In this document: positions 1 through 64,000 of the stretch, one piece after another
Layout of the letters: each line of letters starts with the position of its first letter
Position numbering within the stretch: position 1 is the stretch's first letter
Assembly (NCBI GenBank): GCA_013368315.1
Contig: JAACJM010000235.1
Span: 1 to 64,000, forward strand
DNA: 64,000 nt
Source of the DNA: Tetrapyrgos nigripes
Lineage: Eukaryota; Basidiomycota; Agaricomycetes; Agaricales; Campanellaceae
Direction: 5' to 3'
Translations under genes and position numbers: made by a program
Notes under the pieces: model-generated
What the model was told of the DNA's origin: nothing
The model's input: the letters and a program-made list of their open reading frames with translations, nothing else
The model's database searches: none

Positions 1-1270
1 GAGCAATAGGGAGTGATGGGAATGGAGTGTGTGAGCAGGAGTAAGCACTAGGTGTTGGTTGCGGGATTTGGACCGTCTCAGGTGTGTACCATGTTTTGTC
101 CGCGTTTTTATTTATTTTTTTTCGTGATTCTTTCTTCCTTCCTTTTATGCTTGTCTGTGAGAGCTCAGGATCGTTGCGGTTTCGTTTCCATGTTCCTGTA
201 CTTGACGGGATTTCCTGTTTGTGGTATGATATTCAGAGAAATTGGAGCTACTGCAACGTGCTCGTCTGACGCCAGTTGTGCTATGCTGCCCGTATCCTCT
301 TCATACATCGTATCGTGTCATCAGCGTTTGGTTCTTTCCTGAGCCCCTTCCTCCGAGCTTTCGTTTACTTGAGTCTTTTTGCCTCAGGCTTTCGTCGATG
401 TCGTTCTTCTCCCTCTCTCTTTTATCTTCCACTTTCGTAAACCTGGCTTACTCTCACTTCTTTCATTGATTTGCAGGTCCCAATCAAAGTCTTGCCTTGA
501 ACATACCGAACGAAAAGTCAGGAAGGAAAGATAATCGAGGAACATTGAGAAGAGCAGAAGAGAGGGGGGATTTCTTTTTATATATGATGCGGATAGAGGT
601 GGGGAGGGGGGCCAAAGGGGGCGCAAGTCTGAGGGAGTGATGTACATAGGAGGGGGGCAGTTTTTCTGGTTTCTTGTCAGAAGATGGGGCTTGCTGAAGC
701 CTTCCTGGTCGGTGCAGGTCAGAATAAAACCGATTCCGTCGGAAAAACGCCTTGTCGTTTTTCTCTGGGTTTGACACTTTTGTTGATGCCACACACCTGG
801 ATTACAATTTTTGCCATTCCCAGCATGATAGCATCGACTCGGAGGGACAGCTCAACACTATTGTTGTGACACTCAAAAGAAATAGACATGATGTATATTT
901 ATCGGCAGTAGGTACCACTGTCAAATGCTGAGATTAATTCCTTGCTTTCGAAACGGAGCACTCAACACTCACCGGACGATAAGACATACTAAATTTCTCA
1001 ACAACAACCCATCGATGCATCGATTTATATTTATATTCAACAATTCCAGGGACTAGACGTAGGGAATAATAAGGGGGAGTTCATCATCAGAACATGACGA
1101 TTTGACAAAGTGGATCACGTACGCAATGTCTTTTTCGTTCAGATGCAGTCGCTAAACGTTAAAGGAATGAAGGATCCGAGTTATCGATTATCAATACGAA
1201 TGCAAATGGCGTGTTGAGGCTCATACTTACCATTGGTCGATCCAGAACTCCTGACTAGATTCTCCTGATT
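1..1270. other. No supported gene
   Basis: I find no reading frame here with a recognisable domain or a convincing chain of splice sites. The open frames are short and of low complexity, and the sequence is rich in pyrimidine runs on the plus strand. It may be flank or the remains of a gene lying mostly outside the window. Confidence 0.4.
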
Positions 1271-1818
1271 CTATGTAGACCTGTGCCCTTGCCCTTGCCC
1301 ATCGTTTCTCAACCCCGCCGTTGCTTCAAGATCCCTTCGTCCATCCTCCTCAATATCAACAGCTCCAAAGTTTTCCCTCCCATTGGTCATGTCAGAGGCA
1401 TTTCGAGTCTTCCGCTTGGACTTATCCTTCGCAGGCTTATTACAAACATATACAGCCCATACAATCGCAATGGTGAGCCCGATTACGGAGATAACGAATC
1501 CAGCGGTACCCCCTGGTGACTTGTTGAAACATTCGGCGCTGTGTGTGTGTATGAAAAGGATTGATAAAATAAGGAATCAAGGAGGGTAAAGACAGCAGAA
1601 ATTTAAAAGCGGCACTGGCATTTATTATGATTGGAAAGAAAATGAGAAGTTTGAACTCACATAGCAGCTAAAGGTTCGAAGCGAGATACCATACATGCCC
1701 CAACAAGGTCGTCTTCAACGACCTCTCCACAATGTGAAATGTATACTCCATCCACAAGTTCGATAAGAGCAATTACTACAAAAGCCTCCTTACGTACGTT
1801 GTTGCCTTTTACCTCGCC
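1271..1818 (-). pseudogene. 3' part of a single-pass membrane protein gene, function unknown
   Basis: Reading the minus strand, two exons join cleanly: 1818-1661 and 1538-1271, with a GT-AG intron between (1660-1539). The joined frame ends in TAG at 1273-1271. The second exon encodes a hydrophobic stretch of about 20 residues (starting near GFVISVIGLTIAIVWAVYV), then a Lys/Arg-rich stretch (KDKSKRKTR) and a polar tail. This is the layout of a type I single-pass membrane protein with a short cytoplasmic tail. Upstream of 1818 there is a possible splice acceptor but no matching exon before the P450 remnant begins at about 1924 on the other strand, so the 5' end appears lost. I do not recognise the family. 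It is either a truncated gene or the end of one whose upstream exons were displaced. Confidence 0.45.
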
Positions 1819-1923
1819 CTAGGCGATGTCCTGATGCACATATATCAGGAATGAAAATGATCACGCGTAAGACACCTTTGTCTAAATGGATATATGCGCC
1901 TTTTTTGACGCTTTTATGCCAAT

Positions 1924-2540
1924 ATGACTACTCTCGAACACGCTCCTCACTACAACCCCACCAACCTTGCTCAGTTCCAGCCTAAGATGTACGAACCTAC
2001 TCTTGAACCCATCAGTGTACGTATTCACTGATTGTCTTTCTTATTTTGATGGCTGATAATTAGGCTCTCATCAGTACCTTGAAACGCTTGGTGGCAAATC
2101 CGCTGTAGAGTGTCTTTCTCTGTTCCGCAATCTCATGGTCGATGTCATTGTCTGTACATCTTATGGCTATCGTATCGATACCGTGAACAAGTGGATCCTC
2201 TGCAACACCCAAGACCCCTTCTCGACCGCCATTAACGATTTCCCTAAACACGGCATTCTTGTAAGTGACCTTACTCTGTGACTATTTTTCATGTGAAGGT
2301 TAATCCATCTTTTCAGCGAAGCGTTGTTCCGTCCTGGGCCCTTGTGTGCAAGATTCCTGATGCCAGATGGTGCCAAATGTTTGACTCAGATAATCATGGC
2401 TGAGGTTCGTCTTCCTTTAGTTCTTCCGTTGCCTTCTTTTCCAACTCCGCTTCGTTTGTCAGTGAGCGTGTCTACAAAATCCGTCCCCAAACCATTACGC
2501 TGGAAAACGAGAAACACGATCAGAGGTCTGGACAGTTTTC
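1924..2540 (+). pseudogene. Cytochrome P450 fragment
   Basis: Four plus-strand pieces can be spliced: 1924-2014, 2064-2260, 2317-2404 and about 2463-2540, separated by short GT-AG introns. The translation resembles the part of agaricomycete P450s between helices C and F: a VECLSLFRNLMVDVIV segment followed by TSYGYRI, then DPFSTAINDF, GILRSVVPSWA and a DARWCQMFDSD segment. The N-terminal membrane anchor, the I-helix, the ExxR motif and the Cys heme-binding loop are not found, and the frame closes soon after. The match is to the family pattern as I know it, not to a particular subfamily. It is a relic: too short to fold as a P450 and with no heme ligand. The ATG at 1924 probably lies inside the ancestral coding region. 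Confidence 0.6.
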
Positions 2541-5528
2541 CCGGAAGCTTTAATAGAAGACCATATATATATATATATATAATTTTACAGTTTTTCTGAC
2601 TAGTAAACACTTTTGTTCTTTATCTACAAGTCAACCAGGAGTCGGGAATGGCGCATCTTGTGCGCCGCTTAGAATTTAAACTAAGCACAGCCACAGATAA
2701 AACTTCTTCCGTCCACGCGTACTTCTATCTCGGTAAGGTTTCGTTTCTTCTTCCTCATCTAGCACCAGTGCCGGTCTTCGTCTCCTCTCTTTCCGCTGCC
2801 TGTAGTGAGCGTGATACAGACACTACCATACAACTAGGCCACCAAGTCTGACTACAATGTATCCTAGTTCGTATCTCAATTTCCGTTGGTGAGGTTCCAT
2901 GTCCTTTTTGCATGTTGCGACCTTTCAAGCTGCTGTCTACGCTAACTATGATGACGTGTCTTTACCGTGACTGTCTTCCTCCTCCCTTCCTCACGTCATC
3001 CTCCTTTTCTTGTTTCTTTCTTCCTCCATTCTCAACTACTTTATTCCGTGATACTCATTCCACTGTGAATATACGCCAGGCTTCTCAACTTCAAGAATGC
3101 TTCAGTGTACAACACGGCATGCAAATGTCAAACGTGAAATGCTCGTAAAGGGGTGCTGAGGAGAATTACTGCGTAGACGTAAATCGTAAACGGGCTTATC
3201 TCCTTCGGTGAGTCTTGACTCTTTCTTTTTCGACATCCATCTCCAACCCGCAACTCCAAAGTTTCCTTTGCTCTTTCTCTTCGATGCGCTTGTCTCTGTA
3301 TCTAGTACGTGTGCTAACACTTCGTCTTCATTATTTTACAGACTTCTCTCAATTCGCCATCTATACCTGCCCTGGGTTCTCTGTCGTGTCTCTGATCAAA
3401 ATTGAGCTGGCGTGGTTGCGACAATTGTGTATAGGCAAGGGATGTAGCGAGGTTGGAAGCTGTAGACGAAAAGTTGGTCTGATTTGTAGTTTCTGTTCCG
3501 TGAGTTCCTGTTTTCCTTTTCGTTTCTTTCTTTCGTTTTTCTACTTCTCCCCATCTCTTCTTCCCCCCATACTTGGCCTCCCGTCACCATACCCAACCCC
3601 AGCCGCCGTGACGTCTCATCTGGCCCCCAACAAATCCTCCTCTCCAGACTCCACTTCCCGTTCTTCTCTTTCCATTTTGCTCATCATACTGACAGTTACC
3701 ATGACTTTTAGGGTTCCGCAGCTCCAAGTCGCGTCGGTGTCAAGTGCTTTACATCCGAAACAAACGGAATACACCCCTTCCCATCGTACGCGTTCTCCGC
3801 CGCCAATGATATGCTCGGCTGCGGTCAGGTCGAGGGGTGGTAGAACGTACCGTTGAAGGCCAGGCCAGGATGGCGTTGAGATGATGATTGAGACGGCGAT
3901 ATATGGGCACATACAGGACGGTTTTCCTTACCTCGACTTCAGAGTGAGTGTCCGGACGCCTCTTTCTTTTCTGTTCTATTTTTTGCTATTTATCCAGCGG
4001 TTATGTCTCCTTTGCGATCATTCTTTCTCCACCTTTTATTTTCTCATGCCTGCTCAGCAACTTTTCTGATTCTTATTCTTAGATTTGGCTTCATTCATTC
4101 CTGTCATTCGCTTTCTTTTTCGTCATTTCGTTCTCGTTCTCTCTTAGAGGGAAGCTTCTTTTTCCCCTTTTCCGTGCGCCTTCTGTTCTGTTCCGCTCTT
4201 GCCCACTTCAGCATGTACACTATACATCCTCGTACCATTCTTCCCCCTCCTTGGAGTCAATCTCCAATCTCCATTCCTATTTCGCATAACCACATAACCC
4301 TTTCCCCCCCCCTCCCCCCCTCCCCATTCTCATTTCGATACCTACTCAACACTCAGTCATGAGTCATCACACACATCACACCCACCCTCAGCTTCATACC
4401 TCATACCCCATACCCCACTCCCCACTCGTCCGTCTATTTCCCCACCCGCCCACATTAATTGAGTGAATCAACCTCTCAAACTCCCCTCCCCCTCCTTGAA
4501 TCTGCCTTCAGTCTTCCACCTTCTTTATTTTCTTTATCATCTATGCTTCTCCCCCCTCCCCTCTCCTCCATCTCGTGTACCCATGTACTGTCCCCCCTTC
4601 CCTAAGCCCTTACTACTTGGTACCACATATCGTCCCCATAACTATATCTCCTCAAATTCCAATGTCAGCTCGATATCTCGATATGTATCTCATAATCTCA
4701 TAATTTTAATCATTAATCATTCATCATCCTGGGGCCTGGGCAGATCAATCGCCCAATCTCAATCCCAATCCCAAGTCCAATTCCCATTCAATTTGAAAAG
4801 TGGCAAGCCTGGTCACAGTGTACACGCGCTCAGATCGCTAGAGTCTGAGAAACATCTATGAGGCCCTTCGTTGTGAAGGCAATGGGCAAGTGGTACCGGT
4901 CCCAGTGGTAGATGGAGACTGTAGACGTTAAACGTTAAACTGTAAACTGTAGACTACGCATTTTATTAAGTATCGGTCGTATATGTACATCGTATATAAC
5001 GGGGGGGGTATAGCCGTTAGCGGCCTTTTCTTGGGCATCAAGCTACTGACATTGGGGGGCCCGGAGTACGAACAGCAACAGAAGAATCCAAGGAATTTTA
5101 AAGGAAATGTAATCATGCACCTTCGAGCAAGAGGGAGCCAAAATTTGACTTAAGGATAGCGCTCGGCCGTTTTCTGAGAAAACTAGAATCAAAGTGTGGA
5201 CGATATTAAACAGCAGAATAATGGTATGCAGTTCTGATCTAGGCTTGAATAAATTGAGACAGGTAGTGTATTTACAGCACAGTGGACTGATACTGATGGT
5301 AAGTCACCACCGCAGATGATTGATGGGAAGCTGTATTAATCCACTCCAAATCTGGATCGACCAATTCAAGACGTCAAAGGCGACGCTCACTGAGGGTCGG
5401 CTGACAAGCCCTTTTCCCTGGTCAGAATAATTATAGACAATCATAAGCCTGCGCTGCCCGCGCAGGCCGTAGCATTGTCGCCCTATTTTCCCTTCTTCCC
5501 CTCCAAAGGCCAGAGTCCACTTATCATA
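2541..5528. other. Gene-poor, pyrimidine-rich stretch
   Basis: There is an (AT)n microsatellite at 2563-2581, many CT-rich runs, and a C-rich run near 4309-4325. Short open frames occur on the plus strand (for example 3215-3856 and 4003-4362) but they are low in complexity and show no domain or splice structure I can defend. Around 2900-3000 and 3080-3150 there are short stretches that might be further P450 exons, too weak to call. Confidence 0.35.
4808..4965 (+). repeat. Dispersed repeat B, copy 1
   Basis: This stretch matches 9140-9290 with many substitutions. Shared blocks include GCTAGAGTCTGAG, GTGAAGGCAATGG and a GGTACCGG..CCAGTGGTA core. The following TAAACTGTAAACTGTAG run (about 4930-4955) recurs at 9694-9715. 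Copy ends are not defined; it looks like old interspersed repeat sequence. Confidence 0.5.
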
Positions 5529-8108
5529 ATGGAGCTTTTTCGCGATGCCCACCACATCTCATTCTCTGATAACTCCACAATCAACGTCAATAACTACGGT
5601 CCTATTGTTCCGAAGGAATTTTATGGAAAGCGGTTCCTTGACTCGGAAAACGAGGGGGAGGACCTGAGTAGTGGATCACGAGAGAAACGCCTTCGTCTGC
5701 GGTCGGTATTGGATGATGTGAGTCTTTGCACGATTGGTTGTACCGGATGATAAAATCGACTTGCTTGTAGTTCGAGGAGTTTCGGCGGGGTGATATGCTC
5801 ATAGTTCACTCATTAAACGATATTGAGCCCCAGAACGGTCCCCGACGCTTTGGGCGTCGATCAAGGATACAGGTTGTCAAGTTGGTATCCAGAAATGTGT
5901 CCGACGGAACGTTCATTGCGATCTCTTACGAGGGGAAAAATGCACATAAGGCGCGCATTATGAGTTCATAGTATACCGTGGTTTCCCCATGCTGATTTTA
6001 AACTTGGAGATGTGGCTCAAAGACCTTCAAAAGTTCTCTCAACTTCGGTGAGAGCATATTTGCAAAACATTTGTTTTTATGACTAGACTTTTCCATAGAG
6101 GCAAATACATTTCAGTTGTATGCGTTCACTCGATCGAAACAATTCCCTTCATTGATATTCCACCATGACGGTAAGCATTAAGAATCTTCTGGCTGCTAAT
6201 ACTATTATACTAACTCACCTGTCAAAGAGTACATGCCCATGGCTGAAGTATTCAAGACAGTACCTCCTATTATCCACTGCTATCTATTATCCCATTTGGT
6301 GTGCATTTTCTAATGACTTGAATCCGTCATAATCTAAAGTATGAAACTGATTGTTGATGACAGTGGGCTGAAAGGGAAGGGCTTGGAGAAGTAAAGTCAA
6401 GGTTTTCTGGGTCTTTCCAAAGTGGGTTCAAGGTTATCAAGTATATTTTTCGATTTCTCAATATGACTGAAGAGAACTCACCAACAGAGCTAGATTTTTG
6501 GCCTCAGGTTGATTATTCAGCTGTCTGGATTCAACCTTCGAGTGAAGCATTGTGCTATGGCCCAGATCTTCACCATGACTCCTATTCCATAATGCGACCA
6601 TGCTTAGCCTATACATGGCTACCAGAATATGGAGTAGATTTGTCCAGGGAAGCTTCATTTCCTCATCTTTATTCGTCTGATGTAGTCCTTGACTACATCC
6701 ATCAGCTTCAACTTAAGCAAGGCCAAGGATGGGACTTCCATCACTTTCTTGCATCAATGTATTCCCCTCGGAGTAGGGGCAGTCTTCAGAACTTACCACT
6801 GGTGTCTCTGGGAGCTCTGTACTGGATGAATTCAACAGAACCCATTGGTTACATACCATCTTACAGCGAGGAGGTAATTGCTCGTGAATATTTATCACCA
6901 GAAACAAGATATCAGAGCACAATGCAAGATGATGGTTTGGACTCGGCAAGTGATTCTTTGCTCCACATACAAACAGTTATTTTAAAAATATATCAGAATC
7001 ACATATAAGGATCGTCGAGATATTTTGTGCGATGTGGAATACTCACAGTCCTACACGCTGAGCAAAGGAATAAAATCTGCATGGCTTGCCCAAGCAGCAT
7101 GGATTTTTGATGAGATGAGAGTGTCTCCATCTCAGTATGAAGATTTTAGTAAGTACTGTCTGTCATTGCGCTCATTTGGGACATCACCAATGATCAGCTT
7201 TGTGATTGAATTTGATAGAATTTGTTGACGGCATTGAATACATAGTTTCTTGGTATCCTCAATCACCTGAGATGTACAAAGATGCCTTCAAATTCTTTCC
7301 ACAGGGAGAAATATCTCTTTTCCTTCCTCCCATTGAAAAAATACAATGGAGACCATATCCAACTCTTCCAACTATCCTACCATCCCCCTTCTGGTCTTTG
7401 GACTGCTTGGGCCATGCAAAGATTCTGCCAAGGACTGGCAAACTCCTTGGGCTTCCAAAATTGGATATACAGACTTATGTATCGGATCGTGTCTTTAAGC
7501 CACCCTTATCTTGGGCTGTGCGGGACTACCAGCAAAGCTGTGGCCATGATCCAGCTACAAACACCTACTGCCTAGAGCATGGGATGCCAGTTTTTGAATG
7601 GAATCCCACCTTTAAATGGAATCAAAACCATGCATTTGAACAAAGTAAAGGTTACAGTGAATAAAGAGTGTTCATATAATTATTCTTATGCATCACTTTA
7701 TTTTTATCAGATTCGACACCCAATCTCGTCAGTGCTTCACTCAGGTTTCACACAACAGATTGCTTGGATAGGAAAGGTGCCATGAACTATATGGGAGCTC
7801 TTGACCGGAGGGGGGACCAAAGAGAAGCTGCTGAAGTCAGAAATTCGCTTATCCTTCCTGATTCAGAATCAAACTCTGGATCAGATGAGAAATCAACAAT
7901 CAACCTAGCTTCCCCCACTGATCCACACTGGGACTTGGCCACTATTTATCATTCGCACTGCTGTTATGAGGCTAGACTGATACCAGGACGATATGATGAC
8001 GAAAAGTGGGTCTGGCATGGTAGAGGTAAAAAGGTGCACCGAGGACGTCGTGATTCGGTTCCACCTTCATGGGCACCACAGAAATATTCATTAAAGGTAG
8101 TTTCATAG
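5529..8108 (+). pseudogene. Multi-exon gene of unknown function with an AH..S..NS.I.V N-terminus; probably frameshifted
   Basis: The ATG at 5529 opens an exon to 5717. Further exons can be followed at 5771-about 5990, 6099-6170, 6228-6298, 6364-about 6985, about 7000-7148, 7219-7644 and 7711-8108 (stop TAG). The last two introns (7149-7218, 7645-7710) keep the frame exactly, which argues that this is one gene. Near 5955-5990 and 6985-7000 the reading must change frame, so the copy is probably damaged or my exon choice there is wrong. The N-terminus reads MELFRDAHHISFSDNSTINV. The body is rich in aromatic residues and has no signal peptide or membrane segment that I can see. It resembles an agaricomycete family without a named domain; I cannot give a function. 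It is on the same strand as the NLR gene 2.5 kb downstream and shares its N-terminal motif. Confidence 0.55.
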
Positions 8109-8638
8109 TAGGGTTGGATCAAATTTGATTGAAACATATTATGTATAATTCATTCGGATGATGTATAGTACTTTTGATGACATATCTTTATCGTGACTCT
8201 CTTCCTCATTCAAATCTCGATGTATGTGTATGTACCACACAGTGTCACTCCCTCCCATATCATTAGGTTTTCGCGATTTTTGCTGTCTTCAGCCTGTCCG
8301 TCCCGGTTCCCGAATACTGAATGTAATTATAATCTCGCTCAGGACAACCTTCAAGTACGTTCTAGATCTATGATTGCTATCGCTATTTGCTACAGTCTGA
8401 GAAATGAATGAGAGGTTGCAACTTGCTTTGACAATGGTGATCATAGCCTCATAAGTGCTTTGGAACCTGCAAGTTTGAAAAAAAACAAGTGGTATGCTGT
8501 AACCGGTCATCGGATAGTCTCGGGATTACGGAGTTATATTATTCCAGACTATAAGTACCTACGCAGTCAGTTACGCTTTCCTTAGTCTTTTTACCTCTTA
8601 CCATCTGCTTCATGTGCCTACTTTGTCTCTACCTCATA
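8109..8638. other. Intergenic, no feature recognised
   Basis: This is the stretch between the stop codon of the unknown gene and the first dispersed-repeat copy. I see no coding or RNA signal. Confidence 0.4.
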
Positions 8639-9051
8639 TTACGAGGCCCTTTAGGCCGAGTTAACTTATGTCGACCCCTCAATTGAGTACCAAAGGTTCT
8701 CACGGGTTCTAACTTTCACACGCCACCTCAGCGCTCCGAATGCCCGCACACTGCTATCTCAACTGACGCATTGAAGTACGTCATGATTCATTCCCTTCGC
8801 TGTCGACGACTACAAGCCCATCAACCACGACAAGCTTCAGACGCGTTTACCTTCCCTCAGCAGCCGTCGAAAGTCGTCAAGAGCCGCTCTCTGAATCACT
8901 ATTGCTTCCTCCACCCCATCCAAGGTCATTTAAAGGCCTCGTTACATTAAGCTATTGAGCTCTATCTAATTTTTTACTGCATACGAAACCATTTTACTTG
9001 TCCAATGGGCCTCGTAATTTGCCATGCGAAGCAGTGGCACCTTTCCCCAGT
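8639..9051 (+). repeat. Dispersed repeat A, copy 1
   Basis: It begins TTACGAGGCCCTTTAGGCCG and ends with CTTTCCCCAGT. A second GGGCCTCGTAA near 9007-9017 forms an 11-bp inverted match with the start. The same start and end occur at 9313-9691 (same orientation) and at 41533-41890 (opposite orientation), so this is a short interspersed element about 360-410 bp long. No coding capacity and no clear target duplication were found; it may be a MITE. Confidence 0.65.
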
Positions 9052-9139
9052 TCTCTGCTATAGAATGGGTTTATTTGGAGATTACAAATCAAGAAGAGAT
9101 TGACTCACCACCCCTCACGGCTATTTTAGAGCCGTTACA

Positions 9140-9290
9140 TATGCCTCGTCACAGTGTAAGCTCACCCAGATTGCTAGAGTCTGAGGAATACTTATGTGAG
9201 GTTGAATTTGGCTGTGAAGGCAATGGTGGTACCGGTTCCAGTGGTACCACTGGGTGCACATCAGAATAAAACCCGCGTTTTATTTCGACT
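9140..9290 (+). repeat. Dispersed repeat B, copy 2
   Basis: Similar to 4808-4965, with the same order of blocks (CACAGTGTAAGCTC, GCTAGAGTCTGAGGA, GGCAATGGTGGTACCGG). It lies between two copies of repeat A, so repeats A and B may be parts of one longer decayed element. Confidence 0.5.
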
Positions 9291-9312
9291 TGCGCGCAGT
9301 GTAGACGGACTG

Positions 9313-9691
9313 TTACGAGGCCCTTTTAAGCCGAATTAACTTGGGTCGTCTTTGCGATTCAATCGCTAAAGCAGAGTAGGAAGGACTTTTAGTGCCCGTC
9401 ACTTGGCGTGATCACTTGCCTTGTCAGTGGTTTCTGTGTTTCTCTTTCTTTTTCATTTCCGACTAGCTACTTACTCCTTGATCTCGCGAGGCTCTTCACA
9501 ACTAAGTCCATTACCCTCCGTATTCTTCGACCTTGCCTGCGTTATGTCCGGTAAATTCAGCTTCTCAAACTATTTCTACGAGAAAGATATTGACAGGGAC
9601 AGTATATGTACAGGATTAATGCTATCTGTTCAACGACAAGATGAGAGTACCTCGTAACTTGCCATGCGAAGCAGTGGTACATTTCCCCAGT
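9313..9691 (+). repeat. Dispersed repeat A, copy 3
   Basis: It begins TTACGAGGCCCTTTTAAGCC and ends CATTTCCCCAGT, preceded by CTCGTAACTTGCCATGCG. It is in the same orientation as the 8639-9051 copy and lies 261 bp after it. Confidence 0.6.
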
Positions 9692-10255
9692 AGATGTAAA
9701 CTGTAAACTGTAGGCTGCACATATGACGCAGATTGATATTCTATTTTGTCTTGAAAACACTTGAGATCGAAATCTGGAATCTTGAAACATCACAGCTTGA
9801 AAGAACGGGATAACCGGGAAAGAAAAATCCGGAAAGGGCTTGGAGGATGAACTTATATATATGGTATTTTAAGCATCAGTCGGCATATGCCCCCTCTCCT
9901 TCCTCTTCTCCTCTTGTCCGCTCATCGAATCTTCATTCGTACGTGGGAGTATTATCGAGGCCTGCGACTGGCTAGAAGTAGGGAGAGGGGAGAAAGAATG
10001 AGTCGGTATAGCGACGAAGATGGTGGGAGGGGTAGTAGCAGGGCACGCCGCACGCGTTATAACTAGACGCGTTTTTTATGTCTCTTTTACATTCCTCCAG
10101 GTCACTTCGTGTATAGGTGTACGCGCAAAAAATCGTGATTCAAACTCCAATATTTTTCTATAGTAAAGCTTGTGTAAGACGATAGCTGAACTGTGCTTTA
10201 TCATTCCGCATCAAGAGTTCCTTTTCCATGGATATTTGGCGCAAGAAGACATCAA

Positions 10256-10560
10256 ACCTTATCATTCTGCGTTGTCAAAAGAACCTCACGTGCATTGGAC
10301 ACTTTCCTCTGAGCGCTCCTTATATCCATCACCTGCGTTCCAAACCTTATCATTCTGCACTCTCAAAAGGACTTCACGTGCATTGGACACTTTCCTCTTA
10401 GGGTTCTTGATATCAATTACCTGCGTTCAAAACCTATCGTTCTTTTCTATACCTATCTGCGCTAGCCCACATCAAACCTTATCATTCTACGTCGTCAAAA
10501 GTAACTCACGTGCATTGGACAGTTTCCGTTGAGTACTCTTGATATCTATCACCTACATTC
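10256..10560 (+). promoter_or_regulatory. Direct repeats with three CACGTG boxes upstream of the NLR gene
   Basis: Three related blocks begin near 10256, 10342 and 10475, each with ACCTTATCATTCT followed by CACGTGCATTGGAC and then a CTTGATATC-like segment and ACCTGCGTTC. The CACGTG boxes are at 10287-10292, 10373-10378 and 10507-10512. They end about 35-80 bp before the NLR start codon. CACGTG is the classical E-box bound by bHLH factors. The repetition and placement suggest an upstream regulatory array, but no binding is shown by sequence alone. A weaker fourth block may lie around 10200-10255. Confidence 0.5.
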
Positions 10561-10593
10561 CCATCAAGAAGTTCAGCAATAAACTAAACCAAC

Positions 10594-13500
10594 ATGCTGC
10601 AGAAAATGGTGGCTACTAAGGATGACAATAATCCTAGGTATGGGTCTTTCATTCATAAGCGCAAGCTAATCTAGAAACTGCAACAGCAACAATACTGGAA
10701 CCTTGCAAGCAGATGTTGGGTATGTAATTATGCTTATTCTAAGTCTCAAAGTTACCAGTAATTGATTTTTAATAAATATGGACAGCCTCTTTCAGCAGGC
10801 TCACAATTTCTCTATAGAGAACAGCAACATAGCTGTTGTAGGAGGCAATCAGTATCAATATAATAATGCAAATCATTATTATGGATTGCAGCATGGTAAG
10901 ATCTTCCTATGAGTTCTATCTCCAAAATCTCAATTATATGTAGATATTATCAGCAAGCTCAATCCTGCCAAAAAAGCATTTCATGACATTGGAGCAAGAG
11001 GTGCCTGTATTGAGGGCACCAGAACCGAAATATTGGAAAAAATTGTAAAATGGGCTGAGGATCCTTCACCAGACACTCCAGTAGGTTATTGGATGTGTGG
11101 TATGGCAGGTACTGGAAAAAGTACCATTGCCAAATCTGTCTGTTTAATACTAGAGGACAAAGGATTGCTAGCTGGAGCATTTTTCTGCTCTCGTCAGATT
11201 CAGGAGTGCAAGGATTATCATAATATTATTCCAACAATTGCATATCAATTGGCTCAACACTCAAGAGACTCTGCACCAGGAATTAGAGAAGCTCTCAACA
11301 TGGATCCAGATATTGCTCTCAAAGAACCAGATAACCAAATCAGAAAACTCTTGTCTGATCTGTGTAAAAATGCTTCCTCCTCTTACAATCCAGTGATGGT
11401 AATTGATGCCTTGGATGAATGTGAGGACATTTCCAACGTGCTGAAACCTCTCATTTCAGCCATCGGAAACCAGAAAATTCAAGGCCTGAGATTTTTCCTG
11501 ACTAGCCGTCCAGAGCAGCATATCAAAGATTATTTCAATGTAAATAACATGCAAGAGGAAGGCCAAATCTTTCAACATTTCTATTTGCATAATGTGCAGA
11601 GAAGTACTGTCACAAAAGATATAGTTCTCTTTCTTCAACAGGGCCTGACATCAATGTCTATCTCTAAAGACAAGATGGAAAGACTTGTGGAAAGCTCTGG
11701 TGTGTTATTCATCTATGCTGCTACCATTATCAAATACATCACTGGGGGCGGGAAAAGGTCTCAAGCTCGACTAGCCAATATTCTTGACCTGAAGCGCACA
11801 CCAGACAGAATACAGACTCAAGTTCTGGATGATCTTTATGGTCAAATCCTTGAGGAAGCTCTTTCATCCTCAAAGCTATCCCCTGAAGAGCAGGAGCAGA
11901 GTTTGAAAGTTATATACACTGTGATCACAACTGCTATCCCTGTATCATGCCAAACTATCTCAGAGCTGCTAAAGCTTGACTTGGAAAATATTCAAGCTAT
12001 AATAACAGATCTGCAGTCAGTTCTGTATATCAATCAGTCTGATCAGGCAATCTACACATTTCATGCATCATTTGTGGACTACATGACTTCAGAGGCAAGA
12101 GCAAAAAATCATTATTGCAATCCAATGAGTCATCACAGTCTCCTTGCAAAACACTGTCTTAGCCTAATGCAGCACCAACTCAATTTCAACATCTGCAATC
12201 TACCCTCATCATTTCTGAGTGATGACAATGTACCACATCTCCAAAGTAAGATAGCCCAAAAGTTTGCAGGAGCATTTGAATATTCATGTATATTTTGGGC
12301 TTATCATGTTACTGAAACTGAGTTTGATGAAAACATAGTTGAAAAAATGGAGGCATTTTTCCAGCTCAAAATTATTTTCTGGATAGAGGCGATGAATCTT
12401 TTAAAGAAGCTTCCGGAATGTACTAAGATCCTTGAATCAATCTCAAAGGTATGTATGTTAATATTATTTACTCATATTATCTGACACTAAATTCATCTAA
12501 TTTTATACAATAAACAGCTATGCCAGGCCAGCAAGTTGACTAGCCATGCAACAAAGGAAACTATACAGGAAATAAAAGAGATGGCAAATGTCTTTGGTTT
12601 AAGCAGTGTAAAAAAAATGACTCCACATCTATACCTTAGCATCATGCCATTTTTTCCAGCTCTAAGCCATAGGCTGGTAAAAGTGGTCAAAGTAGCAAGC
12701 ACAGTGATACCAAACCATTCCATTGGTCATTGGAGGACACCTTCAGGAGTCTTATGCATGAGTGTTTCTCCAGATGGAAAAAAAATTGTAACTGGACTGA
12801 AAAATAATCAGTGTATTATGTGGAATATAAATAACGGAGAACAAATTGGCAAGCCTTTTTTTGGACATCAAGACTGGGTCAGATCAGTGTCTTTTGCTCC
12901 TGATGGAAAAAGAATAGTATCTGGCTCAGATGATTCAACAATAAGAATCTGGGATGCCAGTACTGGAGAGCTTATTTGTAAACCTCTCCAAGGACATGAA
13001 GGTTGGGTATATTCAGTAAAAATTTCTCCTGATGGAACTAGAATTGCCTCTGGCTCAAAAGATAAGACCATAAGAATCTGGAATGCATTTACTGGTCCAG
13101 CAATTGGGCAACCTTTTCAGGGGCATAGCGGCTCTGTCAGATCAGTAGCATTTTCTCCTGATGGGACAAAGATTGTGTCTGGCTCAGAGGACAATACAAT
13201 AAAGATTTGGGATGCAACTACTGGAAACAAAATTGGCCAGTTTTTTGACCTGGATGAGTGGGTTACATCAGTATCATTTTCCCCTGATGGGGCTAAGATA
13301 GCCTCTGCTGCAGGTGGTGTGATAATATGGGATGCAAAAATTAAAAGTGTACTTTGGCAGATTAAAGAAAGATGCTGGCAATTGGCTTTCTCTGCTGACG
13401 AAACCAGAATTGTTTCTGCATTTGGTCAAACAATGGAGATCTGGGATGCAAACACTGGAACAGCTGTTGGCCAGCCTTATCAAGGACATGAGGATGATAT

Positions 13501-14845
13501 TAATTCAGTGGTATTTTCTCCTGATGGATCCAAGATTATTTCTGGCTCGGATGATCAAACTGTGAGGATCTGGGATTCACATATTTTGCCTGTTGTTTAT
13601 GAGCCTGGATGCGGCCATCAAGGAGGAATTACCTGTGTAGCATTTTCTTCTGATGGAGCCAGAATTGTGTCCAGCTCGTATGATAAGACAATAAGAATCT
13701 GGGATGCATACACTGGAAATGCCATTGGAAAGCCTTTCCTGGGACATGCACATGGAGTCCCATCGGTTGCATTTTCACCTGATGGTGCCAGGATTGCATC
13801 TGGCTCATATGATAACACAATAAGAATATGGGATACAGACACTGGAAGTGCCATTGGAGAGCCTTTGCTGGGACATGCAGATGGAGTCACATCAGTTGCA
13901 TTTTCACTTGATGGAGCCAGGATTGCATCTGTCTCATATGATAACACAATCAGAATATGGGATGCAGAGAGTGGAAATGCCATTGGAGAACCCTTGCTGG
14001 GACATACAGACTGTATCAGATCAGTGGTATTTTCTTCTAATGGAACCCTAATTGTGTCTGGCTCAGATGATAACACAATAAGAATTTGGGATTCAAGCAC
14101 AGGAAATGCTATTGGACAGCCACTTCTTGGACATAAAGGCAGAGTCCATTCTGTGGCATTCTCTTCTAATGGAGTTAGAATTGTATCTGGCTCAGGTGAT
14201 GGGACAATAAGGATCTGGGATGCAAGCACTGGAAATGTCATTGGACAACCTTTGCTAGGACATACAGGTGGTGTTCATTCAGTAGCATTTTCTTTAGATG
14301 GAGCCAAGGTTGTATCTGGGGCAGAAGATAAAACAATAAGGATCTGGGATGCAAATACTGGATATGCCATTGGACAGCCTTTACTGGGACATATAGACTG
14401 GGTTAGATCAGTGACATTCTCTCCAGATGGAACCAGAATTTTATCTGGCTCTGATGATTGCACAGTCAGAATTTGGGATGCAACAATTTTGACTCAAGCT
14501 GAGAGCAGTCATTGGCCACTTACAAATAGTGCCTCTGACAAAGTAATTCATCCTTCACATACTGATAGCTGTAAGTATTCCCAATACATTTTCAACAAGA
14601 GCAATCCTGATTTTTTTTTCGCAGCATCTTCCTGGTACCTTGACAGTGGCGGATGGATATGTTTTACTGGAGTCAAACATAGAATCATTTGGATCAGACC
14701 TGAACACAGCTCTTCTCTCTGTACAGCCCAGAATCCCATAATCATCTCTCAGAAAGGCTGTATTAAACTTGACCTTGAGAATTGTGTATATGGAGAAAAT
14801 TGGACTCAGTGTTTTAACAACACGAATGATTCTGGAAAGCAGTAG
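10594..14845 (+). CDS. NACHT-WD40 NLR-like receptor (HET-E/HET-D type architecture)
   Basis: A signal-transducing STAND ATPase of the kind that in fungi controls nonself recognition and regulated cell death (known for HET-D/HET-E of Podospora; inferred here). Six exons fit: 10594-10637, 10687-10719, 10786-10895, 10944-12448, 12518-14570 and 14625-14845. They total 3966 nt, 1321 codons plus stop, with all junctions in phase. Residues 1-62 are short and Asn/Gln/Tyr-rich with LFQQAHNFSIENSNIAVVGG. The NACHT P-loop GMAGTGKST is near residue 114 and Walker B VMVIDALDECED near 214. From about residue 637 there are 14 WD40 repeats, most exactly 43 residues (129 bp) long, enough for two seven-bladed propellers. 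The tail after the last intron (SGGWI ... KLDLENCVYGENWTQC) is typical of agaricomycete family members. There is no large N-terminal effector domain such as Goodbye, HET or a lipase. No internal stop or frameshift was seen. Confidence 0.88.
12863..14515 (+). repeat. 129-bp coding repeats (WD40 blades 2-14)
   Basis: GGACAT-type blade starts fall at 12863, 12992, 13121, then, after two shorter blades, at 13484 and 13613, 13742, 13871, 14000, 14129, 14258 and 14387, exactly 129 bp apart in the last run. Blades 8-14 are much more alike at DNA level than the earlier ones. This uniformity suggests recent tandem amplification or gene conversion within the gene. Confidence 0.8.
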
Positions 14846-15946
14846 CGGCTGCATAAATGTAATGATTTCAAACTTGTAAATAGCCAAATGTTGTTTAAGT
14901 TCAGTATATGTTCTTACTACTTCAATAAATTTAAAAATCAGTTTGATTGAATTTTTGAATTCATATTAGTATTTTGCTCAGGATACTTACCAGGCAATTA
15001 ATTCTAAGTTGTATTCCATTTCCCTCAGGGAACCCATGAAGCAGTAGAAGAGCAATACTCAAGCTTCCTTTGCTTTTTGCATCATCTAAACATTCATTCA
15101 ATATGCATAGCACTTAATGCACGCAGTCTTCTCCATTTTTCCTGCCGACAGACAACACCCTCACGCTTTGATAGTATGGATGTAAACATGACATTATCTT
15201 GCTTCTTGCCTTAGTACTTGAGTCCTCGAATAGGTTAAATTTCAATATGCATGGGTTACATTGTTCATTGGTGTTAGGATTATGCCCTGTAAAAGAGAAG
15301 TCAATCAACTGGATTGCCTCAAAAAAACAGACTGAGAAAAATGTACCTTGTATGTTCTCACATCCCGTCATGATCTTCTCAATCATCATCATCTTTTTTA
15401 CTTCTACTTCTCTATCTCATGACCCTCATTGCCATCATCAGCAGCCATGACATGCCATTTCATTTTATCTGCTTCTATGGCACATTTTGACATCACTTAG
15501 ACACCTGATCATCATTTTATGATAGCTTCCCTGAGTACCTGCTGATCTAGCTTTGTACTTTCATATATTTACTATAGGGCTTTGTAGATAGGTCTCCAGT
15601 CTGTCCACTTCTGTCCCTCTGATCCATACTGCTCAGGTCTGTCCTGGCCCAGTACTGGCTTACTCACTTATACCATCTATTTGCCTTGTTACTTTGCCTT
15701 TGGCTCCTGTGTGGTGGCCTGAGAGGCATCCAGTCCCTATCTGAACCTGTTCTTGACACTTGCTTTTCCTATGGTGTCTCCCATTGTTGTTCCTCTCAGC
15801 CTTTCCTATCTCTGTCATTTGGTCATCCTTGTTATCGTCAGAGGTTGGGACTTATTGTTCATCTAATGCTTTTGTGACAGACATTCCTGTCCCAGTTTCC
15901 CTCTTTCTCCCCTTTTTCTTGACTCATGGCTAGATATAACACTGGG
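14846..15946. other. NLR 3' flank, no gene recognised
   Basis: This stretch has no supported gene. Only short, domain-free frames are present (for example a minus-strand frame at 15392-15114). It ends at the TAA target duplication of the large CACTA element. Confidence 0.4.
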
Positions 15947-15949
15947 GGC

Positions 15950-15976
15950 AAGCTCATGGGAAGCAGAGGTCTGGCT
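15950..15976 (+). repeat. Left terminal inverted repeat of the large CACTA element
   Basis: Starts CACTGGGGGC; matches 39482-39508 in inverse orientation at 26 of 27 positions. Flanked outside by TAA. Confidence 0.85.
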
Positions 15977-16271
15977 CCCGCATGGGAAGTGGACCAAGAC
16001 TTCACCATCACACCAGCTGGTAATCAAACAAGTAGATCTGAACTTAGGATACTCTTAGGATACTCAAGATGTACTTAGATTCCAATAATAGAAACTAACC
16101 AATGCCTAGCAACGGATTTTGAGATCCAAGATAGTTTTCTTTCAAAGAATACAATAGTAAAAGAATACAAACGCGAGATATATATGTATGTACAACAACA
16201 ATGAAAGCAAGCGTCGACAGCTAAAACAGGAAAAACAAAGGAACAACTTTAGGGAACTATCAAATGCGTGC

Positions 16272-16299
16272 AAGTCCTCTCGTCTTGACGAGAGGACTT
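16272..16299. repeat. 28-bp perfect palindrome
   Basis: AAGTCCTCTCGTC is followed by TT and then its exact reverse complement, giving a 13-bp stem. It lies 320 bp inside the left end of the CACTA element. It could form a cruciform or be a protein-binding site; nothing in the sequence decides this. Confidence 0.7.
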
Positions 16300-16433
16300 C
16301 CCGCCACATTTCACTCAAACAAACGGAAAACATCGATTCAAGATAATACCTTAGTTCCGGCTAATAACCTTTGCGACGCCAACCGAAACTATCCCCTATG
16401 TCCTCCTGTGGCTTAGATCCTGGAACGTCACAT

Positions 16434-16492
16434 GTGACCGTAACTCGTGACGTGACCGTAACTCGTGACGTGACAGTAGCTCGTGACGTGAC
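16434..16492 (+). repeat. Three 18-bp tandem repeats
   Basis: The unit GTGACCGTAACTCGTGAC is repeated three times (the third with two changes) plus a partial GTGAC. Subterminal repeated motifs of this size are where CACTA elements commonly bind their accessory protein; that role is an inference here. Confidence 0.6.
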
Positions 16493-18151
16493 ACAATTAA
16501 ATCAGCAAAGTCGCGAATAAAAATCTGATAAAATCCAGAAAAAATCCTGATTGCTGCATGCTGACCCTCAAAGACAATGACACGATCGGTAAGGTAGGTG
16601 GCCATGATGAAATTGTGCTCGATAACAAATGCAGTCTTTTTTTGGTGTGAAGAATGGAATTGCATGTGAAGACAGTAGATCACCGTTTGATGACCTTGCT
16701 AGCTGTATTGGAATATGTATGATTGACATTCAGAATCACAAAAGTACTTGAGGATCTCTTGCCAACCAGGAGGGTCCTGTAAACAATATTGATGTAGCTT
16801 TTCAGGAAAAGAGAAACAAGCAGCATACCTCGTAACGACCGAGGCTTTAATTTTCCAGCCAGAATCCTGAGTGCGGTACTTCGTACAAGCCAGGAGAAAT
16901 GATTAATGAGGAAATCAGACCAATAGCCTTGGCAGTCTCCATAAGTTCTTGATTTTCAAAGGGTATAAAAGCGAAGAAAGGCTAAGGATGCGAACAAAGA
17001 AAGGCTAAGGTAAGTGGTTTGATTATCCTTTCAAAAAATATACAGGAAGGGGACAAAAGTTGGGGAGAGAAAGGACATCCAAGTTGACACCATCCAGCTT
17101 GCAACCTAAGCCAACCTCCAAGTCGAGTTTATCCCGCTCGCAACCAAAACCGAACTCCAAGTCAACTTCATCCAGCTTGCTTGAGAGTCCCAAACCGAAC
17201 TGTATGGAATGCCTACAAACATGCCTAACCCACCTCCACCACCTCCACCTTCGCAGAATAACACTCACACACCTAATCGAGGTCGGAATCCAAACATGGG
17301 TATGTTGAAAGAAAATCATAGCAAAGACCAGTGATACAATGGGCAGTTTGAACTTGATTCAAAAATTTGAAGGTATAATGGTGTGCTGTTGTTTATCAAA
17401 CATAGGGCAGAAGTCAAAGGATTGGACCAAAAAAACCCTTTTGTGCCACTACTGATTCCCCGACTCATAAAAATCTCCGTACCCTAAGTGACAAGTTCAG
17501 TATTGTCCCTCTGTTCATTCCCAATGTCATCTAAGAGAAAACCTCTGTCTACGCAGAACACTTCGTCATCGTCTAGACCAAATTGTTCATCATCGACAGA
17601 GAATTCTGCAACGTCCTCTAGGCCGAATCATTCATCTACTACGCAGAATTCCGCGAACCGTTCATCGTCTGGGCCGAGTCGTCCGTCGTCTATACAGAAT
17701 CATTCATCGACTGTGCAAAATCCTTCATCCAGGCCTAACTCTGTGTCATCTACGCAGAAACCCTCTTCCAAGCAACCTGCTCCCGAAAATAGGTCGAAGA
17801 AATCGAAAAAAGCGACCTGATCTGCATACCCCGAGATCAGGTGCCAGAAAAGGCTAGAGGTACTATTGTGAGTTTCAAGTTTCTGCATTTAGAAGGTAAA
17901 TACTCACATGAAGATACTAGCGCGCCTTTCAAGTGCATATATGCATGGCGTGGGGGCTCGCCGACGGAACATCCACACCTGCATGACCAGCTCCTACTGT
18001 CAAGCAGAAGTTTGCCAACCGGTTCAGCACTCCCCAAGATTTCTCAACACTGGTGATGAACTTGGGCAAGTGCGATCCTGAAAAAATCCACAGCAAACAC
18101 ATTGAAAAAGCTCGCCTTAACTATTTGAACAACTGGGCAAGAGGTAACAGC

Positions 18152-21100
18152 TAGGGCTCCGCGCCGTCCAGTAATACTGGTACGCCCATATTTTTTACGG
18201 GTACAGTACTGGTACGGTGTACCCGTCCCCGTAATTTTACGGGTTGATCTGGAAGCTCGTACGATACTGGACGGGTAACTGTACGCCAGTAATACAGGTA
18301 GATACGTATACGAGAAAATATACATATAAATTTGAGGCGCTGGAATGGACAGGTATCTAACTAAAGTCTAATTTCTACGACGGCGAGTCAAAAGCAGTCG
18401 GTTTTTGGCTATCATCAGCATCCTAATGGTATCTGGATGAAGGCTGGCCCGGCGAAGTGATATAGTATCACGGCCACCTGAAAAAACTCGTTCAACAGCA
18501 ACTGCAGAACCTTTAAAGAAACATTAGTTTCCATGAATGTGCTGTGAGTATCATTTAAGCACATACCGGGGATGGAAAAAATATCCAGAGCTAAACAGTA
18601 AAGGTTTGGAAACGTCGCCTTCTGACCCTGCCACCACTCAATAGGGTTGCATTTCTCACCATCCTGGGGAGGCTGCTTCCAGAACTCCGTGAGTTCATCA
18701 CGCGGAGCGTCTACCTTGCGATGATAACGCGAAGTCTTCTTCTTCTGTGGCGATCCATCAACGAAAATGACATCATCTTGTACTGGGGCTGAGGAAGAGA
18801 ATGCGGACTGAGTAGATGTACGAGAAAGGTAGTTGTCCTGGAAATAAGTCCGCAGCTGGGACTTCGACTGCTGAAGGTGGCCATTAAGGGTAACGTCATT
18901 TTGATAATCCTCCTTGAGGACATCCCGATCAATGCGAGGGTCTAGAACTAAAGTGATGATCTTAGCATCAAAGAGAATAATAGAAAGACAAGGACTGACG
19001 CATTGACCAGGTATAAAATGGAGACTCATCAAACTTGTAGTAGTACTCACTGAGTTTGTTGTGAGATGCAACAAGTGCATCACGAATATAGGTTGGTGTA
19101 CTGGCAGGCAAACTTGCGACAATATCACGGACATGCTGTTCAAGGTCCTGCATGATTTCGAGGGTGTGCGAGAGCATTGGAGTCTTTGTGGCAGACATCT
19201 GGACAGTAGCGATGCGGAACTGCTTCAGCCAGGAAGTTACCATCTCGATGACTTCCCATTCTTCGGCACTCAGACAGAAATTCTGAAGCTCAGTGCTTGC
19301 AGAAGCATAACTGTCTATAGCATCTCGGAACTGATAGGCACGACCTGATTCACACAGAGGGTCAGAAAACTGGATAACTAAATTGATAACTAAACAATAA
19401 ACTTACGCATCATCTGGTGTGTCGAGCCCCAACAAGTTACCACATCAAGGATCAACATCAGTAATTTGTACGTGCGTATCTCCTGATTATCTTCCGAATA
19501 GATTTCGTCAATCTGCCTCAGCCAGGCAGCACGTCGTTGAGGACTTGACCGGACATGGCGGACAATTTTGCACAGCTAAAAAGGGGCGTTAATATAATCG
19601 GCATATAAGGAAACAGATAAATGAACCTTTGCGACGGCAGGAGTAATTCCATCACGTTGCAGATCCTCCAGAGCGTTGTCTGCCTCATCAAATTCCCCAG
19701 CTTCATCGTCATCCTCTGTCTTGTCCTGAATGATGGTGAAATTGTCCTGATAGTTACCGGTGCGGGTTGACAACTTTTGACTCGTCTTTGATGAAATAGC
19801 ACCAATGCCCTCTAGAAGCTAATATAAATTCTAAATCAGAATATTAGTCAATGAAGAAAAACAGTCTGGCTTGCCTTGATAGCTGCAAGATGAATAGTAT
19901 GCAGCATGCACCGCATATGCGCAGCTTTCGCTGAGAACGGGATTTTCTTGCAGCGGCATCGCTCCTCGAGGCTTTGCATCATGGTGTCGTTATTGGTTGC
20001 ATTGTCCATAACAATAGCTATGATCTGTAAGTAGTATGTGAGCATCAGCTGCAATGAGCGAAATTGTCAATAGTCACCTTTCCGACAAGACCATAAAGTT
20101 CGAGGGTTTTCCATACTGCCTCTGCCATATTCTCACCAGAATGCTCACCCTCAAGCTCACGAAAATCGATGAGACACTCCTCTGAAGGTAGAGAATTAAC
20201 ACTGGCATCAATTATACATGAAAAATGACTGACCGAGAACCCCATCATCCACAATGTAGTGGGCGACAATAGCAAGAAAAGGATACTGGTTGCTGGAGGT
20301 CCAAGCATCAATGGACAACGCAACCTTACCACGCAGATTCTAGGGATAAAGTGAGATGATGATATCATCCGAGGTAAAGAAAAAACATACGAGAAACATC
20401 TCCCGCATTTCCTTAATGGTGTTCTCACCAAGTTTAAACACTTTGCGTCGAATGGCATCCTGCTTCGGTATTTGGAGAGTGCCGCCACTGTGATGGACAT
20501 ACTGCAGGAGGTCAACGAACTCCTGCTGCTCCACTTCGGTAAATGGCTGGTTGCAAGTGACGATCCATTTAACAAGTAGATCCTCGAACTTGGCCTGATC
20601 CCATGGCTCCTAGGAAGAAGGTTTAACGTCAGGAGACACCAAAAGAAATGAGGAATCTACTCACCTGAGCAGCAGCTTGCTGTCGAGCAAAAGACTCTTT
20701 GATTGTTTCTTGACGCTTTTCGATCTCGTCATCGAGTGCAGCTTGAAATGTAGCATCCAGGGAGGCACGACCAGCCGCAATATCGATCTCCTGCTGAGTA
20801 ATGGGGCCTTCTCGGTCCTTGAGTACCTCGTAGAAGTTGTATAGCTTGCGGAAGTTGCTCTTGAGGTGATTACGAAGGCCTGTAATATAATAGTTAAGCT
20901 GCGCAATTAGAAAAAAGTATAAAACTAACTTACCGTTTAATGAACCATTCATCTTCTTCGTGATGGTAAGAATGTGCTGTGAACCATGGAGGCATTGAAA
21001 ATGCCTGTCACCCTTCTCGCCGACCAGGCCCTTGGCGTTGACTGAGACTTCCTTAAAGAATAAGTAAATGGGGTTGGTTCGCTTCGCACTACCAAGATTC

Positions 21101-22456
21101 TGAAGTGATGGATGTTATTCAATGGATGTGTTTGAGATAGAAGGAAAGGGTCACATACTGCACTGGAAATCATTCGTTGAGGTGGTGCCTCCTCATCCTC
21201 AACTTCCTCAACAGTTGCTGCCCTAGAAAGAGTCTTCGCCTACAATTCCAGGTGTCAAAAAGCGGACGATAGGACATGGAATGAATGAAAACAAACCCCA
21301 GCTGACTGGCGTTGATTGAGGTTGCCCTTCTCCTTTTGTACGCGTCTTTTTTTCTTTGCAGGTTTGCAGATTTTGGGTTTTGGAGGAAATGTTTTTGCTG
21401 TGAGGATTGCCGCACGCTACATATAGCGGTAAGATCTCCAAAAGATAAAAAAGAGAAAAGGAAGACAAGAAGCGCACCTCTTCGTTCGGAATATCAGAAA
21501 CAGGATCCTCTGATGAATCCATCGACAGGCCATCCTCTTCATAATCACTCCCTTCAGAGCTATTCGACCCTTTCACGGACTTTTTGCCCTTTTTCATCCT
21601 GCACTTCTTCCTTTTCGGAGGGTCTTCATCAGCGGCACCGTCTTCAACAGCTTGTAACATCTTGCTATGTTTGTTGCGTGAAAGCCGAGTATCTCCTGGA
21701 AGAATGGGTCAGTATGAGAACCGATGGGGGCATTTTAAAACATACCGGAAGCAGCACCGGTAGCACTAGGTCCAGAGATCGGCTCCATGTCATCAACATC
21801 GTTGTAAAACATGATTTCAGATGCGTCTTTTAGAGACCCATCTGGATTGACAGCACACTGCGAATTGGCCATGTTAGGGATTCAGATTGAGCAGAACAGA
21901 AACTCAGTTTTAAAACATGGAATTTGCAAATACTGTTGTGCGGGTGACGCTGGTTGGAGCAGGATAAACTAAAGACCAGATATTGCAAAATATGGCTAAT
22001 TCAAGGTCACAGCAAGACCAGAACCCTTCTCGAATCTTCCTTGCAGGTAGGAGAGCAATGTCATATGAGATTGAGAGAGAATAGATTGGTTAAAGTGACT
22101 TATACCAGACTGTGCTGGCTGGAGATGAAAGTAAGACGCGAAATTACAAGTCTGCGTATGTGTCGGAAGCCTAGACTCTAGAAATGATGTCATTGTCATT
22201 GAAATTACGAGGGTCTCCATCAAATAATACGGCCGCCAAATCCTCTTCAGCTCTTCTTCAGCTCCTCCTCAAAAACAGTTATCCCGTATACCGTATGATC
22301 CTGTATTACGGCCATATTGATACGAGGGAGTACGGTGGGTACCCGTACAGTATGATCCCATATTTTTTTGAGGAAGAGGCCCGGTACGGTACGGGATCGT
22401 ATCCGTCATACGGTACCAGTATACCAGTATGGATACTGGGACGGCGCGGAGCCCTA
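18152..22456 (-). mobile_element. Complete hAT transposon (4.3 kb)
   Basis: The ends are inverted copies of TAGGGCTCCGCGCCGTCC (18 bp, perfect), and GTAACAGC is duplicated outside both (18144-18151 and 22457-22464). An 8-bp duplication is diagnostic for hAT insertion. The subterminal 150-200 bp on both sides are filled with GTACGG/ACCCGT-type motifs, as is usual for hAT transposase binding regions. The transposase gene is on the minus strand and appears intact. The element sits inside an open reading frame. Confidence 0.93.
18368..21872 (-). CDS. hAT transposase (BED finger, RNase H-like core, C-terminal dimerisation domain)
   Basis: This enzyme cuts and pastes the element that encodes it. 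The ATG is at 21872 (MANSQCAVNPDG) and the stop at 18370-18368. About ten exons are separated by short introns. The first part has an acidic/basic low-complexity region. A BED-type finger follows (HFQCLHGSQHILTI ... LRNHLK, about 20870-21000). The core contains NLRGKVALSIDAWTSSNQYP, IAIVMDNATNND and HMRCMLHTIHLAAIK, the usual hAT blocks around the catalytic acids and the conserved C..H. The end has WWQGQKATFPNLYCLALDIF. Splicing the 56-bp intron 18566-18511 restores the family signature SAVAVERVFSGGRD. No premature stops were found, in contrast to neighbouring transposon genes, so the copy may be functional. Confidence 0.85.
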
Positions 22457-22529
22457 GTAACAGCCTTGCAAAAGATGTAGCCCTGGTAGACGAATCGAGC
22501 ATCCGAACGTTCTTTGCGCTGTTTGATTC

Positions 22530-24427
22530 CTATGGTTTCGAGGTTTGGTGCCTTGACTTGTCTGCTAGTGCCTCGGAGCTTGATGCTTGAGAGCTGCTTG
22601 TTGAAACCTGAGACCGAGACTGAAATTGAGTAGGCATGAAGATCTCCTGGTCTCTGCTTTCCTGGCTCAACTCGTCCAAATCCATGTTCGCTTCATGGTC
22701 GGTATACTCCTCATACTCCTCCTTTGGTTCATCATCATCAGTGTTGTAGTCATCGCTCTCGTTGCTTTTCTCCTTGGCTTTTTCCTTTCCCTTTCCCTTT
22801 CCCTTTCCTTTCCCTTTCCCCTTTCCCCTTTCCCTTTCCCCTTTCCCCTTTCCCTTTCCCTTTCCCTTTCCCTTCTCCTTCCTCCCAATACCCCATTGTT
22901 CCTGCAAATGATCTTGCAGAATTCCTTCAAGTGTATTGTGCATAAACCCAAGCATGATGTGCTTGACAGGATCAAAGTATTCAAGGTCATGGAGCGATGT
23001 CCAGCGCACACCATTTTTTGATGCAATTTCTTCCTGGTGCCCTATTCTCGTCTCTGCCAACCACTTGTCCACCTGCTGCCTTACTATCACTCGATCCCGC
23101 AAAGGGTATTTATCCAAATCTAGGCATTTGATGTCACCATGGAGACCCAAGCACCATGAGCAGTATAACCGAGCGCTATGCGACAGAAAGCCGGTTATCT
23201 TTCTCATTGCTTCCAGATCAGCAATGAGTGGAACCACCATGACACGGATGAATGTTCCTGTAGGATGGAGATGGGTCTGTATTGTGACACCGTGCCAATG
23301 AGTGTTGAGCACCTCTATATGAAGACGCAGGATATTGGATATAGTGTTTGTATCTGGAGCTTTAGGGCTGGGAGTGATTGCAAGAATGAAGGTGTTTTTG
23401 GGAAGATAGTGGAGTGCTGGGGGAAGGTTCATGCAACAGAGCAGGATAGCACCACAGGATACAATTTTACCAGCTATCTTATCCGTAAACGGGTTGAACC
23501 AATCAACGTATAGAGAGAATGTCAAATTGCCTGGTTGCTCAGGAAAGTCGGGTTGCGAATGCCAAGCTCTACTTTGCCAGGTATCCCTCACATTTCCATC
23601 AGGAGAGGGCGGGACATTGTAGGACCTGTTGATCATCTCCTCCATCCCTGGATGTTTCAAGAAGAACTCAAGCCATGACCTGAAACACTGGGTGCTATAC
23701 AAGCACCTAGGGACAGTAATTTCTCCTCTTCCAGTTCTCCTTGTGGTTTTCAAAGGTGTTCCACAGGGATTCCTCTGATATACTCCTTGCTTCCAAAGAC
23801 AATGATCAGGAAGGTTTGCCATGTGGGGATAGAGTGTGAAGCACTTGGGACAGCAGACAGTGCAAATGATTGTTGGTTCAATTTGTAGAGAGCTGTAAGT
23901 AGAACGAATGTCCTGAGGAGTGGAGACTTGTATATTGATATCATAACCACAAGTTTGTAGCGATACCAAAATGATGTGGAAGGCAGTTGCAAGAATGAAG
24001 GCAATGCCATTCAGAACCACATTGGTAGCGGTACGACTGGCACCACCCTTGAGATGAAGCCAAGCTGCTAGGAGAGCTGTCAGATAGGTTATTATTGACA
24101 AGCTCTCGTCTGGAGAAGAGATGAGGATTATGAGTAGTTGGTCAAATGCATCAGTAAGTAAAACCACACACTGCATTCCTCTTGCACAGTTCGGATCCTC
24201 CCTGCAGAATCCCATTGCACCTCTATGATATCCTCATTCTCATCATCTGACTCATCTGTGTCTGAGCCATTCGCGTTGGCTTCCCGTTGCAATGAACTCA
24301 ATCGGTCATGGTTTCGGTGGTCGGTCCTCGTGCTTCTGCCAACCAGTTGGCCAGGGAGGTGTTCTCTGTTGTTGTCGTATGTGAATCGTTCACACTTGGA
24401 GCAATTGCAAACCACTTTGTTGGACAT
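22530..24427 (-). CDS. Tnp2-family CACTA transposase, C-terminally altered
   Basis: Two exons, 24427-24172 and 24109-22530, with a 62-bp intron, give about 611 codons. The N-terminus (MSNKVVCNCSKC ... HLPGQLVGRSTRTDHR) and an acidic stretch are followed by the Tnp2 domain: SLSIITYLTALLAAWLHLKG, CTVCCPKC, LYVDWFNPFTDKIAGK, a LPPALHYLPKNTFILAI segment, an LIADLEAMRKITGF block, CSWCLGLHG and a FDPVKHIMLGFMHNTLEGIL block. After GIGR the protein turns into a Lys/Gly/Glu repeat and a Ser-rich tail. Family members are usually longer than this, so the C-terminal part has probably been lost or replaced. The gene is the best candidate for having mobilised the surrounding CACTG elements. No internal stops were seen in the conserved part. 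Confidence 0.8.
22784..22873 (-). repeat. GGGAAA microsatellite in the tnp2 coding region
   Basis: On the plus strand this is CCCTTT/CCTTTC repeated for about 90 bp; on the coding strand it encodes KGKGKG and GERERGKG runs. Six-base units keep the frame, so length changes are tolerated. Confidence 0.85.
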
Positions 24428-24639
24428 ATAGTGTGTAGGGCTGCAAAGAATAGAAAGGCTTTGACTCTTTGTATTCACAAGTTATATACATTTTCATTTA
24501 ATGCCGGTCTTTGTTCTATATCTGTCGTACTACTACAGTGTTTTCTATATAAGTATATAAGTAGACTCATTCCCGTCGGTTGGTAGAAAGGCACCCTGGC
24601 AGAGTTTGAATGGGGGCACCATCACCAACTGACTGGTAT

Positions 24640-25060
24640 CACTGGAGGCAAATCCCTGTAAATCATCTGCCATACAGAGGTATTACAGTGACCTTACAAC
24701 AAGTCATTCAATAAGTAATCCACCTTGTATTACAGAGGTATTACAGAGAGAAGAATTTTCCAGATCAATGCTGTAAGACTGCTGTAAGACAAGTTGTATT
24801 ACAGGGAGATTTCAGAGGCCAAATCCCTGTATATCCAGTGCCCTACATAGGGATTACAGCAAACTTACACCAAGCCATTGAACAAGTATTCTGCCTTGGA
24901 TTACAGAAGTATTACAGAGAGAAGAAATTTTGGGAGCAATGCTGTAAGACTGCTGTAAGACAAGTTGGATTACAGGGAAATTTCAGAGTGACATGGTGTC
25001 ACAGTAATACATTAGGTAATACAGCCAAGAAATACAGAAGTATTTCAGTGTGACAAAAGT
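24640..25060 (+). repeat. Left arm (unique part of the long TIR)
   Basis: It mirrors 32357-32777 with exactly equal length. It consists of two diverged direct repeats of about 190 bp (from about 24645 and 24828), each with several TATTACAG-type motifs, GCTGTAAGACTGCTGTAAG and ACAAGTTG.ATTACAGGG. Such repeated subterminal motifs are typical of CACTA elements. Confidence 0.9.
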
Positions 25061-28000
25061 GCGCAGGTGGCGTCCAGAGTGCGGGCAGGTTGCGTCCAGG
25101 GTGCACGCAGGTTGCGTCCAGAGTGCGCGCAGGTTGCGTCCAGAGTGTGTGCAGGTGGCGTCCAGAGTGCGTGCAGGTTGCGTCCAGAGTGCGCGCAGGT
25201 TGCGTCCAGGGTGCGTGCAGGTTGCACCCAGAGTGCGTGCAGGTTGCGTCCAGAGTGCGCGCAGGTTGCGTCCAGAGTGCGCGCAGGTTGCGTCCAGGGT
25301 GTGCGCAGGTTGCGTCCAGGGTGCGCGCAGGTTGCGTCCAGAGTGCGCACAGGTTGCGTCCAGAGTGCGTGCAGGTTGCGTCCAGGGTGCGCGCAGGTTG
25401 TGTCCAGAGTGCGCACAGGTTGCGTCCAGAGTGCGCACAGGTTGCGTCCAGGGTGCATGCAGGTTGCGCCCAGAGTGCGTGCAGGTTGCGTCCAGAGTGC
25501 GCGCAGGTTGTGTCCAGGGTGCGTGCAGGTTGCGCCCAGAGTGCATGCAGGTTGCGTCCAGAGTGTGCACAGGTTGCGTCCAGAGTGCGCGCAGGTTGCG
25601 TCCAGGGTGCGCGCAGGTTGCGTCCAGAGTGCACGCAGGTTGCGCCCAGAGTGCGCGCAGGTTGCGTCCAGGGTGCGCGCAGTTTGTGTCCAGAGTGCAC
25701 GCAGGTTGCGCCCAGAGTGCGTGCAGGTTGCGTCCAGAGTGCACGCAGGTTGCGTCCAGAGTGCGCGCAGGTTGCGCTGAGAGGGCCCACAGGGTGCGTG
25801 CAGGTTGCGACCAGGGTGCACGCAGGTTGCGTCCAGGGTGCGCACAGGTTGCGTCCAGAGTGCGCGCAGGTTGCGCCCAGAGTGCGCGCAGGTTGCGTCC
25901 AGAGTGCGCGCAGGTTGCACCAGGTTGCGTCCAGGGTGCGTGCAGGTTGCGCCCAGAGTGCACGCAGGTTGCGCCCAGGGTGCGCGCAGGTTGTGTCCAG
26001 AGTGCGCGCAGGTTGCGCCCAGATTGTGCGCAGGTTGCGTCCAGAGTGCGCGCAGGTTGCGTCCAGGGTGCACCCAGAGTGCGTGCAGGTTGCGTCCAGG
26101 GTGCGCGCAGGTTGCGCCCAGAGTGCACACAGGTTGCGTCCAGAGTGCGCCCAGGTTGCGTCCAGGGTGCACCCAGGTTGCGTCCAGGGTGCGCCCAGGT
26201 TGCGTCCACGGTGTGCGCAGGTTGCGTCCACGGTGTGCGCAGGTTGCGTCCACGGTGCGCGCAAGTTGCGTCCACGGTGCGCACATGTTGCGTCCACGGT
26301 GCGCACATGTTGCGTCCAGGGTGCGCGCAGGTTGCATCCAGAGTGCACGCAGGTTGCGTCCAGAGTGCGCGCAGGTTGCGTCCAGAGTGCGCGCAGGTTG
26401 CGTCCAGAGTGCGCGCAGGTTGCGTCCAGGGTGCGCCCAGAGTGCGTGCAGGTTGCGCCCAGGGTGCGCGCAGGTTGCGTCCAGAGTGCGCGCATGTTGC
26501 GCCCAGAGTGCGCACAGGTTGCGTCCAGAGTGCGCGCATGTTGCGCCCAGAGTGCGCGTAGGTTGCATCCAGAGTGCACGCAGGTTGTGTCCAGAGTGCG
26601 CGCAGGTTGCGTCCAGAGTGTGCGCAGGTTGCGTCCAGGGTGCGCCCAGAGTGCGTGCAGGTTGCGCCCAGGGTGCGCGCAGGTTGCGTCCAGAGTGCGC
26701 ACAGGTTGTGTCCAGAGTGCGCGCAGGTTGCGTCCAGAGTGCGCGCAGGTTGCGTCCAGAGTGCGCGCAGGTTGCGCCCAGAGTGCGTGCAGGTTGCGTC
26801 TAGAGTGCACGCAGGTTGCGTCCAGAGTGCGCGCAGGTTGCATCCAGAGTGCGCGCAGGTTGTGTCCAGAGTGCGTGCAGGTTGCGCCCAGGGTGCGCCC
26901 AGGTTGCGTCCAGGGTGCGTGCAGGTTGCGCCCAGGGTGCGCGCAGGTTGCGTCCAGAGTGCGCGCAGGTTGCGCCCAGAGTGCGCGCAGGTTGCGTCCA
27001 GGGTGCGTGCAGGTTGCGTCCAAAGTGCACGCAGGTTGCATCCAGGGTGCGCCCAGGTTGCCTCCAGGGTGCACGCAGGTTGCGTCCAGGGTGCACGCAG
27101 GTTGCGTCCAGGGTGCGCGCAGGTTGCGCCCAGGGTGCGCGCAGGTTGCGTCCAGAGTGCACGCAGGTTGCATCCAGGGTGCGTGCAGGTTGGGTCCAGA
27201 GTGCGCGCAGGTTGGGTCCAGAGTGCGTGCAGGTTGCATCCAGAGTGCGCGGAGGTTGCGTCCAGGGTGCGCGCAGGTTGCGCCCAGAGTGCACGCAGGT
27301 TGCGCCCAGAGTGCACGCAGGTTGTGTCCAGAGTGCGCACAGGTTGCGTCCAGGGTGCGCCAGAGTGCGCGCAGGTTGTGTCCAGGGTGCGCGCAGGTTC
27401 GCACAGGTTGCGTCCAGAGTGCGTGCAGGTTACGTCCAGGGTGCGTGCAGGTTGCGTCCAGAGTGCGCGCAGGTTGCGCCCAGAGTGCGCGCAGGTTGCG
27501 TCCAGAGTGCGCGCAGGTTGCACCCAGGGTGCACCCAGGTTGCGTCCAGGGTGCGCCCAGAGTGCGCACAGGTTGCGTCCAGAGTGCGCCCAGGTTGCGT
27601 CCAGGGTGCATGCAGGTTGCGTCCAAAGTGCGCCCAGGTTGCCTCCAGGGTGTGCCCAGGTTGCCTCCAGGGTGCGCGCAGGTTGCGCCCAGGGTGCGTG
27701 CAGGTTGCGTCCAGAGTGCACACAGGTTGCGTCCAGAGTGCGCGCAGGTTGTGTCCAGGGTGCGCGCAGGTTGTGCCCAGAGTGCGCGCAGGTTGCGTCC
27801 TGAGTGTGCGCAGGTTGCGTCCAGGGTGCGTGCAGGTTGCGTCCAGAGTGCGCGCAGGTTGCGTCCAGAGTGCGTGCAGGTTGCATCCAGAGTGTGCGCA
27901 GGTTGCGTCCAGAGTGCGCGCAGGTTGTGCCCAGATTGCGCGCAGGTTGCGTCCAGGGTGCGCCCAGGTTGCGCCCAGAGTGCGCGCAGGTTGCGTCTAG

Positions 28001-31000
28001 AGTGCGCACAGGTTGCGTCCAGAGTGCGCACAGGTTGCGTCCAGAGTGCGCGCAGGTTGCGTCCAGGGTGCGCGCAGGTTGTGCCCAGAGTGCGCACAGG
28101 TTGCGTCCAGAGTGCGCACAGGTTGTGTCCAGGGTGCGCGCAGGTTGTGTCCAGGGTGCGCGCAGGTTGTGCCCAGAGTGCGCGCAGGTTGCATCCAGAG
28201 TGCGCACAGGTTGCGTCCAGGGTGCGCGCAGGTTGCGTCCAGGGTGTGCGCAGGTTGCGTCCAGGGTGCGCGCAGGTTGCGCCCAGGGTGCGTGCAGGTT
28301 GCGTCCAGAGTGCACGCAGGTTGCGTCCAGAGTGCGTGCAGGTTGCACCCAGGGTGCGCCCAGGTTGCGTCCAGGGTGCGTGCAGGTTGCGTCCAGGGTG
28401 CGCGCAGGTTGCGTCCAGAGTGCGCGCAGGTTGCGTCTAGAGTGCGCACAGGTTGCGTCCAGAGTGCACGCAGGTTGCGTCTAGAGTGCGCGCAGGTTGC
28501 GTCCAGAGTGCGTGCAGGTTGCGTCCACGGTGCGCGCAGGTTGCGTCCAGGGTGTGCGCAGGTTGTGTCCAGGGTGCGTGCAGGTTGCGTCCAGGGTGCG
28601 CGCAGGTTGCGTCCAGAGTGCGTGCAGGTTGCATCCAGAGTGCGCGCAGGTTGCGCCCAGAGTGCGTGCTGGTTGCGTCCAGGGTGCGCGCAGGTTGCGT
28701 CCAGAGTGCGCGCAGGTTGCGTCCAGGGTGCGCGCAGGTTGCGTCCAGGGTGTGCGCAGGTTGCGTCCAGGGTGCGTGCAGGTTGCGTCCAGGGTGTGCG
28801 CAGGTTGCGTCCAGAGTGCGCGCAGGTTGCGTCTAGAGTGCGCACAGGTTGCGTCCAGAGTGCACGCAGGTTGCGTCTAGAGTGCGCGCAGGTTGCGTCC
28901 AGAGTGCGTGCAGGTTGCATCCAGGGTGCATGCAGGTTACGTCCAGGGTGCGTGCAGGTTGCGTCCAGAGTGCGCCCAGGTTGCGCCCAGAGTGCGCCCA
29001 GGTTGCGTCCAGAGTGCGCGCAGGTTGCGTCCAGGGTGGGTGCAGGTTGCACCCAGAGTGCGTGCAGGTTGCATCCAGAGTGTGCGCAGGTTGCGTCCAG
29101 AGTGCGCGCAGGTTGCGCCCAGATTGCGCGCAGGTTGCGTCCAGGGTGCGCGCAGGTTGCGCCCAGAGTGCGCGCAGGTTGCGTCTAGAGTGCGCACAGG
29201 TTGTGTCCAGAGTGCACACAGGTTGCGTCTAGAGTGCGCGCAGGTTGCGTCCAGAGTGCGTGCAGGTTGCGTCCAGGGTGCGTGCAGGTTGCGTCCAGGG
29301 TGCGTGCAGGTTGCATCCAGAGTGCGCGCAGGTTGTGTCCAGAGTGCGCGCATACGCAGGTTGCGCCCAGAGTGCGCCCAGGTTGCGCACAGGTTGCGTC
29401 CAGGGTGCGCCAGAGTGCGCGCAGGTTGTGTCCAGGGTGCGCGCAGGTTCGCACAGGTTGCGTCCAGAGTGCGTGCAGGTTACGTCCAGGGTGCGTGCAG
29501 GTTGCGTCCAGAGTGTGCGCAGGTTGCGTCCAGAGTGCGCGCAGGTTGCGCCCAGATTGCGCGCAGGTTGCGTCCAGGGTGCGCGCAGGTTGCGCCCAGA
29601 GTGCGCGCAGGTTGCGTCTAGAGTGCGCACAGGTTGCGTCCAGAGTGCGCACAGGTTGCGTCCAGAGTGCGCGCAGGTTGCGTCCAGGGTGCGCGCAGGT
29701 TGTGCCCAGAGTGCGCACAGGTTGCGTCCAGAGTGCGCACAGGTTGTGTCCAGGGTGCGCGCAGGTTGTGTCCAGGGTGCGCGCAGGTTGTGCCCAGAGT
29801 GCGCGCAGGTTGCATCCAGAGTGCGCACAGGTTGCGTCCAGGGTGCGCGCAGGTTGCGTCCAGGGTGCGTGCAGGTTGCACCCAGGGTGCGCCCAGGTTG
29901 CGTCCAGGGTGCGTGCAGGTTGCGTCCAGGGTGCGCGCAGGTTGCGTCCAGAGTGCGCGCAGGTTGCGTCTAGAGTGCGCACAGGTTGCGTCCAGAGTGC
30001 ACGCAGGTTGCGTCTAGAGTGCGCGCAGGTTGCGTCCAGAGTGCGTGCAGGTTGCGTCCACGGTGTGCGCAGGTTGCGTCCAGGGTGTGCGCAGGTTGCG
30101 TCCAGGGTGCGTGCAGGTTGCGTCCAGGGTGCGCGCAGGTTGCGTCCAGAGTGCGTGCAGGTTGCATCCAGAGTGCGCGCAGGTTGCGCCCAGAGTGCGT
30201 GCAGGTTGCGTCCAGGGTGCGCGCAGGTTGCGTCCAGAGTGCGCGCAGGTTGCGTCCAGGGTGCGCGCAGGTTGCGTCCAGGGTGTGCGCAGGTTGCGTC
30301 CAGGGTGCGTGCAGGTTGCGTCCAGGGTGCGCGCAGGTTGCGTCCAGAGTGCGCGCAGGTTGCGTCTAGAGTGCGCACAGGTTGCGTCCAGAGTGCACGC
30401 AGGTTGCGTCTAGAGTGCGCGCAGGTTGCGTCCAGAGTGCGTGCAGGTTGCATCCAGGGTGCGTGCAGGTTACGTCCAGGGTGCGTGCAGGTTGCGTCCA
30501 GAGTGCGCCCAGGTTGCGCCCAGAGTGCGCCCAGGTTGCGTCCAGAGTGCGCGCAGGTTGCGTCCAGGGTGGGTGCAGGTTGCACCCAGAGTGCGTGCAG
30601 GTTGCATCCAGAGTGTGCGCAGGTTGCGTCCAGAGTGCGCGCAGGTTGCGCCCAGATTGCGCGCAGGTTGCGTCCAGGGTGCGCGCAGGTTGCGCCCAGA
30701 GTGCGCGCAGGTTGCGTCTAGAGTGCGCACAGGTTGTGTCCAGAGTGCACGCAGGTTGCGTCTAGAGTGCGCGCAGGTTGCGTCCAGAGTGCGTGCAGGT
30801 TGCGTCCAGGGTGCGTGCAGGTTGCGTCCAGGGTGCGTGCAGGTTGCATCCAGAGTGCGCGCAGGTTGTGTCCAGAGTGCGCGCATACGCAGGTTGCGCC
30901 CAGAGTGCGCCCAGGTTGCGCCCAGAGTGCGCCCAGGTTGCGCCCAGAGTGCGCCCAGGTTGCGCCCAGAGTGCGCCCAGGTTGCGCCCAGAGTGCGCCC

Positions 31001-31916
31001 AGAGTGCGCCCAGGTTGCGCCCAGAGTGCACCCAGGTTGCGTCCAAGCGTGCGCCCAGGTTGCGTCCAGGGTGCGTGCAGGTTGTGTCCAGAGTGCGCGC
31101 AGGTTGCGTCCAGGGTGCGCGCAGGTTGCGTCCAGAGTGTGCGCAGGTTGCGCCCAGGGTGCGTGCAGGTTGCGCCCAGAGTGCGCGCAGGTTGCGTCCA
31201 GAGTGCGCGCAGGTTGCGTCCAGGGTGCATGCAGGTTGCGTCCAGAGTGCGCACAGGTTGCGCCCAGATTGCGCGCAGGTTGCGTCCAGGGTGCACGCAG
31301 GTTGCGCCCAGAGTGCGCGCAGGTTGCGTCCAGAGTGCGCGCACGTTGCGTCCAGAGTGCGCGCAGGTTGCGCCCAGATTGCGCGCAGGTTGCGTCCAGG
31401 GTGCGCGCAGGTTGCGCCCAGAGTGCGCGCAGGTTGCGCCCAGAGTGCGCCCAGGTTGCGCCCAGAGTGCGCCCAGGTTGCGTCCAGAGTGCGCGCAGGT
31501 TGCGTCCAGAGTGCACGCAGGTTGCACCCAGAGTGCGCGCAGGTTGCGTCCAGGGTGCGCGCAGGTTGCGTCCAGGGTGTGCGCAGGTTGCGTCCAGGGT
31601 GCGTGCAGGTTGCGTCCAGAGTGCGCGCAGGTTGCGCCCAGAGTGCGCACAGGTTGCGTCCAGAGTGCGCGCAGGTTGCGTCCAGGGTGCGTGCAGGTTG
31701 CGTCCAGAGTGCGCGCAGGTTGCGCCCAGATTGCGCACAGGTTGCGCCCAGAGTGCGCGCAGGTTGCGTCCAGGGTGCGCGCAGGTTGCGTCCAGAGTGC
31801 GCGCGTACGCAGGTTGCGCCCAGAGTGCGCACAGGTTGCGTCCAGAGTGCGCACAGGTTGCGTCCAGGGTGCGTGCAGGTTGCGTCCAGAGTGCGCGCAG
31901 GTTGCGTCTAGGGTGC
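25061..31916 (+). repeat. 22-bp tandem repeat array, forward orientation (about 310 units)
   Basis: The commonest unit is GTGCGCGCAGG followed by TTGCGTCCAGA (22 bp). Units differ mostly at three CpG sites (GCGCGC to GCGTGC, GCACGC, GTGCGC or GCGCAC; TTGCGTCC to TTGCATCC or TTGTGTCC), at A/G in CCAGAG/CCAGGG, and at T/C in GCGTCC/GCGCCC. Rare units carry small insertions or deletions, for example a TACGC insertion near 29350, 30883 and 31803 and shortened units near 27358, 27400, 29409 and 29452. Because 22 is not a multiple of three and the unit has no stop in any frame, all six frames stay open with a 22-residue period. This is not evidence of a protein. Confidence 0.97.
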
Positions 31917-32356
31917 GCACTCTGGGCGCAACCTGCATGCACCCTGGACGTAACCTGCGCGCACTCTGGACGCAACCTGCACGCACTCTGGACACAACCT
32001 GCGCGCACTCTGGACACAACCTGCGCGCACCCTGGACACAACCTGCACGCACTCTGGACGCAACCTGTGCGCACTCTGGACGCAACCTGCGCGCACCCTG
32101 GACGCAACCTGCGCACACCCTGGACGCAACCTGCGCGCACTCTGGACGCAACCTGCGCGCACTCTGGACGCAACCTGCACGCACCCTGGACGCAACCTGC
32201 GCGCACTCTGGACGCAACCTGCGCACACTCTGGACGCAACCTGCACGCACTCTGGACGCAACCTGCGCACACTCTGGATGCAACCTGCGCGCACTCTGGA
32301 CGCAACCTGCGTGCACCCTGGACGCAACCTGCCCGCACTCTGGACGCCACCTGCGC
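31917..32356 (-). repeat. 22-bp array, inverted part (about 20 units)
   Basis: The same unit in the opposite orientation. The switch is centred on the palindrome GTGCGCAC at 31913-31920. Read on the minus strand, the unit order and variants follow the start of the forward array (25061 to about 25478) closely, including the rare GGTGGCGTCC and GCGGGCAGG units at the outer end. The long terminal inverted repeat therefore extends to the switch point, giving arms of about 840-860 bp. Confidence 0.93.
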
Positions 32357-32777
32357 ACTTTTGTCACACTGAAATACTTCTGTATTTCTTGGCTGTATTA
32401 CCTAATGTATTACTGTGACACCATGTCACTCTGAAATTTCCCTGTAATCCAACTTGTCTTACAGCAGTCTTACAGCATTGCTCCCAAAATTTCTTCTCTC
32501 TGTAATACTTCTGTAATCCAAGGCAGAATACTTGTTCAATGGCTTGGTGTAAGTTTGCTGTAATCCCTATGTAGGGCACTGGATATACAGGGATTTGGCC
32601 TCTGAAATCTCCCTGTAATACAACTTGTCTTACAGCAGTCTTACAGCATTGATCTGGAAAATTCTTCTCTCTGTAATACCTCTGTAATACAAGGTGGATT
32701 ACTTATTGAATGACTTGTTGTAAGGTCACTGTAATACCTCTGTATGGCAGATGATTTACAGGGATTTGCCTCCAGTG
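32357..32777 (-). repeat. Right arm (unique part of the long TIR)
   Basis: Inverse copy of 24640-25060, same length, no difference noticed. Confidence 0.92.
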
Positions 32778-32793
32778 TATAACATGTCGTCAG

Positions 32794-32829
32794 TTAAGAC
32801 CCCTGCCCATGGGAGAAAGGACTTAGCCA
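32794..32829 (+). repeat. Left inverted repeat of the DUF6589/RecQ unit
   Basis: TTAAGACCCCTGCCCATGGG and the next 16 bases match 39236-39201 on the minus strand at 35 of 36 positions. Weaker similarity continues outward (TGGTAT.AA.ATGT.GT), across the site where the satellite element inserted, into about 24625-24639. Confidence 0.7.
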
Positions 32830-32965
32830 TATCTTCGCGTCGTCCATGGCCGCTACTGCGAGGAGGGTGGCTTTGTTACCAAGAATCTATGTTCTTTCAC
32901 TCTTGTAGGCATTGTCCAATGTTAAATATGTATGCGTGCATTATATGAGTCAATTTGACATCTAT

Positions 32966-35900
32966 TTAATCCTTGCCCGAGTCGTCCGAGTCATCGTCAA
33001 GGCCAGTATCCACTTCTACCTCTATGACATCCATATCCAGCGCGACATCCTCCTCATTCTCCAGTGCAACCAATGGTTCATCCTCACCATCCAATATATC
33101 TGCTAACCTTTGTGTAAAATCCTCTCCAGACTCCTCTACCAACTCATCACCAGCCGGACTTGAAACCTCAGCAACAAACATTGAAGCAGTAGAAACCGGG
33201 ATTTCAGCGATGGTATCATCTGCTGAATTAAAAGGTGCATAGAACTCTTCACCGACAACCGGAATAATTTTACTCCTTCTCTGCAGACGCTTGAATGAGG
33301 TGTTGTACTCGTCCAGCAGTGATGGGGAACCTTGCAGAAGAAGCTTCATGCCTTCGGTGACCATGTCTTTGATGATATCCTCATCGGAATCAAGCATACG
33401 GCCCTTCGTAATTTTGTATATGTCGTGCTCAGCGAGACTATTCATGAGTATCTTGATGTCATTACTTAGATCTGGTGGTGCGTGTTTCGTCCCCTTTGTT
33501 CGTTCTCCAAGTTCCATACCCATTTTCTCTGCCAGATCACGTAGTCCAGCCACACATGGAGAGATTTTAAAGAGCCAGTCCCAGGTAGAGTTACTACCAT
33601 GTGCTTTGTAGATATTCTACAATGAGATTAGTACTTATAATAAAGAGATCTAGTTGTTAAAACTCACCTTGATCCAGTAGTTCAGGTGTTCTTGTAATAA
33701 ATCAGCCTCAATAAAGCCATCTGTCTTGCCGGTTGTGTTTATGAGCCAATTCTTAAGAACGATGTTTCTAAGAGCAACGAGTTCAGATAGATACGGGGTT
33801 CGAATGAATTTTACTAACCTGATTCCCTTGGGCCACACAGATGTCAGCATCTTGTATGCGTATTTTGATCGACCATTGCCTCTGAAACTCAGCGCCCACA
33901 CCTTGAGTACCAGTAACATGCGTCCTGAATCGCCAACCTTAATTGCATCTGCAAACTCTCGAGATAGAAGCGTATCCCGCATGAAAAGCACTGCATTTTC
34001 AAAAAACACATCACCTTCAGTCACTTTCACACTATCCTGACCTCCTGCATTCATTTCAATCTCCTTCTCCTTCTCCTTCCCCTTCTTCTTCTTGCCCTTA
34101 GGATTAGCTGCAGTATAGGATTGCTGCTGAGCAGCCCTTGCCTCTCATAAGTCATCAACAATCTTTGTGTTTGCAAAACGTTCATATATGGCTGTGGCGT
34201 CGATCTGGAACAATTTCCAGTCTGCAGATTGTGCGTATTCTTCAAGGGAATTTTTGCCAGAGACCAAAAGAAGGCAATGAAGGACACGAGCATAGAGAGA
34301 GACGTAAGTGAGATCACGGCAGACTCTGAATGTGGGCAAAGATGTGAGGGATATGGGAAGACGATAGAGGAGGTTGTTGTGAAAGGATAGACTACCAGGA
34401 TTCCTTGTTCCTGCATCTGGTTTGCCATAATGAACGTTATAAAGACCAGTTATGTCTGCAATCTTGGTGTGAAATCCACCAGGGAACCAAGCACACCACC
34501 CAAAGCCCAAATAACCTCCTTCCTTCCCAACTCGTAGTTGAAAAAGAGACCGCAATCTCGCCAAAGAAAGCTGATCCACACCAATGACACACTGGGTGCA
34601 AACACTTGTAATTCCTTGGATATACTGAGGAATTATATAAGACTTACACTGGTACGCTCAATATGTAAGTCCACTTGAATTACTGAAGTATTACCAGGGA
34701 CCACTGTGAGACTTCATGCCTTAAAATGGTCATATATAATTGTTCTATTTTTTTTGGTCTCTGGTAATACTTCAGTAAGTCAAGTGGACTTACATATTGA
34801 GTGTACCAGTGTAAGTCTTATGTAATTCCTCTGTATATCCAAGGAATTACAAGTGTTTGCACCCAGTGACACGAACTATCTTCATCCATAGTGGTGATTC
34901 CTTCAACCTCAACTCTTCAACAATTGCAGCATCGACTTCAGCATTCCCAACAATGGTTGATTCATCGATATTGAGTGAAGGAAGAGGGTAAATCTTCGTA
35001 CGTTCTCCAACACTGTGTTTAATCTTGATATCTGAGGTGGGAAGATTCTTGTCCAGGTCAGTGTGAAACTTTGGTTGACAATGATACGTTGTATAGTGTG
35101 TATCATAGAAGAACGAAGAAGCTTCTGCTCAGCTTCGTTCAATAGAATATCCGATTTAGACAGCTCTGGAGCTGTGGCAAATGACTCTCTGAACTCAGAA
35201 AGCTGCATATCCTTTATATCGGCCTCATTCATCTCGTAGAACGTGTAGTTTGTGCCATTCTCCTGCGTGTCTATACAGAAATCATTGAGTGTTAAGTCAA
35301 GAGAATATAAGAAAGGTACCTTTACAGCTGACGATTGACGTTGCTCATGCAAAGAAGTTCATGTTGTCATAACTTTTGACTATTAATCCAGATGATGCAA
35401 TTTGGCGTGCCTCTTGCAGAAAAGAGTTGGAAAGATTATGAAGTGTTCCTGCTACTCGACGATTTTCCTTGGGCAGAACCATATCGTTGTCTTCATTCAC
35501 TTGTGGAGTGGACTGTGGCAATGGTCGGGCGTGTGCCAGAATCTCCATCTGTCCAACCTCTTCCAATGACATCTGCTTCACATTGATGTCTGCTATCAAT
35601 CGACCCTTCTGAACAAAGCCAGAGTAGCTCTCGACTATTGACAGATGAGATAGACAGGATATAACCTGCCTGGTGGCTCCATTCGCATACAGGTAAAGTG
35701 CCATGACTTTTTGCGTATAATTGTTGGATTTACTGTATTCGTTGAGGCAGGACAAGACAGCTGAAGTGACAGTCTGTTTAAAGAAGGAATCAGCACCACA
35801 GATCATTCGAAGAGTTAAGTACGTACTGCCATTTTACGATCCATGCGAACTTCAGAGAGCTTCTTCAGCTGCCGAGGAGAAGTGGCCAGTGCTTCGAAAA

Positions 35901-36579
35901 TCTTGATAGCAGTAGGGGCCCATTTTCTGGACAGTATATCGTAGTATTTCCGCAAGCTGAAATCAGTCAACGTAAAAGCGTTGACTTGTCTACAAAGAAT
36001 GTGATTAGTTGTGATTTGCCGTGCTTCTGTTTTCACTTCTGACGCAACATAGCCAATTGCCCAACTCTTCATCTCTGATCGCCCTGTATCACTGTTTGCT
36101 GAAGATACCCAAAGATCAAGGATGCGATGAATGCGGCGTCCTTTAAAGATATGCTCCCATAAAGCCAAAGCTTCATGATTGCTTGGACTTGAAACATACT
36201 CGATGATGTCTGCCAGGTATAGTCCATGCTCCCGGATAGATTTGAGGACCTTAACACAGTGCTCAGAGTGAGTTGTCTCCTTTTCAGCACTCTCTGACTC
36301 CTTCTGCTTCTGCTTCTTTTGCTTTTCTTCCTCTCTTCTCTGAGCAGCCTTTTCCTTTGCGTTCCCAGTCAATGGAGGAGGCAATTCAAAGCCCTCACTC
36401 AACAGAAGTGGTACAGAAGAGCCTCTATGAGCTCTGTAAGTTGCGTTACGGGCCTTAGATGCAGTGGCGGGAAGTCTGTTATGAATGTCATCAAGGAAAT
36501 CGTCAGAGTCATCATCCGAATCAGAAGGTGGCAGGTCAGGGGTTCTAAGCCGCTCAGAGGGAAGTATGCATCGAGACAT
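32966..36579 (-). pseudogene. DUF6589 protein gene, inactivated
   Basis: It reads on the minus strand from an ATG at 36579 (MSRCILPSERLRTPDLPPSD) to a stop at 32966. The first exon has an acidic/basic low-complexity part and the segments HGLYLADIIEYVSS and KSWAIGYVASEV. Downstream exons show the DUF6589 pattern: a YDNMN segment, DTQENGTNYT, and KVGDSGRMLLVLKVWALSFR followed by NGRSKYAYKML, GFIEADLLQEHLNYWIK and an acidic tail (VEVDTGLDDDSDDSG). DUF6589 is common in agaricomycete genomes; its function is unknown to me. In-frame TGA codons follow NMNFFA and KIVDDL where arginine would be expected, and a 279-bp MITE splits the gene at 34590-34868. It is divergent from the RecQ-like gene and about 160 bp from it. 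Confidence 0.75.
34590..34868. mobile_element. CACTG MITE (279 bp)
   Basis: Inverted ends CACTGGGTGCAAACACTTGT with a matching run of more than 30 bp, and ACA duplicated outside (34587-34589 and 34869-34871). The whole element is close to a perfect palindrome, with TAAGACTTACACTGGTAC-like and AAGTCCACTTGA.TTACTGAA-like blocks in both halves. It is a short relative of the CACTA group that inserted into DUF6589 coding sequence; removing one ACA copy restores a continuous frame. Confidence 0.9.
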
Positions 36580-36736
36580 GGGAGAAAGAAAGCAAGGCAA
36601 AAAGAAAAACGTGTTGTAACATATGACTTGCAAAAAGTCGCTTACTGACAACGTGTAAGATATAACAATCATGATTTGATGCAGCACCTCGCAAATTTTC
36701 ACCCATCCTTCGCTGTGCTCCCCACCAAACCTAACC
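36580..36736. promoter_or_regulatory. Divergent promoter region between DUF6589 and RecQ-like genes
   Basis: Only 157 bp separate the two presumed start codons, which point away from each other. A shared bidirectional promoter is the simplest reading. I see no clear TATA box. Confidence 0.4.
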
Positions 36737-39069
36737 ATGTCCAAACAACAACGAAGAGCAACCAAGGGCACCTCTCAACCAAATTTTCAGTGATGCCGCT
36801 TCACGGAAAAGGACTGGCAGAGCTTACCTGCAAAAATCGAGGCTGCGCTGGGCTATCCTCTACGAGAATTTCAGCTCCGTGCCGTCGAGGCGCAGCTCAT
36901 GCACCAAGACGTCGTTGTACATGCAGGCACGGGAAGTGGGAAAACGGCTATTGCTGGGGCAGTCCACTTTCATCCGAATACCAAAGGAATGGTGACCATT
37001 CTTGTATCACCACTTTTATCACTTCAGAATGAACAGGTGAGTAGTGGATATCATATTATTTAATGGCTCATACTTACCTATATGAAGTAGAGACATTCAG
37101 GAATGAATTCAAGCTTACAGCTGTTGACATTAATAGTAGTCATGGTGGCTGTCGTCCGGAAGTACTTAAGGTGAGTACATGATCTCATCTGAATGTGTCC
37201 TATAACTGAGAGCATCAAGCAAATTGTCAATGCCGAATACCAAATGCTGATAATCTCACCAGAGATGCTTTTATCCAAGCGACTCATCGATGATGTTCTC
37301 CGGAAGCCAGAATTTACGTGGCGTGTAATCTCTATTGTTGTCGATGAAGCTCATGTAATTTCACACTGGGGATCTGGATTTCGAAAGAAGTATGGGGAAC
37401 TTGGGATGGTTCGTGCATTCATGCCAAAGAACACGCCAGTTGTTGCATTATCTGCAACTCTTCCTTGACAAGTGCGGCGTGATGTCATGAAGCTGCATAT
37501 ACATCACAAACAGTCGATCAGTATCGACAACGGGAACGACAGAAGCAATGTCTCGCTGGTTGTACGTCCTATCCATAATCCTCTCAATAGCTTCATCGAC
37601 CTTGATTTCGTGATCCCAAAAAATGTAACAACTCCTACCGACATTCCGAAAACGTTCATCTATTATGACAATATCATGGGTGCTGTGGATATGGAGGATC
37701 ATATATTGATCTCTTACCTGAAAGGCTCAAGCAGGAAGGGCTGGTGTGATTGTACAGTGCTGCATTCTCGGACGACTACCGAATCAAGGTTATGACGCAA
37801 TTTAAAGCTGGAGAAGTTCGAGTCTTGATTTGTACAGATGCAGCGGGAATGTTGAGTTATCTAATTTCAGCTCATATCTGCGCTCAGCTACTAATACTAA
37901 CAATTCAATAGGGATGTAACATACCTGATATCGATGTGGTGGTGCAGTGGAAGTTGCCTGGGTCTGTGTCCGCCTTTGTACAACGTGCCGGTCGCGCTGC
38001 CCGAGATCCTAATCATAAAGGACTTGCTGTTCTCTTGGTCGAAAAGACAGCATACTCGATCAACCTAGAAGAAGAAGTAGCTGGAAAAGGAAACACAAAC
38101 ACAAAGAAGGTACCAATGTCTGCAAAAGAAAAGGCAGGAGCACGTGGACGAGCAAGAAATATTCTGAGAGCTGTGGTGTACTCAGGGGTGCCCATGATGG
38201 ACGCTTTGATGATAAAGTTGAACATCTGCAGCGGAAAATCAACGTTGAATCCCAGGACGAGGGTCTTCACATACTGTTGCAAACTGGTATTTGTCGATGC
38301 CAGGTATTGGCAATGGCTTTTGAGCAAGACATAGACTCTTCAAGTACGTGGAAATACGATGCTTTCGTCAGTGCCTTGCTGCAATCTTTGCAGTCCAGCA
38401 CTCCTGAACAGGACTCGTCCAGGTGTACCTATCAAATTGAAAAGGAAAACTGCGGTCAAGAAATCAGAAGAACCTATACATGAAGTCGAATCAGTACTTC
38501 GGGAATGGAGAAGAAGAACCTACGATTGTGATCACCAATACGCTCTTTATGGTCCCAGTGCTATACTTCCTGATGAGATGATTCAAGATCTTGCTTCCGT
38601 TGGGCCTGTACCTTCATTAGCACGGCTGCAGGAAATACTGGCAGATCGCTGGTGCTTCATAGTGGAATATGGAGATGAGGTGGTCAAGGAATTGGGGAAA
38701 TTGACGATACCTGAAATATCGGTCAGTAAGAAGAGGAATCGGGTAGAAGAATCAGGATACGAAGATGGGGAAACATCGAAAAAGGACATGATGAATAATT
38801 CCACTAATATCCAGAACCAGGGACCTGAGGCCAGCACTTCAACAGCGACTGTCAATGAAACTCCAATGTCAGCAAACTTAAATCACTCAAATCCTCCATC
38901 GTCTACCCTTAACCCACTCCAATCAACCCATCCTCATCCTTACTACATGTCTTATCAATGGTTGAGCGGTCCAGAACGCTTTGCGTGGTATTATGTGCCT
39001 TCAGCTCTCCCTCCGCCCACAAATCTCGGCCAGAGTATAGCATCATATCCACCTTACCAACCACAGTAG
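36737..39069 (+). pseudogene. RecQ-like DEAH helicase gene, inactivated
   Basis: A 3'-5' DNA helicase family member. From MSKQQRRATKG at 36737 the pattern runs FTEKDWQSLPAKIEAALGYP, REFQLRAVEAQL, motif I HAGTGSGKTA, LVSPLLSLQNEQ, LIISPEMLLSKRLI, motif II VVDEAHVISHWG (about 37341-37374) and motif III VALSATLP. The second half has VLICTDAAGM, VQWKLPGSVSAFVQRAGRAA with motif VI, and a C-terminal CDLC.P.LLNRTRP segment with a Pro/Ser-rich tail. Introns of about 45-60 bp fall after 37035 and near 37170 and 37870. TGA codons interrupt the frame after TSQPNFQ (about 36791) and after SATLP (about 37466), and frameshifts occur near 37700-37760. The copy cannot make a full protein. The RecQ resemblance is to the group, not to a named host repair helicase. 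Confidence 0.78.
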
Positions 39070-39200
39070 AAGTTTACATGTTTTGAGTACTCTCTTGAGC
39101 CTGATAGTAGTCTCTATTGATGTATCTAGCATTTACATTACTAGAAATTTGCGGGATAATGAGACTGCTTGACTGCAACGGTTGTGGTTGAGACGAAATT

Positions 39201-39236
39201 TGGCTAAGTTCTTTCTCCCATGGGCAGGGGTCTTAA
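39201..39236 (-). repeat. Right inverted repeat of the DUF6589/RecQ unit
   Basis: Inverse match (35/36) to 32794-32829. Similarity continues outward for roughly 25 bp. A TATATAAGG box lies further out, near 39313. Confidence 0.7.
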
Positions 39237-39481
39237 CCAACAACATTTCATACCAGCTGTTCTGTCGAACGACTGGCGGAGTTCGAACCGAACGGATGGA
39301 ACCGAGCCTAGTATATAAGGTACACTGCGGATTGCAGTGCAATCCTGGATTCAGCCCCTGCTAAGGTTACACGAAGTACTTGGGCCTAGCTACTCGGGCC
39401 CTTCGAATTCAATAGTTTAGATTACCGGTGGGAGCTGTCCAGTCTGCTTCCCATGAGGCTTCCTGGCTGGGAGCCGAGGGC

Positions 39482-39508
39482 CTGCTTCCCATGAGCTCGC
39501 CCCCAGTG
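39482..39508 (-). repeat. Right terminal inverted repeat of the large CACTA element
   Basis: Inverse match (26/27) to 15950-15976, followed by the TAA duplication at 39509-39511. Confidence 0.85.
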
Positions 39509-39511
39509 TAA

Positions 39512-40867
39512 TGTTTCTTGATCTCAAGAATACAAACACATCTAGGGCTACATCATGACTGGAACATTCCCAACATCATTCATCCTCCTCTGGTTACTAC
39601 TGAAGCCTGGTCAGCAAAGTTTGGAAGGTATCTGGTGTCTTGGGTGTCAACAACAGGGCTATGCTTAGGTGGGTCATACAGACATACACTTGGTGTTTTT
39701 GTATCCCCAGTGGGAGTCTTCAGCTGCCAGTTTTCTCTACTTGTTCTCTTGTGGGTGTTCATCTACCTTTTCTTGTTGTCTTGCACAGAACGCAGCTGAT
39801 GATCCCCACTATTGTTTAGGACATCTTGTATGAAGTACTCTGTCTCACCATAAATAATTGTGGAATACTGATGGTCATCAGTGTGGGAGGGGCTTGGACA
39901 TGACAGAAAGGGCCAGGATACCAATGAAGTGATAAGCTTGTTCTCAGCTCATTCTTTCAGAGTTGGTATGCCACTAGACCTTGATGTGACTACAAGTACA
40001 TTAGAAGAGGGAACAAATATCAGGTTGTAAAAAATCTATTGTGTTCACTCAGTGCTGGAAAAGGTTCGCTTTGACTATTTGCTTTGTACTTTTTACAAAG
40101 GGTTCAGTTGTGGAAGGTTCATTTGGATCATCTGCCAGGATAAAGCCTATCTACATGCAAGTACAAGTAGCCACAGAAGCATGGGTTGCTTGCAGTGACT
40201 CGGACATGACAATGGAAATATTCACATTAGCATAAAGAGAGCATTGTATATATTGAAAATACAGTCCAAACATCTTCCTATATTACCAAGGCTCACATCA
40301 GTTCACTACACAACAACATGGAAGGGACCAAGAACTCACCTCTCTTCATCCTCTCCCTGCCCTCATCATCTTACACTGAACCAAAATGCCTCCCCAGCCC
40401 CTTCCTTGGATCTGCTTCCACTTCTTGATAGTATTTTTGACTTTTCATTTGGGGCAGATGACATTGATTGGGACCTATTCATATCGGTTCAGTACTTCGA
40501 CACAGTAAAATTTGGAAATCGCAACCGAAACTGCAACTGCAATCGCAACTCCTCCCAGTAAATCACAACTACCAGGTTTGCAACTTATTCATGACTACTG
40601 AAATTGAAACTCCTCATTTTTCACCATTGTGCCATCACCCATAGCCTTATTTAGCAATCGAAACTTTCCCTCTTTTCATTGTTTTTGGCTTCACCTATTG
40701 TCCAATTAGCATATTTTTGTTTTCTTGTATTAAGTTACATTGTTTTCTGGAAATGGCTATTATTCATACATACGAAATAGCCCTGTAGCCCACTATAAAA
40801 GCCCATATGCAAACCAGTTTCCCTGCCCATTTTGTCCCCTCTCTCTGTTCAATGTTGAGTGTACATG
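39512..40867. other. Right flank of the CACTA element, no gene recognised
   Basis: There are short open frames on the plus strand (39518-39799, 40041-40235, 40244-40561) with no domain I recognise. Around 40520-40552 a run of GCAACCGAAACTGCAACTGC-type triplets encodes NRNCNCNRN. A related GCAATT/GTTGCA-type run lies at 44570-44660. Confidence 0.35.
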
Positions 40868-42696
40868 ATGTCCCAGACACCTCAACGGTCCTACCACTGG
40901 AAGGCAACGACTCAATGCACAGGCATGAACTGTGTCATTGTGAAGATGTGCAAAGGCACTGCAAATAGGAAACACAAGGGCTATTGGTATGAAGCAGTGT
41001 GTACTAACTTGAATCTATCATGATAATGGTTGTTACTAAGTTCTAACTTGCTGTTTATCAAATTCTTACTACAGTGTGTAGGGACTGGTCCCCTTGATTC
41101 TCACTTCATTGCTTGACGAGAGGATCTGACACCTATTGTTGCTCCAGAGATGAAGTGCTACATGCTTTCTCTTAGCAATACCTTCATGAGACTTCTAGGT
41201 GAAGACTTTATTGAAGAATTCTCTAACTTCCCTCCATCACCTTCTAAGTATCCCTTCAGCCTGAAGAAGCCCCATCCTACTCCTCAACAACAGTCTTGTT
41301 CTGTTGATGATCTCTTTGATTTTGATCATCCTGTCACTCCCTCCTGTGTTCAACAAACTTTGAGTCAGGCACTTGAATCAGAGATGAGCTCTTCAGCTGT
41401 TGCTGCTACCAGCTTTGCCAATGTCTTTCCAATGTCCCATGCTGAATCCATCGAGTTCAGAGAACTCTTAGATGACATAGAAGATGGGCTTCTCTGTTGT
41501 GAGTCTATTCTGCCTCCTCCTCCTTTCCCATCCACTGGGGAAAGGTGCCACTGCTTCGCATGGCAAATTACGAGGCCCATTGTATAAGTAAGTAATACTG
41601 TAAAATTGACTAAAAAAATTAGATAGAGCTTAATATCTTCTGTAATGACACCTTGAACGTTGGGTGGAGGAGCCCATAGTGGTTCAGAGAGCGGCAGTTG
41701 GACTTGCGACGGCTGCTGAGAGCTCGTCGTGGTTGGTGGGTGGCAAGGCAGAAATGAGCTATGATGTATTGAGCGTCAGTTCGGGTACTTCGGAGCGCTG
41801 TGGTGGCGTGTAAAAGTTAGAACCCGTGAGAACATTTGCTACTCAATTGAGAGGTCGACATAAGTTAACTCGGCCTAAAGGGCCTTGTAATGCTAATGCT
41901 ATCTTCCATGGAACCCATTCCAGAAGATTTCTTGGACACTGTCCATACTATGGCTATTCCTACTCCTGCTCCATCCAACTCACCTGCATCTGGCCTTGAC
42001 TCTGAGCCTTGGAGGATCAATTGCAAGTTGACTACAGTTGTCAATGGTGCTGTAAAGGCTAAGTGTGCTGGAAAAGGCTGCACACAGAAGGAGTCCAAAC
42101 CAGCTCAGCAGTGTTGTTTTCTGTTGTGCAAGAACTGCTGTGGAGCATACCAGCTAGACAGCAAGTGTAGGTGCAAATTGCAGTTGCACAAATTTTCATC
42201 TACTGTCTTCTATTACTGGATCTTTATTATCTCATGCTCATTCCATTCCATTCACCAACTCTGTTTCCAACACTCCCAAACCTGTACTTGGATGACCTCT
42301 GAAGCCTGCTCATTATGAACGTCGAGAAACTGCCATCAATGACTATCATCAGAAATCATCCATTTTAGTGAATAGGAAGACTTATGAGGATGATGCTGTG
42401 CAGATTGTGGATATTACATTCTGGAAGACTTCACTGATTGCTTGAAGACCTACCCTTTCTTCTGCTTGAAGGATTCTCCTATAGGACCCAATCCTGAGGT
42501 GTACAATCCTGAAAACAGGAAATGGTAGGCATCAGATGTTTCAGTCCCATGTTGTTTGGTTTCTGGAGAGACCATCTTATACCATGTTCCTCACATGTAT
42601 GGTCCAGGTAATGACCCTTCTACATTTGTCTTACCTCCTGAGGCAAGCATTTTGAGGCACAGCGCTTTGAATGAGTTACTTGCTGCAATCACATGA
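40868..42696 (+). pseudogene. Cysteine-rich gene of unknown function, interrupted by a repeat
   Basis: Plus-strand exons begin near 40868 (MSQTPQRSYHWKATTQ). One splice joins HKGYWY to QCVGTGPLDSHF. A long frame at 41150-41530 carries Ser/Pro-rich sequence, including SVDDLFDFDHPVTPS and RELLDDIEDGLL. A dispersed repeat A copy (41533-41890) then intervenes. Beyond it the gene resumes with a Cys cluster, KCAGKGCTQKESKPAQQCC followed by LCKNCCG and CRC, a spacing that suggests a metal-binding motif. The last part (HYERRETAINDYHQKSSI) contains TGA codons after KPVLG and TSLIA. No named domain is recognised. Similar Cys motifs occur in agaricomycete transposon-associated genes, so a host role is doubtful. 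Confidence 0.45.
41533..41890 (-). repeat. Dispersed repeat A, copy 2 (inverted)
   Basis: Reverse orientation relative to the copies at 8639 and 9313: it starts CACTGGGGAAAGGTGCCACT and ends AAAGGGCCTTGTAA. It lies within the frame of the cysteine-rich gene and so inserted after that gene existed. Confidence 0.65.
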
Positions 42697-43240
42697 TGTT
42701 GTATCTACTTTTTACAAGCTTTTATACTATGTACTACTGTGGCTGAGCAAATCTGTAAATAGAGCAAAGTGGTGCTAAGTGGATACTACAATGTAATGTC
42801 TGAGATCAGTCTGGAGTAATGATATAAGTAGCTATGTAAGTATGGAGTAAAGTGGAAAGTGAGTGGTGCGTATGTGGCTAATTATATAGAATTCCAACAC
42901 TGGGCAGTTGTGAATTTTGCAGCAAGGGTGGCCAACACTAATACCATCAGTAGAAGACCAAGATATGTGCCAGGAAGATCAGTTGGAATGAACTTCTCAC
43001 AAACATCACATGCATGAAGACATTCAGGCTGGCCATGACGATCTGTGTAGTCATTGCAGTTTGCAATGGCCTCCTTCAAGTGCAAGTTGTGATCAATGCC
43101 TGGACTTTCTGGAAGAACAAGGGTGGTATTCTTCCCAGCAGAGTCATGGAATAGAACATTGAATAAAAATGAGTGCCATACCTGCACAGATGTCATAGCA
43201 TAGGCAGAAGTGCTATTTGGAAAATGTGGAGAAAGAGGAT

Positions 43241-43374
43241 TATCTCATAATGCATAAATCTGATAATGCATGAGGATTTGCCAGAACAAGCACTGTTCCC
43301 TGCCAAACTGGCCCCAAATTGCATAATGCATTGAGATTTTGGAAAAATTTTGGGGCAGTATGCATTATGAGATA
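43241..43374. mobile_element. Small TA-flanked MITE
   Basis: TATCTCATAATGCAT at 43241-43255 is mirrored by ATGCATTATGAGATA at 43360-43374. If the outer TA is the target duplication, the inverted repeat is TCTCATAATGCAT, as in Tc1/mariner-derived MITEs. Confidence 0.6.
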
Positions 43375-43682
43375 GCCAAAAATACCTCAAAAATAGAAAA
43401 GAATGGGTCAAAAAGTCAGAAATTTGGCCAGAATGACCACGCATTTTCTAGAAATGGTGAGATTGATAGCAAATAATGTCATACAATTGATCTACTTTGG
43501 TCCTGATATGTAGTCAAGACTTCTGATGTCAGCCAAAATCCAGAAGGCCAGTCACCGTGAAGGTGCTATGCTGCATCTTACCCACTGAAGCAGCAGGATG
43601 CAATCCAACGTCATTTGAACAGATTGTAGATGCATATTCTGAAGCAGAAGCAAGAACTTTTTTTTTTGTAAAATAGAGGCTC

Positions 43683-43750
43683 AATCTCAGACTGCATAAA
43701 TCTGATAATGCATAGGGAAATCTGGGAACCAAGTCTATGCATTACGAGAT
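43683..43750. repeat. Related short MITE remnant
   Basis: AATCTCAGACTGCATAAATC ... ATGCATTACGAGAT resembles the ends of the 43241-43374 element, including the shared ATAAATCTGATAATGCAT block, but is half as long. Confidence 0.5.
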
Positions 43751-44803
43751 ATTCAACTGTATAGGCATGCTGCTCAAGATGAATAAACTTAGGAATGGCA
43801 GGTGTGTAATAATGCTGAATCTGGGATGCAGAATCAACATAGTATTGGGGATAGTAGCGAATTGGACAGTTTGGACAACATAGTGAAGTAGAGTATGCCA
43901 TCTGGGGCCCAGTAAGCGTAAAATATGTTACACAAACTCAGGATGGCCTGACTAGATCCCTGTGACATTTTTTGCAGGGGGAAATGGTAGGGTAGAGCAT
44001 ATAAAAGGCTAGGAATAAATACATCAGCCTCATACTTGTACTGACACTTAAGCAGCACACACCTATTTCTTTCCCTTTCTCAACTTCAAGCTCATACTGC
44101 TCAAAGAACCCCCTCTCTTCTTCATTCAACAATGGCTCATGATCATCCCATACAAAGGTCGTCAGTATGTTCCATAAGGACATGATATCATTGATGGGAC
44201 ATGCAAGGCATTTGGCCATGAACAGGGCAACATGGCTTGGAAGGTGGGTGGGAGGGAGGTGTTGACTGGACATGGAAATCAGCTCAGGCTTCAAGTGATG
44301 TGTCAACTGAATGAAGAAGCAGAGGCACTTGAGTAACAGGTCAGGGAATGTGACTAGAAGGCTGGAGATAGTGCATACAGTGAGATGTTCCATGAGCAAA
44401 GGTAGGAAAGGGAGGGAAGGAATAGTTACCTCAGGCTAACCAGACTCCGTTATATACGTTTGATACTTATTGTTCTCTCAAAAGAGGCTGCCCCCAAAAG
44501 GTTTCTTTGCATTGTTCCTAACTTGGTGAGTTGCAATATTACCAGTTGCGATTCTGGAGTTTCAGTAGTGGATTTCAATTTTGGCAGTTGTGATGGATGC
44601 AGTTGCAATTTTCCAGCCTGAGTTTCAATTGTGATTGCAGTTGCAGTTGCAATTCAAAAAAATGCTTGTCTGGAAGCTCTCCACAGGTTAACATATCCTT
44701 GTCCAATACTCCCAGTAACAATTCACAAGGCCAGGAATTAGAGAGAAAGAGATACTAAAGAGAGAGAGAAAAGAAGACTTTAAAAGTAAGAAAAACCACT
44801 CAC

Positions 44804-45220
44804 TGTCATGAACTGCTACAGTTCTTTGCCCTCCTTCCTCTTCTACTTCATTATTGAACCCATTTTTCAGATCATTCGTCTATTGCATTTCCTTATATTA
44901 CTGACTTCAAACCTTATAGAACCTGTCAAACTCTATAATAACTGTCAATCAATCTTCCATTCCATCGATCCTATCTTTACCCTACATTTCTCCACTTTCT
45001 CCTATGTTTCTCCTATCACTTATTCATTGCTCTTCTATATAAACCACTAGACATTCTAGCTAGTCCTTTAGTTTGTTCACTTCGTCTCTGCTCTGTACTA
45101 GTATGCAGTGTAGAGCATAGTCAGCTTACTCTTGCTCTCTATCTATCTCTCCATTCTCAATCAATCTCATCTTTGTGTGACTTGGGTGGTTTGTCATTAA
45201 GTGTACCAACAACCTTGACA
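44804..45220 (+). mobile_element. Solo LTR of the Ty3/gypsy-1 family
   Basis: It starts TGTCATGAACTGC and ends AACAACCTTGACA, with CTCAC duplicated on both sides (44799-44803 and 45221-45225). The 3' third matches the LTRs of the element at 46.6-56.1 kb (GTTCACTTCGTCTCTGCTC, GCAGTGTAGAGC.TAGTCAGC, GTGTGACTTGGGTGGT). A TATA-like CTATATAAACC is at about 45036. A solo LTR with a perfect duplication is the product of recombination between two LTRs. Confidence 0.88.
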
Positions 45221-45225
45221 CTCAC

Positions 45226-46567
45226 TGGCAGCTCAAACAATACCTTGACACACTCCCATGGCAATCTGCCAAGTTTTTGAGCCTTGGGTGCCTCCTATTA
45301 CTGAGTCTGGACTGTATGGCATATAAAGATGAAGGAATGAATATGAGGAGGATGAGAGGAGAAGAGGATATTAGCTTATAGATAGACTGATGTGGAAAAT
45401 ACAAGGTAAAAAAAGTCGAAGCTGAAAAGAAGGCAGAGCTGTTATGAAAGAAATAAGATATGCCAAACAAGAGACTTCCACCAATGTAAGAAATAGAAAC
45501 TCACTGATAAAGCCCAATCAACCTGATCCAATGCATTTGTAACCTTCCCTGGGATATACTCTGATGCTGTTGATAACTTTCTTTCTGCTTGGTCAGAAGC
45601 AGATTTCATTTGGATATACACTATGAGGGAATGAGTGGAGTCCCTGATGAGGTCATGGTCTTTTTCTGGGGGCTGGAGGGGTATATGCCTGATGGAGGAG
45701 GTGTGTATTACCTGGGCTGGGATCAAGAACTGATATGCTGATATGGCAGGTAAACACCTGGCCATGCACCCCATCATTTTGTGCACTTCTAATTGAAGTA
45801 GTGCAAACTCACTATATACACAATCAAACTTATGAATCATCTAGCTTGTCCACTAGAATGAATCACAAACAGGTATCCTTTAAGACAAAAGCTTTCATTT
45901 AATTTCAAGAGTTTTACCATAAATGCAGTTGGTAACATGCTGATCGAAGCACACTTGGACAATACTATCCTTCATTTGGGTCTATTGACTAGACAAACCA
46001 GCTCATTTACCAGATTTCTAATTTTGTTTTACTGCTCTGACAAGAGATATCTTGTCTGGACTGCAATTGATGATGGATTTGACATGTAATTACAATTCCT
46101 GACTCCTACTAATACTCAACAATTACCTACAAACTGCATACAGACTCAGAGGCTTGACAGACCCTAGTAAACTACTATACAGTTCTTAGCTAATCATGTG
46201 GCTGACTATAAAAGTGCACTTCAATTACCTTATCATACAACAACTGCTTGTAACTGCCTACATACAGATACAGTGCAATGGCAATACAAGTATTGTTCCT
46301 CTGGAAAGCAGCAGTCTACAGTTCATCTTCAGTGGGAGGCGTCATACCCCTTGAGCCACTTAACTTCATTTTCTCAGCACTCAGTCTTTACATACCAAAT
46401 GATCCACTTGTTGTATTGCACAGTACCTTGCAGAGGTGTGTTCATATAGTCACTTGTCATATTGTGTGATACCTTGCAGAGGTGTACTAAGTCTTCTTTG
46501 ATTCTGAGACAGTTATATTTTTCATCTTCATTTAGCACTCAGTTTACACTTCAGAGGTAGCTGCACC
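45226..46567. other. No supported gene
   Basis: A minus-strand frame at 45840-45442 (132 codons) is the longest. It has a run like ASEYIPGKVTNALDQVDWAL but no domain I know. The rest is AT-rich without clear signals. Confidence 0.35.
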
Positions 46568-46593
46568 CACTGGAAGCAAATCCCTGTATATAC
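46568..46593 (+). repeat. Orphan CACTG terminus
   Basis: CACTGGAAGCAAATCCCTGT is nearly the same as the end of the satellite-bearing element at 24640 (CACTGGAGGCAAATCCCTGT). It runs straight into LTR sequence lacking its first 70 bp or so, so a CACTG element and the LTR were joined by deletion here. Confidence 0.6.
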
Positions 46594-46874
46594 TTTTAAA
46601 ACCCCTAAAACATCGACTGTTTTCCATCATCGTCTATAGTTACCATCTCTACAGATCTATGACTCACACTCTTATCTCCTCCGATTCCTATCTCCATGGA
46701 CATTCTCACTGTCAATCACTCCATATGATCCAGTACCTTCATCTATCTATATTTGACTCATTACTCTCTCGCTCTTGATGTTTCCACATGACACCATCTA
46801 TTATTACTTACTATTTCTCATCTGTTCATATTTTACTTATATACCTGTGATCCTTGTAACCTATTCCTCCGCTC
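46590..46874 (+). repeat. 5' LTR of gypsy-1, first part
   Basis: Matches 3' LTR positions from about 55649 (ACTTTTAAAACCCCTAAAAC onward). The first 70 or so bases of the LTR are missing. Differences from the 3' LTR here are mostly CG against TG or CA. Confidence 0.85.
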
Positions 46875-48548
46875 TGTTGATACGCCATACAAATTCGCAG
46901 TTAAATACCCAAAACTAGCGCTAATATATGTCTAAGTCACTCTTAAATGGATAATAAGGACTAGAGTGAGTCCTGAACAGCTAGTCAAAGTACTAGGAAT
47001 TAGGTGTATAAGACATGTTAATGGTCAATACTTGCGGATAAGATTAAGACTTGTTCAAAGTATTATAACAGATACATACTAAGGGATACAGCTATAGTAG
47101 CAGACCCACCTAACTACAAAGTCTACAAAGGCTTAACGAACCTGCTATAGCGACCTAATACCGCTAGTACGACTCAAGGGATAGAGAAGGAGGACAAACG
47201 CCCCTATTCACAGGTACGCATTGGCATTACAAACCCAGATTCATGGCTTAGACTGCTAGATCCGAAAGGACACGTCATCATCGGACAATTCGGATATTCG
47301 GGATTCCAACCTGGATGTATACAAACTAGCGGAGCATATCTACAGATGGTTAACATAGAAAAGTGGCATAATATTTATATCGATAGAAAGCTAGAGACCA
47401 TAGCTTTCAGATGGTATACAAGGGATGGACTAGCGGCAACAGTACGAGAGTATCTAAAGTGTTGTGAAGCCCTAAACGTAATGAGATCCAAATTAGCGGG
47501 GTTACTGATTCGGGCATAAGTATTACTGAAAGCAGTACTTACCGAAGATCACTACAGATTAAGCGTCTTAAAGATGAGTACGGTACTACCCTTGGGTATA
47601 CTATGCTAGTTTTGAAGGCTTAAGCATTACTATTGAAGAGCTGGACTCGGATTAGCGGTGTACGAGTTTAGACTAGCGGTATAGAGGGATAAGTATGTGT
47701 TCAATACTATAAGAATGAGAGGCAAAGACTAGATACAAGGATACCCTAAACCCAACGGACTAGCAGTATTCTGAAGTGTAGTCATAAGTGGAGCTATCTG
47801 AGTCAGGCTACAGCTGCCAGGACCAGAGAGTACCCTATGAGTAATGAGAATGGAGCAAGGGATAGAGAAATCCCTACTACAAAAAGAAATTAGATAATAT
47901 TCCAGTTTCCTGTATACCCTAATTAGAAGGTACCTACCAGATACAGTAGTTATTACGCTCACGGACTAGCAGTTAGAGTAGATTTACTGTTTTCTTTGAT
48001 ATATTTTAGCGGACATTGAAAAGAACTGTAAAACTGTATAGTTGTAGCTACGAGTAGTATAAAAGGGCTAGGTATTACGAGTAGCTACCCAAGCAACGAA
48101 CTGTAGAGTATCAGGATTCTCCCTATTTAGCGGTAGAGACTGTGAAACACGGACAAGAGCTTCTTAACAAACTTATCATACTTGCGTGGAGTCTAAACAT
48201 ACAGTGTTGGTTAAATCAGTGATTGAATATATTTGTTGGTTGTTTTGTGTTTATAACTTGTGTCCTCGAGACTTGGAAACTGTGTCTAAGGCATTGGCAC
48301 CTTCAAAATTGAATTAAACTGGTTGAATTGATATTGTGTGTGTGCCTTCGTGCATTTGTGTGTTTTGTGGCAATAGCCTTTGCGTGTGCATTCGTGCAAA
48401 CCCCTACAAGAATTCCCAAAGATCTCCAAACTGTGGTATAAATTGAAGAGTATTCTACTTACTAGATACACTCTCGCAACAAAACTTATAGGTTTTTCTG
48501 TTGGTGTTCTGTGTTCTAAGAGCACTTACTAGAGAAACAGCCTATTAC
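46875..48548 (+). mobile_element. LTR-like repeat R1, copy 1, inside the gypsy-1 5' LTR
   Basis: About 1.67 kb starting TGTTGATACGCCATAC. A TATAAAAGGGCTAGGTATTA box is near 48057. It is homologous over its whole length to 60576-62142 and, in its last third, to 58215-58607. There is no coding capacity. The size, TG start and promoter-like box suggest a solo LTR of another retrotransposon family, but the 3' end is uncertain and no target duplication was found. Confidence 0.6.
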
Positions 48549-48698
48549 CGTACTACTACTACGCAGTGTAGAGCCTAGTCAGCTTACTACTCTCTCTCTA
48601 TACTTCTCTGTCTCTTTTAAACCAATCTATTCTCTTGTAACTGGCTTTCTCATATTGTGTGACTTGGGTGGTTATTGAGTGTACTAGTAACCTTGACA
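48549..48698 (+). repeat. 5' LTR of gypsy-1, last part
   Basis: CGTACTACTACTACGCAGTG to AGTAACCTTGACA matches the end of the 3' LTR. The primer-binding region would start at 48699 (CTTGAACGAACTCCC). Confidence 0.85.
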
Positions 48699-49001
48699 CT
48701 TGAACGAACTCCCATACACCCGCCTCACAAATCCTTCTGTCGTTTTAAACCTTCCTATCATTCCATCCTTCTCCTACGGTGCTGCAGAAGCCCAGCAACT
48801 CTACCCTGTGTGAGGAGCCTCACAGGTTGGCAGGCGTGAACTGCTCAAGGAGCCATTACACGAGGTCATCCCCTGTCTACACAGTTTCAAGACATAAAAC
48901 CAAACTCACCGATTCAAGTAGGGTGGTCGACCGACTCTGTAATTGAAATCCAAAAATCCTTCATCCTGTCTACCCCATTCTCCCAAATTCGCTTTGAACC
49001 T

Positions 49002-49349
49002 ATGGTAACCCCTTCCGACTATGAACAGGCTCCACTCCCCCTCACTCGTTACCTCATACACACTGAATACTGGGTCTCCCACAGAAGAAACATACGAGCC
49101 AATCCTTGGAGTTTCGACCAACACTTTATCTGTACAAGACGTTGGGTGTGGAAACTTATCTCAGGTGATGTAATCCTCTTGGTATTTTCATACATAACAG
49201 TGAAAGAGGACTTCAATACAGGAGAAACCGTGGTTCAGATTAGAGGAACTCTATTCCTCAGAGAACACGTCGACTACTCTCCATCATCACCTTCCCCTGA
49301 CTACGGGTTATCCTCCTCCTTTATCCTAGGACCCAACTACCTGGCTTAA
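49002..49349 (+). CDS. Small ORF between 5' LTR and gag of gypsy-1
   Basis: An uninterrupted frame of 115 codons (MVTPSDYEQAPLPLTRYLIH to the end FILGPNYLA). It has several Trp, Tyr and His residues and no known domain. It lies ahead of the Pro-rich start of gag. It could be an N-terminal piece of gag separated by a frameshift or a separate small protein. It stays open although the downstream gag-pol is full of stops. Confidence 0.35.
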   Translation: MVTPSDYEQAPLPLTRYLIHTEYWVSHRRNIRANPWSFDQHFICTRRWVWKLISGDVILLVFSYITVKEDFNTGETVVQIRGTLFLREHVDYSPSSPSPDYGLSSSFILGPNYLA

Positions 49350-49519
49350 CCAGTATATGACCAGTTGACGATCCGCATCTGCAGACCCGAACCTTCACTG
49401 TGCCGATCGACCACGCGTATTTCATCCCGACTCATTCTGAGACGCCGCCTACCTCCTGAAAACGGTGACAATCCTTGGATTCCATGCACCACACAACTGT
49501 GCCTGAACAGATATAACAC

Positions 49520-50840
49520 TCAATGACTTACTGCCAAAGAAATCCCGAGTTGGTTACATGTTATAACCCAGCTCCAAGAACTCACAATTCGAAAGGCACA
49601 TCCAAAACCCAATCCTAAAACCGAATCAGGCCAAGGATCCTCTACACCTACCAACCAACCTTCCGAACCCAACCCCGTACCAGAATCACCTTCTAACAAC
49701 CCGTCAGAACCAGACAACCCCACTTCCCCCCCTTCTTCTCCCACCATTCCGTCTGCCGAAGGACCATCTGTAGCCCCTCGTCGCCCTCCTACACCTCCTT
49801 CTCCAGATCCGTCAGACCCAAACGACTTGGTCATGGCTGATACACCTCCTATTGGGTCGAACAGTACTTCTGAACAAGGAAGAAAGCCCGACACCTTCAA
49901 TGGAGAACGTAGTGAGGCAAAACGATGGCTGGCCCTGTTCAACAACTATCTATGTATGAATAAAAGCAAGTACCCTACCAAGGAGAGTCAGGTCTCGTTA
50001 TTCCTAAGGGAGGAGATTTGGCGATGCAGAGATTAACGGAAAGAGATGAAGATGAGGAAGATGAAGAGTTGGCAAGCACACCGGACAAACGTAGATGGAT
50101 AACTTTGAAACAGATATGTGATAGGTTCAAAAGGGATTTCAAAGCTCTTGCCTCAGAGGATGTGGCAAGGACAAAGATCAAGTTTGCTAGAATGAAAGGG
50201 ACAGATATTAGCAGCTACAACAGCACCTTCGACACATATGGAGAAGAGTTCGACTTCGGAGAAACAGCATTGTTGGAATTTTATCAGGATGGGGAAGCAG
50301 TCGGAAGAACATATCCAAAATGGGATAACTTTGAGGAATACAAGGAGAGAGCTGTAGAGCTCCATTTAGAATGGTTGAAGGAGCGGGAAAGGCAAGGATG
50401 CTGGAGAACTACTTCAACATTGAAGAATAGTCCAGGCCCATCCCAGGGATGAACAGTAGCAAGTGTCAATGCGCTTATGAATACAGGACCAGGTGCTAAC
50501 TCGTCTTTTACTGCATTACCCAAGCTGACACCTGATGAAAGAGATCGACTTTGGAAATTAGGGGCATGCTTTGCGTGTAGGCAAACTGCACACATGAGCA
50601 ATGAATGTCCGACATTCCCGAGAACGTCATCTCAAAACGCCTCCTGAACTTTCCCTTCCCACGCTATTCGAACAGCTGAAACCACACCTTCACCACCGGT
50701 AACAGTAGCTCAGGCATCCTCATCTCGAGACATGATCAAGGACATTTCCAACATGGTTAACAGGGTTAAAGGATTAGAAGGGGAAGAAAAGGAACAACCA
50801 ACCGTCTATTTAAAAGACATTATGTCTAAATTGGATTTTT
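49520..50840 (+). pseudogene. gypsy-1 gag (capsid and zinc knuckle), inactivated
   Basis: It starts in a Pro/Ser/Asn-rich stretch (49580-49830), then MADTPPIGSNSTSEQGRKPD, a capsid-like part including TFNGERSEAKRWLALFNNYL and AVELHLEWLKERERQ, and one CCHC zinc knuckle (CFACRQTAHMSNEC, 50567-50608) for nucleic acid binding. There is a frameshift near 50010-50030 and TGA codons follow GPSQG, SQNAS and KLDF. Confidence 0.75.
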
Positions 50841-50886
50841 GAATCACTCCTCTGCTACGTTGTCAGTAGGAGTAGAACAGTACACC

Positions 50887-53800
50887 GGACAGTTAAAGAA
50901 CAATTGATATAGTGTGTTATACCCCTCTGGTGAGCGAGTCTTTCCTTCAGAACTAAGAATGTCGGAGATACCATCAATCACACTCAAAACTGAATTAATC
51001 GGCAAAGTTACTGGCAGGAAAATCGACGCAAACACTCTAATAGATAGCGGTGCAGAAGGCATAATCATCAACAGCCGGTTCGCACAAAGACATCAACTCA
51101 CCCTTCTTCCTATCAAAAAACCATTCCCAGTATGAAACGTTGACAGCTCTGAAAACACCATGGGATGGGTACGAGAATACACTATCCAAAATCTCCGTAT
51201 CTATTCCCGAGACAACAAAGCGTACCACAAAGAGAAGGCCGAGTTCTACGTGACGGACACCTCGGTACCGACTGGTTGGAAGAACATAACCCAGACATAG
51301 ATTGGTCGGACTCACAGATGAGCATGACTAGATGCCCAGAGACATGTATCATAGCGAACCCCCCCATTCTCTGTCTGAAAACTAAAACAAAACCCTTGAA
51401 ATCCACGGTCATCGATCCAAGAACCCATCACAAAGATTACCAAGTCAGATGGTTAGAACCAGTTGGACAATTCAAACCAGTTGCCCAATCAAAAATTGCA
51501 GGACGACGCCGTTGGATTCCTATTCGATCCTTCCATCGAAATTCGGAGGTAACAGCGATCTTTACTGAAGACGATTGCAGGAGAGACACGATCCCAGAAT
51601 GATGGGAACAAGATGTAATGGAGCAACTGTTGGGGGAAGAGGAAAGAATAGCTGAAGAGACGTCAGGGACACCAAACCTGAACATCTGCGCGGGGTTCAC
51701 AAAGGCACAAGAACTTGCAGAGGCAGCCCAGAATGTCCAGGTCGATATACCTCTTAAAGATAAGATTCCTTCGCAATATCATCAGTTCTTACGAGTCTTT
51801 GACAAACAAACCTCAGAACGATTACCAAAATGTGGTGAATGGGATCATGCTATCGAATTAAAACCGGACTTCGAACCGTGCCCTTGCAAAACGTATCCTT
51901 TATCCCCAAATGAACAAAAGGAACTCGATGAATTCATCAAGGAAAACTTAGAGAAAGGGTACATAAGACCATCGAAATCTCCTATGGCAAGTCCTTTCTT
52001 CTTCATAAAAAAGAAAGACGGAAAACTGTGACCAGTACAGGATTATCGCACCTTAAACAAAGGAACCGTCAAAAACGAATATCCCCTACCGCTCATATCA
52101 GAACTCATAGACAAACTAAAAGGGGCACGGATGTTCTCTAAAATCGACCTCAGATGGGGATATAACAACGTACACATCAAAAAGGGAGATGAATGGAAAG
52201 CAGCATTTAAAACAAACTGCGGGCTCTTCGAACCAACAGTGATGTTCTTCGGTCTTATGAACTCTCCAGCTACATTCCAAGCGATGATGAACACCTTATT
52301 CAAGGACCTGATCGACTCTGGAAAAGTCGTGATCTATATGGACAATATTCTCATATTCACAGAGTCACTAGAAGAACACCGATACATGGTAAAACAAGTA
52401 CTTGCACGACTCCAAGACAACGATCTGTACGCTAAACTGGAGAAGTGCACTTTCGAAACCGATTCAGTGGAGTTCCTCGGCCTTATCGTTTCACACAATA
52501 CGCTGGTGATGGATCCAGTCAAGGTCGAGGGCGTAACCAAATGGCCAGTCCCACGCAACGTCAAGGACGTACAATCATTCCTCGGCTTCGGAAACTTTTA
52601 CCGTCGTTTCATATGAGACTTCTCAAAAATCGCACGACCACTGTTCGATCTCACGAAGAAGGATCACCCATGGAAATGGTCCGATGAAGCTGACAAAGCT
52701 TTTCAAACACTCAAAGATATGTTTACGACTTCACCAGTCCTTCTCATGCCTGATCATTCTAAACCATATCGAGTAGAAGTTGCTGCATCAGACTACACTA
52801 CAGGAGGTATCTTACAACAACAGGGACTGGACAATAAGTGGCATCCGGTAGCCTACTTGTCAAAAGCTTTGTCTGAAACCGAACGGAATTACGACATTCA
52901 CGATAAAGAATTGTTAGCAATCATATGTGGACTTGAAGCTTGGCGACACTACCTGGAAGGCGGACCACATACCATTGAAATCCTGACTGATCACGACAAT
53001 CTTAGATACTTCACTACTGCTCAGAAACTCAGCCGACGACAAGCAAGAATGGCCTTGTTCCTGACCAGATTTGACTTTACACTCATTCATAAACCCGGAA
53101 ACCTTAACTGAAGCGACCCACTCTCTCGGAGATCAGATCATAAAGAGGGGGTCGAGAACGACAACAAGGATAGGGTCTTACTTGACCTGAGGTTCTTCAG
53201 GATTCGAGCAACGAGGCCAGGAACAGTGACCGCAATGGGAGATGCAGAGTTGAAAAGGCAGATTAAAGAATGCCTGAAAAGAGATGCCAAAGTCGTAAGT
53301 GCGTTACAAACCATCTTTAACAACGGACCACACGCGCTGGCAAAAAATCTACAGGAATGGAATTACAAAGACAGGATCATCTTGTTCCGAGGAAAGATCT
53401 ATATCCCAAATGACCAACAACTCAGGTGAGACATCGTTAAAATGCATCACGACAGTCTTACCGCAGGACATCCGGGACGATTCAAAACGTACGAACTCAT
53501 CAGTAGAGAATTCTGGTGGCCTGGTATGTCGGTATTCGTTCGTAACTATGTCGAAGGACGCGCTACCTGTCAGTTGACAAAGGCAAATAATCACCTGGCA
53601 CATGTACCACTGATACTGAACGAGATACCAGAACGACCCTTTGGCACAATTACAACCGACTTCATCACAGATCTGCCAGAATGTGACGGCTTTAATGCAA
53701 TTCACGTCACAGTTGATCGTTCAACGAAAACAGTTGTTATCTCTCCATGCAGAAAGGATATCAATAGCGATGGAACAATCGACCTATTATTCAACAGCTT

Positions 53801-54791
53801 ATGGGACAAGATGATATCTGACCGTGGACCTCAATTCGCAAGCCAAGTAATGAAAGGCATATACGCTAAGTTAGGCATCACTTTGGCACTCAGTACAGCT
53901 TATCATCCACAAACAGATGGCAAGACAGAAAGGTTCAATCAAGAACTCAAACAGTACCTTTGAACCTTCTGCAACTATCGCCAAGATGATTGGGTTAAAT
54001 ACCTACCTTACGCTGAATTTTGCCACAACACACAAGTTCATTCAGCAACCGGGAAGTCGTCATTTGAACTGCTCCATGGATATCTACCCCGACTCTTCCC
54101 TTCCATCAACCCAACTTCACACGTACCAAAGGTCAAAGAACGCCTTCAAAACCTAGACGTTCTCCAAGAAGAACTAAAAGCGAGTCTGACGACAGCGGCA
54201 GAATTGATGAAGGAACAAAACAACGACTATACAAACAAAGGGAGGAAGTTTAAAGTTGGGGACAAAGTGTTGCTAGACAGAAAGAATTTGAAGACAATGA
54301 GGCCAAAAGCTAAGTTGGCAAATCATTGTCACGGACCATTCGAAATCACTGACGTTATCAGCGAAGTCAATTACCAACTCAAATTACCGACTACCTGGCG
54401 CATTCATCCAGTGTTCCATGCTTCACTCCTATCGCCATACAAAGAAACCGAAGCTCACGGAGTGAACTACCTGGGAGAGCCAGCCGAGTTACTTCCCGAA
54501 GACAATGAATACGATGTGGAAGCAATTCTAGATTCGAAACCGACGAGAAACCGCCGGGGAGTACAATACCTTGTCAAATGGTTGGACTATGCTGACTCAG
54601 AGAATTCATGGGAACCAGCATCAGGATTGACAAAGGTAAAAGATATGATAGAAACCTTCCACCAACAACACCCAAATGCGTATCGACCAAAAAACCTGAT
54701 ACGTCCAGGAACAACAGTGCGTTCACTGGGAATCGCCATAGAGGATATATGGCAAAGTACTCGTGTGCTTCAGGCGAAAGCACAACTCTGA
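50887..54791 (+). pseudogene. gypsy-1 pol (protease, RT, RNase H, integrase, chromodomain), inactivated
   Basis: Protease: LIDSGAEGIII with the catalytic Asp at about 51043. Reverse transcriptase: FSKIDLRWGYNNV and the active site VIYMDNILIF at about 52329-52358, with Asn in place of the second Asp of YxDD, a variant seen in other fungal elements. RNase H: VEVAASDYTTGGIL to ILTDHDNLRYF. Integrase: HH at 53443-53448, but the expected CxxC reads GRATCQ, so one zinc ligand is Arg; core acids lie in ITTDFITDLP, MISDRGPQFA and DGKTERFNQ, with about six residues missing before MISDRG. Chromodomain: EYDVEAILDS to ENSWEPASGL (54507-54672). TGA codons interrupt after KKKDGKL, RRFI, PGNLN, NDQQLR and ELKQYL. 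Confidence 0.88.
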
Positions 54792-55094
54792 GGAGAAACA
54801 TTGGCACGAATTGCTGGTATCCTATGTCCTCCTTCCCACCCCACTTGGCAACAGAATTCAGAATTCTGTCATCATTCATCAATCGCATTCCCTTGTTAAC
54901 CACGCCTCACCTTACTGACACTAGTGGACGGCGTCTACTGTCAAACTCGTCTCCGAAAAATAACCTAAAACCCCACTCGACACTTATGTCACAGAAGCCG
55001 ACAACAATAAAAGGTCACTCTCCATAACAGAGAAGACAGAACACCATCCACCACTCCTAGTCAAACAACAATCACTTAAACTCTCACTACTGCA

Positions 55095-55511
55095 ATGTCA
55101 ACCACTCCCTCCACTGTCTCCAATGCTCAAAACACAACTCTCACATGGCCAACTAACGGAGGACGATGTACATATGGACAACGTTCGGGACGTCAATGTC
55201 GACTCTCGAAACTACACCAAGGTCCTCACAACGGGTGTAAACGCTGCACGTGGGGAGGAGAGGATGGACAGGGGCAATGTATATTAGGCAGAGGACATAG
55301 AGCTACATGCGTAGCCCATCGAACGTCCCTAGGATGGGGAGATGGTAGCGTATGGGGCGCACACATTACCTTACAATACGACCAGAACAATGGATGGAAT
55401 GGATGGGATGGAGCGGGTTGGGGGACTGCAACCAACACGACGGAATGGGGCGACTTAACAGACTATTGGCCAGAGCAGAAAGAGTTGGACAGACAACTAT
55501 GTGAACAATGA
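55095..55511 (+). CDS. Extra Cys/His/Trp-rich ORF between pol and 3' LTR of gypsy-1
   Basis: An uninterrupted 138-codon frame (MSTTPSTVSNAQNTTLTWPT). The middle has a regular pattern of Cys and His: GGRCTYGQRSGRQC, LHQGPHNGCKRC, GQCILGRGHRATCVAH, which looks like a small metal-binding fold. The C-terminal third is Trp/Gly-rich (GWNGWDGAGWG) and acidic. It sits in the envelope position but has no signal peptide or membrane segment, so it is not env-like. No family recognised. It is intact while the neighbouring pol is riddled with stops, so either it escaped by chance (it is short) or it has been kept. Confidence 0.6.
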   Translation: MSTTPSTVSNAQNTTLTWPTNGGRCTYGQRSGRQCRLSKLHQGPHNGCKRCTWGGEDGQGQCILGRGHRATCVAHRTSLGWGDGSVWGAHITLQYDQNNGWNGWDGAGWGTATNTTEWGDLTDYWPEQKELDRQLCEQ

Positions 55512-55560
55512 ACGAGACACTGGACTAACACCTTGACAAGCTCCGGTGAAAGCTCATCCT

Positions 55561-55573
55561 AAAGAGGGGGTAA
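55561..55573 (+). other. Polypurine tract of gypsy-1
   Basis: AAAGAGGGGG followed by TAA stands directly before the TGTCATG start of the 3' LTR; it is the usual primer site for plus-strand DNA synthesis. Confidence 0.75.
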
Positions 55574-55987
55574 TGTCATGAATCGCTCCCTACCTATTCA
55601 TTTCCTTTCTATTCCTTCTCCTTTACTACCTATTTCCCATCCTATTTACTTTTAAAACCCCTAAAACATTGACTGTTTTCCATCATCATCTATAGTTACC
55701 ATCTCTACAGATCTATGACTCACACTCTTATCTCCTCCGATTCCTATCTCCATGGACATTCTCACTGTCAATCACTCCATATGATCCAGTACCTTCATCT
55801 ATCTATATTTGACTCATTACTCTCTTGCTCTTGATGTTTCCACATGACACCATCTATTATTACTTACTATTTCTCATCTGTTCATATTTTACTTATATAC
55901 CTGTGATCCTTGTAACCTATTCCTTAGTTCGTTCACTTCGTCTCTGCTCCGTACTACTACTACGCAGTGTAGAGCCTAGTCAGCTTA

Positions 55988-56027
<40 letters not shown>

Positions 56028-56123
56028 CTTCTCTGTCTCTTTTAAACCAATATATTCTCTTGTAACTGGCTTTCTCGTATTGTGTGACTTGGGTGGTTAT
56101 TGAGTGTACTAGTAACCTTGACA
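55574..56123 (+). repeat. 3' LTR of gypsy-1
   Basis: 550 bp, from TGTCATGAATCGC to AGTAACCTTGACA. A CT microsatellite at about 55990-56025 is much longer than in the 5' LTR. The end sequence also matches the solo LTR at 44804-45220. Confidence 0.92.
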
Positions 56124-56635
56124 AGTATCTACATCATGTGGCATCAACAGAAATAGCAGCAGTAAGTCGCAGCCATGTTTCTGTCAGAAGGCTGCACATA
56201 TCACATGACTTTTGTGCCTTACTCAGTTAATTAGCCATCAAAATCCTCACACAGGTAGTCACATTTTATATAGATGCTTGCATAGAAGATTGCAGATAGA
56301 TGACAATGAGGTGAGCTGGGGTAATGATAAGAGTAAAGGTGAGATGGCTTACTTGGAACACATCCTTCTACACACCTCAATGTACGTGTCCATGGTCAAG
56401 GTAGTGTTGCACTTAGATTTGGCATGGTTGATGAAAGAGGCGAGGCAGAGTTGCATCTACGTGGTGTTGAGGAGGCATTGACAGAGAGTTGAAAGAGAGA
56501 TGATGGTGGTAGAGAGTAGAGTAGAAGCAGAGACATGTCAAGCTTTATCCAAAGCTAATGCCAAACAAGGTGCAAACAAGCACTTGACCACTGATGTCAG
56601 CACAAAACTTTAAGCAGGAATCCAGTTTTTATAGG
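56124..56635. other. Spacer between two retrotransposons, no feature recognised
   Basis: One short plus-strand frame (56212-56481) without known domain. No repeat match inside the window was noticed. Confidence 0.35.
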
Positions 56636-56990
56636 TGTCACAAAGAGGCAATCACTTAGATCGCGATAACGGCAACAGTGAGGAGCAATAAGTACAAAGA
56701 TGTATTAAATACCTAACAGACAGTAATAAGTACTAGAACTACAGTGCCCATCAGTAAAGGTGAAAGAAGTAATGAAAGGAAAGATACACACCTGGTCCCA
56801 ATGACAAAGAGGTCGAGATGGGGAACCAGGTGTCAGGACAGGGTTTATATATGTAAAAGTAAAGGTGTAAAGGAAGCTGTAACAGAAGCTGTATTGGAGA
56901 AATGAAAGGTCTGGTGCATAGCATGTGGAACAAGAGTCATATGGTGTAGATAAGAAGAAATAAATAGTACCAAATATAGACATCATGACA
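56636..56990 (-). repeat. 3' LTR of gypsy-2
   Basis: On the minus strand it runs from TGTCATGATGTC to CCTCTTTGTGACA, 355 bp. The adjacent polypurine tract is GTAGGAGGGGGGTAA (minus strand, 57005-56991). It matches 63082-63412, with CG against TG/CA differences prominent near the internal end. Confidence 0.88.
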
Positions 56991-57027
56991 TTACCCCCCT
57001 CCTACACTTCATCATCCTCAATGAATC

Positions 57028-58200
57028 CTAAATCTTTGTTGCCTCTGGGTGCTTCTTGTGGAATGCAGTGATCTTGTGCTTCGCATTTTTGAGGTTTGGA
57101 GCTGGCTCCCATGAGTTGTGACTGTCGTCGTACCCTTTCCACTTGATAAGGTATTCCAGTCGCCTCCATCATATCCTGCTATCCAGAAGGGTGTTCCACT
57201 TCATACTCAGGTTCATCCTCCCCCTCAAGGTATACTGGCTCTGGCTTGTCAGGTAAGAGCCCATTCACCAAATTACCCTTGTAGGGGAATACTGGGTGCA
57301 GACAATTAGGAGATTCAGGGAGGTCTAACCAATAGTCTAAATCTCCAACTTTTTCCACAATCTCGTATGGTCCCAACTGCTGGTCCCCCAACTTGTCACT
57401 TGAAAGTTTCAAGTCAATGTCTTCCACACTCAGCGAAACATAGTCCCCAACCTTGAACTGATGTCCCTTCTGTTTCCCCCTTTCATACCCTTCCTTTATA
57501 TGGCACTTAGCCAGGTGTAATGCTGATCCTGCATCTTTTCGAACCTGCCTTAGGACTTCGAGATGATCTTCTACATCTGGGATGCCTGTGTGATGGCCCA
57601 CCAGTATGTTGAACAGAGGAAGGTAGCCATAGGTCACCTCAAAAGGTGCCAAGCCATGTGCAGAGTGTGTGTGGGAGTTCAGAACAAACTTGGCCATAGG
57701 AAGGTGCTCTACCCAATCATCCTGCCTATAGTTAGTGTAGAGATGCAGGTATTTCTCCACTTCCTGGTTGGCTCATTCTGTCTGTCCATTCATCTGGGGT
57801 CAGTAGCCTGAGGAAAGGCTTGACTTGATCCCAAGACAGTCTAACAGAGAGCACATGGATTGGGCTGCAAACTGTGGACCACGATCTGACACAAAGCAAA
57901 GTGGGAGGCCATGAAGGCAGAAGATCTCTTGGTAATATAGGTCAGCAACAGTGGCAGTGATGTTAGAGGTGCAGGGAAGGGTATGGACTTGTTTTCCATA
58001 GAGGTCAGTGCAGATTAGGAGGATGGTAGCTGTGTAATGAGGTTGACTCTGACTTCTTCCCAGAGTCCTAAGGGTACATCCAGAGGTTGGATTACTGCTT
58101 GTGGATGACACTGTAGCTTCTTCCTGGTGCATTTGTTACATCCCTCAACATACTTCTCCATAAAGGAGCAAACAGTGGGCTACCAGAAGTGCAAGGTTAC
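57028..58200 (-). pseudogene. gypsy-2 integrase and chromodomain, inactivated
   Basis: Minus strand. Zinc finger remnant: GCNKCTRKKLQCHPQ (about 58140). Core: ATILLICTDLYGKQVHTLPC, FVSDRGPQFAAQSM and GQTE. C-terminal part: YRQDDWVEHLPMAKFVLNSH, FKVGDYVSLSVEDIDLKL, LGPYEIVEKVGDLDYWLDLP. After EYEVEHPSG the frame shifts and the chromodomain continues as [20 protein letters not shown] to the stop at 57028. TGA codons follow SLSSGY and NGQTE. Confidence 0.82.
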
Positions 58201-58214
58201 CAAGTTGTTGTGAC

Positions 58215-58607
58215 AGTATTATTTCAGGGTATTTTCATTCATTTTCTGTTTCTTTTCTTCATCAGTCACTGCCTTTTGATCATCTTTCCTTGATCATCTA
58301 TGCACAGCTATTATCCACTGTTTCATCCCTTTTGTGTGTGTCCTCGGACTTGTGAAACTGGTTATAAGGCATTTGGGCCTACAAATTGTGAATTGAAACT
58401 GTTGGTTATACCTTTGTGTGTTGAACTTATGTGTTGAATTTGTGTGCATTCATGCAAAAACCTATCAAAACCCCAAAAGTCCTTGTCGTACAAGTGAACT
58501 GTTGAGTATTCTGACTACTCAGAATGCTTGCACTTTACAATTTGTATAAAAGTCTCTAAGTTTGTGTTTGTTCTACACTTATGCAAAAGACACCTATTAT
58601 CAGATAT
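58215..58607 (+). repeat. R1 fragment at the RT deletion of gypsy-2
   Basis: Matches the last third of R1 (compare 48200-48545 and 61850-62140): shared blocks include GTGTCCTCG..ACTTG, GTGTGCATTCATGCAAA.CCT and a GTGAACTGTTGAGTATTCT-like segment. It joins integrase on one side directly to the start of RT on the other. Confidence 0.6.
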
Positions 58608-58609
58608 AA

Positions 58610-60575
58610 CCTTTGCAGACATTCTCATCAAGGAATTGATCAAGCTCCTGCTGTTCATTGATGGACATTGGGTGGCAGGTGCTCCAGGTACTAGTTCAAT
58701 AGCATGATCCCAGGGTTTGTGTACAGGGAGCTGTTCTGACTCAGCTTCAGAGAAATCCTGAGAGTAATCCTGATATTGAGGAGGGACTATCTCCTCAAAC
58801 AACTGTTTCAGTTTCATCCGATTTGCCTCTTCAGCCAGCTGTTGTGATTAAGTGAACCCTGCAGCACACCAGACCTCTTCTCCAGTGTCAGCAAGGATCC
58901 CTGCTTTCTTCCAGGAGCACCTTGTGGCTTCATTAGCACAAATACAATAGACTTGTGGTTCCTCCTCCTCCTTTTCCATTGCTGGATCCAGGGGCTGTGG
59001 GTACATGTGTTCCCTGAGGAACTGACTGGGTTGATTCTGAATCTGCACCTTCTAGGATGGTGTTTCCCCTTGGGGTTGGTCCAAAATTGGTAGCAACAAA
59101 CTGATCCTGATCAGGGACCTCTTCCACTGATGGGGGCAGTGCTATAGGGATTTGCAATTGGCCACTTGTCCAGTCAATCTGTGGGTTCATCTTATGCAAC
59201 CAGGGGAGACCCATGATGACATCTTCTCCACCTAAGTCCATGCCTCCTGTCCATCTGCTGTCATAGCTAGTTGGCAGAACTGATCTATATGCCCTGCTCA
59301 GTTAAGGGTCCCATCAATGTTGTAGACATCTAGGGGTTTGCAGAAGGGATAAGTTTGGATCCAGTGCTGCTTTACAAATGATTGTCCCAGGAACAGACCT
59401 GTAGCTCCACTGTCAACTAGGGGTTTGCAGAAGGGATAAGTTTGGATCCAGTGCTGCTTTACAAATGATTGTCCCAGGAACAGACCTGTAGCTCCACTGT
59501 CAACTATCGCCACTACCACTGTCTCATTTTATCTTCCTCAGAGTTTCACACATATACAGAAGTGAGAAGCACAAGATTCTATTTCAGGAATACTGGATAT
59601 GGTACATGAGGGAATAGAATCATACAAGGAACAAGAGAACATGTGGGTAGTCGAGGGTGTTCATGCTGTGTCAAAAACCCTGTTGGTTAGTGATGTTTCA
59701 GAGTAAAGCAGTTTGGTCAGTGATAGATTTCTGCAAGGCAGTGAGCACAGACAGCAATTCAGGCAGCGACAGTAGCAGTGGGGACAGAAGTGGGGGTAGA
59801 AGGGTGTGGATCATCAGGGAAGAGACTAAAAGAGTCACTCCCAGTGGCAGCCACACACTGTCTGCCTCAGCCTCCTCCTCTGGGCTGACCCATGTATCAG
59901 TCCTGACAGATGGAGAAGCGATGACCCATCCTCTCACAGTAGTCACACTTGTCCCATCCATGATTTCCATCTCATTGCAGGTGATCCCTGGAACCACAGC
60001 CATAGCAGCACCCCTGCATTGCCTTCTGGTAGTCCATGAAGATGCGTCTGTTACAGGAGGCATCAATGCCCATGGTATTAGGGTCACATGCAGAAGAGAA
60101 CTTGGAGAGGTATGGGGTAGGGCCAGTGACAGGCTTTCCTAGGAGTTCAGCTAGGGTCTGTTCCATGTGAAGTGCCAGATTCTTAGGGGCCTCCTTCTGT
60201 CCTAGCTCCACATTTGCCAATGGGAACAGTAGATCCTTATGAAGGTGCTTCCAGAATTTATACTGGAGGTCCTTATCTGAGAACCCGGTCTTCTCCACCC
60301 ACATCTTGAAGATCTGAGAGAACTCTGAGACTGTTTTATCTCCCTGCCTCAACACCTCAAGCTTGTTCTGGGCCAGCTGTTGCTCATTTGCTACCCCAAA
60401 CCAAACTTTCAGTGCATGGGTGAAATTGTCCCAGTTCCCTTCCCAGGGAAAGACTGCTCCAACTTCTTCTGCTCAGACCCCGCTGATATGACAAGCATAC
60501 TCTGCAGCCCTTTCTGCAGCAGGTCCCTCAGCAATGCACTTCCATGGGTCAAGTTTCCCATTATTGAGTTTGAGC
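58610..60575 (-). pseudogene. gypsy-2 gag (middle/end), protease and start of RT, inactivated
   Basis: Minus strand order: a capsid-like part containing LEVLRQGDKTVSEFSQIFKM and FWKHLHKDLLFPLANVEL; two zinc knuckles, CYGCGSRDH with a stop inside and CDYCERMGHRF; the protease with VDSGATGLFLGQSFV present twice (see 59330-59503) and GGEDVIMGLPWLHKMNPQID; then the linker before RT (VPPQYQDYSQDFSEAESEQL, HKPWDHAIELVPG). The RT palm and its YxDD motif are gone. Confidence 0.78.
59330..59503 (-). repeat. 87-bp tandem duplication in the gypsy-2 protease
   Basis: Two head-to-tail copies (59330-59416 and 59417-59503) that read the same by eye. Each encodes 29 residues including the catalytic Asp-Ser-Gly motif, and the frame is kept. 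Confidence 0.92.
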
Positions 60576-62142
60576 TGTTGATACACTGTACAAAATCACC
60601 ATATACATACTTAGATTTTGGTCCATAATATTAGTTTTTGACATTCTTTAAGGGAATAAGAGGACTAGGGTGAGCCCTGAACTGCTATTTAATACCTAGC
60701 AGGACTAGAAAACAATGGTACAATAATATTAAGTGCTTGTGGATGGTACTATGATAGATATGTATGAGTTGGAGTTATGATAGCAGACCCACCAAATAAT
60801 AAAGATAGCCTACAAAGGCTTTCGAATCCTATTATAACTACTAGTACTGCTAGTGTGATCCAAAGGGACAGTGAAGTGTGAGATAGCCCCTATTCGCAGG
60901 CATAGGAATGTGTAAGCAGCACAATTCTCAGCCGAAAGATCGATTGGAGAAGACAGTGCTAAGATCGGACATGCAGACAATATGTATCAGTAAATCCTGT
61001 AGTACTAAGACGGCTTCGAGGGAATCTTAAGTGTCTGTAAAAGGTACATGTGGATAAAAGTAGGACAAAGTATATATGTACAGGATCCCAGAGAGTTCAG
61101 CTATCCATCGGTACAGAGGGGATAGTGAATGGACATCTCTACACAGAGATATAAGGGACAGAAGCGCTAAATCACAGTACATCTGAATGATCAGAATACA
61201 ACCCAAATGGGTAGCGGTATTTCCAGATAAGGATAAATCTGTCAGTAAGTGTCTAGCTAGGTGTTGAAAGCGTAGAAGGGGGAATAAGTATGTGAACAGG
61301 ACTGCAGAAGAGCTGGACTCGTATGTAGGACTAAGTAGTAGACTGTTGGTAATGCATAGAGCATGTATAAAGCAAGATCAGAGAAAAGGGAAAGGAAAAC
61401 CAAATGGAATAAAGAAACTACGAGAAAACCCTATGCCCCTAGGGAGCGTTCTGAGTCATAGATGTGATGCTCACTAACCAGGACGGTACATGAAAACACC
61501 AGATGGCTTACAAAGAGGACTGAAGAAAATTCCTACGAATATTTAGATAATATTGGACAGTTTCTGTATACCCTAATAAGCAAGTCTTTACTTACAAGGA
61601 AATAGGTAGAACTCACTAACAGATTTTTCGATTTGTTTGTATTTTCTCTACCATACCTTTTAGTGGACATCAAAAAGAAATAAGTAACTGTATAGTTGTA
61701 GCTGCTAGTAGTATAAAAGGACCAGATATTACAAGTAGCTACTCAAGCCACATACTGTAGAGTATCAGATCTCGCTAGCAATAGTAGAGGACATGAAACA
61801 TGGACTAAAGCTTCTAAACAAACTTAACTGCACTCTCTGCGAGTATAAACATTGTGTTGGAGATAATAGAGTTTAAATTGAACATTTTGTGGTTATAACT
61901 GTGATCTCTGTGTTGACCTTTTGGTCTATTAAGTGTTTGATTTGGGACTCGTTGATCCCCTTGGTGTTAAACTTGTGTTTATTGTGTCGCGTGCTAAGTG
62001 CTAACTTCATTGAAAAACCCCAATCAAAAGTACTTATAGTACAAGTAAACTGGGAGTTTGAGTACTCATCTCATTTACATTTGTATATGGTTTTGTGTTT
62101 GGGTGTAGTTCCTAGCACTTAATTACAAAAACTACCTATTAC
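60576..62142 (+). mobile_element. LTR-like repeat R1, copy 2, inside gypsy-2 gag
   Basis: About 1.57 kb starting TGTTGATACACTGTAC. It has the same TATAAAAGGACCAGATATTA region (near 61713) as copy 1. It separates the N-terminal part of gag (62143 upward) from the rest. The exact 3' end is uncertain by about 15 bp and no target duplication is evident. Confidence 0.6.
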
Positions 62143-62880
62143 TGTTTCTGTTCTCCAGCCTAGAGAATGAAGAGAGATAGGAATGAGTCGAGTTTAGCTG
62201 GTTTGCCTTTGAATGGGGTGGGTTTGGGAATTTTGTCTGAGGATTCATGGACGGGTCTATTGACCAAATTGATGATTGCCTGTTGCAGTTGGTTTTGGTT
62301 GTTGACCAGAGCCTGAAGGAGGTTTTCAAGGGCAGCAGAGGACATGTCGATGTCAGTGATTGGGGAGGCAATGGGACTGAGTGAGGCTGGTGACACAGGA
62401 AGAGGAGATGGATTAGGTGCAAGTGTAGGACTGGGACAGACTGTTGGTATGGCTGAAGATGGAATAGGGGATACCAGAGGCAGAGGTGATGTTGGCACAG
62501 ATGGAGGACTAGAGGGGACAGAGACAGAAGTGAGGATGGAATGGAAGGTATGGCAGGTTGGGATAATGATATGGCTGTCTCCTGAGTTGTCTGCAAAGAG
62601 TGAAAGACCAGGAAGTGGGTTGTTGTAGGCATGTGGACAAGGCTGGGTTTCACAGTCCCAGTACTCTTCATGAGGGTGGTGGTGGCAGTCAGTGCGATCA
62701 CAGATGTCAAAGCCGTGCAGGTAGCTTGAACAGTCAAGGTCAGGTTCAGGGGAGAGCTGGGGCAATGTGGCTGGAGGTGGGGATGCAGATGCAGATGCAG
62801 TGGAGTAGGGACTGGCATCCCTCCTCCTTGAGGCTCAGGCTTAGGATTAGGGTTAGGGTTAGGCAGAGTCTAGAGCGGAG
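62143..62880 (-). pseudogene. gypsy-2 gag, N-terminal part
   Basis: Minus-strand frames rich in Pro, Ser and His lead to ALENLLQALVNNQNQLQQAI, a likely coiled segment, and KIPKPTPFKGKPAKLDSFLS, a typical opening of fungal Ty3 capsid. A run of PN repeats (62836-62861) is encoded by telomere-like TTAGGG units on the plus strand. A TAG interrupts the frame at the insertion side. Confidence 0.6.
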
Positions 62881-63081
62881 TTACTACGTAGTATATATAT
62901 GGTTTCCTCATGTCATTGGTAGTCAGATCTATGCCACCATGTTCCTGTAGGCATCCCTCTCTGGAGCAGCCCCAGGCTACTCCAGCAGAGGACTCAGCAT
63001 ATCTCCCAGATGTGGTGAGAACAGTTCCTGCAAGGATAACCTATACAGAGGTCACCAGTGAAGTAAGGGATCTCAACCTAA

Positions 63082-63412
63082 TGTCACAAAGAGGCAATCA
63101 CTTAGATAGTGATAATGACAACAGTGAGGAGCTAACAGACAGTGATAAGTACTAGAACTACAGTGCCCAGCAGTAAAGGTGAAAGAAGTAATGAAAGGAA
63201 AGATACACACCTGGTCCCAACAACAAAGAGGTCAAGATGGGGAACCAGGTGTCAGGACAGGGTTTATATATGTAAAAGTAAAGGTGTAAAGAAAGCTGTA
63301 AAAGAAGCTGTATCAGAGAAATGAAAGGTCCAATGTGTAGCATGTGGAATAAGAGTCATATGGTGTAAAGGTCTGAGGATACAGAAATAAATAGTACCAA
63401 ATATAGATGTTG
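63082..63412 (-). repeat. 5' LTR of gypsy-2, outer end missing
   Basis: Homologous to 56636-56990 (minus strand) but the outer dozen or so bases (TGTCATGATG...) are replaced by unrelated sequence at about 63413. Confidence 0.82.
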
Positions 63413-64000
63413 GAGTAGGGGTACCCAGTAGCCCTAGAGTCTATTTGTAGTTGTTTAGTGACAGCTTTAGGCACATCACGACCTGTATCAGTAGTCATAA
63501 TACAACATTGAGCATCCCATTCGACTAGCGCAGGCCACTCCATCTTGGTGATGAGAGCGGCATTCGAACCACACACAGAGTAAACGCATTCGCTAAACAC
63601 CGCACACCCACGAAACAGAAGCCAACGCATAATCATAACCACGCCACCATAACCAAGATTGCACAAAATAAACCTCGCAACAGTAGAGGCTGTTTCGTAG
63701 CATCAATCGCAGTTCCTACAGCATCATCCACACTCACCACCAAATCCTCATTAACAGAATCATCAGTAGACAATTCCACACACAACCTACCTCGCCACCT
63801 ATCCTTCCAGAGCCAAACGAGTCCTGGATAAATTACATCCAACGCTATAGATTGGAACTTCTGCATCCTTCAGCACTGCATTCATGAATCCCCTCTCACC
63901 CACCGACTCCAGAGCCACAACAGAAAACAAAACCAAATACATATGCCATGACAACGTCAATCCCAAAGTTCACAGGAGGGACAGATGAGAAACTAAATCC
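63413..64000. other. Right edge, no gene established
   Basis: A minus-strand frame at 63866-63633 (MQKFQSIALDVIYPGLVWLW, with a hydrophobic stretch LLRGLFCAILVMVAWL) could be an exon of a membrane protein or chance. It cannot be extended with confidence inside the window. Confidence 0.3.

Follow-up and report, generated by a model that had tools for sequence, protein, structure and literature searches.

Satellite arrays in described transposons

It has long been asked how satellites come to occupy new sites and how their arrays expand; a link to a transposon, where there is one, is often already degraded when it comes to be examined. Several such links have been described. In Chenopodium quinoa the CACTA-like element Jozin, which carries Transposase_21, has 5,550 bp of its 16.5 kb taken up by an array of 171-bp monomers (PMC8978399). 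Another Chenopodium satellite, CficCl-61-40, comes from CACTA tnp2 derivatives, its monomer being derived from a tnp2 fragment (PMC7320549), and the same report cites Atenspm in Arabidopsis and Afa/TM-2 in Triticeae as tandem arrays from CACTA deletion derivatives. The repeat of the Drosophila virilis element Tetris is also reported as longer satellite-like arrays (PMC4079207). Fungal EnSpm elements are described with CAC..GTG ends, 3-bp target duplications and transposases with C(2)C and H(3-4)H motifs (PMC12730594); the terms "satellite" and "tandem repeat" have no occurrences in the main text of that paper. A literature search over titles and abstract openings, with thin coverage of subscription journals, returned no description of a fungal CACTA element with a satellite body. 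CACTA elements that carry or generate satellite arrays, and foldback elements with tandem repeats, are already published, and the general idea is not new.

Here we describe a locus in a 64,000-bp stretch of contig JAACJM010000235.1 of the agaricomycete Tetrapyrgos nigripes (the window), together with its relatives in the same genome; array lengths and unit order are those of the draft assembly, which has 587 contigs. We consider it very probable that positions 24640-32777 are a copy of a non-autonomous CACTA (EnSpm, CMC group) family in which a 22-bp satellite array stands in place of a coding body. The family looks like a satellite repeat spread by a transposon.

Structure of the element

An initial annotation had delimited an element with CACTGG ends and TAT on either side, and its boundaries proved exact (Table 1). 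The equal and apparently identical 421-bp arms that it described do not differ at any position, and the inverted identity in fact runs on to a perfect 498 bp, made up of the 421-bp arm and 77 bp of array. Between the arms lie 7,296 bp of array, about 325 units of 22 bp, with units covering 99.5%. An earlier count of about 330 units was a fair one, given TRF copy numbers of 307.2 + 20.1 and 305 + 20 matches to the unit core at no more than 3 mismatches. The description of the interior as 22-bp array and nothing else holds for the satellite body but had missed the inversion of the last 20 units, with the switch at about 31915. Block duplications are present in the plus-strand array, with offsets of 0.4-2.1 kb for the first five listed.

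Table 1. Positions of the features discussed, in window coordinates
Feature	Positions	Strand	Remarks
Left target site duplication, TAT	24637..24639	.	sequence read
Left arm, 421 bp, starts CACTGG	24640..25060	+	171-bp tandem duplication at 24645-24988; 13 TTACAG/CTGTAA motifs
22-bp satellite array, ~305 units, consensus CAGGTTGCGTCCAGAGTGCGCG	25061..31914	+	TRF and core matching
Inverted part of satellite array, 20 units	31915..32356	-	TRF and core matching
Right arm, 421 bp, ends CCAGTG, equal to left arm	32357..32777	-	171-bp tandem duplication at 32429-32772
Right target site duplication, TAT	32778..32780	.	sequence read
Orphan end stub, 24 bp, 92% like element end	46568..46591	+	not an intact element

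Subterminal regions rich in short direct and inverted motifs are a CACTA/EnSpm trait, described as a CACTA feature in PMC8978399, and the 421-bp arm has such a region: the motif TTACAG/CTGTAA occurs 13 times per arm, whereas 2,000 mononucleotide shuffles gave 0.26 on average and never more than 3. Open reading frames spanning the array (up to 1,121 aa, in several frames and on both strands) were considered as genes and are read as a by-product of the stop-poor repeat. In place of genes the element contains a long block of the 22-bp repeat. A tnp2 ORF at 22530-24215 lies outside the element ends and was rejected as part of the element; it apparently belongs to a separate multi-copy element, since the stretch 24500-24561 recurs at full length and 98-100% identity on 14 other contigs, several of which have PF02992 about 1 kb away.

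A dispersed family with target duplications and empty sites

Searching the genome with the 24-bp end at no more than 3 mismatches gave 280 matches and a reversed-pattern control gave 0. The initial annotation had been right to expect other family members, but the orphan end at 46568 from which it drew that expectation is a truncated stub, followed from 46587 by a 282-bp stretch 99% identical to 55643-55924; such a stub abutting a shared repeat was not accepted as a second member. The arm is present over 420-422 bases and at 98-100% identity at 40 places (40 scored among 471 candidates). Junctions from arm to array number 85 on 43 contigs (control 0), and 12 of the 100 ends listed had neither an array junction nor an extended arm in the matches listed.

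The annotation had further suggested that copies be compared for size, 3-bp duplications and empty sites. Sizes vary, with arrays from about 0.7 kb to 9 kb. All 19 complete copies are flanked by a perfect 3-bp target duplication, of many different sequences, and all 19 have CACTGG..CCAGTG termini, the end by which they were chosen; in 18 of them the satellite makes up 92.5-100% of the sequence between the arms. The window copy is the only complete copy without differences between its 421-bp arms; left and right arm differ at 2-4 positions in 5 copies and at 6-15 in 11, and two copies have a shortened arm (L025, with 43 differences, and L027, with 121). In the other complete copies the exact inverted ends are shorter than the 498 bp of the window copy.

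The search for uninterrupted counterparts covered 17 distinct sites and succeeded for 9. Eight of these have empty counterparts at 10 places, checked letter by letter, and the ninth is the window's own site, with an uninterrupted counterpart at 78-82% identity. The empty sites carry a single target copy with neither arms nor array, and several are identical to the flanks of the corresponding element. The arms are therefore found neither once only nor in constant surroundings: the 280 ends lie genome-wide among many different flanks. Together with the duplications in all 19 complete copies and the empty sites, this supports the proposal of a CACTA-type mobile element with a satellite body whose arrays have reached new sites by insertion.

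A transposase-bearing relative

The nineteenth complete copy, the one that is not almost pure satellite, carries a transposase. It occupies 15.4 kb at C34:14467-29856, has the family's ends between two copies of TAT, and contains a degenerate array of the 22-bp unit. It encloses a 396-aa ORF with a match to PF02992 (tnp2; E=1.6e-18), in which CHMC at 164 is followed by HDFMH at 260 (CxxC and HxxxH) and two further H(3-4)H strings are present; a DUF4218 match in the same element falls just below the family cut-off. A PF02992 match lies inside 1 of the 35 end-pairs listed (compared by eye), that of C34, and when the 421-bp left arm of this element was compared with those of the 18 other copies, 17 of the comparisons showed 21-26 differences. 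Because C34 stands alone among the 35 listed pairs and its left arm is divergent, the actual helper may be a different, unseen copy.

We also considered whether C11:382770-383969, with 84% identity to the transposase of C34, marks another copy that carries a transposase, and rejected this, the surrounding 14.8 kb having neither ends nor array. Further relatives of the C34 transposase, at 81-86%, occur on C139, C405, C32 and C2, plus fragments, and one of the 120 transposase relatives listed is from the agaricomycete Candolleomyces aberdarensis. The sequence GCATGCAGGTTTTTTCCAGAGAC in C34 was considered as a source of the 22-bp unit and set aside, as the likeness was judged by eye and by rough estimate a chance match is expected in 15 kb.

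Array differences and probable remodelling between copies

Arrays vary in length and order while the arms of the copies stay nearly identical. When complete copies were compared in all 171 pairings, the longest run of unit variants common to both averaged 11.4, against 11.2 when shuffled. That array order is not common to most copies compared suggests that the array changes at about the time of each move or later, and it qualifies the earlier idea of arrays arriving in one step. Remodelling appears to be incomplete, since some pairs share array pieces: runs of 19-21 units, compared with 11-14 in shuffles, are common to the pairs C138/L013, C138/L019 and L013/L019, and 36% of the L010 array lies in exact matches of at least 66 bp to the array of the window copy. 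A bias towards transitions was also observed.

Two copies at one site have 33+77 and 83+74 units. Exact matches of at least 66 bp cover 65-66% of each array in this pair; in the remaining 304 ordered pairs (C34 excluded) the median is 4.35% and no value exceeds 36%. We base the comparison on these matches rather than on BLAST of the two arrays at 97% identity or above, which gave at most 116 bp. In one of the two copies exact inverted stretches of at least 100 bp extend over 66% of the array, the longest (689 bp) between the array halves. The flanks of the pair also match a third contig, C286, where the element is absent, so that alleles and segmental copies are indistinguishable here.

A more far-reaching proposal, which we put forward tentatively and with more doubt than belief, is that every transposition cycle rewrites the 22-bp array, through gap repair or through foldback copying between inverted arrays. 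Each insertion would then acquire a new length and unit order under constant arms, and the satellite would live solely as the changeable body of the element.

Interpretation and alternatives

If the locus is a satellite-bodied, non-autonomous CACTA element, tnp2 transposases of the C34 type would recognise the arms and act in trans, and the whole unit, array included, would be cut and pasted into new sites. Unequal exchange within direct repeats may reshape the array afterwards or during gap repair, and its two inverted halves may also exchange with, or be copied from, one another; the products would be new lengths, shifted orientation switches and copies with a single orientation.

The 22-bp unit could in addition be more than passenger DNA: an amplified candidate binding site, for the transposase or for a host protein, that would aid the element's movement or its tolerance by the host, with the array kept long by selection on the element. 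Such a role is compatible with a satellite-bodied CACTA element, and we think it rather unlikely. It would suit the position of the unit, which lies directly inside the arms in short-arm, extended-arm and transposase-bearing copies alike, and for foldback arms it has been suggested that the repeats provide additional binding sites (PMC4079207); however, the arm motif TTACAG/CTGTAA is absent from the unit consensus, and the wide range of array lengths argues against a tight requirement.

The orientation of the arrays bears on a second alternative, in which the element is of foldback type, belongs to a different superfamily (P/Galileo-like or Mutator-like) and has long inverted repeats that contain tandem repeats. 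In 13 of the 19 complete copies the array is bidirectional, as in a foldback, and long inverted repeats with internal tandem repeats are indeed present, just as tandem repeats sit inside the inverted repeats of Tetris (PMC4079207). The array is nevertheless unidirectional in the remaining 6, the duplication is 3 bp in all 19 rather than the 8-10 bp of Tetris, the ends read CACTGG, and C34, which shares these ends, has a transposase of tnp2 type, all of which makes a foldback origin very improbable.

Among the matches listed, the satellite is almost confined to elements or their edges. Of the first 100 exact unit cores listed (of 4,246), 99 fall within or next to elements, the other being an isolated 14-mer; the 100 two-unit matches listed (of 118) are all in an element or no more than 4 kb inside a family end; and large arrays independent of elements were not seen among the matches listed. 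An old free array flanked by chance by element ends, or a collapse or join by the assembler, is the least credible explanation, for although arrays are hard to assemble and the genome is a draft, arm-array-arm units with their own 3-bp duplication recur on many contigs, empty sites lack both arms and array, and the listed cores are so distributed.

Comparison with known systems

The link between satellite and transposon looks fresh in this genome, with 3-bp duplications, empty sites, arms 98-100% alike at 40 places and a transposase-bearing relative, so that insertions and array changes can be followed separately.

Helitrons and Helentrons use another transposition enzyme and other termini and are not known to produce target duplications. 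Their likeness to the present family lies in conserved ends around a central tandem array variable in length and direction (PMC12628747). Tetris is likewise apparently non-autonomous and its repeat number differs between allelic copies, but its duplications are 8-10 bp, its unit is about 220 bp and three structurally complete copies are described (PMC4079207). Fungal EnSpm elements share CAC..GTG ends and 3-bp duplications with the family, and their transposase motifs have candidate counterparts in the C34 ORF (PMC12730594). As for CficCl-61-40, the tandem arrays are linked to CACTA elements (PMC7320549), the difference being that the units here are nearly all in or beside elements among the matches listed. 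Jozin resembles the family in having an array inside a CACTA element, the same array in several copies and a dispersed chromosomal distribution (PMC8978399). Its array is described as added towards the 3' end of an element whose coding part is retained, whereas here satellite makes up 92.5-100% of the interval between the arms in 18 of 19 complete copies, and the array is bidirectional in 13 of 19.

A CACTA element built of satellite and its insertions

The window (C230:1-64000, in a genome of 98.46 Mb and 587 contigs) carries a non-autonomous CACTA element in which 421-bp arms bound a 7,296-bp tandem array whose 22-bp unit has the consensus CAGGTTGCGTCCAGAGTGCGCG. Its terminal inverted identity extends for 498 bp with no mismatch, and each arm holds one 171-bp tandem duplication and 13 occurrences of TTACAG/CTGTAA, where 2,000 shuffles average 0.26. 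About 305 units of the array point rightward and the final 20 leftward, the reversal lying near 31915.

Features of the window
Feature	Position	Description
129-bp tandem repeat	13640-14483	within 769-aa open frame 12536-14845; 43 residues per unit
tnp2 (PF02992) ORF	22530-24215 (-)	561 aa; immediately left of the window element
Window element	24640-32777	CACTGG left, CCAGTG right; TAT flanking each side
Inverted arm pair	34590-34868	two 114-bp arms, 96% complementary, 51 bp between
Retrotransposon pieces	52131-54791 and 57179-57760	reverse transcriptase, integrase, Tf2-type SH3 and chromodomain matches
Tandem duplication	59327-59506	87-bp stretch, copies 99-100% identical

The initial annotation had taken this element to be a mobile unit and proposed comparing copies for 3-bp duplications and empty sites, and both kinds of evidence bear it out. 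A perfect 3-bp duplication flanks every one of the 19 complete copies, the window's and that on contig C34 included, with many different sequences represented. When the flanking sequences of 18 copies, representing 17 distinct sites, were joined with a single copy of the duplication and the best 40 of 780 candidates were scored, at least eight of the 17 sites gave uninterrupted counterpart matches of about 180 bp. Ten of these empty places were read: the 77-base stretch spanning the junction is unchanged in seven and carries 1, 4 and 5 differences in the remaining three. The window's own site had no uninterrupted match among those best 40 candidates, and a separate search found uninterrupted relatives of it on C24, C179 and C139 (82% identity) and on C14 (78%), so that at least nine of the 17 sites have an empty counterpart. 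Since several of the searched sites lie in repeated DNA, some of these counterparts are paralogous copies and not alleles.

Family size and location of the satellite

The suggestion that the family has other members is amply confirmed: the 24-bp end occurs 280 times in the genome with up to three mismatches, and a reversed control not once. A 422-bp arm query gave 42 matches from the best 40 of 471 candidates scored, 40 of them covering 420-422 bases at 98-100% identity, and arm-to-array junctions number 85, distributed over 43 contigs. Among the first 100 ends listed of the 280, 64 have such a junction, 24 have an extended arm with about 250 bp more ahead of the array (best 40 of 71 candidates), and 12 have neither among the matches listed. 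These 100 ends form 35 facing pairs with spans of 1.5-17.3 kb, some of the long ones enclosing other DNA (C170:37643-49318 has 3 kb of interior without any unit). All ten extended-arm loci read, C34 included, run on into the family's satellite.

Extra junctions lie inside two loci, L018 (C209:37561-42503, at 39746 and 40336) and L021 (C133:41941-46604, at 43312), and suggest nested or fused elements. A partial second arm of 241 bp (C22:419708-419948), beginning 19 bp to the right of a complete copy, may likewise represent a nested or abortive insertion.

Satellite fills 92.5-100% of the interval between the arms in 18 of the 19 complete copies and 13% in C34. Exact 14-base unit cores number 4,246 genome-wide, 1,541 of them within the complete copies; among the first 100 listed, 51 lie within a complete copy on C6, 28 adjoin an extended arm on C2, 20 are flanked by two extended arms on C5 and one, on C1, is isolated. 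A two-unit 44-mer occurs 118 times, and each of the 100 matches listed lies, as judged by eye, inside an element or no more than 4 kb inward of a family end. Free satellite arrays beyond the matches listed are possible.

Arms and arrays compared between copies

The identical arm pair of the window copy is the exception among the 19 complete copies: five copies have arms 2-4 bases apart, 11 have arms 6-15 bases apart, and the two arms differ more in two copies where one of them is shortened. Many copies combine two recognisable arm types, with junction sequences GTGCGCAGGTGGCG and GTGTGCAGGTAGCATCC.

Copies whose arms are 0-2 of 421 bases apart are common, and despite such near-identical arms the order of unit variants shows, on average, no likeness beyond that of shuffled strings (longest shared run, mean 11.4 versus 11.2 shuffled; 171 pairs, three shuffles each). 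Across 304 ordered pairs, the same-site pair described below being set apart, exact matches of at least 66 bp cover a median of 4.35% of the array and never more than 36%. The arrays alter quickly. Residual sharing is seen in C138/L013, C138/L019 and L013/L019, with runs of 19-21 units versus 11-14 shuffled.

Two copies, L009 (C308:15033-19748) and L011 (C262:13423-19409), occupy one insertion site, with 1 and 4 mismatches in 600 flanking bases, and the site is empty on a third contig (L054, C286:92548-92746); these are either alleles plus a duplicated copy or three segmental copies. This pair is the clear exception to the low sharing: exact matches of at least 66 bp cover 65-66% of each of its arrays, the shared unit run is 21 versus 13 shuffled, and unit counts are 33+77 in L009 and 83+74 in L011. 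Exact inverted matches of at least 100 bp, the longest 689 bp, cover 66% of the L011 array, whereas in none of the 17 further copies counted do they exceed 10%. The two halves of the L011 array have thus apparently exchanged sequence, or one has been copied into the other. C138 and the window array contain duplicated blocks, offset by about 1.6 kb. These observations fit remodelling by unequal exchange together with exchange between inverted halves, which could act at transposition or afterwards. Assembly error within the arrays is possible.

Across 289 units of the window's + array, the six CpG bases of the unit carry transitions at 11.4% of sites, and the other 16 positions carry changes of all kinds at 5.1%, or 1.6% without the two two-state positions. 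Decay of methylated CpG would produce such an excess. The observed/expected CpG ratio is still 0.92 in the array versus 0.53 in the remaining window.

A copy with a transposase gene

The complete copy C34:14467-29856 (15.4 kb) has family-type ends with TAT flanking both sides and encloses a 396-aa ORF that matches PF02992 (E=1.6e-18) and contains the strings CHMC and HDFMH; an adjacent ORF matches DUF4218 at 24.9 bits, below the cut-off of 27. Units of the family lie on its left side, between about 15.2 and 16.9 kb on the contig, with a few more near 29.0 kb, all strongly decayed. Compared with the left arms of the 18 other copies, its own 421-base left arm has 21-26 differences in 17 cases and 132 against L027, whose left arm is shortened. 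By-eye comparison with profile matches placed PF02992 in none of the other 34 listed end pairs. We infer that C34 or a sister copy is the transposase source for the family.

Other features of the window

Beside the tnp2 ORF, 24500-24561 has 98-100% copies on 14 other contigs, several near PF02992 matches, and the ORF is apparently part of a second, separate multi-copy CACTA-like element. The inverted arm pair looks like a small inverted-repeat element, the identity of its copies would make the 87-bp duplication recent, and the 43-residue units may be WD-repeat-like.

Comparison with published systems

Chenopodium has CACTA elements carrying internal satellite arrays (PMC8978399) and satellites generated by CACTA derivatives (PMC7320549, which cites satellite-generating cases in Arabidopsis and Triticeae), foldback elements contain tandem repeats whose number varies between alleles (PMC4079207), and fungal EnSpm elements with 3-bp duplications are already described (PMC12730594). 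A fungal CACTA family with essentially all-satellite non-autonomous copies was not found among the titles and abstract openings searched. Within a general kind that is published, what appears to be new here is the all-satellite non-autonomous fungal CACTA copy, its array often running in two inverted directions.
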